DNA of 42,024 bases from an uncultured Clostridia bacterium. GTDB taxonomy: Bacteria > Bacillota > Clostridia > Oscillospirales > Oscillospiraceae. Below the pieces are notes generated by a model. It had not been told where the DNA came from and did no database searches. It saw nothing but the letters and a program-made list of their open reading frames with translations. Where the stretch lies: the NCBI GenBank assembly GCA_947165825.1, contig CAMVBX010000004.1, forward strand, positions 1-42,024. The letters are read 5' to 3'. The translations under genes and the position numbers were made by a program. Positions 1 through 42,024 of this stretch are shown in pieces; the stretch's first letter is position 1; each line of letters opens with the position of its first letter.

Positions 1-1009
1 CCTGCGCCGCCGTACGGGCTGCGGGAGGCGTCTGGGCCTGTGCCGCCGGCAGAATCACGCTTCCCCGGGCAGGAGCTTCCCCTCCGGCGGCGGTATTCGC
101 CGACAATGCCTTCATTCCCTCCCAAAGCTCCGCTGCCGAGCAGCGTTTCTGAGGATCAAAGACGCAGGCCAGCATGACCAGGGCCTTCAGTCTCGGGTCG
201 CCGTTTTTCGGCGGGGGCAATGCCTCGCCCCGCAGCCGCCGGTTCAGCGCCTCGTTTGCCAGTTCCGGCGTCACCACAGCCGGCGGCAGGGGCACGAAGG
301 GCAGCCTTCGCTCATTCAGCAGGTAATAGAGAGTCAGGCCCAGGGAATACACGTCCGCCTTCGATCCGTAAGGCTGTCGGTTGCAGATCTCCGGAGCCAT
401 GAAGGCGCTGATCCCCGTGCTGATCCCCGCCTCTCTCCAGATCCCCTCATACAGCCCGGCAATACCGAAATCGCCGAGCATGTAGCGGCCCTGGGCGTCG
501 GCTAAAATATTCTGGGGCTTGATATCCCGATGCTGCAGCTTCCGGGCATCACAGAACGCCAGCGCGCAGGATATATCCCTTCCCACGCGAAGGACAGTAT
601 CCGAAAGGGCCCCGGCGGGGATCTGATTCATGGCCGTCATCAACGGGGTAAGCAGCGGCATCTTGATCAGCACGTCCCAGCCGATCCCGTCCTGATGCCG
701 ATTATACCGCACCTCGTCGCTGCGAACGATATTCGGATGATCCTTTGCCTCTGTCAGATGCGCGTATTCCTCCACGATTCCCCGGAGATAGTTTTCGTAA
801 CGCCGGGTAAGCGCAGCTCTGTCGTGTCCTTCGCTGAGCAGCTTTTCGATCTCGCTTTCCTTCCGGGGGATCGAAACAAACTTCAGCGCGGCTTTTTCAA
901 TGCCCTGTGTACTGATCTGCTGGATCTCATAGACAGCCCCGTAGTTGCCCTGGCCGATCAGACGGACCGTTTCCCATCCCGGCCATTTGATTCTGCTGTC
1001 TGCTGCCAT
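1..1009 (-). CDS. Serine/threonine protein kinase, Hanks type (C-terminus cut by contig edge)
   Basis: This gene is absent from the ORF track because it runs off the left edge. Reading the minus strand from ATG at 1009 (AGAGGT Shine-Dalgarno just upstream) gives about 336 open codons. The kinase signatures appear in order: glycine-rich loop GQGNYGAVYE, a lysine in AALKFVSI, catalytic loop HRDIKPQN, magnesium-binding DFG in LGDFGIAG, and APE in FMAPEI. A Pro/Ala-rich stretch follows the domain at the edge. In this family such a linker often leads to a membrane segment or another sensory domain, but that part is missing. The protein should phosphorylate Ser/Thr residues of other proteins using ATP. 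No partner phosphatase is visible in the window. It is divergent from the XRE regulator, with about 206 bases between the starts. Domain identity is secure; target and full architecture are unknown. Confidence 0.9.
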   Translation of the reverse strand, partial: MAADSRIKWPGWETVRLIGQGNYGAVYEIQQISTQGIEKAALKFVSIPRKESEIEKLLSEGHDRAALTRRYENYLRGIVEEYAHLTEAKDHPNIVRSDEVRYNRHQDGIGWDVLIKMPLLTPLMTAMNQIPAGALSDTVLRVGRDISCALAFCDARKLQHRDIKPQNILADAQGRYMLGDFGIAGLYEGIWREAGISTGISAFMAPEICNRQPYGSKADVYSLGLTLYYLLNERRLPFVPLPPAVVTPELANEALNRRLRGEALPPPKNGDPRLKALVMLACVFDPQKRCSAAELWEGMKALSANTAAGGEAPARGSVILPAAQAQTPPAARTAAQ

Positions 1010-1215
1010 AGGCTGACCTCTTTTCTCCCATTCTGCTGTTCCCTCAGTATATCTGCAAGATCGGAAAAAGGCAATCCTTTCCCCGGATTTCCACCCCCTG
1101 CAACCCATACTGTCAGTAGGATAATTCTCATCTTATTGGTATTGATCGTCTCTTTTCTTTTCCCCTCCGCCCTGCTACAATAGCCCCATCGACGAATCGG
1201 ATCGGAGGAAATGGT

Positions 1216-2289
1216 ATGGAGCTGCACCTCAGCGAGAACATCCGCGCCTGCCGGAAGGAACGCCGGCTGACCCAGGAGCAGTTGGCGGAGGTCCTGGGGG
1301 TCACGGCGGGAGCCGTGTACAAATGGGAATCCGGCCTGAGCATGCCGGAACTGAACCTGATCGTGGAGATGGCGGATTTTTTCGATATCTCCGTTGACGC
1401 TCTCCTGGGCTACAGGATGAAGGACAACCGTCTCTCCGCCACGGTGGAACGGCTGAACACCTGCTGCCGCAGACTGGATCCGGCAGCCCTGCGGGAAGCG
1501 GAGGCCGCGCTGAAAAAATACCCGCAATCCTTTGAGATCGTTTACGTCTGCGCCGAGGTGTACCTCATCTTCGCCGTGGGTGAGCATGACAAGGTCAAGG
1601 CCCGCAGGGCGCTGGAGCTGCTGGAAAAAAGCCTGCTCCTCCTGCCCCAGAACACCGACCCCTCCTTGGGGGAGCATCTGATTTTCGGAAACATGGCCGA
1701 GGCATACGGCCTGCTGGGGAACTGGGACAAAGGGATCGAGCTGCTGAAGCAGCACAACGTGGGCGGCATCTTCAATGATTCCATCGGGGCGATCCTGAGC
1801 ATCTATCTGGACCGTCCTCAGGAGGCGGAACCCTTTCTTTCCGATGCGCTGCTCAGCAATCTGGCCGCTCTGATGAACACGGTGGGCGGGTACGTCTTCG
1901 TCTTTTCCGCCCGGGGAGACTTTGCCTCCGCCGGGGGGATAGCCCAATGGGGCCTGGATCAGTTTACGGGGCTGAAGAAGCCGGAGGCTCCGGACTTTCT
2001 GGATAAGGCCATGGCTCTGCTTCGGATCCTCCTGGCCCATTCCCTGCTGAACTGCGGCAAGCCGGAAGAAGCCCGCAGGGAGCTGACCGAGGCCGCCGGG
2101 CTCGTCCGGCGGTTTGATGCCGATCCGGATTATGGGATCGGCACCATCCGTTTTGCCGCCGCTCCGGGGGACACAAACCTGCATGACGGGCTGGGCTCCA
2201 CTGCGGCGGAAAGTGCGGAGACCCTGATCCGGCAATTGAAAAACGAGGCGCTTGGCACCCTATGGGAGGAGTGCAAACCGTATGTCTGA
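1216..2289 (+). CDS. XRE-family transcriptional regulator with helical C-terminal region
   Basis: The 357-residue protein opens with a classic Cro/C1-type helix-turn-helix at about residues 5-60 (RRLTQEQLAEVLGVTAGAVYKWE). A long helical region follows, rich in Leu/Ala/Glu with a TPR-like look, and probably senses a ligand or mediates dimerisation. The start is supported by GGAGGAAATGGT directly upstream. A TACAAT at 1176-1181 could be its -10 box, but I see no good -35. Its stop overlaps the start of the MFS gene by eight bases, so the two are co-translated. The simplest reading is a local regulator of that exporter (inference). The inducer is not evident. Confidence 0.88.
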   Translation: MELHLSENIRACRKERRLTQEQLAEVLGVTAGAVYKWESGLSMPELNLIVEMADFFDISVDALLGYRMKDNRLSATVERLNTCCRRLDPAALREAEAALKKYPQSFEIVYVCAEVYLIFAVGEHDKVKARRALELLEKSLLLLPQNTDPSLGEHLIFGNMAEAYGLLGNWDKGIELLKQHNVGGIFNDSIGAILSIYLDRPQEAEPFLSDALLSNLAALMNTVGGYVFVFSARGDFASAGGIAQWGLDQFTGLKKPEAPDFLDKAMALLRILLAHSLLNCGKPEEARRELTEAAGLVRRFDADPDYGIGTIRFAAAPGDTNLHDGLGSTAAESAETLIRQLKNEALGTLWEECKPYV

Positions 2290-3586
2290 GAAAACTGCAA
2301 AGAGCGAAAACGTATTCCGCAGCCGGAATTTCCGGCTGGTGTTTCTGGGGGCCCTGGTCTCGGAGCTGGGGGCGCTGCTGTACAGCTTCGCCGTGAGCTT
2401 TTACATCCTGGAGATCACGGGGAACAACGCCTTCCTGCAGGGGTTGTATCTCGCCCTGTGCGGCGGGGTCTGTCTGGTGCTCACCCCTCTGGGCGGCGTG
2501 CTGGGGGACCGGTGGAACAAGGCGAGGATCATGTTTGTCTGCGACTATCTGAAGGGCGGGGTCATCCTCCTGGCCACGGGGTGCATGGTCTTGCTTCCCG
2601 CTCCGGAGATCCAGATCGTCATTCTCTTCATCACGGGGATGCTGGGGAGCGCGATCAGCGGCATCTTCTCCCCCGCCTCCGCCGCCCTGCTTCCCCATAT
2701 CGTGGAGGAGGACCGGCTCCAGCAGGCCAATTCCTATTTCACCATGAAGAGCTCTCTCCAGGGAATCCTGGGCATCGTGCTGGCCGGCATCCTCTACGCG
2801 GCGGTATCCATTTACGTCCTCTTTGCCCTGGTGGGGGCGTGCTATGTTCTCTCCGGCGTATCGGAAATGTTCATCCGCTATGAACACACGGTCCCGGAGG
2901 AACGGCTCAGCCTCCGGCTGGTTCTGGGGGACATGGGGGCAGGGTTCCGGTATCTCCGCACCCAGAAGGCTATCATGGCGCTGCTGATCGCCATTCTGTT
3001 CATCAACTTCTTCATTGAACCGATTTCCGGGAACTTTCTCCCTTACTTCGTGAAAACGGATATTGCCGGAACACCGGACTATCTGTTCTCCCGGCTGCTG
3101 ACGCCGGAGCTCTGGTCCTCTGTATTCAGCGTCCTGATGGGCTTCAGCACCCTGGCGGGGGCGATCGCGCTCAGCGCCAGGCCCCAGGCGGAGAAATGCG
3201 GACGGAAGACGGCTCTGCTGCTCTGCGCCATGGCGGCGACCATCGTCGGCCTTACCCTGGGCTATTGGCTGCTGGTGGATCGGGGCGTTTCCCTGAACGG
3301 CTTCCTGCTCCTGTTCTGCGCGGGCTGTCTCCTCACCGGTTTTCTGGTCACCAGCATCAATATCCCCATCAGCACCACGCTCATGCGGGTGGTGGACCGG
3401 GATAAGCTGAGCAAGGTCACCAGCATCGTCAGCGTTCTCTCCCAGGGGCTCACCCCCATCGCCTCCGTGCTGGCCGGTATCGTCCTCCAGTGCTGGGGCA
3501 GCTCCCTCCTGCTGCTCATCTGCGCCATGGGCTTCACCGCTGCGGCTCTGTTCCTGCTCTTTAACCGCAGCGCCAAAGAGATTTGA
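2282..3586 (+). CDS. Major facilitator superfamily exporter (DHA3/Mef-like)
   Basis: A polytopic membrane protein of 434 residues with many hydrophobic helices and an MFS signature between helices 2 and 3 (LGGVLGDRWNKARIMFV). The N-terminal pattern FRLVFLGALVSELG resembles the drug-exporter branch that includes macrolide efflux proteins. The track starts it at 2252, but the Shine-Dalgarno GGGAGGAGTG lies 8-10 bases before ATG 2282, which also gives the ATGTCTGA overlap with the regulator, so I use 2282. It should export a small molecule by proton antiport across the cytoplasmic membrane. The substrate cannot be told from sequence, and a resistance role should not be assumed. Confidence 0.88.
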   Translation: MSEKTAKSENVFRSRNFRLVFLGALVSELGALLYSFAVSFYILEITGNNAFLQGLYLALCGGVCLVLTPLGGVLGDRWNKARIMFVCDYLKGGVILLATGCMVLLPAPEIQIVILFITGMLGSAISGIFSPASAALLPHIVEEDRLQQANSYFTMKSSLQGILGIVLAGILYAAVSIYVLFALVGACYVLSGVSEMFIRYEHTVPEERLSLRLVLGDMGAGFRYLRTQKAIMALLIAILFINFFIEPISGNFLPYFVKTDIAGTPDYLFSRLLTPELWSSVFSVLMGFSTLAGAIALSARPQAEKCGRKTALLLCAMAATIVGLTLGYWLLVDRGVSLNGFLLLFCAGCLLTGFLVTSINIPISTTLMRVVDRDKLSKVTSIVSVLSQGLTPIASVLAGIVLQCWGSSLLLLICAMGFTAAALFLLFNRSAKEI

Positions 3587-3730
3587 ATCCCAGCCGCTTT
3601 CTGTCTGCGGACGCCCCGCCCGCATCGGGATCGTTATCCGATCCGGTATGCCTGGGCCGGTGCTTGGGAACATCGTTGACGGAAACCAATAAAAACTGAC
3701 GGCAGCCCGACGCCGAATAGGGAGGATCAC

Positions 3731-4576
3731 ATGAGAAATGCACTTCAATGCAACGGGGAATTGGTAACCGTAAACGGACACAGAATCCACGTATACCGAG
3801 ACGGCAGCAAAGACGCTCCCGCGATCCTGCTGATGTCAGGCCATTGCACAGTATCGCCGACGTACGATTTCAAGGTACTTTATGAAAAACTGCTGCCGGA
3901 TTTCCGGATCATCGTCGTGGAAAAATTCGGTTACGGTTATTCCGATATCTGCCGATCCCCCTGCGATATCGATACGCTTGTTTCCATACAGAGACAGGCA
4001 TTGTCCGCTCTTGGAGAAACCGGGCCGTATATCCTGGCGCCGCATTCCATGTCCGGACTGGAAGCGATCAGATGGAAACAATTGTTTCCCGACGAGGTCT
4101 CTGCGATCATCGGGATCGACATGGCAACCCCGCTGTCCTTCAGCTGCTGGACAGAAAAACAGGTCAAAAAAACCGTACGGCTGATGAGGATCTTAAGGGG
4201 TCTCGGGCTTGCAAGTATTCTGTCTTCCGTAAGTACGCTTTCTTTGACGGAAGAAGAGATCAAGCAGCACAAGCGGCTCAAAAGAAGAAACGCCTTCAAT
4301 CCATGCTGCATCCGGGAAGCGCAGGAGGTTCTGCACAATGCGAGGACAGTCGGCAGCGCCGGAGGCATTGCATGCCCAACGCTGTTGTTTTCATCCAACG
4401 GCGAAGGTCAGGAGAAGGATTGGCTCGAATACCAGAAACGGTTTGCTTCCTGTATGGGGGCAAAGCTTGTGTTTTATGACTGCGGTCATTATATTCATCA
4501 TTTCAAAAGCCATGAAATGTCCAAAGAAATCACCCTTTTCCTCAGGGAACGGAATGGCGGTTTGACGAAGGAATGA
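3731..4576 (+). CDS. Alpha/beta-hydrolase fold protein
   Basis: A 281-residue cytoplasmic hydrolase with no signal peptide. The nucleophile elbow is PHSMSG, with Ser106 aligning to the Ser of the usual GHSMGG; the flanking glycines are replaced by Pro and Ser, small substitutions seen in some family members. A conserved-looking C-terminal histidine sits in YDCGHYIHH and would complete the triad. An early HG-like oxyanion region is SGHCT. The start is fixed by AGGGAGGATCAC before ATG 3731. It lies 144 bases after the MFS gene, and I see no strong promoter or terminator between them. Substrate unknown; an ester or amide is expected from the fold. Confidence 0.85.
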   Translation: MRNALQCNGELVTVNGHRIHVYRDGSKDAPAILLMSGHCTVSPTYDFKVLYEKLLPDFRIIVVEKFGYGYSDICRSPCDIDTLVSIQRQALSALGETGPYILAPHSMSGLEAIRWKQLFPDEVSAIIGIDMATPLSFSCWTEKQVKKTVRLMRILRGLGLASILSSVSTLSLTEEEIKQHKRLKRRNAFNPCCIREAQEVLHNARTVGSAGGIACPTLLFSSNGEGQEKDWLEYQKRFASCMGAKLVFYDCGHYIHHFKSHEMSKEITLFLRERNGGLTKE

Positions 4577-4614
4577 GGAAAGGGAAAAGCAGGAAGAAAA
4601 ACGGAGGAGAAACG

Positions 4615-4929
4615 ATGGATAAGCGGGAACAGATCCGGCGGATCGAAGAGATGGAGAAGAGGCTCAACGCCTCCCTGTCTGCGGTCCATGCCCTGGACCG
4701 GGCCCTGGAGGAATACCAGGCCGCCCTGGAGGATATGCAGATCCTGGCGGATTATCTCTCCAGCCCGGATTGGCGGACAGACTTCGAAGCGGACGAGGCA
4801 GGTCTGCTCCCACCGGATCTCCGGCGGGGCGTACTTTCCGAGGACGGCATCCCGCATTTGCTGGATGAGAATGACGAGGTTCGAAGCTTGCTCCGGGAGC
4901 TGGCGGGCGAACCCCGGCCTCCGCTCTGA
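4615..4929 (+). CDS. DUF4298 domain protein
   Basis: A 104-residue acidic, helical protein resembling the DUF4298 family: an N-terminal coiled-coil-like helix (RIEEMEKRLNASLSAV) followed by the typical WRTDFEADEAGLLP and DLRRGVLSEDGI blocks. The track opens it at 4573, but ATG 4615 has a good GGAGGAGA site 7 bases upstream and yields the usual family length, so I prefer 4615. The gene follows the alpha/beta hydrolase closely and may be co-transcribed. The family has no established function; it is probably cytoplasmic. The 237 bases after it hold no gene I can support before the next promoter. Confidence 0.78.
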   Translation: MDKREQIRRIEEMEKRLNASLSAVHALDRALEEYQAALEDMQILADYLSSPDWRTDFEADEAGLLPPDLRRGVLSEDGIPHLLDENDEVRSLLRELAGEPRPPL

Positions 4930-5106
4930 TCCTTCCCATTCTATCCGCCGCTCCGGAAGCAAGGTCGTTTGTTTGGATGTCCGGATGCCGTCAAAGAGGG
5001 CGGAACGGTCCGGTCGGGGAAATCCGCACGGATGAGCCATTTCCGTCGTTGCCGGGCCGTCTGCGCTTCCCTGCGGGGAAAAGTCCGATTGTTTCAGCGG
5101 CAGGTC

Positions 5107-5135
5107 TTGTGTCCCTTCCCCAGAACTGGTATAAT
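5107..5135 (+). promoter_or_regulatory. Sigma-A promoter for the LURP-one-like gene
   Basis: TTGTGT at 5107-5112, a 17-base spacer, then TATAAT at 5130-5135 preceded by TGG, giving an extended -10. The gene start is about 30 bases downstream, behind an AGGAGCGGGG ribosome site. Confidence 0.7.
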
Positions 5136-5166
5136 CGGAATACCAAATCAAAAGGAGCGGGGCAGA

Positions 5167-5772
5167 ATGGGCGTATTTTCCAAGTATCACCGGTACCGGG
5201 AAGCGGGAGAGCAGGCCAACATCAACAACGTGGAGCGTTTCGGAGAGCCCAGCCGTTCCCTCTTTACCTCCGCGAAGGTCTTCACGCTGCACCACAAAAT
5301 CGAGATTACGGATGACCGGGATCAGATCGTGTATCAGTCCGCCTCGAAGTTTTTCTCCCTGCGGGACAAGACGGATATCACGGATGCTTCCGGAAACCAG
5401 GTGGCCCATATCGAGCGGAAAATCTTCACCATCCATCAGCGGCACTTCGTCACTATGGCAGACGGACTGCAGTTCGAGCTTTCCAACGAGCTCCTGCATC
5501 TGATCAAGGATGTGACCAACATCGTCGGATTGGGCTGGCAGCTGCAGGGCAATATCATCGGACTGAATTTTGAGCTGTATGACCGGGACGGGAGCATCAT
5601 CGCGGTGATCGGTCAGAAGATGCTCTCCCTCCACGACAAATACTGCGTGGATATTTACCAGCCGGAGCATGAAGCCGTTGTGGTAGCGATTCTCGTTGCC
5701 CTCCAGCACATGATCCGGGACCGGGAAAGCGCTTCCGCCGCGTCCTCGTCCTCTTCCTCCTCAGGGAACTGA
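5167..5772 (+). CDS. LURP-one-related / tubby-like fold protein
   Basis: A 201-residue protein showing the repeated beta-strand pattern of the LURP-one-related family (phospholipid-scramblase/Tubby-like fold): KVFTLHHKIEITDDRDQIVYQ, KFFSLRDKTDITDASGNQVAHI, KIFTIHQRHFV, and later FELYDRDGSIIAVIGQKM. Each strand pair carries the D-x-x-G/D-x-V turn typical of the fold. No signal peptide or membrane helix is visible; the C-terminus ends in a poly-Ser tail. The track extends to 4969, but the promoter at 5107-5135 and AGGAGCGG before ATG 5167 fix the start. Biochemical function is unknown for bacterial members. Confidence 0.82.
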   Translation: MGVFSKYHRYREAGEQANINNVERFGEPSRSLFTSAKVFTLHHKIEITDDRDQIVYQSASKFFSLRDKTDITDASGNQVAHIERKIFTIHQRHFVTMADGLQFELSNELLHLIKDVTNIVGLGWQLQGNIIGLNFELYDRDGSIIAVIGQKMLSLHDKYCVDIYQPEHEAVVVAILVALQHMIRDRESASAASSSSSSSGN

Positions 5773-5870
5773 GGAATCCTTAACCGCAGACAGCCCCCCG
5801 ACCCTTGGCTTAACAGTGATAAGGAACTAATCAAACTCACCGTCAGCTGACAGATTCGGGCATATAACGA

Positions 5871-5912
5871 AGAAAAGCCGTTGCTTTCCAAATGGAGAGC
5901 AACGACTTTTCG
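5871..5912. repeat. Left copy of duplicated hairpin, locus 1
   Basis: A 42-base sequence identical to 6085-6126. It folds into a long stem (GAAAAG/CTTTTC outer, CGTTGCT/AGCAACG inner) with an AAAT loop. This copy lacks a following T-run. Together with the right copy it encloses the element at 5914-6083. Confidence 0.85.
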
Positions 5913-5913
5913 C

Positions 5914-6083
5914 AGACTGTAGACAAACCCGAAAATGGAACGAAAACGGGAAGGAAGATAGCGCGAAAGAAACCCAGGAGGGGTGTCTTTCGCGTTCAAT
6001 CAGAAGTTTTTCGAACAATTTCTACCGTATTTCCTGTTCGAAAAACTTGCTTCAGCGGGGCGACAAGACTTTGTCGACACGCT
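5914..6083 (+). mobile_element. Short inverted-repeat (MITE-like) element, locus 1
   Basis: About 170 bases with imperfect terminal inverted repeats: AGACTGTAGACAAA at the left and CTTTGTCGACACGCT at the right (right end complement AGCGTGTCGACAAAG). The same two ends occur, in opposite orientation, at 8538-8757. Inside are two further strong hairpins: arms GCGCGAAAGA/TCTTTCGCGT (about 5970-6000) and arms AGTTTTTCGAACA/TGTTCGAAAAACT. No coding sequence is supportable; the ORF 5892-6158 is read from these palindromes. Calling it mobile is inference from shared ends and from the duplicated flanking hairpin. Confidence 0.55.
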
Positions 6084-6084
6084 G

Positions 6085-6130
6085 AGAAAAGCCGTTGCTT
6101 TCCAAATGGAGAGCAACGACTTTTCGTTTT
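6085..6130 (+). terminator. Right copy of duplicated hairpin, locus 1 (probable terminator)
   Basis: The same 42-base hairpin as at 5871, here followed by CGTTTTTC, so it has the stem plus T-run of an intrinsic terminator. It would end transcription arriving from the LURP-one-like gene before the sigma operon promoter. Confidence 0.65.
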
Positions 6131-6210
6131 TCACCCTGCATATAGGCGGACCATTTGAAGAGTGATATTATTGTATTTTTGAATTCTCTGCAAACAATCT
6201 CTTGGGCTTA

Positions 6211-6239
6211 TTGATAATCACTCCGGGATCATGTATAAT
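6211..6239 (+). promoter_or_regulatory. Sigma-A promoter of the ECF sigma / PrsW operon
   Basis: TTGATA at 6211-6216, exactly 17 bases, then TATAAT at 6234-6239: a near-perfect housekeeping promoter in a locally AT-rich stretch. It implies an untranslated leader of about 100 bases before the sigma-factor start and basal, vegetative expression of the operon. Confidence 0.85.
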
Positions 6240-6347
6240 TACATAATTTAGTTTGTAAGAGTATACGTATCGCGTGATGGACACAAAACTGTTTTTGAGA
6301 GATGACCCCTGCACGGGATTCGTCGATGCCAGAAGGAGGAACCGGTC

Positions 6348-6893
6348 ATGACCGACGACGAACTGTATCGCACCTACCTGTCGGGTGACCGGACGGCGGG
6401 AGACATGCTGATGCTGCGCTATGCCGATGCGCTTACGGCATATCTGGCCGGCTTTCTTTCCAGCCCTGAGGAAGCAGAGGATCTGATGCTCGACTGCTTT
6501 TCGGTGATTCTTGTGGACAAGCCGCGCATCCGGGAGGGACATTTCCGTGCCTATCTGTTCCGGGTAGCGCGAAACAAGGCGAACCGCTTTTGGAGACGGC
6601 GGCTGAACAGACAGGAGTTCAGCCTGACTGAGGAGCTGCCCTCCCAGGAGGCGTCTCCGGAGGATGTGATCTGGACCGGAGAACGCAATGCCATCCTGCG
6701 GCGGTGTCTGAACCGCATCGCGCCCCAGTACCGGGAGGCGCTCTGGCTGTTTTACGATATGGAACTCAGCTATGCCCAGGCGGCGGAAGTGCTTGGCTGC
6801 GGGACCAAGAAGATCGAGGACCTGCTGAAAAACGGGAAGAAACGTCTCAAGCAGGAGCTGGAAAAGGAGGGACTGACCCATGCGGACATCTGA
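6348..6893 (+). CDS. ECF-type RNA polymerase sigma factor
   Basis: A 181-residue sigma-70 family protein with only regions 2 and 4. Region 2 spans about residues 20-85 (SSPEEAEDLMLDCFSVIL, FRAYLFRVARNKANRFWRRR). Region 4 spans about 120-175 (LNRIAPQYREALWLFYDMELSYAQAAEVLGC, ending in a basic recognition helix GTKKIEDLLKNGKKRL). It would direct RNA polymerase to a dedicated promoter set. GAAGGAGGAACC precedes ATG 6348. The next gene begins inside its last codons, a layout typical of a sigma/anti-sigma pair. Likely targets include the adjacent surface-protein operon (inference only). Confidence 0.93.
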   Translation: MTDDELYRTYLSGDRTAGDMLMLRYADALTAYLAGFLSSPEEAEDLMLDCFSVILVDKPRIREGHFRAYLFRVARNKANRFWRRRLNRQEFSLTEELPSQEASPEDVIWTGERNAILRRCLNRIAPQYREALWLFYDMELSYAQAAEVLGCGTKKIEDLLKNGKKRLKQELEKEGLTHADI

Positions 6894-7209
6894 ACAGCGC
6901 GTGGACGAGCTGCATCGCCGGATGACGCTGCGCCGCAAATCCAGGGTTCGACGGAACCGGCTGATCGGCACCTCGGCGGTCGCCGTCTTTCTTGCGGCAG
7001 CCCTGCTCTTTGCCGCCGACGTCTCCCGGAGCGAGGTGCAATTCCAGGGACCGAATTCAAGCATTGCCGCAGCCAGCATTTTTGCCGAACACGAGGCGAT
7101 CGGCTTTGTGCTGGTGGCGCTGGTGGCTTTCTGTCTGGGCGTGCTGGCGACGGTGCTCTGCCATCGGCTGAAGGCCGGGCAGACCGACGAGGAACCGAAG
7201 GATGATTGA
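6880..7209 (+). CDS. Small two-TM membrane protein, candidate anti-sigma factor
   Basis: A 109-residue protein: a basic, helical cytoplasmic N-terminus (RVDELHRRMTLRRKSRVRRNR), TM1 at about residues 29-47, a short external loop of about 25 residues, TM2 at about 74-94 (VLVALVAFCLGVLATVLCHR) and an acidic tail. It overlaps the sigma gene by 14 bases and has its own AAGGAGGG site. Position and topology suggest it tethers or inhibits the sigma factor, but I see no recognisable anti-sigma (ZAS) zinc motif, so this is inference. It is clearly paralogous to the protein at 8879-9280: both share VLVAL-x-AF, GV and T-x-LC-x-R in TM2, plus the basic N-terminal helix. Confidence 0.8.
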   Translation: MRTSEQRVDELHRRMTLRRKSRVRRNRLIGTSAVAVFLAAALLFAADVSRSEVQFQGPNSSIAAASIFAEHEAIGFVLVALVAFCLGVLATVLCHRLKAGQTDEEPKDD

Positions 7210-7864
7210 CAGCATAGACAACTCTCTGCAGATCGCCGTCCTGCTGATCTGTGTGTTCACTGCAATCTATCGAGCGTTCCGGAAGGACGGCAGGGTCTGG
7301 ACGCTGCTGGCTCTTTTCAGCGGCAGTTGGGTATTGGGAGATCTGTACTGGCTATTCTGTCTGGTCTTTTTTGATACGACGCCGCAGCTTTCCGTGGTGT
7401 GCAACCTGAGCTGGTACGCCTGCTACATCTTCCTGTATATGCTGCTCCGCCAGGTCGCACCGCCGGAGACTTCAAGAGAACGGCGGTTTCTGCCATGGCT
7501 GGGCTTTGTGTTTTCCCTGGCGATGGCGGTCTTCTACTATTCCTTTTATCTCGACTGGACCGTCAAGCTGGGCGAGCAGTATCTGATGTGGGGCAAAGCC
7601 CTGGACAATCTGATCTACGGGGTGTTGATGGGTCTTCTCCTGTTCTCGGCAATCCGGAGATTGATGGACAGGCGGATCTATCCGGCCCAACGCTCGCTCT
7701 GCATCGTCGTTCTGGTCTTCTGTCTGCTGGAATACGGACTTTGGACCGTCTCCTGCTTCTGGTGGGGGGATACGCTGGCCAACCCCTATTATTGGTTCGA
7801 TTTCCTGCTGACGGTCGACTTTCTTCTCTTCCTGCCGGCAGTGAAAAAGGCGGTGGCGGAATGA
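7202..7864 (+). CDS. Multi-pass membrane protein of unknown function
   Basis: A 220-residue, very hydrophobic protein with roughly seven predicted membrane helices and short, Arg-rich inside loops (FRKDGR, RRLMDRRIYPAQR). Aromatic residues are abundant (WVLGDLYWLFCLVFF, CFWWGDTLANPYYWF). I do not recognise a family, and no catalytic motif stands out. Its start overlaps the previous stop by eight bases and its stop overlaps the protease start (ATGA), so all four operon genes are translationally linked. A sensory or scaffolding role with the PrsW-like protease is possible but only from context. Confidence 0.75.
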   Translation: MIDSIDNSLQIAVLLICVFTAIYRAFRKDGRVWTLLALFSGSWVLGDLYWLFCLVFFDTTPQLSVVCNLSWYACYIFLYMLLRQVAPPETSRERRFLPWLGFVFSLAMAVFYYSFYLDWTVKLGEQYLMWGKALDNLIYGVLMGLLLFSAIRRLMDRRIYPAQRSLCIVVLVFCLLEYGLWTVSCFWWGDTLANPYYWFDFLLTVDFLLFLPAVKKAVAE

Positions 7865-8490
7865 ACTATATCGAAAACACCTATATCTGCCTGGCCGCGC
7901 CGCTGCTGCTGGCCATTCTTTGCCTGCGGGCGGACGCGCGCAGATCCCTTTCCTTTGTGCTTGCGGGCATGACCGCCTGCCTGCTTTCCGCCTATGTCAG
8001 CGCCTTTATCGCGGACACGAGCGGCACCGACCTGACCAGCGCCTCCTATGAGATCGCCCCGGTGGTGGAGGAAATCATGAAATCCCTGCCGGTGCTGTTC
8101 TATCTGCTGGTGTTTGAGCCGAAGAAGAGGAACGCCATCAGCGGCACGCTGATGACGGCGGTGGGGTTTGCCACCTTTGAAAACATCTGCTTTCTCACTT
8201 CCTTCGGCACGTCCGACCTCCTGCGGCTGCTGATCCGCGGCTTCGGCACCGGAGCAATGCATGTGGTGTGCGGCATGGTGGTGGCGATCGGTCTCTTCTT
8301 TCTCTGGGATCAGGTGTGGCTGCAGGCGGTGGGCGGCTTTGCGCTTCTCTGCGTCGTGATCACTTTCCACGCGATCTTCAACATCTTTGTGGGCCAGACC
8401 GGCGTCGTCTTCTGGATCGGCAGTGTGATCCCCCTGACGATAATGTTCCTCTACCATGCCTTCTTCCGCAGAATGATCCGCTTTGACTGA
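7861..8490 (+). CDS. PrsW-family intramembrane metalloprotease-like protein
   Basis: A 209-residue polytopic protein carrying the PrsW motif set: EE-x-x-K at 70-74 (PVVEEIMKSLPV), a membrane-embedded glutamate in GFATFENICF (Glu107), His134 in GAMHVVCGMV, and H-x-x-x-N at 170-174 (FHAIFNIFV). In Bacillus, PrsW makes the first cut in the anti-sigma factor RsiW, releasing SigW. Here it lies in one operon with an ECF sigma factor and a small membrane protein, which fits a similar release pathway (inference). The track joins this frame to 7399; the true start is ATG 7861, since it overlaps the previous stop and gives the family length. Confidence 0.88.
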   Translation: MNYIENTYICLAAPLLLAILCLRADARRSLSFVLAGMTACLLSAYVSAFIADTSGTDLTSASYEIAPVVEEIMKSLPVLFYLLVFEPKKRNAISGTLMTAVGFATFENICFLTSFGTSDLLRLLIRGFGTGAMHVVCGMVVAIGLFFLWDQVWLQAVGGFALLCVVITFHAIFNIFVGQTGVVFWIGSVIPLTIMFLYHAFFRRMIRFD

Positions 8491-8513
8491 CTCTCCCCTG
8501 CCCCGCGCTATCC

Positions 8514-8536
8514 AAACGCCCCCTTGCGGGGCGTTT
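8514..8536. repeat. Left copy of duplicated hairpin, locus 2
   Basis: Hairpin with arms AAACGCCCC/GGGGCGTTT, nearly identical to the terminator at 8759-8785 but without a T-run. It lies 23 bases after the PrsW-like gene stop and directly abuts the element at 8538. Confidence 0.8.
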
Positions 8537-8537
8537 G

Positions 8538-8757
8538 AGTGTGTCGACAAAGTCGACACGCTTCGACCGGGACCCACTTCGTTGGGCTCCCGGTCGATTT
8601 GGTTTGCACTACGCTCCCCGCACTCGCTGCGCTCGCACAGTACGCTCCGTGAGCGGTATTTTGGCCCAGAAATGAATTCCGGGCCAAAATGGATCTTGAC
8701 TCTATTCGCGCCTACGGGCGCGAACTCTGCGAGGCTTTGGTACTTTGTCTACAGTCT
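8538..8757 (-). mobile_element. Short inverted-repeat (MITE-like) element, locus 2
   Basis: About 220 bases, opposite in orientation to locus 1. Ends are AGTGTGTCGACAAAG (8538-8552) and CTTTGTCTACAGTCT (8743-8757), which are inverted repeats of each other at 12 of 15 positions and match the locus 1 ends. Internal palindromes include CGACCGGGA/TCCCGGTCG, ATTTTGGCCC/GGGCCAAAAT (8658-8690) and TTCGCGCC/GGCGCGAA (8705-8724). About 55 bases at its right end are clearly homologous to 38036-38094. There is no ORF. Mobility is inferred. Confidence 0.55.
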
Positions 8758-8758
8758 G

Positions 8759-8785
8759 AAACGCCCCCTTGCGGGGGCGTTTTTT
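8759..8785 (+). terminator. Intrinsic terminator after the sigma/PrsW operon
   Basis: Stem AAACGCCCCC/GGGGGCGTTT with a TTGC-type loop followed by a run of T residues to 8785. It is the right-hand copy of the hairpin at 8514 and separates the sigma operon from the surface-protein operon. Confidence 0.85.
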
Positions 8786-8829
8786 GCGTCTGAAAATTTC
8801 AAAACAGGGTTCGGGTTTTTTCCCGTTTT

Positions 8830-8845
8830 TGGACACTGATAGGAT
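8830..8845 (+). promoter_or_regulatory. Weak promoter-like region upstream of the surface-protein operon
   Basis: After the terminator at 8785 a new promoter is needed. The only housekeeping-like signal I see is TGATAGGAT (possible extended -10, 8840-8845) with no matching -35. TGGACAC at 8830-8836 also occurs at 6278-6284 in the sigma operon leader. An alternative-sigma promoter here is plausible but unproven. Confidence 0.25.
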
Positions 8846-8878
8846 GAGCGCAATTTTTGGAGGGAGGAGTGTCCATTG

Positions 8879-9280
8879 ATGACGGATGCCGAGAGAGTCC
8901 AAGCCCTGTATGAGCGGGTCAAACGCTTGCAGCGGAAACGGGAACGGCGAAAAACGGCTTCTCTGAGCGTCGCCTGTACTGGCACGGGCCTGTGCCTGAT
9001 GCTGATGATCTTCGGCGGAGGCGGAGCGCACCGGGGCGGCACAGCCGGTCTCTTCACCGGAGCGACCATACTGTTTGAGGGTGCCGGAGTGTATGTGCTG
9101 GTGGCACTGCTGGCGTTTATGGCAGGTGTCGTGATCACGCTTCTCTGCCTCCGCAGGCAAAGACATCAACCGCGACCCCCAGGGGATCCCCAAATCCGGC
9201 CAAAGGACAGATCTCAGGATCAGTCAAAAGGCAGGTCACAGAATCACCACCAGGAAGAAGATACGGAGGAAAGACAATGA
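8879..9280 (+). CDS. Small two-TM membrane protein, paralogue of the candidate anti-sigma factor
   Basis: About 133 residues: a basic N-terminal helix (RVQALYERVKRLQRKRERR), TM1 at about residues 27-46, a Gly-rich loop, TM2 at about 71-92 (VLVALLAFMAGVVITLLCLR) and a hydrophilic Gln/Arg/Lys-rich tail. TM2 and the N-terminal helix match the protein at 6880-7209 residue by residue at many positions, so the two are duplicates. The track uses TTG 8876; ATG 8879 is adjacent, and GGGAGGAGTG serves either. The stop overlaps the start of the 2623-residue secreted protein (ATGA), so the two are coupled. It may be a second anti-sigma or a membrane partner for the surface system; function unproven. Confidence 0.78.
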   Translation: MTDAERVQALYERVKRLQRKRERRKTASLSVACTGTGLCLMLMIFGGGGAHRGGTAGLFTGATILFEGAGVYVLVALLAFMAGVVITLLCLRRQRHQPRPPGDPQIRPKDRSQDQSKGRSQNHHQEEDTEERQ

Positions 9281-12200
9281 GAACCAAGCGCATCTTATCT
9301 GTTTTGCTGGCGGCGTGCCTCCTGTTCGGGTTGATCCCGGCGGCGGCAATGCCTGTCCGGGCCGCAAACGCCGACCCGGTCTACAACCGCGCCGCCACGC
9401 CGGAGTACATCATCTTCAATGCGAAAAGCGGCGACAGCGAGGACTACTTCAAAAGCGTGATGAAGGATTCCAAGTTTAACGCCGTGGCCGACGGCAAGTT
9501 CGTCCTTTACAACAGCGACACCAAGCTGAAGTATGACACCAAGGTCAGCCAGATCGGCCTGAGCGAATATGTCTGGGACGACTTCCGCTTTTCGAACCTG
9601 GCCAATCTCAGCGACATGTGCGATGAGCTGGAGGTTGGACTGGCCGTCACGCTGACCACCAACCCCCATAAGCACACCTATGACCTGCTCTACACCGCCA
9701 ATATCCTCAGCTATATGGACGTGGTGCTCAGCAAGAATGTCATGGACATAGGCGACGGCATCTACAAGGCCAACGGCTACTCCAAGTCCATGACCACGCT
9801 GCGCCGGGGCAACGCCACCTTCCGGGACATCCCCGCGGCCGTCTACGCCACGTCGGAACAGAACGGCGCCCCCCTGGTGCTGAACTTCTGGAACTATGAG
9901 AAAACCTACGACGGCGGCACCCGGACCTGCAAGTGCGGCGGTTCCGCCAAGGATACCGTCGTCAGCTTCTACGACGGCACCGCGCCGGAGCTCGTTTCGA
10001 TGGACCTCTCGGCCATACGCGGCGGCGTGGCCATCCCGTATTGCTGGGACTTCGGCAAGGGCGACATCATCAACATCGAGCTCACGTTCTCGGAGCCCCT
10101 CCGCTTCGCCGACGACAAGGCAGCCGGCAAGGGCGACGTGTGTGTCGGCCTGATGGTGAGCGGCCACACCGACCAGATCCCCGCCTATCTGACCAGCCTG
10201 GACGGCAACAAGCTCACCTTCCAGTGCGAGGCGCCCAGCGTGATCCCGACGGGCGAGACCGGCGTCTGGTCGGTCACCGGCGTGGATCTGACCGGCTCAC
10301 AGACCGGCGGAAAGGGCCTGATGAGCAAAAAGACCATGGACACCGGCATTCCTCTCACCTATATCTACGGCAACAACAAGACCTATACGGCCACCAAGCC
10401 CAACAGTGCCTCCAGCGCGGTGGGCTACACCGAGGCTACCAGCTATGTCACCGATATGGCCGGCAACAGCCTGATTGCCAGATATCTGAACAACTACATC
10501 ATCATCGAGGACAACATCATCCCCAGGAGCTTCTACATCGACATCCAGGATCCCTATGTGGCCCGGGCCGACATCATCCCGAGCGAGAGCTACAACGCCG
10601 ACGTCAAGCAGCTGCTCGGAAAAACCGGGATGACGCCGAACACCGCCAACTATGAGGACGCAAGCGACCGTTACCTGGGCGTGGGCGACAGCTTCAAGGT
10701 GAAGCTGTACATGAACGAGCTTTTGTACTGCAGCACCTGGCCGACCATCAAGCTGAACATCACCTACGACGGCAACCCGAACTGGAAGGTCGAGCTGAAT
10801 TCTTTAAGAAGCTACACCGCCAGCGCCACCGATGTGAGCGCCGACTGTGGCCTGGGCATCTCCAAGGGACAGGTCACCGTGTTCGAGACCGGCTACTTCG
10901 TCATCACTGACGACATGCAGGTGGATCCCGCCAGCGAGGACGGAGTCGTCGTGATCGAATCGATCAACTTTGGAAACGGGGTGACGGACTACGCGGACAA
11001 CCCGGCCCAGAACGTCACCTCCCAGCTGGACATCGCCCAGGATTTCCTCCTGGATACCGACCTGCCGTCGGTGTCGCTGGATCCCGCTGTCCAGATCGGC
11101 GGCGTCAACAATAGCTTCTACTTGCCCTTCACGACGACGGACAGCGGGTCCGGCGTACTCCGGCTGCCCGGCAAGCTGAAGCTGCAGGACCCGAGCGGGT
11201 CCACGCTCCCGTTCCAGTACGCCCTCACCGACTCCCCGAACACCCCCTCCGCCTGGAGCAGCGGAACCATGGGCAGCTACATCGAATTTAGCCAGACCAC
11301 GACCAAGCAGTACCTGCACTTCAAGCCGGTGAGCGGGGCGGCCTACAACGCTGCGCTGGTCTTCAATCTGATGGACTATGCGGGCAACGTGGGCGACGGC
11401 AGTCCGCAGTATATCACCGGCGCCGCCTTGGACAGCCTCCCGCCCACTGTCAAGGCGACGGGCAGCAGCAGGGGCTATGACAACATCACCAGTGTGGGTA
11501 CCCTTTCGGTGGACATCGACGTGCAGGACGTCAGCGACGTCAGCAAGGTGGAGTACACCTGGCAGGTCTACACCGTCGACCGGGACGCCGTGGAACTTCT
11601 GCTCGACAGCAGCTGGACCGCCTCCGTCAAGGAGAACGACGCATGGATCGCCGAAGCCGCAGTGCCTGGAGGCACCCTGTTCCAGAAGAACCTCTGGGTG
11701 CGGGCTACCGACGCCTTCGACTACACCAGCCTCACAAACCTGGGCGAGTTCAGCTACGACCTGGCGAGTGACGTGAAATTCGAGCTGGAATACTCCACCG
11801 ACATCCAGACAAAAGCCAGCCTGAAGTTTACAGAGTATGATTCTGAAACCGGTTTGCTGGTCATAGACGTCATGCGCGACAACAGCGATGTGCACATGAT
11901 CCTCTTGGTTTCCGATGAAATCTTAGAGAGAAAAGACATTTTTCAAAATCTCTTCGATCAAACTTTTGTTTTCAGTCAGGCAGAAATCAACAATGATAAC
12001 GGAGTGCGTTATACTGAGAAACAAGGTTGGTACTACAAACCGTTTGAGGACTACACCGGCAACCTGTATGTGACCGTCTACTCCGGAAATGAAAACGCAA
12101 TAGAGTGCGATGACTGGTATTACGTCGGTGAAGAAGGAAATAAAACTGCGTACAGAGACATCACGATCAACAACACCGCCTCGGTGCAGCGCTTCACCCT

Positions 12201-15200
12201 GCGGCAGGCCGCGCTCAGCGCTACCGCTTACGACGTGTTCAGCGGCGACGTTAAGACTCTGTTCACCCCCGCCAGCAGCGCGGACGATGACAAACTCACC
12301 GGCGTAGTCACGGTCGTGCCCTGGACTGTGGATTCCGAGGAGCGTTACTCCACCACCCTGGCGGGCGTACAGGTCAAGTTCAACCTGGGCGGCGACAAGA
12401 ACGGCTGGGATTACGAGGATATCGACTGGCAGAACTCCTTCCTTGACCTGTACAAGGGAGGCTATAGCTCACCCACAGAAAACGAGGCAGAGCGCGAGAA
12501 GCTGCTCGACGGGACGTTCCGGCTCTGCGCCATCGGCAGCGGGCCGGTCCAGACGATCACCCTGCCGGATTCCGACCTCTATGACGATTTCCTCTACGGC
12601 GACATCTACCTGATCCTGGCAAGGCACAGTGCGCCGGACGCGCCCTATTTCATCCGGTTAAGAACGTCAGAAGATCTCATAATCAACCTCGACGACACTG
12701 AGCCCGGCGTCCTTGAGCTGCAGCACCTGGGTCGGCAATACTCGCCGGATGAGTACATGTACATCGAGAAATATTACCGTGACCTTTCCTTCGATCCGAG
12801 CACCACGATCTATATCCCGGCGGACAGGACGCCGGTGGTGCTTTCGGTGGAGGCGATGAAGGAATCCTGGGATGAAGACACCGGCGAAAGGATCCTGGAA
12901 CCCCACGATCTGTATAATGTTAGTAACGGCGCAGGCTACCGGGGCGCCATGGACATCGTCGCCTGGAACGCGGCCGACCCGGACACGAAGATCAGCCTGG
13001 ACCTCGCCTGGCTGATGTATAAGAACGATAACCTCGAAGGCGAAAACGAGGAGTTCCTCATCTCGCTGAAAGAGGTGCGGGACGGCGACTACAACCCGTT
13101 CGCTTACGGGAGAGTCTGGCTGAATGATACCAGCAAGCGGCTGCTGCGCTTCGGCCCGGAGACCGACGCGTCGGCGGGCGTCATCGGCGTGACGCCGGAC
13201 AGGGACAACATTGTCGCCCTGCAGATCGTCTACGCCAACGGGCGGACCTCCGGCATCACCTATCTCACTATCCACCCGGTGACGATGAAGGCGGAGGGCA
13301 CGGTGTCCGTCGAGACGAAGGACGGCCTCCAGCTCAGCCCCGGCAGCATCGCCACCGTCGGCCCGGACGAGGCGACCGTCGTCTTCACCCCTTCGGCCGA
13401 CACCAACACCCTGGGTCTGGACTTCACCCTCACGGCGATCGATCCGAATACGAATCAATTCACTTGGAGAGATCCGATCCCGATGGTCGCCCGAAGCGAC
13501 GGCAGCTACGCCGCCCAGATCCCGAATGCGGATTTCTGGCACTATTTTAAGGATAAGGAGGAGACTAACAACAGCATATACCCCGGCGTCATTCTTCCGG
13601 TTGGATACGGCAATTATACCTCCGGATACGAATACCGTGAAGATGGGCCCCTCTGCTTCTTCACGGTCTACGCCACGGACCAGTATGAGAATAAAGTCGT
13701 GATGGGTACTGCGGACTGGGGCGTCATCCCGGACGCCACGCCTCCGATATTCGTGGACGATCATTTTAATGAAATGGGAGAGATCGAGGACCATGGAGAC
13801 GGCACCTATACCGCCAGCTTCCGAATCATCGACGACAGCCTCTTCTCCCGGGATGCGGAAACGGGAACCTTCCTGTCCCGCCCGATGGAGCTGGAGTTCT
13901 TCTATGGGACGAAGTATGCCGAGGCCGCGGGAAAGCCTGCGGGCAGACTGACCTTCGCCGGCGTGGAAGACGGCTTCGAATGGACGGCAAGCGAGGGGAA
14001 CAACCTGGGCATCTACCGGGTCACGGCGGAGCGGACCTACTTTGTTGCTGCGGAGCTGGAGGGCGGAGTCGTATTAGGTTATCCCGTTCTGGAAGTCACC
14101 GCTGAGGGCGTGATCAGCCCCGAGATCACGGCCGCCACCGATATGACCCTGTTCCTCCGGGGCACCGACGCCCACGGCAACACCAACGTCTGGAATATGC
14201 CCGACCCGGACGATGTATTCTATCAAGAGGCCCTGGATCCCGGCGGCTATTGGCGCCTGGACAATCCCGGCTTCGTAACCGCATGGGACGTCACCGGCAA
14301 CACGCCGGAGGCCGTAAGCTGGCAGTACGTGCCAACCGGCGCGGGCGACGACATGGGCCTGGAGATCACCTTCAACGTGCCGGTGCTGCCCGAGGCGAGC
14401 TGGATCGATCCCGATCCCGGTGCTCAAGGATTCAGCTGCGTGTGGCAGGACGCCTTCCCCATCTGGAAGGACGGGGAGTGGACGATCAGCTTCTATGACG
14501 CTTACGGCAATCTCTATAACCAGACCCTGACGCTGGACGACGTTATCGGCGACTACGGCATCGACCTGAGCTTCTCCACGCTGGACTATGTGGCGGCGGA
14601 GACCGGCGTTGTGATCACGGCGGCGGAGGACGGCGAGGGCGAGACGGTCACCGGCAGCACCACCGCCACGGCGAACGGCGTCTACACCGTGGAGCGCACC
14701 GCGGGCGGCAAGACGGACGTCCTGACCATCCATCTGACGAACATCGTCTCCGGCGGCCCGGAGACCAGAGTGTTCTTCTACCTGGAGGAGTTCGGCGAGA
14801 TGTACGAGGCTGGCGCTGAAGATCAGTTCCAGGGCACGACCTACGGCCCGGTGGTAGTCTCTTACTCCACCGACCGGGAGACCAGCCCTGTGGGCGAGAA
14901 CACGATGACCTTCAGGAGCGGGGAAAACGACGAATTTATCTTCCAGTATTACGACATCCCCACCGACTTCACCTATACGATCAGCGGCAAGCTCTACGAA
15001 GACTACGGCATTACCCTGGGCGCGCCGCCGGAGCCCATTCCGGATGAGGAGGCCCCGCTCATCGACCTGGTGACCCTCTGGAAGCAGCGGGGCGGCGGCT
15101 TTGAGCAGACCAACGCCTTCCCCGGCAGCGCGGAGGAAACGGACATCAGGAGCGCCATCGAGGAATCCGGCCTGGCCCAGAGCTTCGACTTTGTGGTGAA

Positions 15201-17148
15201 GGCCAGCGACTACTCCCCGTGGAAGGTGCTGGTGATGGCGGCTCCGCCTTCCGGCAGCATCAGCTATGACACGCCCAGCGACGTGATCGACGGCGTATCG
15301 GTGCAGGGCAACAACGTGCTTGTGGACAAGAACGTGGCAGCCGACTTCTACATCGTCGCGGTGGACCACGCGACTGCGGATAAGGCAGCACCGGCCAGTG
15401 CGGACAACTACAGCTGGATCAGGATCCCCTACGGCAGCTATCACTTTGACACCACGCCGCCCGTGATCGAGTATGTCACGATCTCGGAAAGCATGTATTC
15501 CAAGGTGGTCTATCTCCGGGCGACCGACCTGGACGACGACGGCAATGAAACCGCCGGCACGGTCCTCAGCGGCGCGGGCGTCGTGGAGGAGACGGTGACC
15601 ATCGACGGAGTGGTCTACACCCACAAGCTGATCTTCAAGGATAACGACACTGTGACAGTGGTCACCGCCACCGACGGGGCTGGCAACAGCACCGCAGAGA
15701 ACATCCAGGTGAGCGGCATCGACGTGACGGCGCCCACGCTGTATGTCACCTGGTCCCCCTGCTTCTCGAACACGGCCGGCGACGATCTGGATCCGAGCAA
15801 TCCTCCGATGGGCCCGGTGAATGTGAACGTGGTGGCCCATATCGCCAGCGACAAACCGATCTACAGCGTCACCGCCAATGACGGTGAAGAGCTGATCTTC
15901 AATGAGGATCACATCGCCGAGACCGCGTGGGGCGCAGTGGAATACAACGCCGAGCGGATCACGGTGCGCTTCACGACGAAGGAGACGGCGGGCGTCACGC
16001 TGACCGTCACCGCGCCGAACGGAAAGTCCACCGACCAGACGGTCCTGCTTGGGGCAGGCGTGATCGACAAGGACGCCCCAGTGGTCATCGAGACGGTCGA
16101 GCCGGTCATGCGCGCAGGCTTCACGGTGCCCTATGCGGAAACGCACACCCTGGGCTTCGATGAGAACGTGTTCTGCATGAACAGCGGCACGGTGGGCGTG
16201 CTTTACAACTTCAACGATCCCTTCACGGTGACGCTGACAGACAACAACGAAGCGTCCTTCCGCTTCGTGGACAAGGCGGGCAACGTCACAGTCTACACGG
16301 TCGTGCCCAAAAACGTGATCGACAACACGAGGCCGGTGGTCTCGTCGGAGGTTGCGGATGACGCCAACGCCACAAACGGCGCGGTCGCGGTGACGGTGAT
16401 CGCGGACGAATGGTGCACGTTGACCGCCAAGGACCGCAATGTGTCCTGCGGCGCAATGACTGAGAGCACCGATGAAAACGGCGACATCGTCTGGATCGGA
16501 ACGGTCAGCGTCTCCCAGAACGGCACCTTCCGGGTGACTGCGGCAGACGCTGCGGGCAACACGGCCGACACGACGTTCACCGTCAACAACATCGACAAGG
16601 TGTTGCCCAACCTGAGCTTCACCAAATCCATCGTATCGGTGCGCCAGGACAGCGCGGAATCCGCACTGACGGCGCTGCTGGACGCGGGCGTCACGGCCTG
16701 GGACAATGTGGAGATCGCGGAGGGCACCCTCAGCTACGACACAAGTGAGGTGGATCTCACCCTGTCCGGCGTCTACCCGGTGACCTACACCGTGGAGGAC
16801 ATCGTGGGCAACGTGGGTCAGGCGATCCGCTATGTGAAGGTCGTCGACAAGTATCAGCTGGTCATCGCGATCGACGGCGAGCTGACTGAGCCGGACGGCG
16901 TCATCAACGTTGACATCGGGACCCACACGCTGGAGGTCAGCGGACTGCGGCAGGAGAACGAGCCCTACACGCTGAAGCTGATCGAGGGCATGTGGTCCGG
17001 AGGTCAGATGAAGCGGGTCACCGAAGAGATGAGCATCCCGGTGGACTCGGACGGCAAATTCACCCTCACTTCCTACAACGCATATACCCTGTACATCGTG
17101 ACTCAGTCGCGGCAGACCTATCGGACGCTGCTCATCGTGGACAAATAA
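9277..17148 (+). CDS. Giant secreted protein with Ig-like repeats (2623 residues)
   Basis: The N-terminus is a Sec signal peptide (MRTKRILSVLLAACLLFG, cleavage likely after PVRA). The rest is extracellular: many beta-rich Ig-like/cadherin-like modules marked by recurring D-x-x-GN turns (DYAGNVGDG, DGAGNSTAENI, DKAGNVTVYTV, DAAGNTADTTF, DIVGNVGQAI) and PP-T/DTTPP-type junctions. The final domains resemble bacterial Ig folds such as DUF5011. I see no SLH, LPXTG or C-terminal membrane anchor, so it may be held by a partner, perhaps the SLH protein just downstream. An ACGGAGGAAAG site precedes ATG 9277, which overlaps the stop of the small membrane protein. Bases about 11805-12165 are markedly AT-richer than the rest. 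An adhesin or surface-fibre role is likely. Confidence 0.85.
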   Translation: MRTKRILSVLLAACLLFGLIPAAAMPVRAANADPVYNRAATPEYIIFNAKSGDSEDYFKSVMKDSKFNAVADGKFVLYNSDTKLKYDTKVSQIGLSEYVWDDFRFSNLANLSDMCDELEVGLAVTLTTNPHKHTYDLLYTANILSYMDVVLSKNVMDIGDGIYKANGYSKSMTTLRRGNATFRDIPAAVYATSEQNGAPLVLNFWNYEKTYDGGTRTCKCGGSAKDTVVSFYDGTAPELVSMDLSAIRGGVAIPYCWDFGKGDIINIELTFSEPLRFADDKAAGKGDVCVGLMVSGHTDQIPAYLTSLDGNKLTFQCEAPSVIPTGETGVWSVTGVDLTGSQTGGKGLMSKKTMDTGIPLTYIYGNNKTYTATKPNSASSAVGYTEATSYVTDMAGNSLIARYLNNYIIIEDNIIPRSFYIDIQDPYVARADIIPSESYNADVKQLLGKTGMTPNTANYEDASDRYLGVGDSFKVKLYMNELLYCSTWPTIKLNITYDGNPNWKVELNSLRSYTASATDVSADCGLGISKGQVTVFETGYFVITDDMQVDPASEDGVVVIESINFGNGVTDYADNPAQNVTSQLDIAQDFLLDTDLPSVSLDPAVQIGGVNNSFYLPFTTTDSGSGVLRLPGKLKLQDPSGSTLPFQYALTDSPNTPSAWSSGTMGSYIEFSQTTTKQYLHFKPVSGAAYNAALVFNLMDYAGNVGDGSPQYITGAALDSLPPTVKATGSSRGYDNITSVGTLSVDIDVQDVSDVSKVEYTWQVYTVDRDAVELLLDSSWTASVKENDAWIAEAAVPGGTLFQKNLWVRATDAFDYTSLTNLGEFSYDLASDVKFELEYSTDIQTKASLKFTEYDSETGLLVIDVMRDNSDVHMILLVSDEILERKDIFQNLFDQTFVFSQAEINNDNGVRYTEKQGWYYKPFEDYTGNLYVTVYSGNENAIECDDWYYVGEEGNKTAYRDITINNTASVQRFTLRQAALSATAYDVFSGDVKTLFTPASSADDDKLTGVVTVVPWTVDSEERYSTTLAGVQVKFNLGGDKNGWDYEDIDWQNSFLDLYKGGYSSPTENEAEREKLLDGTFRLCAIGSGPVQTITLPDSDLYDDFLYGDIYLILARHSAPDAPYFIRLRTSEDLIINLDDTEPGVLELQHLGRQYSPDEYMYIEKYYRDLSFDPSTTIYIPADRTPVVLSVEAMKESWDEDTGERILEPHDLYNVSNGAGYRGAMDIVAWNAADPDTKISLDLAWLMYKNDNLEGENEEFLISLKEVRDGDYNPFAYGRVWLNDTSKRLLRFGPETDASAGVIGVTPDRDNIVALQIVYANGRTSGITYLTIHPVTMKAEGTVSVETKDGLQLSPGSIATVGPDEATVVFTPSADTNTLGLDFTLTAIDPNTNQFTWRDPIPMVARSDGSYAAQIPNADFWHYFKDKEETNNSIYPGVILPVGYGNYTSGYEYREDGPLCFFTVYATDQYENKVVMGTADWGVIPDATPPIFVDDHFNEMGEIEDHGDGTYTASFRIIDDSLFSRDAETGTFLSRPMELEFFYGTKYAEAAGKPAGRLTFAGVEDGFEWTASEGNNLGIYRVTAERTYFVAAELEGGVVLGYPVLEVTAEGVISPEITAATDMTLFLRGTDAHGNTNVWNMPDPDDVFYQEALDPGGYWRLDNPGFVTAWDVTGNTPEAVSWQYVPTGAGDDMGLEITFNVPVLPEASWIDPDPGAQGFSCVWQDAFPIWKDGEWTISFYDAYGNLYNQTLTLDDVIGDYGIDLSFSTLDYVAAETGVVITAAEDGEGETVTGSTTATANGVYTVERTAGGKTDVLTIHLTNIVSGGPETRVFFYLEEFGEMYEAGAEDQFQGTTYGPVVVSYSTDRETSPVGENTMTFRSGENDEFIFQYYDIPTDFTYTISGKLYEDYGITLGAPPEPIPDEEAPLIDLVTLWKQRGGGFEQTNAFPGSAEETDIRSAIEESGLAQSFDFVVKASDYSPWKVLVMAAPPSGSISYDTPSDVIDGVSVQGNNVLVDKNVAADFYIVAVDHATADKAAPASADNYSWIRIPYGSYHFDTTPPVIEYVTISESMYSKVVYLRATDLDDDGNETAGTVLSGAGVVEETVTIDGVVYTHKLIFKDNDTVTVVTATDGAGNSTAENIQVSGIDVTAPTLYVTWSPCFSNTAGDDLDPSNPPMGPVNVNVVAHIASDKPIYSVTANDGEELIFNEDHIAETAWGAVEYNAERITVRFTTKETAGVTLTVTAPNGKSTDQTVLLGAGVIDKDAPVVIETVEPVMRAGFTVPYAETHTLGFDENVFCMNSGTVGVLYNFNDPFTVTLTDNNEASFRFVDKAGNVTVYTVVPKNVIDNTRPVVSSEVADDANATNGAVAVTVIADEWCTLTAKDRNVSCGAMTESTDENGDIVWIGTVSVSQNGTFRVTAADAAGNTADTTFTVNNIDKVLPNLSFTKSIVSVRQDSAESALTALLDAGVTAWDNVEIAEGTLSYDTSEVDLTLSGVYPVTYTVEDIVGNVGQAIRYVKVVDKYQLVIAIDGELTEPDGVINVDIGTHTLEVSGLRQENEPYTLKLIEGMWSGGQMKRVTEEMSIPVDSDGKFTLTSYNAYTLYIVTQSRQTYRTLLIVDK

Positions 17149-17161
17149 GGAGGGGATGAAC

Positions 17162-20100
17162 GTGACACATTGCAAACGTTTTTTGGCAGTTCTGCTATTC
17201 TTCGCCCTGCTCCTGCCCATGCTGCCTATCTCGGCGCTTGCCGCGAATGAGGATGTGGTGCAGATCGACAACGGATACATCGAGGTCAGCGTTTCCACGA
17301 AAAACGGCGGATTCCACGTGAACACCGTGGAGGGCAACCTGCTGAGAAAATCCGACAACAACAAGAACCTGCTCTACCACAGCGGAAGGTATGACACCTC
17401 CTTTGTCTCCTTCCGCGTGGGAAGCGGCGCGAACGCCAAGGACTATCTGTTCGGCGGACAATATCCCGGCTCCAGCGAGATCGTGGTCACAAAGATGGCG
17501 AGCGGCGAGCTCGTCGCGGCCTGGGCGGTGGACGGCATTACCTTCACCCAGACCATCTCTCTGGCGGCGGAAAACTCCAGCGAGCACGGCATGGTTTCCA
17601 TCAACCTCTCGGCGATGAACACCAGCGGCGCGGCGGTCCCGATCCAGGCGCGTATCCTTCTGGATACGTGTCTGGGGGATCAGGACTATGCCCACTACCA
17701 GATCAACGGCGGCGCGGTGACCCACACCCTGGACACCGAGCAGATCATCACCGACGAGGCCGCTCTCCGGAGCTTCTATGCGCTGGACGATCTGGCCAAT
17801 CCGGGGGTCACGGCCTACGTGGTGTCCAATCCCGCGAAAGTGGCCATCGCCCACTGGAACAATCTGGCGGCGAGCCTGTTCGACTTCGCGCCGGATACCT
17901 CGATGAACTTTACCAACCCCATCAACGTCTACCTGACGGCGGACAGCGCCTGCGCGCTGTACTATGATCTGGGCACTGTGGCGAACGGTGCGGCCAAGTC
18001 GGCAGTCGGGTACTACGGCGTTTACTCCAACCACACGGTCAAGCTGCAGAACAGCGTGGCTATCAACGCGGTGGCGCCGATGCGTCTGACGCTGAACGAC
18101 AGCAAGACGGCCTATGTGCGCGAGAGCGCCGTGGGCAGTGCGGACTTCGCCGTGACAGTCAGCGCAGAAAACTTCAAGAGCGGCACTTCCCGGGAACTGA
18201 GCAACGTGATCTTGGCGGTGCACAGCTCCTCGGGCCTCCGTTCGCTCAGCGACAGCGGCGCGGAGCTCGGCATCGACTACGAATCCACTGATCCGCTGAT
18301 GATCCCCTATGACAGGATCGCAGAGGGGGAGACTATCACCAAGACCCTGTACTTCCAGGCAAAGAAGGGGGACAGCACCAGCTATGAGCGCATCACCATC
18401 GGGATGTACCAGGGCGAGGTGACTAGCGAGAACCTGCTGGGCGAACGGTATGTCTATCTGCTGCTGCCCGGCGGCGACGGGAGCATTCCGAAGGTCTGCT
18501 TCAATTCCATGACGCCTGAGATCATCTACAACACCGGAACCCGTCACCTGTATGTGGCGGTGACCAACGCGCTGCTGCTGAGCGACGCGCTGGATGCCGG
18601 CCACTGCGTGTTCATGGCGTACAGCACCGACGGCAAGAAGGCGTGGGAAATCCCCTCGGACAACATCACCGTCGACGTCAGCGCGGGCGTTGCGGATGTG
18701 GCGCTGACCGACGAACTCAAGCTGGCGGTGGGAAGCTGGAAGCTGCAGCTGGAGTGGACCGACGAAGCGGTGTCCCAGGAGATCGTTGCGTCGACCTACC
18801 AGAAGCAGACTGCCGATAAGCTGAAGTTCCAGATTTCGGACAACCCGAAATATAAGAATGACACCTACGGCGTTTTGGCGGCAGTCAAATACGGCAAGGG
18901 AACGACGCAGTACCCCTACTACTATCGTCTGCAGAGCTTTGCGGACGAGTCGAGCTATAAGCAATTTGCCGAGGCAAAGGAACACGAATGGGTGGAGATC
19001 CCGCTGGTCCTCCGCGGCGCGTTCACTGCGGATCAGCGCTATGGGGAGAAGGGCGAGAACGGCAAGCTTCTCAGCAGCTACTATTACAGCGCTGTCAGCA
19101 AAAAGTCCGTGGACCCCAAAACCAGGGAGACCAACGTCGATAACCCCATTACCATCAACAACTGTCTGGACTTTGAGGGCGGCAGCATCGCCATTTACTA
19201 CGAGAACTACGAGAGCAAGGATGCTGTGAGCTCGGCGATCTGCGTGGAGTTTGACGGCGACCTCTACACCAGCGACGCCCGCACCTCGGTCTGGACCGGC
19301 AAGGCGGCGCTGACCAAACTGGAGCAGGGCGGAGACTTTGCGCTGATCCACTACGACGCCAACGGCAACCGGAAGCAGAGCGATGCTACCCCCATCACCC
19401 TGATCTGGCCGAACGTTTTTGGCATGGCGCAGACGCTGGCCGGCATGGCCTTTAAGCTCGCCTACGGACAGTTCGGCGTGATGGAGAAGGACGGCAAAGA
19501 GATCGGCCGTGTGATTTCCTTTGCGGCAAGTCTCAGCCTGAGCTTCCTGAGATCTCCGGAGGGCGATAAAACCGACTACGGCACGGCAAGCTACTTTGGC
19601 CGGATGCAGGAGCTGTGGAAGGACTGGCGGGGCGCCAGCATCTATCAGTATGCCTACCACGGCGGCCGGTACGAAAAGCTCGTTGACATCGGCATGAACG
19701 ACAGGAACAAAAGCGAAGAGACTCAGCAAGGAGTTCAGACGTCGGTCATGGTGCCGGATATCCTCTTCGGCTGCGGCGAAGGCCTTGTGGGCCTGAACTT
19801 CACCGTGGACGTCACCGTCCGGAACATGGTGGAGTCTCTGGCGAAGATCGAGGCAGCGCTGTCCATCAACACCATCAACAACTGGTCCTTCGGCATGGAG
19901 GGCAAGTGCGAGTTGATCGACGACATCAAGATGGAGGCGAAGCTCAAATTCAAGAGCTACAACAACATTCCCGTCCCGGATGAACTGTACTTCTATGTGG
20001 GCGGGTTCAAGCCCGGCCTCTGCATCGATCCCTGCGGCGTGGTCTGGATCACCGGCGCGGGCGGCGGTTTCTCCGGCCTCTACGACACGATCTTCTACAC

Positions 20101-23100
20101 CGGAGGGATCCCGCCGCTGAAGCTGATCATGACCATGAGCTTTGCTGCCCTGCAGATTCTGGAGGGGACGGCAAAGATGGAGGTGTCGGGCTCCGGCGTC
20201 AACATCACTGCCAGCAACCTGAAGATCCAGGACACGATCGAGGTCGTCAAGAAGATCTCCGTGGGGCTGCAGTGGTATCCCGATCTGAAGCTCACCGGCG
20301 CGGTCTACGTCAGCATGTTTGAACGGACGATCGAAGGCCAGGGTTACATGATCATTCTGGGGAAGAACTACACCGACTGGTTCTTCGAGATGTTCGTGCG
20401 TGCGGCACTGCAGATCCCGGATTCGATCCCCGTGGTCGGCGGCATGGTGATCGCCGCGGTGGATCTGGGCGTCAGCACCGAGAAGATCTGGGGCGCGCTG
20501 GAAGCGCTGAAGATCGTGGTGGGCGTTACCTACTACTGGGGTGAGGATTCCGTCGACTTCGGGTCCGGCAGCAAGGCCCACCCCACCTATCCCAACCTGC
20601 TGCTGAACGGCTATGACGGCGAGTGCGAGGACTTCCCGATCGCCTATGACGAAGAAAACGGCCGCACGCTCTATGCCCACTTCGGAACCAACTTTGAATC
20701 GCCCCGGGGCGCACAGATCCTGTCTGACGGCGATCTGATCCTGATGGGTACGGAGGGTGTGTTCTCCAACGGCAGCAAGACCAGCCACAGATTCAACCTG
20801 GGCGCCTACAATGGAGTGAACAACGCCTCCACGGTGGTGCAGATCAGCTATCATGCGGAGAGCCCGGAGGAGGCGGAGAGCCTGGCCCGGAGCTTCACCG
20901 TGATCGATGAGAATCAGACCGCCTTCCCGCTGACCTTCTACGACGGCACCAATCTGGACAGCGCCAACGCCAATGTCAGCTGGGATGCGGACACGACTGC
21001 GGAAAAGAACGCGACCTTTGCATTTACAGTGACGGACGCAAACCAGTTCGGCAAGGACTGGAACCTCTCCACCGGTCAGACCAAGGCGGATGTGGTGCTT
21101 TACAACGTGCTTCCTGTGCCGGAGGTCACTGAAGTCTCCACATCCGGTCCGCTTGCCGCGGGCAGCAGCACGACGATCCGTTGGGCAGGCACCGGGCTGG
21201 AGGAGCTGGACAGCATCAGTTTCTTCCTGGTGACGAGCGAAGACCCCACTGAGGACGCGGGATATCCGGTGGGGAGCGCTGTCACCGAGGGGATCGGGGC
21301 CGGCAGTGTCACCCTGACCGTACCCGGCGATGTGCCTGCGGGCGAATACTATCTGCGGGCAGTGTACAGCAAAGACGATCAGCTCAACGGCATTGTCCAC
21401 AGCAACGGCAAGATCACGGTGACCAATCCCAACACTCCCGCAGACGCGGGCGCGATCCTTGTCACTCCGGCAGGGGACCTGCGATATAACGTCACCATCC
21501 CGGAGACGGACGATCCCAATACCACAGGTTACGCTGTCACGGTTTACAACGCCGACGGCAGCGCCACCGACATCACAGGCATGACCTTTGACAAGGCCGA
21601 AAGCGGCGACACGATCCTGACGGTGGGCGGCAGCTATACCGCGCCGGTCCGTTCCAGCGCCGATGATCCGGATTCCGCGGTCAACGGCACGGAGACCGTG
21701 GGACTGGAGGCCGGCAGGAACTACCGCATCGGCGTTACGCCGTATCAGACGCTGGATACCGATTGGGACGGAGAACCGGATACGATCGTCTACGGCGAGG
21801 AGACTGTGGTTTCCGCCGGGACGCTGCCCCAGGCGGTGACTCCCACCGCCGTGCTGACGGCGGAAGGCCAGACCATGACGGCCCTGGCGGATATGGCGGA
21901 GGGCGACCCGATCCCGGTGTTCACCTCCGGCGATCTGGAGATCGCAGCCGCCTTCTCCGAGACGGTCAACGGCAGCTGGACGCTGGACAACGGCGAGGTG
22001 TGGAGCGCTGAGGAAGGCTCTGACACGGATCTTGTCTCCGGCAGCTTTGCCGACGCAGCGGAGACCGCCATCTCGCTCAGAGGCCTGAGCGACGGCAGTC
22101 ATATCCTGCGCGTCTCCGGTCAGGCGGCCGACGACGGCGATCGCTTTGTCTACGAATACCACTTCACCGTGGATACCACCGCCCCGCGCCTGCTGCTCAG
22201 TGCTCCGCTGAACGGCAGCGTGTTCGGCAAGAACGGCGCGCTGGAGATCGCCGGCGTGACCGATACTGACGCCCTGCTGACGGTCACCATCGACGGCCGG
22301 ACGGTCATTGACAGCCAGACAGTCGAGCAGGCGAGCGGAACCCTCGACACAGACGGCGTCTTCTCAATCAACACCACGATCCCGGATCCCAACAGCGCAG
22401 CGACCCACACGGTGGTGATCTCCGCCGCCGATGAAAACGGCAACTGCACCGAGGAACAGGTCATTACGGTGGCCCATCCCGGCCTGGGCGACCTGGTCGA
22501 TCTGGTGCTGATGGCCGACGGGTCCATCCCGGCGGACGGCAACATTGCCACCGCTGCGGCCGGAACCGCGCAGCTCACCCTGTTGGGCGTCACCTCGGAC
22601 GGCACACGGTTCGTCCTGGATTCGGACGTCGTCTACTGGAATTGCATCGCGGCGGAAGGCGCTGCGTCGGTTGACGCCGACGGCATGCTGACCTATGACG
22701 CCTATACCAAGGGCTATGTGGAAGCCATGGTGGAGGTCACTGCCGGCGCTTATCGGAGCGCGGCATTGACCCTCGGCTCCGAACCGCAGAACGGATATGT
22801 GGCGGTGTCGAGCACCGTGGGCGGCACGGCTGAAGGCGGCGGATATTATGCCGTCGGCGAGACCGTGACCCTGACCGCCATACCGGATGAGGGGTATGTC
22901 TTTGACTGCTGGGAGATCACCGGCGTGACGGCAAACGACCTGACCTCTGAGACGGTCACCTTCACGATGCCGTCCGGCAGCGTGGAGGCCAAGGCAAACT
23001 TCAAGGCAGAGGGCGCCCCGGAGGAGCCCGAGTACACCGTGAGCTTTGACACGGACGGCGGCAGCACGGTTGCTCCGCAGACGGTGAAGAACGGCAAGAC

Positions 23101-24004
23101 GGCAGCTAAGCCCGCGGACCCGACCAAGGAAGGCTATACCTTCGGCGGTTGGTACCTGGGCGAGACGGCGTACGATTTCAGCACGCCCGTCACGAAAAAC
23201 ATCACGCTGAAGGCGAAGTGGACCGAGAAATTCAATCCCGCACCCGGCCCGAATGTTCCGTATCTGCCAGACGAAAGCAGAATCGGATACGCGGACGTTC
23301 CGGAGGACGTTGACCCGAACCGTTACGTTCCTTATACCATCGACGCAGACGGGAACAAGACGATCATACCCATCTCCTCGGTGATGGAGGACGGCAGACT
23401 GGCGTATCTGAAGCCGGTCGGCGGGCAGGTGTTCTTCTTGGAGAATCCGGTGACCTTCAGCGACATTGACGGCCACTGGGCAAAAGACAACATCATCTGG
23501 ACGGCGGCGCACGGACTGTTTAACGGCATCGGCGGCGGCCGCTTCAATCCTCAGGGCACGATGACGCGGGCGATGTTCGTGACGGTGCTCTATCGGATGG
23601 CCGGATCGCCGAAGGTGACGGGCACCAGCAAGTTCGCTGATGTGCCGGCGGACACTTGGTATACCGACGCGGTGACCTGGGCTTCGGCCAACGGGATCGT
23701 CAACGGCGTCAGCGACACGGAGTTCGCTCCGAACAGAGATGTGAACCGGGAGCAGATGTGCGCCATGGTGGCTCGCTTCCTGCGCACCTTCAGTTATGCC
23801 CTGAAGCTGGGCGAGAAGGTCGAATTCAAGGACGCCGGCCTGATCTCGTCCTGGGCGGCGGTTGATGTGGAGTACTGCCAGCGGGCAGGAATCATCAACG
23901 GCAAGCCCGGCGGCGTGTTCGATCCGAAGGCCAACGCCACCCGTGCGGAGAATGCCACGGTGATGAAGCGCATGGTCGAAGCGATCATTACGAGCTTGAA
24001 ATAA
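17162..24004 (+). CDS. Giant secreted protein with Listeria-Bacteroides repeat and three SLH domains
   Basis: About 2280 residues. A signal peptide (CKRFLAVLLFFALLLPMLP, cleavage after ISALA) is followed by a long beta-rich extracellular region, an Ig-like segment near residue 1320, an Ig-like segment near 1670, a BIg-type repeat near 1880-1955, an InlB/Flg_new repeat near 1958-2021 (TVSFDTDGGSTVAPQTV, GYTFGGWYLG), then three SLH domains to the C-terminus (FSDIDGHWAKDNI, FADVPADTWYTDAV, FKDAGLISSWAAVD). SLH domains bind secondary cell-wall polymer, so this protein is wall-anchored. The track starts at ATG 17156, but AGGAGG (17148-17153) is only 2 bases from it and 8 from GTG 17162; I prefer GTG. 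It lies about 13 bases after the previous giant gene, so the two are co-transcribed. Confidence 0.9.
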   Translation: MTHCKRFLAVLLFFALLLPMLPISALAANEDVVQIDNGYIEVSVSTKNGGFHVNTVEGNLLRKSDNNKNLLYHSGRYDTSFVSFRVGSGANAKDYLFGGQYPGSSEIVVTKMASGELVAAWAVDGITFTQTISLAAENSSEHGMVSINLSAMNTSGAAVPIQARILLDTCLGDQDYAHYQINGGAVTHTLDTEQIITDEAALRSFYALDDLANPGVTAYVVSNPAKVAIAHWNNLAASLFDFAPDTSMNFTNPINVYLTADSACALYYDLGTVANGAAKSAVGYYGVYSNHTVKLQNSVAINAVAPMRLTLNDSKTAYVRESAVGSADFAVTVSAENFKSGTSRELSNVILAVHSSSGLRSLSDSGAELGIDYESTDPLMIPYDRIAEGETITKTLYFQAKKGDSTSYERITIGMYQGEVTSENLLGERYVYLLLPGGDGSIPKVCFNSMTPEIIYNTGTRHLYVAVTNALLLSDALDAGHCVFMAYSTDGKKAWEIPSDNITVDVSAGVADVALTDELKLAVGSWKLQLEWTDEAVSQEIVASTYQKQTADKLKFQISDNPKYKNDTYGVLAAVKYGKGTTQYPYYYRLQSFADESSYKQFAEAKEHEWVEIPLVLRGAFTADQRYGEKGENGKLLSSYYYSAVSKKSVDPKTRETNVDNPITINNCLDFEGGSIAIYYENYESKDAVSSAICVEFDGDLYTSDARTSVWTGKAALTKLEQGGDFALIHYDANGNRKQSDATPITLIWPNVFGMAQTLAGMAFKLAYGQFGVMEKDGKEIGRVISFAASLSLSFLRSPEGDKTDYGTASYFGRMQELWKDWRGASIYQYAYHGGRYEKLVDIGMNDRNKSEETQQGVQTSVMVPDILFGCGEGLVGLNFTVDVTVRNMVESLAKIEAALSINTINNWSFGMEGKCELIDDIKMEAKLKFKSYNNIPVPDELYFYVGGFKPGLCIDPCGVVWITGAGGGFSGLYDTIFYTGGIPPLKLIMTMSFAALQILEGTAKMEVSGSGVNITASNLKIQDTIEVVKKISVGLQWYPDLKLTGAVYVSMFERTIEGQGYMIILGKNYTDWFFEMFVRAALQIPDSIPVVGGMVIAAVDLGVSTEKIWGALEALKIVVGVTYYWGEDSVDFGSGSKAHPTYPNLLLNGYDGECEDFPIAYDEENGRTLYAHFGTNFESPRGAQILSDGDLILMGTEGVFSNGSKTSHRFNLGAYNGVNNASTVVQISYHAESPEEAESLARSFTVIDENQTAFPLTFYDGTNLDSANANVSWDADTTAEKNATFAFTVTDANQFGKDWNLSTGQTKADVVLYNVLPVPEVTEVSTSGPLAAGSSTTIRWAGTGLEELDSISFFLVTSEDPTEDAGYPVGSAVTEGIGAGSVTLTVPGDVPAGEYYLRAVYSKDDQLNGIVHSNGKITVTNPNTPADAGAILVTPAGDLRYNVTIPETDDPNTTGYAVTVYNADGSATDITGMTFDKAESGDTILTVGGSYTAPVRSSADDPDSAVNGTETVGLEAGRNYRIGVTPYQTLDTDWDGEPDTIVYGEETVVSAGTLPQAVTPTAVLTAEGQTMTALADMAEGDPIPVFTSGDLEIAAAFSETVNGSWTLDNGEVWSAEEGSDTDLVSGSFADAAETAISLRGLSDGSHILRVSGQAADDGDRFVYEYHFTVDTTAPRLLLSAPLNGSVFGKNGALEIAGVTDTDALLTVTIDGRTVIDSQTVEQASGTLDTDGVFSINTTIPDPNSAATHTVVISAADENGNCTEEQVITVAHPGLGDLVDLVLMADGSIPADGNIATAAAGTAQLTLLGVTSDGTRFVLDSDVVYWNCIAAEGAASVDADGMLTYDAYTKGYVEAMVEVTAGAYRSAALTLGSEPQNGYVAVSSTVGGTAEGGGYYAVGETVTLTAIPDEGYVFDCWEITGVTANDLTSETVTFTMPSGSVEAKANFKAEGAPEEPEYTVSFDTDGGSTVAPQTVKNGKTAAKPADPTKEGYTFGGWYLGETAYDFSTPVTKNITLKAKWTEKFNPAPGPNVPYLPDESRIGYADVPEDVDPNRYVPYTIDADGNKTIIPISSVMEDGRLAYLKPVGGQVFFLENPVTFSDIDGHWAKDNIIWTAAHGLFNGIGGGRFNPQGTMTRAMFVTVLYRMAGSPKVTGTSKFADVPADTWYTDAVTWASANGIVNGVSDTEFAPNRDVNREQMCAMVARFLRTFSYALKLGEKVEFKDAGLISSWAAVDVEYCQRAGIINGKPGGVFDPKANATRAENATVMKRMVEAIITSLK

Positions 24005-24014
24005 CCTGGGACAG

Positions 24015-24050
24015 AGGACAGGGCGCCTGATGCTTCAGGCTCCCTGTCCT
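24015..24050 (+). other. Strong intercistronic hairpin before the subtilase gene
   Basis: Arms AGGACAGGG-c-GCCTGA and TCAGGC-t-CCCTGTCCT form 15 pairs with one mismatch and a 4-base loop. No T-run follows, so it is a poor terminator. It ends 9 bases before the subtilase start, which has no clear ribosome site of its own. It could act in mRNA processing, stability or translational control. Confidence 0.6.
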
Positions 24051-24058
24051 GCAAAAAG

Positions 24059-25474
24059 ATGATGAAACAGAGAACAGCGATTCTATTGGTATTTTGTCTC
24101 CTGTTCACGCTGGTCTGTCCGGTCGGGGCGGCGGAGGAACCCATCCGCATCGGGTTCATCGACAGCGGGATCTCCGTCAAGCATATCGATCCCGGTCATG
24201 TAGCCGAGGGGAGAAATTATGTGTTTCCGGAAGCGGACACCCAGGACCGGATCGGCCACGGAACCGCCACGGCAGGCATGGTGTTGGGCGCGGAAGACCA
24301 GGGTGTGGCCGGAGTGTTTCCCGAGGCGGTTGCCGTCCCGCTGGTGGTGGTGGACGCCTATCCCTCCGGCGCGATCGAAAACGGCGGGCCCGCGGCGCTC
24401 TGTGCGGCGCTCCGCGACGCGGTAGATGAGTTCGGCTGCAGGATCATCAACATCAGCCTCTCCACTCCGGAGGACTCAGAGGAGCTGCGGGATGCCGTCG
24501 CCTATGCGGAGAGCCGGGGCGTCTTGATCGTCACCTGTACGGGCAACGACGGCGAAGACGGAACTGTTTACTATCCCGCCGCCTATCCCACGACGGTTTC
24601 GGTGGGGTCGGCGGAGGGGGATCATCCCGCCTCCTTCTCCCAAACGGGTGCGGACCTGTTGACCGACGGCGTGGGTCTGACCGCGGCGACGAACAAGAAC
24701 AGCATCGCTTCCACTGTCGTCAGCGGGACGTCCTACTCCTGTGCGATCGTCTCCGGTCTCTGCGCGAGGCTGCTGACGCGCTACCCGGGCCTGACTCCGG
24801 CAGAGGTGCGGCAGACGCTCTATGCACTGGCGGCGGACCTGTTGGAGCCGGGCTATGATGCCCGCAGCGGATGGGGATATCTTCCGCCGGACGTCACGAT
24901 CCCGTACCCCTATCTGGATGTAGCGGCAGATGCCTGGAGTTATCCCGCGATCTGCTATGTCACAGAGACAGGCGCGATGAACGGCGTGGGGAACGGGACC
25001 TTCCGGCCGAACGGAACGATGACTCGGGCCATGTTCGCTGCGGTGCTTTACCGCATGGCGGGAGAGCCGGAGGCAGCAGACGAGAATCCGTTTTTCGATG
25101 TGGAGAACGGGGCCTGGTACGCCGGCGCCATATGCTGGGCCGCCGGGGAGGGGATCATCACAGGGTATCATGACGGAAGTTTCGGTCCGGAGGACCCGGT
25201 GACCCGGGAACAGCTGGTGACGATCCTCTGGCGTTTCTGCGGCAAGCCAGAGGGGCTGAGCGACCTGTCCGGTTTCACCGACGCGGGCAGCGTCAGCAGC
25301 TGGGCGGAGGAGGCCTTCCGCTGGGCTGCTGGTGCAGGTATCATCGGCGGAAGACCGGGCGGCATCCTCGACCCGAACGCCGCTGTAAGCCGAGCCGAGG
25401 CCGCGCAGATCCTGATGAGGTATCTGGGGCAGCCTGATGAGCATTTGTCAATTCTGGAGGCCGTTGCAAATTGA
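24059..25474 (+). CDS. Secreted subtilisin-like serine protease (S8) with three SLH domains
   Basis: A 471-residue exported protease. A signal peptide (RTAILLVFCLLFTLVCPVGA) is followed at once by the S8 domain with the triad Asp35 (GFIDSGIS), His67 (GHGTATAG) and Ser225 (SGTSYSCAIVSG), plus the oxyanion Asn163 (CTGNDG). From about residue 284 come three SLH domains (YLDVAADAWSYPAI, FFDVENGAWYAGAI, FTDAGSVSSWAEEA) that should anchor it to the wall. There is no room for an I9-type propeptide, which is unusual. ATG 24059 and 24062 are tandem; no clear Shine-Dalgarno is visible. It probably matures or sheds the neighbouring giant surface proteins, or feeds on external protein (inference). Confidence 0.9.
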   Translation: MMKQRTAILLVFCLLFTLVCPVGAAEEPIRIGFIDSGISVKHIDPGHVAEGRNYVFPEADTQDRIGHGTATAGMVLGAEDQGVAGVFPEAVAVPLVVVDAYPSGAIENGGPAALCAALRDAVDEFGCRIINISLSTPEDSEELRDAVAYAESRGVLIVTCTGNDGEDGTVYYPAAYPTTVSVGSAEGDHPASFSQTGADLLTDGVGLTAATNKNSIASTVVSGTSYSCAIVSGLCARLLTRYPGLTPAEVRQTLYALAADLLEPGYDARSGWGYLPPDVTIPYPYLDVAADAWSYPAICYVTETGAMNGVGNGTFRPNGTMTRAMFAAVLYRMAGEPEAADENPFFDVENGAWYAGAICWAAGEGIITGYHDGSFGPEDPVTREQLVTILWRFCGKPEGLSDLSGFTDAGSVSSWAEEAFRWAAGAGIIGGRPGGILDPNAAVSRAEAAQILMRYLGQPDEHLSILEAVAN

Positions 25475-25705
25475 AAGTTTGCATCGGTCTCCGTCTATGT
25501 CAAAGAGTGAACAGAAAAACCGGGAGAGTGTGGAAAATGCCGCAAGGGATAATGTTAGAGTTTGTATGGTCGTGTATGGCTTTTGCAGCGCGTGCTCCCG
25601 GACTCAAAATAACTCAACAATTTACTTGCACGCCTTTCGAAATGAGCTAACATGATCTCATACGAACCGAAACCGTCAGCTGACCAGCCTGTAAAGGAGG
25701 ACAGT

Positions 25706-26207
25706 ATGCTGGATCAGCAAAAAACCACGATTCTGTACTGCCGCCTCAGCAATGAGGATCAGATAGATGGGGAGAGCAACTCCATCCAGAATCAACGCGA
25801 TGTTTTAACCCGATATGCTGATCTCCCGCTGCTACGAGGATACGGTACTCGGACATCTCAGCCGTGAGCGTTACGAAAAAATGACGCAGGGATACGAAGA
25901 GGAACAGGAGCGCCTGAAAGCAGAGGTAGAGACGCTGGAAGAATGGGTGGTGAACGAGGAAGAAATGGACGGCAACATGGACAGCTTCCTCGATGTGGTT
26001 CAGCGGTACGTGGACGTGCCGGAACTGACGCCCACGATCGTAAACGAGTATATCAAGAAAATCATCGTTTACGCGCCGGACAAATCCAGCGTTCATCGGC
26101 AGCAGAAGGTGAAAATCTTCTGGAACTTCCTTGACGAAACCGCCATCCCCGATATTGAGGGAACTGTTGTATATAAAAGACCCCTGAAAACGCAGAAAAC
26201 GGCGTGA
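25706..26207 (+). pseudogene. Decayed large serine recombinase (internal deletion)
   Basis: ATG 25706 has a strong AAAGGAGG site and begins like a TnpX/Tn4451-type large serine recombinase (TILYCRLSNEDQIDGESNSI, with the catalytic serine context). After about 35 residues the frame leaves that family. The +1 frame from about 25815 resumes with the C-terminal coiled coil and DUF4368-like end (RYEKMTQGYEEEQERLKAEV, PTIVNEYIKKIIVYAP). Roughly 300 residues of the catalytic and recombinase domains are missing and the two ends are out of frame, so it cannot be active. The 231 bases before it hold no supportable gene. It marks a former integrative element. Confidence 0.8.
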
Positions 26208-26226
26208 CCTTTCGGTCACACCGTTT
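26197..26226. terminator. Hairpin at the end of the recombinase remnant
   Basis: Stem AAACGG-c-GTGACC / GGTCAC-a-CCGTTT with a TTTC loop, overlapping the recombinase stop codon. It is weakly terminator-like (TTT then CC) and lies between the remnant and the convergent lon gene. Confidence 0.5.
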
Positions 26227-26298
26227 CCTGCGGGGTACATAGGGAAAAAGTTCCTTACCACTATGAACCCTTGGGTCGAGGGGCTGTTTTCTGTCCGA

Positions 26299-28596
26299 TC
26301 ACGCGCTCAGAGCTTCCCGGGGAAGGACGCCGGTTTCCGTCAGAAGATCCGTCACCGTACTCACCGGGATGATCTCCAGCTTTTCCTTCACCTCCGGCGC
26401 CACGTCCTTCAGGTCGAAGAGATTGGCCTTGGGGATATACACCCGGGTCACCCCCGCCCGCTGGGCCGCCATGAGCTTTTCCGGCAGACCGCCGATGGGG
26501 CATACCGCTCCCCGCAGGGAGACTTCCCCGGTCATGGCGATATGGGGATCCACCACCCGGCCCGTCACCAGGGAGGCCAGAGCCGTGGTCAGGGTCACCC
26601 CCGCGCTGGGGCCGTCCTTGGGCACGGAACCCGCGGGCACGTGGATATGCAGATCGTTTTCCCGGAAGAGCTCCGCCTTCTCCGGGAAGGCCGCCTTCAC
26701 CAGGCTCAGAGCGATGCGGGCGGATTCCTTCATCACGTCCCCCAGTTGGCCGGTGAGGATGACCTCTCCCCGTCCCGGGGTGAAGAGAGTCTCGATATAG
26801 AGGATCTCGCCCCCCGCCTGGGTCCAGGCCAGGCCCGTCACCACTCCGGCCCGGGGCTCCGGCAGCACCTCATTATGCTGGATGGGCCGCTCCTCCAGGG
26901 TCTCCCGCAGGAGCTCCGGCGTGACGTTGAAGCTCTCTTCCGGCTGTTCTGCCACCTTCACCGCCAGGCTGCGGCAGAGGGTATCGATATGCTTCCGCAG
27001 TCCCCGGACACCCGCCTCCATGGTATACTCCGAGATCAGCAGCTCCAGGGTCTCCTCCGGCACAGTGAGCTTCCCCTCCGGGATTCCCATGGTCTCCATG
27101 GACCGGGGCAGGAGATGACGCCGGGCGATCTGCAGCTTTTCCAGAGGACTGTAGCCCGTGAACTGGATCACCTCCATCCGGTTCAGGAGGGGCTCCGGGA
27201 TCCCGTCGGTGGAGTTGGCCGTGCAGATAAACAGCACGTCGGACAGGTCATAGGGCACGTTCATGTAGTGGTCGGTGAAGGTGTTGTTCTGCTCCGGATC
27301 CAGCACCTCCAGCAGGGCGGAGGCAGGACTGCCGTTGTAGGAAGCGGAGAGCTTATCCACCTCGTCCAGCACCATCACGGGATTGGATACCCCGCTTTTC
27401 TGGATGCCGTCCATGATCCGGCCCGGCATGGCGCCGATATAGGTTCGCCTATGGCCCCGGATATCCGATTCATCGTGCACGCCCCCCAGGCTCACCCGGC
27501 TGTAAGCCCGGCCCAGCGCCCGGGCGATGCTCTTGCCGATGCTGGTCTTGCCCGTGCCAGGAGCGCCGACGAACAGGAGGATGGAGCCGGACTGCTGCCG
27601 CTTCAGATTCATCACGGCGATCTGCTGGATGATCCGCTCCTTCACCTTTTTCAGGCCGTAATGGTCCTCGTCCAGGATCCGCCTGGCGGCGGCCAGGTCG
27701 ATGTTCCGGGCCTCCTCCTTCTTCCAGGAAAGACCGGTCATGAAATCCAGCCAATCGTAGAGCATGCCGGATTCCACGCTCTCCCGCCCCTCCTGCTTTA
27801 GCCGGTTCAGCACCTTTTCCGCCTCCCGGCGGGCGGTCTCGTTCATGCCGGATTCCGCGATCTTCCGTTCGAACTTCTGGACGTCGGTGATATTCTCCGG
27901 ATGCATCTCATCCAGCTCCCGCTGCAGATGCTCCATCTGCCGCTTGATGGCGGCCTCCTTGATCCGCTGCTGGTTCTCCTTCTGCTGGGAGCTCACCGCC
28001 TCATTGGTGATGCGCCCCACCTCCAGGAAAGCGTACAGGGCCTTCTCCACCAGCTCTGCCCGTCTGGCCTTGCTGTCCTCCGCCAGGATGGCGTAGCGCT
28101 CCTCATTGGAGAGGTTCAGCCAGGGGGACATGACGCAGGCGGCCATGCCCACGCTGCGGATACTCTCCAGGAAGCCCTCCGCCGCCGGGGCCCAGTCAAA
28201 GCCCTTGGCAAACTGCCGCATCTCCTGGAGCAGGCTCCGGAGCTTCTCCGCCTCCACCGACGGATCCAGGTCCTCCGTATCGTTCCTGCGGGCAATGGAA
28301 AGCTGCACCGTATGATCCGGGTCGATGTACACGCTCTGCAGATCCACCCGATACTGGGTATCCACCACCGCGAAGCCGTTGTGGTTCAGCTCCCGCACGG
28401 TGCCGGAAACGCCGATGGGATAAAAGCTGTCCTCCTGCAGTTCTGTCAGGGCTGCGTTTTCCTTCGCCACGATCAGGATCACCTTTTCTCCCGGGGTGAC
28501 CCCCCGCTGCCCGGCGCTGCGGCGGAGCATATCCAGGGGCAGATACAGGGAAGCATCCGGGCTGAGGATCATGTTGTAGGTCGGTACGACGATCAT
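26299..28596 (-). CDS. lon: ATP-dependent Lon protease (LonA)
   Basis: 765 residues with all LonA parts in order: an N-terminal substrate domain (from IVVPTYNMILSPDA), a coiled-coil linker at about 205-290, an AAA+ module with Walker A GAPGTGKT (344-351) and Walker B VMVLDEVDK, and a protease domain with the Ser/Lys dyad in KDGPSAG (Ser664) and GGLPEKLMAA (Lys707). It degrades misfolded and regulatory proteins in the cytoplasm. The track start at 28641 overlaps the promoter; ATG 28596 has AAAGGAGGG at the right spacing. It follows tetR on the same strand, separated by a terminator and its own promoter with a palindromic site, so TetR control is likely. Confidence 0.96.
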   Translation of the reverse strand: MIVVPTYNMILSPDASLYLPLDMLRRSAGQRGVTPGEKVILIVAKENAALTELQEDSFYPIGVSGTVRELNHNGFAVVDTQYRVDLQSVYIDPDHTVQLSIARRNDTEDLDPSVEAEKLRSLLQEMRQFAKGFDWAPAAEGFLESIRSVGMAACVMSPWLNLSNEERYAILAEDSKARRAELVEKALYAFLEVGRITNEAVSSQQKENQQRIKEAAIKRQMEHLQRELDEMHPENITDVQKFERKIAESGMNETARREAEKVLNRLKQEGRESVESGMLYDWLDFMTGLSWKKEEARNIDLAAARRILDEDHYGLKKVKERIIQQIAVMNLKRQQSGSILLFVGAPGTGKTSIGKSIARALGRAYSRVSLGGVHDESDIRGHRRTYIGAMPGRIMDGIQKSGVSNPVMVLDEVDKLSASYNGSPASALLEVLDPEQNNTFTDHYMNVPYDLSDVLFICTANSTDGIPEPLLNRMEVIQFTGYSPLEKLQIARRHLLPRSMETMGIPEGKLTVPEETLELLISEYTMEAGVRGLRKHIDTLCRSLAVKVAEQPEESFNVTPELLRETLEERPIQHNEVLPEPRAGVVTGLAWTQAGGEILYIETLFTPGRGEVILTGQLGDVMKESARIALSLVKAAFPEKAELFRENDLHIHVPAGSVPKDGPSAGVTLTTALASLVTGRVVDPHIAMTGEVSLRGAVCPIGGLPEKLMAAQRAGVTRVYIPKANLFDLKDVAPEVKEKLEIIPVSTVTDLLTETGVLPREALSA

Positions 28597-28612
28597 GCTG
28601 ATCCCTCCTTTG

Positions 28613-28641
28613 GGATAAATAAATGAGTGTTCGTTCATCAA
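28613..28641 (-). promoter_or_regulatory. lon promoter with palindromic (TetR-type) site in the spacer
   Basis: On the minus strand: TTGATG (28641-28636), a 17-base spacer, then TTATCC (28618-28613). The spacer and -35 overlap TGAACGAACACTCA (28637-28624), which resembles the site in the tetR promoter (TGAATGATCGTTTA). Both fit a loose TGAAyGA-n-CAyTCA pattern. Confidence 0.55.
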
Positions 28642-28648
28642 ACTTCGG

Positions 28649-28672
28649 GAAAAAACCCCGCTCGGGGCGGGG
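28649..28672 (-). terminator. Intrinsic terminator after tetR
   Basis: Minus-strand stem CCCCGC / GCGGGG with loop CCCGA followed directly by TTTTTT. It lies between the tetR stop and the lon promoter. Confidence 0.85.
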
Positions 28673-28681
28673 ACTGGGGAT

Positions 28682-29239
28682 TCAGGGAATGAGCAGCCGC
28701 TGGATCATGCTCACCAACTCCCGGAGCTGAGGCTCCGGCGAACCGCCGGCGTGGTTCATCGCCAAGAAGCGCACCGGGGCAATGAGCACCGCCGCCAGAT
28801 TCAGGTCGCTGCACCGGCGGATGAGCCCCCTGGCCTGATACCGGTGGAGGAGCTCGAATATGCCGCCGCAGTATTCCTGCTGAGAGACGTAGTCCGCCAG
28901 CGTGGGACAATGGGCGCACTGCTCCACAAAGCTGAAGATCTCCTCATGCTCTGTGGAATAGGCATAGTATCCCCGCACGATGGCCTCAATCAGCTCTGCG
29001 GGCCCCATCTCCGGACGCAGTCTCCGGTTCAGATACGCATAGGACTGGTGGGAATACTCCCGGAAGGCCGCGGAGAGCAGATCTTCCTTGCTGGCATAGT
29101 AGATATAGATGGTGGCCGGGGAAACCCCCGCCTCCCGGGCGATCTTGGAAACGGAAGCGCCGTTGATGCCCTCCCGCAGGATCAGGCGCATCATGGCTTC
29201 CTTGATCCGCTGCTGTTTGTCATAGTCTCTGGTTCTCAT
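28682..29239 (-). CDS. TetR-family transcriptional regulator
   Basis: 185 residues. The N-terminal TetR helix-turn-helix spans about residues 8-55 (ILREGINGASVSKIAREAGVSPATIYIYYASKEDLLSAAF). The remainder is a helical ligand-binding/dimer domain with several Cys and His (EQCAHCPTLADYV). The ATG at 29239 follows AGGTGA. Its own promoter contains a near-palindrome between -35 and -10, and a similar sequence lies in the lon promoter, so it probably represses itself and lon (inference from sites). Inducer unknown. Confidence 0.92.
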   Translation of the reverse strand: MRTRDYDKQQRIKEAMMRLILREGINGASVSKIAREAGVSPATIYIYYASKEDLLSAAFREYSHQSYAYLNRRLRPEMGPAELIEAIVRGYYAYSTEHEEIFSFVEQCAHCPTLADYVSQQEYCGGIFELLHRYQARGLIRRCSDLNLAAVLIAPVRFLAMNHAGGSPEPQLRELVSMIQRLLIP

Positions 29240-29257
29240 ATACCGTCACCTGCGCTT

Positions 29258-29286
29258 ATAATAAACGATCATTCATTTATTGTCAA
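29258..29286 (-). promoter_or_regulatory. tetR promoter with overlapping operator
   Basis: Minus strand TTGACA (29286-29281), a 17-base spacer, then TATTAT (29263-29258), close to the sigma-A consensus. The near-palindrome TGAATGATCGTTTA (29275-29262) fills the spacer, the classic position for an autorepressor. Confidence 0.75.
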
Positions 29287-29393
29287 GGGCATATTTTGCC
29301 TCCCCCTACGGATGGATGCAGCAGCCGGACACCTCCGCAGAACTTTTTTCCAGAAATTGCGTCTTTATGGATGAGGAACCGGGAGAATCCTGT

Positions 29394-29421
29394 TTGAGAG
29401 CGAAAAAACATATGGTATAGT
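29394..29421 (+). promoter_or_regulatory. Promoter for the single-TM protein gene
   Basis: TTGAGA (29394-29399), a 16-base spacer and TATAGT (29416-29421) preceded by TGG, an extended -10. It lies about 50 bases before the gene start. Confidence 0.65.
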
Positions 29422-29469
29422 GATGGAGAGAGCCTATGCCGTGGAGCGTTTGTCGAAGGAGGTTATCGT

Positions 29470-29889
29470 ATGGCAATGCCGGGTCCTGATCCGAATTTCA
29501 TTAAGGAACAACAGCAGGTCATGAGGATGATCGGGTTAAAGCGGGCAAAGAAGGTCAAAACGACCTCTACGAAAAAGCTGCTGCTCATCGTCATCCCGGT
29601 TCTTCTGTTGGCGTTGGTTTTTCTGCTCTATATGGCCGGGGTATTTGAAGAAGGGCGTACCTTCAGCTGGAACGGTGCAATCTACCGCCTGCCCAATGAG
29701 ATCAGCTCGGTGCGGCAGGACAGCAAACCGGAGGGCTTCAAATTCGCCGGATATCTTGATCCCGAAGGGGAAAATGATTCCGCCAACTGGCACCCGAGCG
29801 GCGAGATATATGTCAAAGAGGGCAGCGATCGGGTGGTTTATCTCTATCTGAATACCCCAAAGGGGTATTATAAGGCCAAGAAAAAATAA
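29470..29889 (+). CDS. Single-pass membrane protein of unknown function
   Basis: 139 residues: a hydrophilic, basic N-terminus (KRAKKVKTTSTKK), one strong membrane helix at about residues 37-56 (LLLIVIPVLLLALVFLLYMA), and an external domain of about 80 residues with alternating aromatic/charged strands (FSWNGAIYRLP, FKFAGYLDPEG, DRVVYLYLN) ending in a Lys-rich tail. The start follows AAGGAGGTTATC. It has its own promoter and stands alone between tetR and the redox operon. I do not recognise the family; a type II membrane orientation is predicted from the positive-inside rule. Confidence 0.72.
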   Translation: MAMPGPDPNFIKEQQQVMRMIGLKRAKKVKTTSTKKLLLIVIPVLLLALVFLLYMAGVFEEGRTFSWNGAIYRLPNEISSVRQDSKPEGFKFAGYLDPEGENDSANWHPSGEIYVKEGSDRVVYLYLNTPKGYYKAKKK

Positions 29890-29961
29890 CCAGACGGCAC
29901 AGGCCATTCAGGAAAAACAGCCTTTCTGTCCTTACGGGCAGGAAATTCGGAAAACTCCTAT

Positions 29962-29989
29962 TTGAAAAGGCCGTCAAGTATGATATAAT
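29962..29989 (+). promoter_or_regulatory. Promoter of the NuoE/NuoF/GltD-like operon
   Basis: TTGAAA (29962-29967), a 16-base spacer, then TATAAT (29984-29989) with an upstream TGA forming an extended -10. A leader of about 40 bases ends in TAAGGAGACGCT before the first gene. Confidence 0.82.
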
Positions 29990-30034
29990 ACAATTTGCGC
30001 GAGCCAAAATAAACGATTCTTTAAGGAGACGCTA

Positions 30035-30538
30035 ATGTGCGGATGTAAAGAAAAGAAAAGCGATCTGTCCCTGATTTCGGACATTCTGGACGAATACGCC
30101 AAGGTGCCCGGAAGCCTGATCACCATCCTGCAGAAAGCACAGGAAGTCTATGGCTATCTGCCCGTGGACGTGATTTACCACATCGCGGAAGCTACAGGGA
30201 ACTCCCCCGCCAAGGTTCTGGGTGTCGCGACGTTCTATACCCAGTTCAGACTGCAGCCCGTGGGCAAATACCTGATCATGCTCTGCCAGGGCACTGCATG
30301 CCACGTAAACGGTTCCGAGCGCATTCTGGCTGCGATCTCAGAGAATCTCGGGATCAAGAACGGAGAGACCACCGAAGACGGGATGTTCACCCTGTCCAGC
30401 GTTGCATGCCTGGGATGCTGCTCACTCTCCCCCGTCATGATGATCAACGGCGAGACTTACGGCACGCTCACCCCTGACAAAGCGCTTACCATCCTCAAGG
30501 AGCTCCGCGAAAAGGCGGAAAAGGAGGCACAGGCATGA
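30035..30538 (+). CDS. NuoE-like [2Fe-2S] subunit of an NAD(P)H-dependent flavin complex
   Basis: 167 residues with the thioredoxin-like [2Fe-2S] fold of NuoE/HydC. Helices at the N-terminus (LISDILDEYAKVPGSLITILQ) are followed by FYTQFRLQPVGKY and cluster ligands Cys84/Cys89 (LCQGTACHVNG) and Cys125/Cys129 (ACLGCCSLSPV). It passes electrons to or from the NuoF-like partner, whose start overlaps its stop (ATGA). Two extra N-terminal cysteines (MCGCK) are not part of the usual motif. It is the first gene of a three-gene cytoplasmic redox complex. Confidence 0.93.
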   Translation: MCGCKEKKSDLSLISDILDEYAKVPGSLITILQKAQEVYGYLPVDVIYHIAEATGNSPAKVLGVATFYTQFRLQPVGKYLIMLCQGTACHVNGSERILAAISENLGIKNGETTEDGMFTLSSVACLGCCSLSPVMMINGETYGTLTPDKALTILKELREKAEKEAQA

Positions 30539-32295
30539 AGAGAATAGTTGTCGGAGAGGGCAGCTGCGGAATCGCAGCCGGAGCCGCAAAGGTTTTTTCC
30601 GCCCTGGAGCCTCTCGTATCGGGAGATCAGAACATACGTCTCAGCATTACGGGCTGCATCGGCATGTGCTATCTGGAGCCCATAGTCGATCTTTACGAAG
30701 ACGACACCCTAGTCCAGAGGCTCGTGCTCGTCGGCGAGAACGATGCCCCGGCCATCGCCCAGGCTGTAAAATCCGGAGATTTTTCCGGCGTTGAGCACCT
30801 GTTCATCAAAGAGGAAGACAAGGAATTCCTCAGCAAGCAGACGCGCATCGCGCTGCGCAACTGCGGCATCGTGGATCCGACGGATATTCATGATTACGAA
30901 AGGCGCGGCGGCTACGAGGGTCTCAAAAAGGTCCTCACCTCCATGACGCCGGAAGAGGTCATTGAAGTCATCAAGACCTCCGGCCTTGCGGGGCGCGGCG
31001 GCGCAGGCTTCCCCACCTGGTTCAAATGGAACGCGGCCAGAAGCGCCCAGAGCAAGAGCGGTTCCAAGTACCTCATCTGCAACGCGGACGAAGGTGATCC
31101 CGGCGCATTCATGGACCGTGCGGTCATCGAGAGCGATCCGCACAACCTCATCGAAGGCATGATGATCGGCGCCTACGCCATCGGCGCGACGGAAGCCGTC
31201 GTATACGTGCGTGCGGAGTACCCCCTGGCCATCAAGCGGTTGGAGAGCGCCATACAGGAAGCCCGCGCAAACGGCATGCTCGGCAAAAACATCTGCGGAT
31301 CCGATTTCTCCTGCGACATGCGCATCAAGGCCGGCGCCGGCGCCTTCGTCTGCGGCGAGGAGACCGCCCTCATCGCGTCTCTTGAAGGCGAGCGCGGAAT
31401 GCCCAGGCTCAAGCCGCCCTTCCCCGCCCAGGCCGGCTACAATTCCGAGCCCTCCAACATCAACAACGTCGAAACCTTTGCGAACGTGCCCTGGATCCTG
31501 GCAAACGGCGGCGAGAAGTTCGCAGCCATGGGCACCGAGAACAGCAAGGGAACCAAGGTGTTCGCCGTTACCGGTAAGGTAAGAAAAGGCGGCCTGGTGG
31601 AAGTCCCCATGGGCGTGACCTTAAGGGACGTCATCTTCGGCATTGCCGGGGGTATCCGGGACGGCAAACAGTGCAAGGCTGTCCAGCTGGGCGGACCGTC
31701 CGGCGGATGCATCCCCTATGAGCTTTTCGATACCATCATCGATTATAAAGCGCTCACCGCCACCGGCGCCATCATGGGTTCCGGCGGACTGGTCGTCATG
31801 GACGAAAGCACCTGCATGGTGGGCATCGCCAAGTTCTTCCTGGATTTCACGACCAAAGAGTCCTGTGGGAAGTGCGTACCCTGCCGCATCGGCACCAAGA
31901 GGCTGTACGAGATCCTCACCCGAATCGTCGAAGGCAACGGGAAAGAAGGCGACGTGGAGCTTCTCGAAGAGCTCTGCAAAGCCGTTAAGGACAGCTCGCT
32001 GTGCGGACTCGGCCAGACCGCTCCGAACCCCATCCTTACGACCATCCGCTACTTCAGAAACGAGTATGACGCCCACATCCGGGAGAAGAAGTGCCCGGCT
32101 CACGAGTGCGCCGCCCTTCTCCATTACCATATCGACGAAGAAAAGTGCAAGGGCTGCACGCTCTGCGCCCGGAAGTGCCCGGCCAAGGCCATCGACGGCA
32201 TCGCGAAGAAGCCGCACGTCATACGCCAGGATTCCTGCATAAAGTGCGGACAGTGCTACGCGGCATGCCGCTTCGGCGCGGTTACGGTAGAATAA
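30535..32295 (+). CDS. NuoF-like NADH-binding FMN subunit with C-terminal 2[4Fe-4S] ferredoxin domain
   Basis: 586 residues. The N-terminal thioredoxin-like domain has Cys11, Cys41 and Cys45, one short of the usual four cluster ligands. The NuoF core follows: NADH/FMN loops GRGGAGFPTWFKW (153-165) and CNADEGDPGAF (182-192), an SLBB-like region, then the N3-type [4Fe-4S] site ESCGKCVPC (Cys444/447/450) and Cys490. The C-terminal ferredoxin part carries Cys538/541/544/548 and Cys568/571/574/578. It oxidises or reduces NAD(H) and wires electrons to the GltD-like subunit. This is the architecture seen in electron-bifurcating HydB-type subunits, but no hydrogenase gene is adjacent. Confidence 0.93.
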   Translation: MKRIVVGEGSCGIAAGAAKVFSALEPLVSGDQNIRLSITGCIGMCYLEPIVDLYEDDTLVQRLVLVGENDAPAIAQAVKSGDFSGVEHLFIKEEDKEFLSKQTRIALRNCGIVDPTDIHDYERRGGYEGLKKVLTSMTPEEVIEVIKTSGLAGRGGAGFPTWFKWNAARSAQSKSGSKYLICNADEGDPGAFMDRAVIESDPHNLIEGMMIGAYAIGATEAVVYVRAEYPLAIKRLESAIQEARANGMLGKNICGSDFSCDMRIKAGAGAFVCGEETALIASLEGERGMPRLKPPFPAQAGYNSEPSNINNVETFANVPWILANGGEKFAAMGTENSKGTKVFAVTGKVRKGGLVEVPMGVTLRDVIFGIAGGIRDGKQCKAVQLGGPSGGCIPYELFDTIIDYKALTATGAIMGSGGLVVMDESTCMVGIAKFFLDFTTKESCGKCVPCRIGTKRLYEILTRIVEGNGKEGDVELLEELCKAVKDSSLCGLGQTAPNPILTTIRYFRNEYDAHIREKKCPAHECAALLHYHIDEEKCKGCTLCARKCPAKAIDGIAKKPHVIRQDSCIKCGQCYAACRFGAVTVE

Positions 32296-32308
32296 GGGGG
32301 GCGATGTC

Positions 32309-34348
32309 ATGAATCAGATTACCATTACAATCGACGGGAAAAAGTGCACCGGCCCCGCAGGGGCTACCATACTCAATATCGCCAAGCTCAACGGCATCGA
32401 GATCCCTTCTCTGTGCGCCAACGGGCTGGTAAAGAATTACGGAGCCTGCGGAGTATGCGTGGTGGAGTCCGAGAGTTCCCCCAAGCTGCTGCGCTCCTGC
32501 TCCACGGAAGCTGCGGACGGCACCGTTTATCACACCGACACGGAGCGCGTGAAGAAGGCCAGACGGGTAGCCTTCGAGCTGATCATGTCCGACCACGAAG
32601 GCGACTGCCTGCCGCCCTGCATGCTCAAGTGCCCGGCGAACAGCAACTGCCAGGCCTATATCAAGCAGATCGCTCTGGGCAACAATAAGGAAGCCACCAA
32701 GATCATCAAAGAGACCAACCCCCTGCCCGCAAGCATCGGACGCGTCTGCCCGCACCCCTGCGAAAAGGACTGCCGCAGACAGCATGTGGACGAGTCTCTT
32801 TCCATCGCCTTCCTCAAGTACTTCGCCGCGGATAAGGACCTCTTCTCCGAAGATCGGTACAAGCCCGAAGCGGCGAGCGATACCGGAAAGCGCATCGGCA
32901 TCATCGGCGGCGGCCCCGCCGGCCTTACCGCGGCGTACTTCCTGCGTCTTCAGGGCCACGAAGTCACCATCTTCGACATGATGCCCCACATGGGCGGTAT
33001 GCTTCGCTACGGCATCCCCGAGTACCGCCTGCCCAAGGAAGGCATCCTCCAGAAGGAGATCGACACCATCGAAGAGCTCGGCGTCAAGATGGTCAACAAC
33101 TACAAGATCGGCCGGGATATCAGCTTCGACGACTTCCGCAAGAAGTTCGACGCCGTTGTCATTGCCATCGGTGCCTGGACCTCCAGCAGCATCGGCTGCA
33201 AGGGCGAAGATCTGCCCGGCGTGTACGGGGGCATCGATTTCCTGCGCCGCGTGATCGAAGGCAGCGCACCGGCCATCGGAAAGAACGTCGCCATCGTCGG
33301 CGGCGGCAACACCGCTATGGACGCCTGCAGGACCGCAGTCCGGCTCGGCGCAGAAAACGTCTACGTCATCTACCGCCGCACCGAGGCGGAAATGCCCGCG
33401 GAAAAGGTAGAGATCGAAGAAGCCCGCGAGGAAGGCGTACAGTTCAAGTTCCTCACCAATCCCGCGGAGATCATCGCAGGCGCAGACGGAAAGGTCAAGC
33501 AGATGAAGCTCCAGGTCATGGAGCTGGGCGAGCCCGACGAGAGCGGCAGAAGAAAGCCCGTTCCGGTGGAAGGCAAGTTTGAGATCCTGGAGCTGGATTC
33601 CGTCATTTCCGCTATCGGCCAGCACGTTGACCCAGCCGGCATGAACGGCGTTGAGCTCAACAAGCGCGGCATCATCGCGGCGGATGAAGCCAGCTTCCGC
33701 ACCAACCTGGAAAACGTATTTGCGGTAGGCGACGCCACCAACCGCGGCGCAAGCATCGCCGTCGAAGCCATCGGCGAAGGCCAGAAGGCAGCAAAGGTCA
33801 TCGATTCCTTCCTGCGCGGCAAGGAAGTGCCTTACAGAATGCCTTTCGTCTCCAAGCGCGACCCGAAGGACATTGATTTCTCCCAATGGGAGTCCTACCC
33901 CCGCGCCAAGATGCCGACAAGGGCCGCTGCCGTCCGCAAGGGAGACTTCCTCGAGGTCAACAAGGGCTTCGATCCGGACGATGCCGTGAAGGAAGCCTTC
34001 CGGTGCCTGGAATGCGGCTGCCACGATTACAAGAATTGCGAACTCATCCGCTTCGCTCAGCAGGAGCCGGTCCTCCAGCCCGAGCGCTTCGCCGGAGAAA
34101 AGCACCCGTACTTCACGGAGCAGAAGCTGGTCTGCATCGAGCGGAACCAGGGCAAGTGCATCAGCTGCAACCTGTGCGTACGCATCTGCGATGAAGACGT
34201 CGGAAAGGGCGTCCTCGGTCTTGTGGGCCGCGGCTTTACCACCGTCATCAAGCCGGAGTTCAACAACAAGAAAGTTCTGGAGTTCTGCAAGAGCTGCAAG
34301 AAGTGCGCCGAGAACTGCCCGACAGGCGCGCTGAAGGTTTTAGACTAA
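32309..34348 (+). CDS. Fused [2Fe-2S]/GltD(NfnB)-like FAD oxidoreductase with C-terminal Fe-S domain
   Basis: 679 residues. It opens with a plant-type [2Fe-2S] domain (Cys36, Cys47, Cys50, Cys64) and a cysteine-rich NuoG-like stretch (DCLPPCMLKCPANSNC). A GltD-like [4Fe-4S] segment (RVCPHPCEKDC) and an FAD Rossmann motif (IIGGGPAG, about 200) follow. An NAD(P) Rossmann motif (IVGGGNTAMDA, about 331) with basic RRTEAEMPA suggests NADPH. C-terminal Fe-S motifs CISCNLCVRIC and CKSCKKCAENC end the protein. With the two genes before it, the set resembles the Stn (Sporomusa-type Nfn) ferredoxin/NAD:NADP transhydrogenases. The reaction is inferred. Start by GGGGGGCG 13 bases after the previous stop. 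Confidence 0.9.
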   Translation: MNQITITIDGKKCTGPAGATILNIAKLNGIEIPSLCANGLVKNYGACGVCVVESESSPKLLRSCSTEAADGTVYHTDTERVKKARRVAFELIMSDHEGDCLPPCMLKCPANSNCQAYIKQIALGNNKEATKIIKETNPLPASIGRVCPHPCEKDCRRQHVDESLSIAFLKYFAADKDLFSEDRYKPEAASDTGKRIGIIGGGPAGLTAAYFLRLQGHEVTIFDMMPHMGGMLRYGIPEYRLPKEGILQKEIDTIEELGVKMVNNYKIGRDISFDDFRKKFDAVVIAIGAWTSSSIGCKGEDLPGVYGGIDFLRRVIEGSAPAIGKNVAIVGGGNTAMDACRTAVRLGAENVYVIYRRTEAEMPAEKVEIEEAREEGVQFKFLTNPAEIIAGADGKVKQMKLQVMELGEPDESGRRKPVPVEGKFEILELDSVISAIGQHVDPAGMNGVELNKRGIIAADEASFRTNLENVFAVGDATNRGASIAVEAIGEGQKAAKVIDSFLRGKEVPYRMPFVSKRDPKDIDFSQWESYPRAKMPTRAAAVRKGDFLEVNKGFDPDDAVKEAFRCLECGCHDYKNCELIRFAQQEPVLQPERFAGEKHPYFTEQKLVCIERNQGKCISCNLCVRICDEDVGKGVLGLVGRGFTTVIKPEFNNKKVLEFCKSCKKCAENCPTGALKVLD

Positions 34349-34406
34349 AGCTCCCCGGAGCTTATCGGCACACCCAAATGCGCCGCCGAAGCAGGCGGTG
34401 AGACAA

Positions 34407-34444
34407 AATACCCATAGAGAGCGCGAGCGCTTCCTATGGGTATT
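34407..34444. terminator. Terminator after the redox operon (probably bidirectional)
   Basis: Perfect 11-base arms AATACCCATAG / CTATGGGTATT enclose a second GAGCGC/GCGCTT stem, with A-rich sequence before and TATTGTATTATA after. A smaller AAGCTC/GAGCTT hairpin at 34348-34363 sits right at the stop codon. Confidence 0.75.
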
Positions 34445-34576
34445 GTATTATAGTCAGAAAAAGGAGATGGGCCGGTGTGCGCGCTTCGGCAGCGGAACGT
34501 TCCTTCTCGCCTTTCGCCGCTTCCGGTCTGACTCTGCTGCGTTGAAAGGATCGATCAGTTTCCCGGGAATACACAC

Positions 34577-34604
34577 CGCCCTCTGCCGTGTCCGGCAGAG
34601 GGCG
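34577..34604 (-). terminator. Terminator of the channel / cNMP-binding / 2H phosphoesterase operon
   Basis: Perfect 12-base stem CGCCCTCTGCCG / CGGCAGAGGGCG with a 4-base loop, 16 bases after the 2H gene stop on the minus strand. It is followed by GTGTGTATT rather than a clean T-run. Confidence 0.65.
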
Positions 34605-34619
34605 ATGGATCATTTCGGG

Positions 34620-35132
34620 TCATTCCTTTGGCAGATCGATCCCGTCTACGATGGTATACCCATCCTCCTCCACCCGGGAGAATTCGATCCGCTCCACGCG
34701 GGCGGTGAAGGGAACGAACGCCTCCTCCAGGGCAGCGGCGATGACCTGCAGATCCCCGCAGGGGTTGTGAATCAGGGTGGTATGGGGCTTCCAGTCCGCG
34801 TCGCCGGTCCACCGGTCCAGGCTCCCGCGCCATGCCGCCGCAATCTCTTCATGGAGGGCCAGGAGCACACCGTTCTTCTCCGGCGAGGCAACCAGGATAC
34901 CGGTGGCTGGCAGCGGCTCGATCCGTGCATAGCGGACGGCAAAAGCACGGCGGCCGGAAATCAGTCCCCGGCAGGAGGCAATGAACCGTTCCTCCTCATC
35001 CCCCACATAGGTGGCCAGAGTGATATGACCGTACAGCTCTCCCGTCCGTTCAGTCCGGGCTTCGGCCTTCCGCCGCAGGGCAGCCAGCCGCTCCCTTGCT
35101 CCCGGATCGATCATGGCGATGACGCATAGCAT
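34620..35132 (-). CDS. 2H phosphoesterase / 2'-5' RNA ligase-like protein
   Basis: 170 residues with the two H-x-T motifs of the 2H (LigT-like) superfamily: GHITLATYVG near residue 35 and KPHTTLIHNP near residue 115. Such enzymes open or make cyclic phosphodiester bonds in RNA or nucleotides in the cytoplasm. The start has GGGAGGAATC upstream. It lies 37 bases after the cyclic-nucleotide-binding protein on the same strand, so it is probably the third gene of that operon. Degradation of a cyclic nucleotide ligand is an attractive but unproven link. Substrate unknown. Confidence 0.85.
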   Translation of the reverse strand: MLCVIAMIDPGARERLAALRRKAEARTERTGELYGHITLATYVGDEEERFIASCRGLISGRRAFAVRYARIEPLPATGILVASPEKNGVLLALHEEIAAAWRGSLDRWTGDADWKPHTTLIHNPCGDLQVIAAALEEAFVPFTARVERIEFSRVEEDGYTIVDGIDLPKE

Positions 35133-35169
35133 GGTGATTCCTCCCGGCAGACGCGGGACCGCGCCCGGA

Positions 35170-35664
35170 TCAGCCGTTCTCGATCTCTTCGATCAGTGCC
35201 TGATAGACGATATGCAGATTCTCATTCTCCCGGCGCAGATCCCGGACCAAAGTCACGGAGATGGACATCAGCAGCTCCAGCCCGATATGGGGATGCTCCC
35301 GGCAGAAGCGTTGAAAGGCTCCGTAGTCCAGACACAGGGTCCGGCAGTCCGTCTTGGCCCGGATGGTGGCGCTGCGGGTCCCCTTGTCGATAAGCGCCAT
35401 CTCCCCGAAGGAGCAATGATAGCTGTCCAGCAGAGAGGCGGTAACGTACGGTTCCCCGAAGGGAGTGGTCTTCAGCACGTCCACGCTGCCCTCCAGCAGC
35501 AGATACATCTCATCCCCTGTCTCCCCCTCCCGCAGGATCTCCGCGCCGGCGGAAAAGTTCTGCTCCCGCATGACCTCCGCCAGAAGGGTCAGATCCTCAT
35601 CGGAAAGCCTGCTCAGCAGGGGAAAGGTCTTCAGACCCCGGATCATATCCTCATGAGACTGCAT
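35170..35664 (-). CDS. Stand-alone cyclic-nucleotide-binding domain protein
   Basis: 164 residues consisting of one CRP-like cNMP-binding beta-barrel. The phosphate-binding cassette FGEMALIDKGTRSATIRA keeps the FGE and Arg-Ser/Ala residues that contact the cyclic nucleotide, and GETGDEMYLLLEGSVDVL is the typical preceding strand pair. No DNA-binding helix-turn-helix follows; the C-terminus is a helix (VRDLRRENENLHIVYQALIEE). The start lies 1 base after the channel stop, behind GGAGGAG. It probably acts as a detachable regulatory subunit of the channel, as fused domains do in cyclic-nucleotide-gated channels (inference). Confidence 0.88.
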   Translation of the reverse strand: MQSHEDMIRGLKTFPLLSRLSDEDLTLLAEVMREQNFSAGAEILREGETGDEMYLLLEGSVDVLKTTPFGEPYVTASLLDSYHCSFGEMALIDKGTRSATIRAKTDCRTLCLDYGAFQRFCREHPHIGLELLMSISVTLVRDLRRENENLHIVYQALIEEIENG

Positions 35665-35665
35665 G

Positions 35666-36823
35666 TCAAATCTCCTCCGCCAGTACGATCACGCCCATAT
35701 TCCGGCCCAGGACATAGTCGTCCGGTGGGTTGAGCAGCGGATGGTTCAGCTCCGCATCCTTGACCGTTTTCAGTTTCTGGATGACCTCGCCATAGTTGCT
35801 GGATTTCATGGCGTCGGAAAGGATGGAGTGTTTGATGGTCTTCTCCGCCCCCATATTCTCCAGCACCCCCAGGGTCTGGATCCCCTTCTCCTTCTTGCAG
35901 TAGGCCGCCAGCTCCGCATAAGTCCGATTCCGCCATTCCTGCTCCACGGGAAGGATCTGGATGCTGATGCCGTTTCCGTTGTCAAACAGGGCCCGCAGCA
36001 CATTGGCCATACCCGTATAGCTGGTGGCGGTGGAGAGGATATATCGGCTGTATTCCTCGGTGTAAATGACCTCGTCGCAGTTCTGGGCCTCCAGATAGTT
36101 CCGGTATCGCTCCGTCTGCACCAGAGCGCACACATGGCACCGGGGATTCAGCGTCTTGATCATCAGGGTGCAGACAAAGATGCGGGAGTCCACCAGCTCC
36201 GCATCCAGACTTTCATGAGCCTCTCCCAAAACCAGGGCGGTGGAGGCTTTTTTTATGTTGGCATTCGCCAAGGTCTGCTCCTCGGTAAAGTCTCCCCGGA
36301 TGTATTTGATTCCCTTCAGATCCTTATCCATGAGCAGGGTCTGGATTTTCAGTTCGTTTACATTGTTCACGATCACGATATCCTCTGCGGTAAGCCCGGG
36401 GGACTTCCGGAGGATATCCCCGATCAGCGCCCGGATATCGTTCTTCCAGCCAAAGATGATGACGTGATTGGACAACTGCTGCACTTTTTTGATCCTCCTT
36501 GCGGGACTGTTGACATTGGCGTTGATCCTTGAGGAAACGAAGCCGACGATGGTGGACAGAAACAGCATGCTGAAGAAGATGAAGATCATCAGCAGCGCCC
36601 GTCCCTTCCAGGTCTTGGGGACCAGGTCTGTGAATCCTCTGCCCAGAACGATATTGACGTTATTCCACAGAAGAATATCCAGGTAGGTTTTGGATCCGCC
36701 CGGTCCGATCTCCACATACCAGTAGAGGTAGCACAGCGCCGCATACAGCACGATAAAAATCAGGAACGTGCGCAGGGTCGAGCCTTTGGCCCATTTTCGC
36801 AGTTTGGAGAATACTCTCTTCAT
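35666..36823 (-). CDS. RCK-domain ion channel with atypical pore sequence
   Basis: About 385 residues. TM1 (TFLIFIVLYAALCYLYWYV) is followed by a pore loop NVNIVLGRGFTDLVPKTWKG and TM2 (ALLMIFIFFSMLFLSTIVGFV), the two-helix channel plan. The filter position reads LGRGFTD instead of T-V-G-Y-G-D. TrkA-N/RCK Rossmann regions follow (HVIIFGWKNDIRALIG, EDIVIVNN, YIRGDFTEEQTL). It resembles the CASTOR/POLLUX-like and bacterial RCK channels, gating ions across the membrane in response to a ligand. The track starts at 36907, but the promoter -10 at 36891-36886 lies inside that extension; ATG 36823 (MKRVFSKLRKW) is preferred. A cNMP-binding gene follows 1 base later. Confidence 0.85.
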   Translation of the reverse strand: MKRVFSKLRKWAKGSTLRTFLIFIVLYAALCYLYWYVEIGPGGSKTYLDILLWNNVNIVLGRGFTDLVPKTWKGRALLMIFIFFSMLFLSTIVGFVSSRINANVNSPARRIKKVQQLSNHVIIFGWKNDIRALIGDILRKSPGLTAEDIVIVNNVNELKIQTLLMDKDLKGIKYIRGDFTEEQTLANANIKKASTALVLGEAHESLDAELVDSRIFVCTLMIKTLNPRCHVCALVQTERYRNYLEAQNCDEVIYTEEYSRYILSTATSYTGMANVLRALFDNGNGISIQILPVEQEWRNRTYAELAAYCKKEKGIQTLGVLENMGAEKTIKHSILSDAMKSSNYGEVIQKLKTVKDAELNHPLLNPPDDYVLGRNMGVIVLAEEI

Positions 36824-36885
36824 GATCGTTTTCCACCGTTGTTTCCATGTTCCGAAGGAACAAGTCTTTGAAGATTTGCGCTTCC

Positions 36886-36914
36886 ATTGTACTTTGCCCC
36901 TGTCCAAATGTCCA
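36886..36914 (-). promoter_or_regulatory. Promoter of the ion-channel operon
   Basis: Minus strand TGGACA (36914-36909), a 17-base spacer, TACAAT (36891-36886). It implies a leader of about 55 bases and supports the downstream start at 36823. Confidence 0.6.
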
Positions 36915-36963
36915 TGTTTTTTTGAAAGCGATGCACGGCGGCGGTTTTGTCCTTTTCTTTCGC

Positions 36964-36992
36964 TTGCGTTTCCTTGAGAACTGTTGTATAAT
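36964..36992 (+). promoter_or_regulatory. Promoter of the lipoprotein gene
   Basis: TTGCGT (36964-36969), a 17-base spacer and TATAAT (36987-36992). It points away from the channel promoter. Confidence 0.65.
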
Positions 36993-37071
36993 GGCTTTGT
37001 ATATTATGCTTTTCGGGAGGATGAACGCCTGCAGCGAATCCCGCCCGACAACGGGAAAGGAAGAAAAGAAC

Positions 37072-37446
37072 ATGAAAAAGGCGATCGCAATCGTTCTGCT
37101 GGCCGTGATGATCCTGGGCCTTCTGGCAGCCTGCGGCGGCGGGAACAGCGGAGACAAGAAGCTCCTTGGCACCTACAAGCTCTACATGCTCGCGGACATG
37201 ACCATTTAGGAGTATGCGGATCTGTTTGAGGTGAGTGTGGAGGAAGCCGAGAAAACCATGACTCTTGAGCTGAAGTCCGGCGGCAAAGCAGTTTTCACCT
37301 CTGACGGCGAGGGCGAAACCGTTGACTGGAAGGTGGAAGGCGAAAAGCTCGTCCTCAGCGCCGAGGGAGAGACCCTGGAAGGCACCATCAAGGACGGGAT
37401 CATCACCCTGGACTTTGACGGCGAGAGCATCCAGCTGAAGAAGTAA
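37072..37446 (+). pseudogene. Small lipoprotein gene interrupted by one in-frame TAG
   Basis: ATG 37072 (AAGGAAG upstream) encodes a lipoprotein signal peptide KKAIAIVLLAVMILGLLAAC with lipobox LAAC. The mature part begins as GTYKLYMLADMTI and then meets TAG at 37207-37209. The same frame continues without change (EYADLFEVSVEEAEKTMTLE to IQLKK) to TAA 37446 and reads as one small beta-rich domain (KSGGKAVFTSDGEGETVDWKV). Only codon 46 is wrong, so this is either a very recent nonsense mutation, a sequencing error, or a readthrough codon. The intact promoter and terminator show the unit is otherwise complete. Function unknown. Confidence 0.75.
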
Positions 37447-37463
37447 TCACGGGAACCGCTTAT

Positions 37464-37499
37464 CGGATCCGCAGGCCTGCGTCTGCGGATCCGTTTTTC
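37464..37499 (+). terminator. Intrinsic terminator after the lipoprotein gene
   Basis: Perfect 11-base stem CGGATCCGCAG / CTGCGGATCCG with an 8-base loop and TTTTT. Confidence 0.92.
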
Positions 37500-37555
37500 T
37501 GATCGGTTGGATCCGGGAAGCGGAGAAACATGGACGCCGGAAAGGGGATGATCGG

Positions 37556-37999
37556 ATGATCCGAAAAGCGCAGGCAGGGGATCTGGACTCCATCGTTGCG
37601 CTGGCCGCGCTCCTGTGGCCGGAGACCGACGCGGCGGAGCTGCGGCAGGAGTTTCGCGCGCACACAGCCGACGGAGAATGCGCGGTATTCCTGGCTTCGG
37701 AGGCTGGGCGGGATATCGGCTTCGCCCAGTGCCAGCTGCGGCATGACTACGTGGAGGGCACAGACAGCAGTCCAGTGGGCTACCTGGAGGGGATCTTCGT
37801 CCGGGAAGGGTACCGGCTCCGGGGCACGGCGGCGGATCTGCTGCGCTGCTGCGAGGAATGGGCGGCCGGGCAGGGCTGCCGGGAATTTGCCAGCGACTGT
37901 GAGCTCAGCAATGCGGACAGTCTGGCCTTCCATCTGAAGGCCGGCTTCACGGAGGCGAACCGGATCATCTGCTTCACCAAGCGGCTGGATAAGGAATAA
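37556..37999 (+). CDS. GNAT acetyltransferase, AAC(6')-like
   Basis: 147 residues of the GNAT fold: N-terminal IRKAQAGDLDSIVALAALLW, then the strands FAQCQLRHDYVEGTDSSPVG and YLEGIFVREGYRLRGTAADL (acetyl-CoA pyrophosphate loop, R-x-x-G-x-A-like), EWAAGQGCREFASDCELSNADS, and the C-terminal FHLKAGFTEANRIICFTKRL. These blocks resemble the chromosomal aminoglycoside 6'-N-acetyltransferase-like group. It would transfer acetyl from acetyl-CoA to an amine; whether an aminoglycoside is the natural substrate cannot be told. Start at ATG 37556 with AAAGGGG eight bases upstream. It stands alone between two terminators. Confidence 0.85.
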   Translation: MIRKAQAGDLDSIVALAALLWPETDAAELRQEFRAHTADGECAVFLASEAGRDIGFAQCQLRHDYVEGTDSSPVGYLEGIFVREGYRLRGTAADLLRCCEEWAAGQGCREFASDCELSNADSLAFHLKAGFTEANRIICFTKRLDKE

Positions 38000-38004
38000 C
38001 GCTT

Positions 38005-38030
38005 CAGGGGACCGCGGATGCGGTCCCCTG
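38005..38030 (+). terminator. Hairpin terminator after the GNAT gene
   Basis: Stem CAGGGGACCGC / GCGGTCCCCTG with a GGAT loop, 5 bases after the stop. No T-run follows; instead the repeat at 38036 begins. Confidence 0.7.
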
Positions 38031-38035
38031 ACTCA

Positions 38036-38134
38036 AACTGCAGACAAAGCGGATCAAGCCGCGCAGAGTTCGCGCCCTCAGGCCCGAAATATCGGGAATC
38101 GTTTCCGGGCGGAATTCCTTACCGGCCGGAAACG
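38036..38134 (+). repeat. Partial copy of the short inverted-repeat element, locus 3
   Basis: ACTGCAGACAAAG at 38037 matches the element end seen at 5914 and (reversed) 8757. The next 45 bases (CGCAGAGTTCGCGCCC in both) align to the complement of 8705-8757. A hairpin at 38100-38134 has the same loop type (AATTCCTTA) as locus 2 (AATTCATTT) but different, still complementary arms. No clear right end or second terminator copy is seen. Confidence 0.6.
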
Positions 38135-38192
38135 CTGCTGTCTCCGCAAGTGTCGAAGCATACGGCCCGGCGCAGCGGAGCCGATTCGAAAA

Positions 38193-39062
38193 CTATTTCA
38201 TCCATTCCCGCACCCGGGCGATCTCCGCCCGGTAGCCCTCGTCCTCGTTGGGCGTCTCCAAAATGAAGGGCAGGCCCTGGAGGAGGGGATGGCGAACCAC
38301 AGCCCGGAGGGCTTCCGGGCCGATTTGCCCCAGCCCCAGCTTCTCATGCCGGTCCTTTCGGGAGGAACAGGGGTTCCTGCTGTCGTTCAAGTGCACCGCC
38401 CGAAGGTTTTTCAGGCCGATCACCCGGTCAAACTCCCGGAGTACCCCGTCCAGGTCCTCCCGGATATCGTAGCCGCCGTCCCAGACATGGCAGGTATCCA
38501 GGCAGACCCCCAGCTGAGCCCTGCGCTGCGGCCCGCCAATCTCAGCGGCCAGATCCAGGATCTCCCGGAGGTCCTCAAAGCTCCCGCCGATCTCGCTGCC
38601 CTTTCCGGCCATGGTCTCCAGCAGGATCCGGTTTTCCAGCGGCTTGCCGGAAATCTGCTCCGCCGACCGGATCGCCGCGTCCAGAGCCTCCGCAATCAGC
38701 CGGATCCCCGTCTCCCTGCCCTGGCCCACATGGCTGCCGGGATGGAAGTTATACAGGTTTCCCGGCAGAGCCTGGAGGCGGACCAGATCATCCCGGAGCA
38801 TCTCCAGGGAGTTGGCTCGCACCTCCTCCCTGGCGGCGCAGACGTTCATGGTATACGCCCCGTGCACCACAAGGGGGCCGAAGGCATTCGCCTTCAAAAA
38901 CTCCGCCAGGGCCTGTACGTCCTCCGGCGGCACGGTCCGGGACTTCCCTCCCCTGGGGTTCCGGGGGAAGAAAGCAAAGGTATCGCCTCCCAGGGCGGAG
39001 GCATGTCTGCCCATCTCCAGATATCCGTCCGATACGGATACATGATTGCCGATATGGATCAA
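38193..39062 (-). CDS. nfo: Endonuclease IV (AP endonuclease)
   Basis: 289 residues, matching Nfo in length. Zinc-ligand motifs appear in order: VVHGAYTMN, NFHPGSHVG, LLETMAGKG, CLDTCHVWDGGYDI, AVHLNDSRN, RKDRHEKLG and ILETPNEDE. It cuts DNA at abasic sites in base-excision repair. The conserved N-terminus IHIGNHVSVSDG begins immediately after a TTG codon at 39062, with GGGGAG upstream, so the start is TTG. The first downstream ATG (MGRHASALGG) would remove a core strand. It is convergent with the GNAT gene. Confidence 0.95.
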   Translation of the reverse strand: MIHIGNHVSVSDGYLEMGRHASALGGDTFAFFPRNPRGGKSRTVPPEDVQALAEFLKANAFGPLVVHGAYTMNVCAAREEVRANSLEMLRDDLVRLQALPGNLYNFHPGSHVGQGRETGIRLIAEALDAAIRSAEQISGKPLENRILLETMAGKGSEIGGSFEDLREILDLAAEIGGPQRRAQLGVCLDTCHVWDGGYDIREDLDGVLREFDRVIGLKNLRAVHLNDSRNPCSSRKDRHEKLGLGQIGPEALRAVVRHPLLQGLPFILETPNEDEGYRAEIARVREWMK

Positions 39063-39133
39063 TCCGGGTCACTCCCCTTCTCTTTCTTCCGTCTATCTTA
39101 TCAGCCGAAAGCAAAAGACGCAACGGCTCCGCG

Positions 39134-39162
39134 TTGACCCGGATGCCGGAGACGGATATAAT
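39134..39162 (+). promoter_or_regulatory. Promoter of the HD / MBL operon
   Basis: TTGACC (39134-39139), a 17-base spacer, TATAAT (39157-39162). It shows that the track start at 39134 is too long. Confidence 0.8.
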
Positions 39163-39220
39163 GGAGCAAACGGCGCCTTTCCGCGCCGGTATCGGGATCA
39201 GAGATTCAGGAGGGATCGGA

Positions 39221-39649
39221 ATGCTGTATACGGAGATGACGAAGAAAGCCCTGAAGCTCTGCTTCGAAGCCCACAAGGACCAGCAGGATAAATCCGGCAT
39301 GCCTTACGTTTTCCATCCCTTCCATCTGGCGGAGCAGATGCCGGACGAGGCGACAACGGTGACCGCTCTCCTCCACGACGTAATGGAGGATACCCCCTGC
39401 ACCCCGGCGGGCCTGCGGGAAATGGGCTTCAGCGAAGAGGTCATTCGGGCTCTCCTGCTCATGACCCATGACAAGGCGGTGCCCTATCTGGACTACGTGG
39501 CGAAGCTGAAGGAAAACCCCATCGCCCGGACCGTCAAGCTGGCGGATCTGCGGCATAACAGCGATCTGACCCGCCTGGACCGGGTGGACGAAAAGGCCCT
39601 GGCTCGGGTGGAGAAATACCGGAAGGCGATCGCGCTCCTGTCGGAATGA
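39221..39649 (+). CDS. Small HD-domain hydrolase (SpoT/MESH1-like)
   Basis: 142 residues from ATG 39221 (AGGAGGGATCGGA upstream, and downstream of the promoter). It carries the H...HD...D metal motif of the RelA/SpoT hydrolase half: His32 (PYVFHPFHLAEQM), His52-Asp53 with Glu56-Asp57 (ALLHDVMEDT), and Asp109/Asn113 (KLADLRHNSD). It is a stand-alone small member with no synthetase or ACT domain. Possible substrates are (p)ppGpp or other phosphorylated nucleotides; the specificity is not readable. It is the first gene of an operon with an MBL-fold enzyme 13 bases downstream. Confidence 0.88.
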   Translation: MLYTEMTKKALKLCFEAHKDQQDKSGMPYVFHPFHLAEQMPDEATTVTALLHDVMEDTPCTPAGLREMGFSEEVIRALLLMTHDKAVPYLDYVAKLKENPIARTVKLADLRHNSDLTRLDRVDEKALARVEKYRKAIALLSE

Positions 39650-39662
39650 GGAGGATAAACCC

Positions 39663-40565
39663 ATGTACGAGCTGATCCAGGCCACGGAGAACGCGTATTA
39701 TCTCGACTGTCCGGCAAAGATCGGATTGGTGAAGACCGGGGCAGGCCGGGTCTGCCTCATCGACAGCGGCAGCGACAAGGACGCGGGGAAAAAGGTGAAG
39801 CGGATCCTGGAGGCCAACGGCTGGACCCTGGAGGCCATATACAACACCCATTCCCACGCGGACCACATCGGCGGGAACCAGTATCTGCAGAAGCAGACCG
39901 GCTGCCGGATATACGCTCCGGGGATCGAGCGGGGTTTCACCGAGCATCCGCTGCTGGAGCCCGCCTTTCTGTATGGCGGGAACCCGCCCGGAGAGCTGCG
40001 GCATAAGTTCCTCATGGCCCAGAGCTGCGAAGCCCTGCCCCTCACGCCGGAGATCCTGCCCGAAGGCTGGGAGATAATTCCCCTGCCGGGCCACACCTGG
40101 GATATGGTGGGCTTCCGCACCCCGGAGGGGGCGGTATATCTGGCGGACTGCGTCTCCAGCCCGGAGACCCTGGAGAAATACCGGGTGAGCTTCCTGGTGG
40201 ATCCGGCGGCGTATCTCGCCACCCTGGAGGCGGTGGAGAAGCTGGAGGGAAAGATCTTCATTCCCGCCCACGCGGCGCCGGCGGAGGATATCGCTCCCCT
40301 GGCCCGCCTGAACGCCGAAACGGTGCGGGAGATCGGGGATCGGATCCTTTCCCTCTGCCGGGAACCCCTGACCTTTGAGGGGATCCTCCGGGGCCTGTTC
40401 ATCGGATACGCTCTGAACATGACCTTTGAGCAGTATGCGCTGGTGGGCAGCACGGTGCGTTCCTACCTCACCTGGCTGAAGGAGTCCGGACGGCTGGTCG
40501 CCCGGTTCCGGGATAACCTGCTTCTTTGGCAGGCGGCGGAGGAAGGGAGCGGCGAGGATGGATAA
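39663..40565 (+). CDS. Metallo-beta-lactamase-fold hydrolase
   Basis: 300 residues. The metal site H-x-H-x-D-H is at 63-68 (NTHSHADHIGG). A further ligand histidine lies in PLPGHTWDMVG, an acidic ligand in VYLADCVSS, and a late histidine in FIPAHAAPAED. The C-terminal third is a helical, winged-helix-like cap (FEQYALVGSTVRSYLTWLKESG). No signal peptide, so it is cytoplasmic; it is probably a glyoxalase-II-like thioester or phosphodiester hydrolase rather than a beta-lactamase. GAGGAGGATAA precedes the start. Its stop overlaps the next gene by eight bases. Confidence 0.9.
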   Translation: MYELIQATENAYYLDCPAKIGLVKTGAGRVCLIDSGSDKDAGKKVKRILEANGWTLEAIYNTHSHADHIGGNQYLQKQTGCRIYAPGIERGFTEHPLLEPAFLYGGNPPGELRHKFLMAQSCEALPLTPEILPEGWEIIPLPGHTWDMVGFRTPEGAVYLADCVSSPETLEKYRVSFLVDPAAYLATLEAVEKLEGKIFIPAHAAPAEDIAPLARLNAETVREIGDRILSLCREPLTFEGILRGLFIGYALNMTFEQYALVGSTVRSYLTWLKESGRLVARFRDNLLLWQAAEEGSGEDG

Positions 40566-40833
40566 GGCCAGAAGTCTGCAGAGGAAGGGCGGCCTGCTCG
40601 CCCGCTTCCGGCAGAAAAAGCGGATGGGGAACGAGCTTGCGGAGAAGATCCCCTTCGACCCGGAAAAGCAGATCCCCGTTCTTCGCAGCTCCATCTGCAC
40701 CGGGGAAAAGGTGGCAGGGTTCAAGGATCTGGAGGGCGGGCATTTCACCGAGGTCATGCTCATCCGCAGTCCGAAGGACGAGCAGGCGTTCCGGGAGATC
40801 TACGGTCTGGAAAGCGTGAAGAAGGAATATTGA
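40558..40833 (+). CDS. Conserved small protein of unknown function
   Basis: 91 residues, cytoplasmic. The C-terminal two thirds (IPVLRSSICTGEKVAGFKDL, HFTEVMLIRSPKDEQAF) resemble a short domain I recall from many Clostridia, sometimes labelled aspartate dehydrogenase without evidence. The N-terminus is very basic (KARSLQRKGGLLARFRQKKR). It overlaps the MBL gene by eight bases, so the two are translated together and likely act together. No catalytic motif is evident apart from a single conserved-looking cysteine. Confidence 0.75.
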   Translation: MDKARSLQRKGGLLARFRQKKRMGNELAEKIPFDPEKQIPVLRSSICTGEKVAGFKDLEGGHFTEVMLIRSPKDEQAFREIYGLESVKKEY

Positions 40834-40884
40834 GCGGAAAGCCGCCCACTTAGGGTGCCAATCCGGCATCCAGAATCGAGTGAA

Positions 40885-40929
40885 AAAGAGCCACACTGAA
40901 GAGCATCCAGATTCCTTCAATGTGGCTTT
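40885..40929 (+). terminator. Hairpin after the HD / MBL operon
   Basis: Imperfect stem built from GCCACA-c-TGAAG and CTTCA-a-TGTGGC with flanking AAA/TTT, followed by TGTATTCTTG. It is plausible as a terminator for the + strand operon. Confidence 0.55.
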
Positions 40930-40947
40930 GTATTCTTGATGTTTCAG

Positions 40948-40981
40948 AAAAATGCCTCTGAACCGACATCGGCTCAGAGGC
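40948..40981 (-). terminator. Intrinsic terminator after the flavodoxin-fold genes
   Basis: Minus-strand stem GCCTCTGA / TCAGAGGC with an inner CCGA/TCGG stem, followed by ATTTTTC; it lies 20 bases beyond the 41001 stop. Confidence 0.85.
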
Positions 40982-41000
40982 GTAATCTCGTCTGGGTTAT

Positions 41001-41546
41001 TTAAATGCGTTCTGCAAGAGCCGCTGCCCGAGCGCATCCATCCGTTTTTTCGATGGTTCCGACCTCAAGCACTCCGGGCACGAGAACCTCTCCAACCATG
41101 TTCCACTTGATCAGGGCAGCTGTGCGCTCTACCGGAATGCGAACGCCATCCATAACGCTCATGTCCTCTTCTTCGCAGCAGGTGATGAGAGCGCATTCCT
41201 TTCCGGCTATTTCCTTTCCGCCTATGACAAGAGAGAACATTTTATCGATGACGCCCTTAAGCTGAGCGGGAATGGAATACCAATACACCGGAGCGGAGAA
41301 CACAACCGCATCCGCTTCCAGTATCGCGGGAGCGATGGTGTTGAAATCGTCATCAAAGGAACAGGCCTTTCCGGTTTTATAACAGGTCTCACAGGCGTGA
41401 CAAAAACCGATATTCATAAACGACGTGTCAAATCTGACCACGCTGTGTCCCTTTGCCTCAGCTGCCTTGATGAAAGCATCTGTCATGGCAAAGCTGTTCC
41501 CGTTTTTCCGGGGACTTCCTGTGATTACCACAATTTTCTTACCCAT
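41001..41546 (-). CDS. Flavodoxin-fold NAD(P)H-dependent FMN reductase-like protein
   Basis: 181 residues with the FMN phosphate loop ITGSPRKNGNSFAMTDA at the N-terminus, a cysteine cluster GFCHACETCYKTGKAC (iron-sulfur flavoprotein-like, though not the full set), and FSAPVYWYSIPAQLKGVIDK, the strand that contacts the flavin ring. AAAAGGAGAATCACT precedes the ATG. It likely transfers electrons from NAD(P)H through FMN to quinones, azo compounds or Fe(III). It follows a second member of the same superfamily by 14 bases, so the two form an operon. Confidence 0.88.
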   Translation of the reverse strand: MGKKIVVITGSPRKNGNSFAMTDAFIKAAEAKGHSVVRFDTSFMNIGFCHACETCYKTGKACSFDDDFNTIAPAILEADAVVFSAPVYWYSIPAQLKGVIDKMFSLVIGGKEIAGKECALITCCEEEDMSVMDGVRIPVERTAALIKWNMVGEVLVPGVLEVGTIEKTDGCARAAALAERI

Positions 41547-41560
41547 AGTGATTCTCCTTT

Positions 41561-42009
41561 TTATTCTATTGCCTGTCCAAGGTCATATGCCTGCTTTAAT
41601 TCCGGTTTACCCTCCGCATCACCGGGCTGTGTCACATAGCTACAGAGGACCTTACCAAGACTCTTCCATCCGATGTGTTTTTCCAGACGGTCATACCAGT
41701 GTTCGCTTTCCTCAAAACCCGCCCCCTCTGCCGCCATGATCAGAACACTTTGTTTCTTCGGATTGCGATAGTTCGGATCACATTCCGCAATGGCAAACAA
41801 CCGGTCCAAAGCGTTTTTCAAAAAGCCGGAGATGAACCAGTAGTACAGCGGCGAAGCAAGCACGACCACATCTGCCTCTTTATACGCAGGATAAATCTTT
41901 TCCATATCGTCCCGCTGCGAGCAGGGATGATCCGGATCTTTACCTCCGCTCCAGCATCCGAGGCAGCCGTTGATCTTCATTTTGGACAGAAAGAACTCCT
42001 GCACTTCAT
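41561..42009 (-). CDS. Flavodoxin-family protein, N-terminus cut by the contig end
   Basis: About 149 codons remain. They show the flavodoxin_2 / NADPH-dependent FMN reductase pattern: NGCLGCWSGGKDPDHPC, then ADVVVLASPLYYWFISGFLKNALDRLF. The N-terminal FMN loop is missing because the contig ends. The track start at 42004 is really GTG within the coding frame (VQEFFLSKMKING is an internal strand in this family), so it is not a true start. Bases beyond 42009 are adapter. It is upstream of, and probably co-transcribed with, the 41001-41546 gene. Confidence 0.82.
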
Positions 42010-42024
42010 AGATCGGAAGAGCGT
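42010..42024. other. Illumina adapter sequence at contig end (artefact)
   Basis: AGATCGGAAGAGCGT is identical to the first 15 bases of the standard TruSeq adapter. It is not genomic sequence and should be trimmed. Confidence 0.92.

Follow-up and report, generated by a model that had tools for sequence, protein, structure and literature searches.

When an ECF sigma factor and a PrsW-family protease are encoded in the same operon, what holds the sigma factor in check, and which genes does it switch on when it is released? We considered this question for a locus from an uncultured Clostridia bacterium of the Oscillospiraceae. (By the window, we mean the whole stretch of DNA that was analysed, which is positions 1 to 42,024 of contig CAMVBX010000004.1.) A sequence-only reading had proposed an operon at 6211-8490 with a housekeeping-type promoter and four overlapping genes for a sigma factor, a two-TM protein, a multi-TM protein, and a PrsW protease. 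The four overlapping genes are there, in that order, and the multi-TM protein can now be given a helix count (7 predicted), so we call it the 7TM protein. The operon itself stands as proposed, but a second two-TM gene, an ECF promoter, and the target genes lie beyond its end (8760-25474). We refer to the first and second two-TM proteins (TM2) as TMa and TMb. The features of the sigma operon are:

6211..6239, + strand: sigma-70-type promoter of the sigma operon, TTGATA-17 bp-TATAAT (from the sequence; the same type is found upstream of sigma in relatives)
6348..6893, + strand: ECF sigma factor, 181 aa (Pfam Sigma70_r2 and Sigma70_r4_2, TIGR02937; solved ECF sigma homologues)
6880..7209, + strand: TMa, two-TM protein, 109 aa, candidate anti-sigma factor (family A1; overlap with the sigma gene; N-in/C-in charge pattern; helix-face match with TMb)
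7202..7864, + strand: seven-TM protein, 220 aa, candidate sensor or PrsW regulator (7 helices in an AlphaFold2 model; overlap with PrsW; similar genes beside PrsW without sigma)
7861..8490, + strand: PrsW-family glutamic-type intramembrane protease, 209 aa (PF13367; invariant motifs; model with APH-1 fold)

The sigma factor matches Pfam's models for sigma region 2 (E = 2e-9) and region 4 (E = 4e-10), and with sigma2 and sigma4 as its only domains in about 180 amino acids, it is a member of the ECF group. The protein encoded at 7861-8490 matches Pfam's PrsW-protease model (PF13367) with E = 2.3e-13 and 50.6 bits, well above the curated cut-off of 23.5, which confirms that an ECF sigma factor and a PrsW are encoded together. 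The sequence-only reading had also listed a full set of PrsW motifs. Across 77 aligned relatives, these motifs (EExxK, with E70, E71, and K74; E107-N108; H134; and H170-xxx-N174) do not vary, and in a structural model with a pLDDT of 92, they lie within predicted TM helices (H66-85, H89-115, H120-147, and H152-177). The model has the fold of the PrsW family, which is related to APH-1 and the CAAX proteases. Its closest matches were APH-1 chains (Z = 14.8-13.8, rmsd 3.9-4.4, ~180 residues aligned), followed by a BOS/multipass-translocon chain (Z = 11.8-11.4) and then by matches with Z = 8.3. Likeness to APH-1 is expected of the PrsW family. Searches against solved structures with profiles for TMa/TMb, the 7TM protein, and PrsW found nothing significant.

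Is this arrangement peculiar to one genome? We gathered relatives by alignment searches with PrsW and TM2, which gave 372 candidates in genome contigs, of which we took 80 loci; genomes from the same family, order, class, and phylum gave many further matches. Among 128 distinct loci, which come from Clostridia of the rumen and gut and from relatives of these, most have the layout sigma-TMa-7TM-PrsW, followed by TMb and a giant gene, so the order seen in the window is widespread rather than local. In a profile census of these 128 loci, 73 have sigma-TMa-7TM-PrsW-TMb in its plain form, and more have it with cut ends or rearrangements. Because the same order is found in most of the loci, its conservation is, by comparison of sequences, far beyond chance. 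Even the overlaps are similar: the sigma and TMa genes overlap by 14 nt in 68 of 104 loci, and the 7TM and PrsW genes overlap by 4 nt in 116 of 125 loci. Most of the carriers are labelled as Lachnospiraceae, Oscillospiraceae, Erysipelotrichaceae, or Butyrivibrio of the rumen and gut, and cultured ones include Butyrivibrio sp. INlla21 and Lachnospiraceae bacterium G11. The distribution is patchy: there was a match in 12 of 391 sampled genomes of the class, and not all of the 12 have the full operon.

We also noticed some variation in copy number and integrity. The genome that the window comes from has a second, divergent copy of sigma-TMa-7TM-PrsW (6224-8484 of locus L024, contig G000:C5); that contig ends just after PrsW, so any target would lie outside it. 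Another locus (L054 and L055, 2000-7000) has two tandem copies of the system, the first without TMa. In three loci (L068, L151, and L166), a frame change splits the 7TM or PrsW gene, which could reflect decay, assembly error, or variation. Separately, just upstream of the sigma operon, positions 5913-6086 of the window are a dispersed repeat of ~173 bp with about 40 more copies across the draft genome, mostly 98-100% identical. The adjoining 42-bp stretch (5871-5912) matches the other side, which suggests that the repeat is a mobile or recently spread element.

To see what the sigma factor might control, consider the region downstream of PrsW:

8760..8785, + strand: terminator-like inverted repeat and T run that divides the two transcription units (from the sequence)
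8808..8849, + strand: ECF-type promoter GGTTCGGGTTTTTTCCCGTTTTTGGACAC... (motif in 69 gaps, with a held-out test; best match in the 42-kb window; single match in the genome)
8879..9280, + strand: TMb, second two-TM protein and paralogue of TMa, with an alternative start at 8876 (tblastn and alignment; has its own profile class)
9277..17148, + strand: giant secreted protein 1, 2623 aa, with a signal peptide and Ig-like domains (start overlaps TMb by 4 nt)
17156..24004, + strand: giant surface protein 2, 2282 aa, with three SLH domains and InlB-type repeats (domain matches)
24059..25474, + strand: subtilase, 471 aa, with three SLH domains (54-nt gap to the upstream gene)

Downstream of the terminator-like repeat, the gaps between PrsW and TMb share an ECF-type motif with the consensus GTGGGGATTTTTCC..TTTTATGTATCTATATAAGTGAAA. 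We scored these gaps in a held-out, two-fold test, and 63 of 69 exceeded the 99th percentile for gaps that had been shuffled; the best match of the whole locus falls within the gap in 60 of 72 loci. Another 11 strong matches lie outside these gaps; wherever a gene could be called, they precede TM2 or giant secreted genes. TMb-giant cassettes that are not linked to the sigma operon have the same promoter as well. The window's own site, at 8810, reaches 24.7 bits, and the runner-up has 5.2. Across the genome, a pattern search found this one exact match and no further sites within 3 mismatches, although the genome is 73% complete and weaker sites are possible.

The −10 element occurs in clade-specific forms (such as GTATCT, GACACT, and GTACCT), and we asked whether the promoter varies along with the sigma factor. 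By mutual information, sigma residues 158, 159, and 162, which lie in the recognition helix of region 4.2, are linked to the −35 columns, and the −10 columns are linked to residues 49-58, 78, and 83 of region 2. Covariation of this sort, between the two halves of a bipartite promoter and these two regions, is another hallmark of an ECF sigma factor. These scores are from 82 sigma-promoter pairs (effective number 62) and are inflated by shared ancestry, and a sister-pair test of the covariation was weakly informative. Still, the covariation has the geometry expected of promoter recognition, and that the sigma factor reads the promoter in the PrsW-TMb gap is well supported by these comparisons.

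The sigma factor does not seem to transcribe its own gene. We found the ECF motif upstream of sigma in none of 105 loci, so this is not an autoregulated operon of the SigW type, with its own ECF promoter. Instead, sigma-70-like promoters precede sigma in 37 of the 105 loci, versus 2% of shuffles, which bears out the housekeeping-type promoter that had been proposed. Because the ECF promoter lies in the PrsW-TMb gap, is never upstream of sigma, and covaries with the residues of sigma that read DNA, it is well supported that the sigma factor lacks autoregulation and is dedicated to the adjacent surface proteins.

Those proteins are large. Where sequence is available downstream of TMb, the next ORF has at least 200 amino acids in 91 of 106 cases; 81 of these 91 ORFs have a signal-like hydrophobic N-terminus, and most are over 1,000 amino acids. 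Among 29 complete downstream proteins, we found InlB-type repeats in 11, SLH domains in 7, FG-GAP repeats in 7, and collagen repeats in 4, as well as Ig-like domains and choline-binding repeats. That the targets are giant cell-surface or S-layer-type proteins is thus well supported by their domain content. In the window, the gene for giant surface protein 2 starts just 7 nt after giant secreted protein 1, and since the gap before the SLH subtilase is only 54 nt, the subtilase is probably co-transcribed with them. It closes the operon and is possibly a maturation protease.

What, then, restrains the sigma factor? In five-fold cross-validation, profiles for the two proteins sort all 212 sequences correctly into TMa and TMb, so by this measure, they are two old and separate families of paralogues. 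Neither TMa nor the 7TM protein matches a family in Pfam or NCBIfam above the cut-off. (Matches of the two-TM proteins to DUF4064, PspM, and other Pfam or NCBIfam families were below the cut-off, and we discarded them.) The sequence-only reading had remarked that TMa lacks a ZAS motif and might be a new type of anti-sigma factor. Indeed, HxxxCxxC, which marks only the ZAS subset of class I anti-sigma factors, was found in 0 of 212 two-TM homologues. The class I anti-sigma domain is defined as a four-helix domain (PMC7406223), and the stretch before TM1 (median 30 residues in TMa and 27 in TMb) is too short for four helices, so neither protein fits the class I (ASDI/ZAS) description. However, small helical segments can suffice for inhibition, as in the class II anti-sigma factor CnrY (PMC4598750). 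Charged residues are unevenly placed, with 9 K+R ahead of TM1 and 0-1 in the loop, from which we predict that TMa and TMb form N-in/C-in hairpins whose first 27-30 or so residues are cytosolic.

Within a locus, TMa and TMb agree at positions 7, 11, 12, and 15 far more often than expected (z = 8.7, 9.7, 8.9, and 11.3, respectively). The match at position 8 is weak, and there is none at the interleaved positions 9, 10, 13, and 16. The lack of matches at the interleaved positions led us to reject the idea that the matching residues arose by gene conversion between TMa and TMb. Furthermore, across 43 sister pairs, when TMa and TMb both changed, they ended with identical residues in 6 of 21 cases at the face positions versus 4 of 130 elsewhere (P = 5e-4). 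Since the match is confined to one face of the N-terminal helix and persists despite the old split, the simplest reading is that this face of both proteins touches a common, co-evolving partner. The partner is most likely to be the sigma factor, which is the sole soluble cytosolic partner encoded in the operon. Sister-pair contrasts did not favour sigma over PrsW or the 7TM protein, but they were underpowered; mutual-information signals have an effective number of about 62-80 here and can be inflated by shared ancestry. (We set aside direct couplings between sigma 181-182 and TMa 3-4, since the two genes share sequence there.) Overall, the two-TM protein is supported as a candidate for the anti-sigma factor. 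In about 9 loci, TMb is present but no TMa could be recognised, which suggests that TMa is not universally needed and that TMb might serve alone.

Alternatively, TMa alone might be the anti-sigma factor, and TMb could be a dedicated membrane partner of the giant protein, for export or anchoring. The TMb gene and the giant gene often share a few nucleotides of overlap, TMb follows the ECF promoter in nearly all of the loci we checked, and its profile class is distinct from that of TMa. But this would not explain why TMb tracks TMa at the helix face within each locus, and in the loci without TMa, TMb is the sole two-TM protein. We consider this explanation unlikely and prefer to view TMb as a second candidate anti-sigma factor.

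The AlphaFold2 model of the 7TM protein has 7 helices and a pLDDT of 94. It aligns over its full length with seven-helix receptors and rhodopsins, with Z = 12-14, which is near the background for helical bundles, and we found no sequence homology to this fold. In six more distant loci (L176-L178 and L182-L184), a multi-TM gene lies directly before a PrsW-like gene, with no sigma factor and no TM2; in L182-L184, the multi-TM protein is a weak match to the 7TM profile (E about 1e-5 to 1e-6). Because distant PrsW genes have a similar upstream partner without sigma or TM2, the pair looks like a module, judging from gene context. This supports the earlier suggestion that the multi-TM protein is a candidate sensor.

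Could the 7TM protein, or a 7TM-PrsW complex, be the anti-sigma factor instead, with the two-TM proteins as adaptors or cofactors of PrsW? The rest of the logic, from sigma to promoter to giant protein, would still hold. The loci that lack TMa do retain 7TM-PrsW, and the residues of the helix face couple to PrsW and 7TM columns about as well as to sigma. On the other hand, the face that covaries belongs to a short helix at the N-terminus, before a K/R-rich stretch, and is predicted to be cytosolic, where the operon's only soluble protein is sigma. Also, the TMa gene overlaps the sigma gene, TMb is still present in most loci without TMa, and the similar multi-TM-PrsW pairs occur without any sigma factor, so we find this quite unlikely. 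It is similarly unlikely that PrsW acts on the giant proteins rather than on an anti-sigma factor, with sigma controlled in some other way: PrsW domains were proposed to be export or processing peptidases of large polymorphic toxins (PMC3482391), and the targets here are giant secreted proteins, but PrsW belongs to the sigma operon, not to the giant-protein operon with the ECF promoter, it is coupled to the 7TM protein, and it is highly conserved (59% mean column identity) while the targets are diverse in their domains.

We think it probable that the locus is a self-contained switch, in which PrsW, gated by the 7TM protein, cleaves a two-TM anti-sigma factor and TMb is a feedback inhibitor. 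The sigma-70-type promoter would express the sigma factor, TMa, the 7TM protein, and PrsW together, and TMa would keep sigma at the membrane via one face of its N-terminal helix (~25 residues). When the 7TM protein reads a signal, it would license PrsW to cut TMa. (In B. subtilis, PrsW performs the site-1 cleavage of the anti-sigma factor RsiW; PMC3498285, PMC4598750.) A second cut, probably by a site-2 protease (S2P), would then free sigma, and the genome does encode S2P proteases. Free sigma would act at the ECF promoter upstream of TMb and the giant S-layer-type proteins, without transcribing its own gene, and TMb, made along with the giant protein, might recapture sigma and so limit the output. 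Comparisons across loci support the gene order, the two transcription units, the dedicated promoter and its covariation with sigma, the absence of autoregulation, the target class, and the shared helix face. From these, we infer the binding of sigma, the cleavage of TMa, the sensor role of the 7TM protein, and the feedback by TMb.

To our knowledge, what activates PrsW is an open question even in Bacillus. If our proposal is correct, then this system adds a minimal non-ZAS design for an anti-sigma factor, provides a genetically linked candidate sensor for PrsW, and shows how gut and rumen Clostridia that are hard to culture turn on giant surface proteins. Because the parts span about 3 kb and the promoter could be used as a readout, the pathway could be rebuilt in a laboratory host.

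We did not find a description of this operon in a search of the openly accessible literature, but the complete 2021 ECF classification and subscription journals lay beyond that search, so the sigma factor might already have an ECF group number. How does it compare to known systems? Clostridia use SigI/RsgI, which are dedicated pairs of sigma and anti-sigma factors, for large secreted or surface proteins. Our system has a similar purpose, but SigI is not a typical ECF sigma factor, RsgI has its own extracellular sensor domain, and we know of no PrsW or 7TM gene in those systems, while all of a typical ECF sigma, PrsW, and a 7TM gene are found here. In B. subtilis, YxlC, a small membrane regulator, is encoded beside the ECF sigma factor SigY, much as TMa is encoded next to sigma. 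Again, we know of no PrsW or 7TM protein for SigY/YxlC, whereas both are present here, and TMa has no Pfam or NCBIfam match above the cut-off.

In design, TMa resembles the class II anti-sigma factor CnrY, which acts on CnrH in Cupriavidus metallidurans and is a short, membrane-anchored, helical, cytosolic inhibitor without a four-helix ASDI (PMC4598750, PMC7406223). Comparing the two by description, CnrY embraces its sigma factor with two helices, while TMa has a cytosolic part of ~30 residues, with one conserved segment the length of a helix, and then a two-TM hairpin. The closest parallel is SigW-RsiW-PrsW-RasP of B. subtilis, which also has an ECF sigma factor, a membrane-bound anti-sigma factor (a candidate, in our case), a PrsW-family protease, and an S2P encoded in the genome. 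But here, the sigma operon itself includes PrsW, which is coupled to a 7TM protein; there is no ZAS domain in the two-TM protein; the sigma factor is not under its own promoter, as its operon has a sigma-70-type promoter; a second two-TM paralogue (TMb) is in the regulon; and there is apparently one target operon, instead of about 89 genes in B. subtilis (PMC3498285). In other words, the logic is of the SigW-RsiW-PrsW kind, and what differs is the type of candidate anti-sigma factor, the linked 7TM protein, the sigma-70-type promoter, the paralogue in the regulon, and the single target operon.
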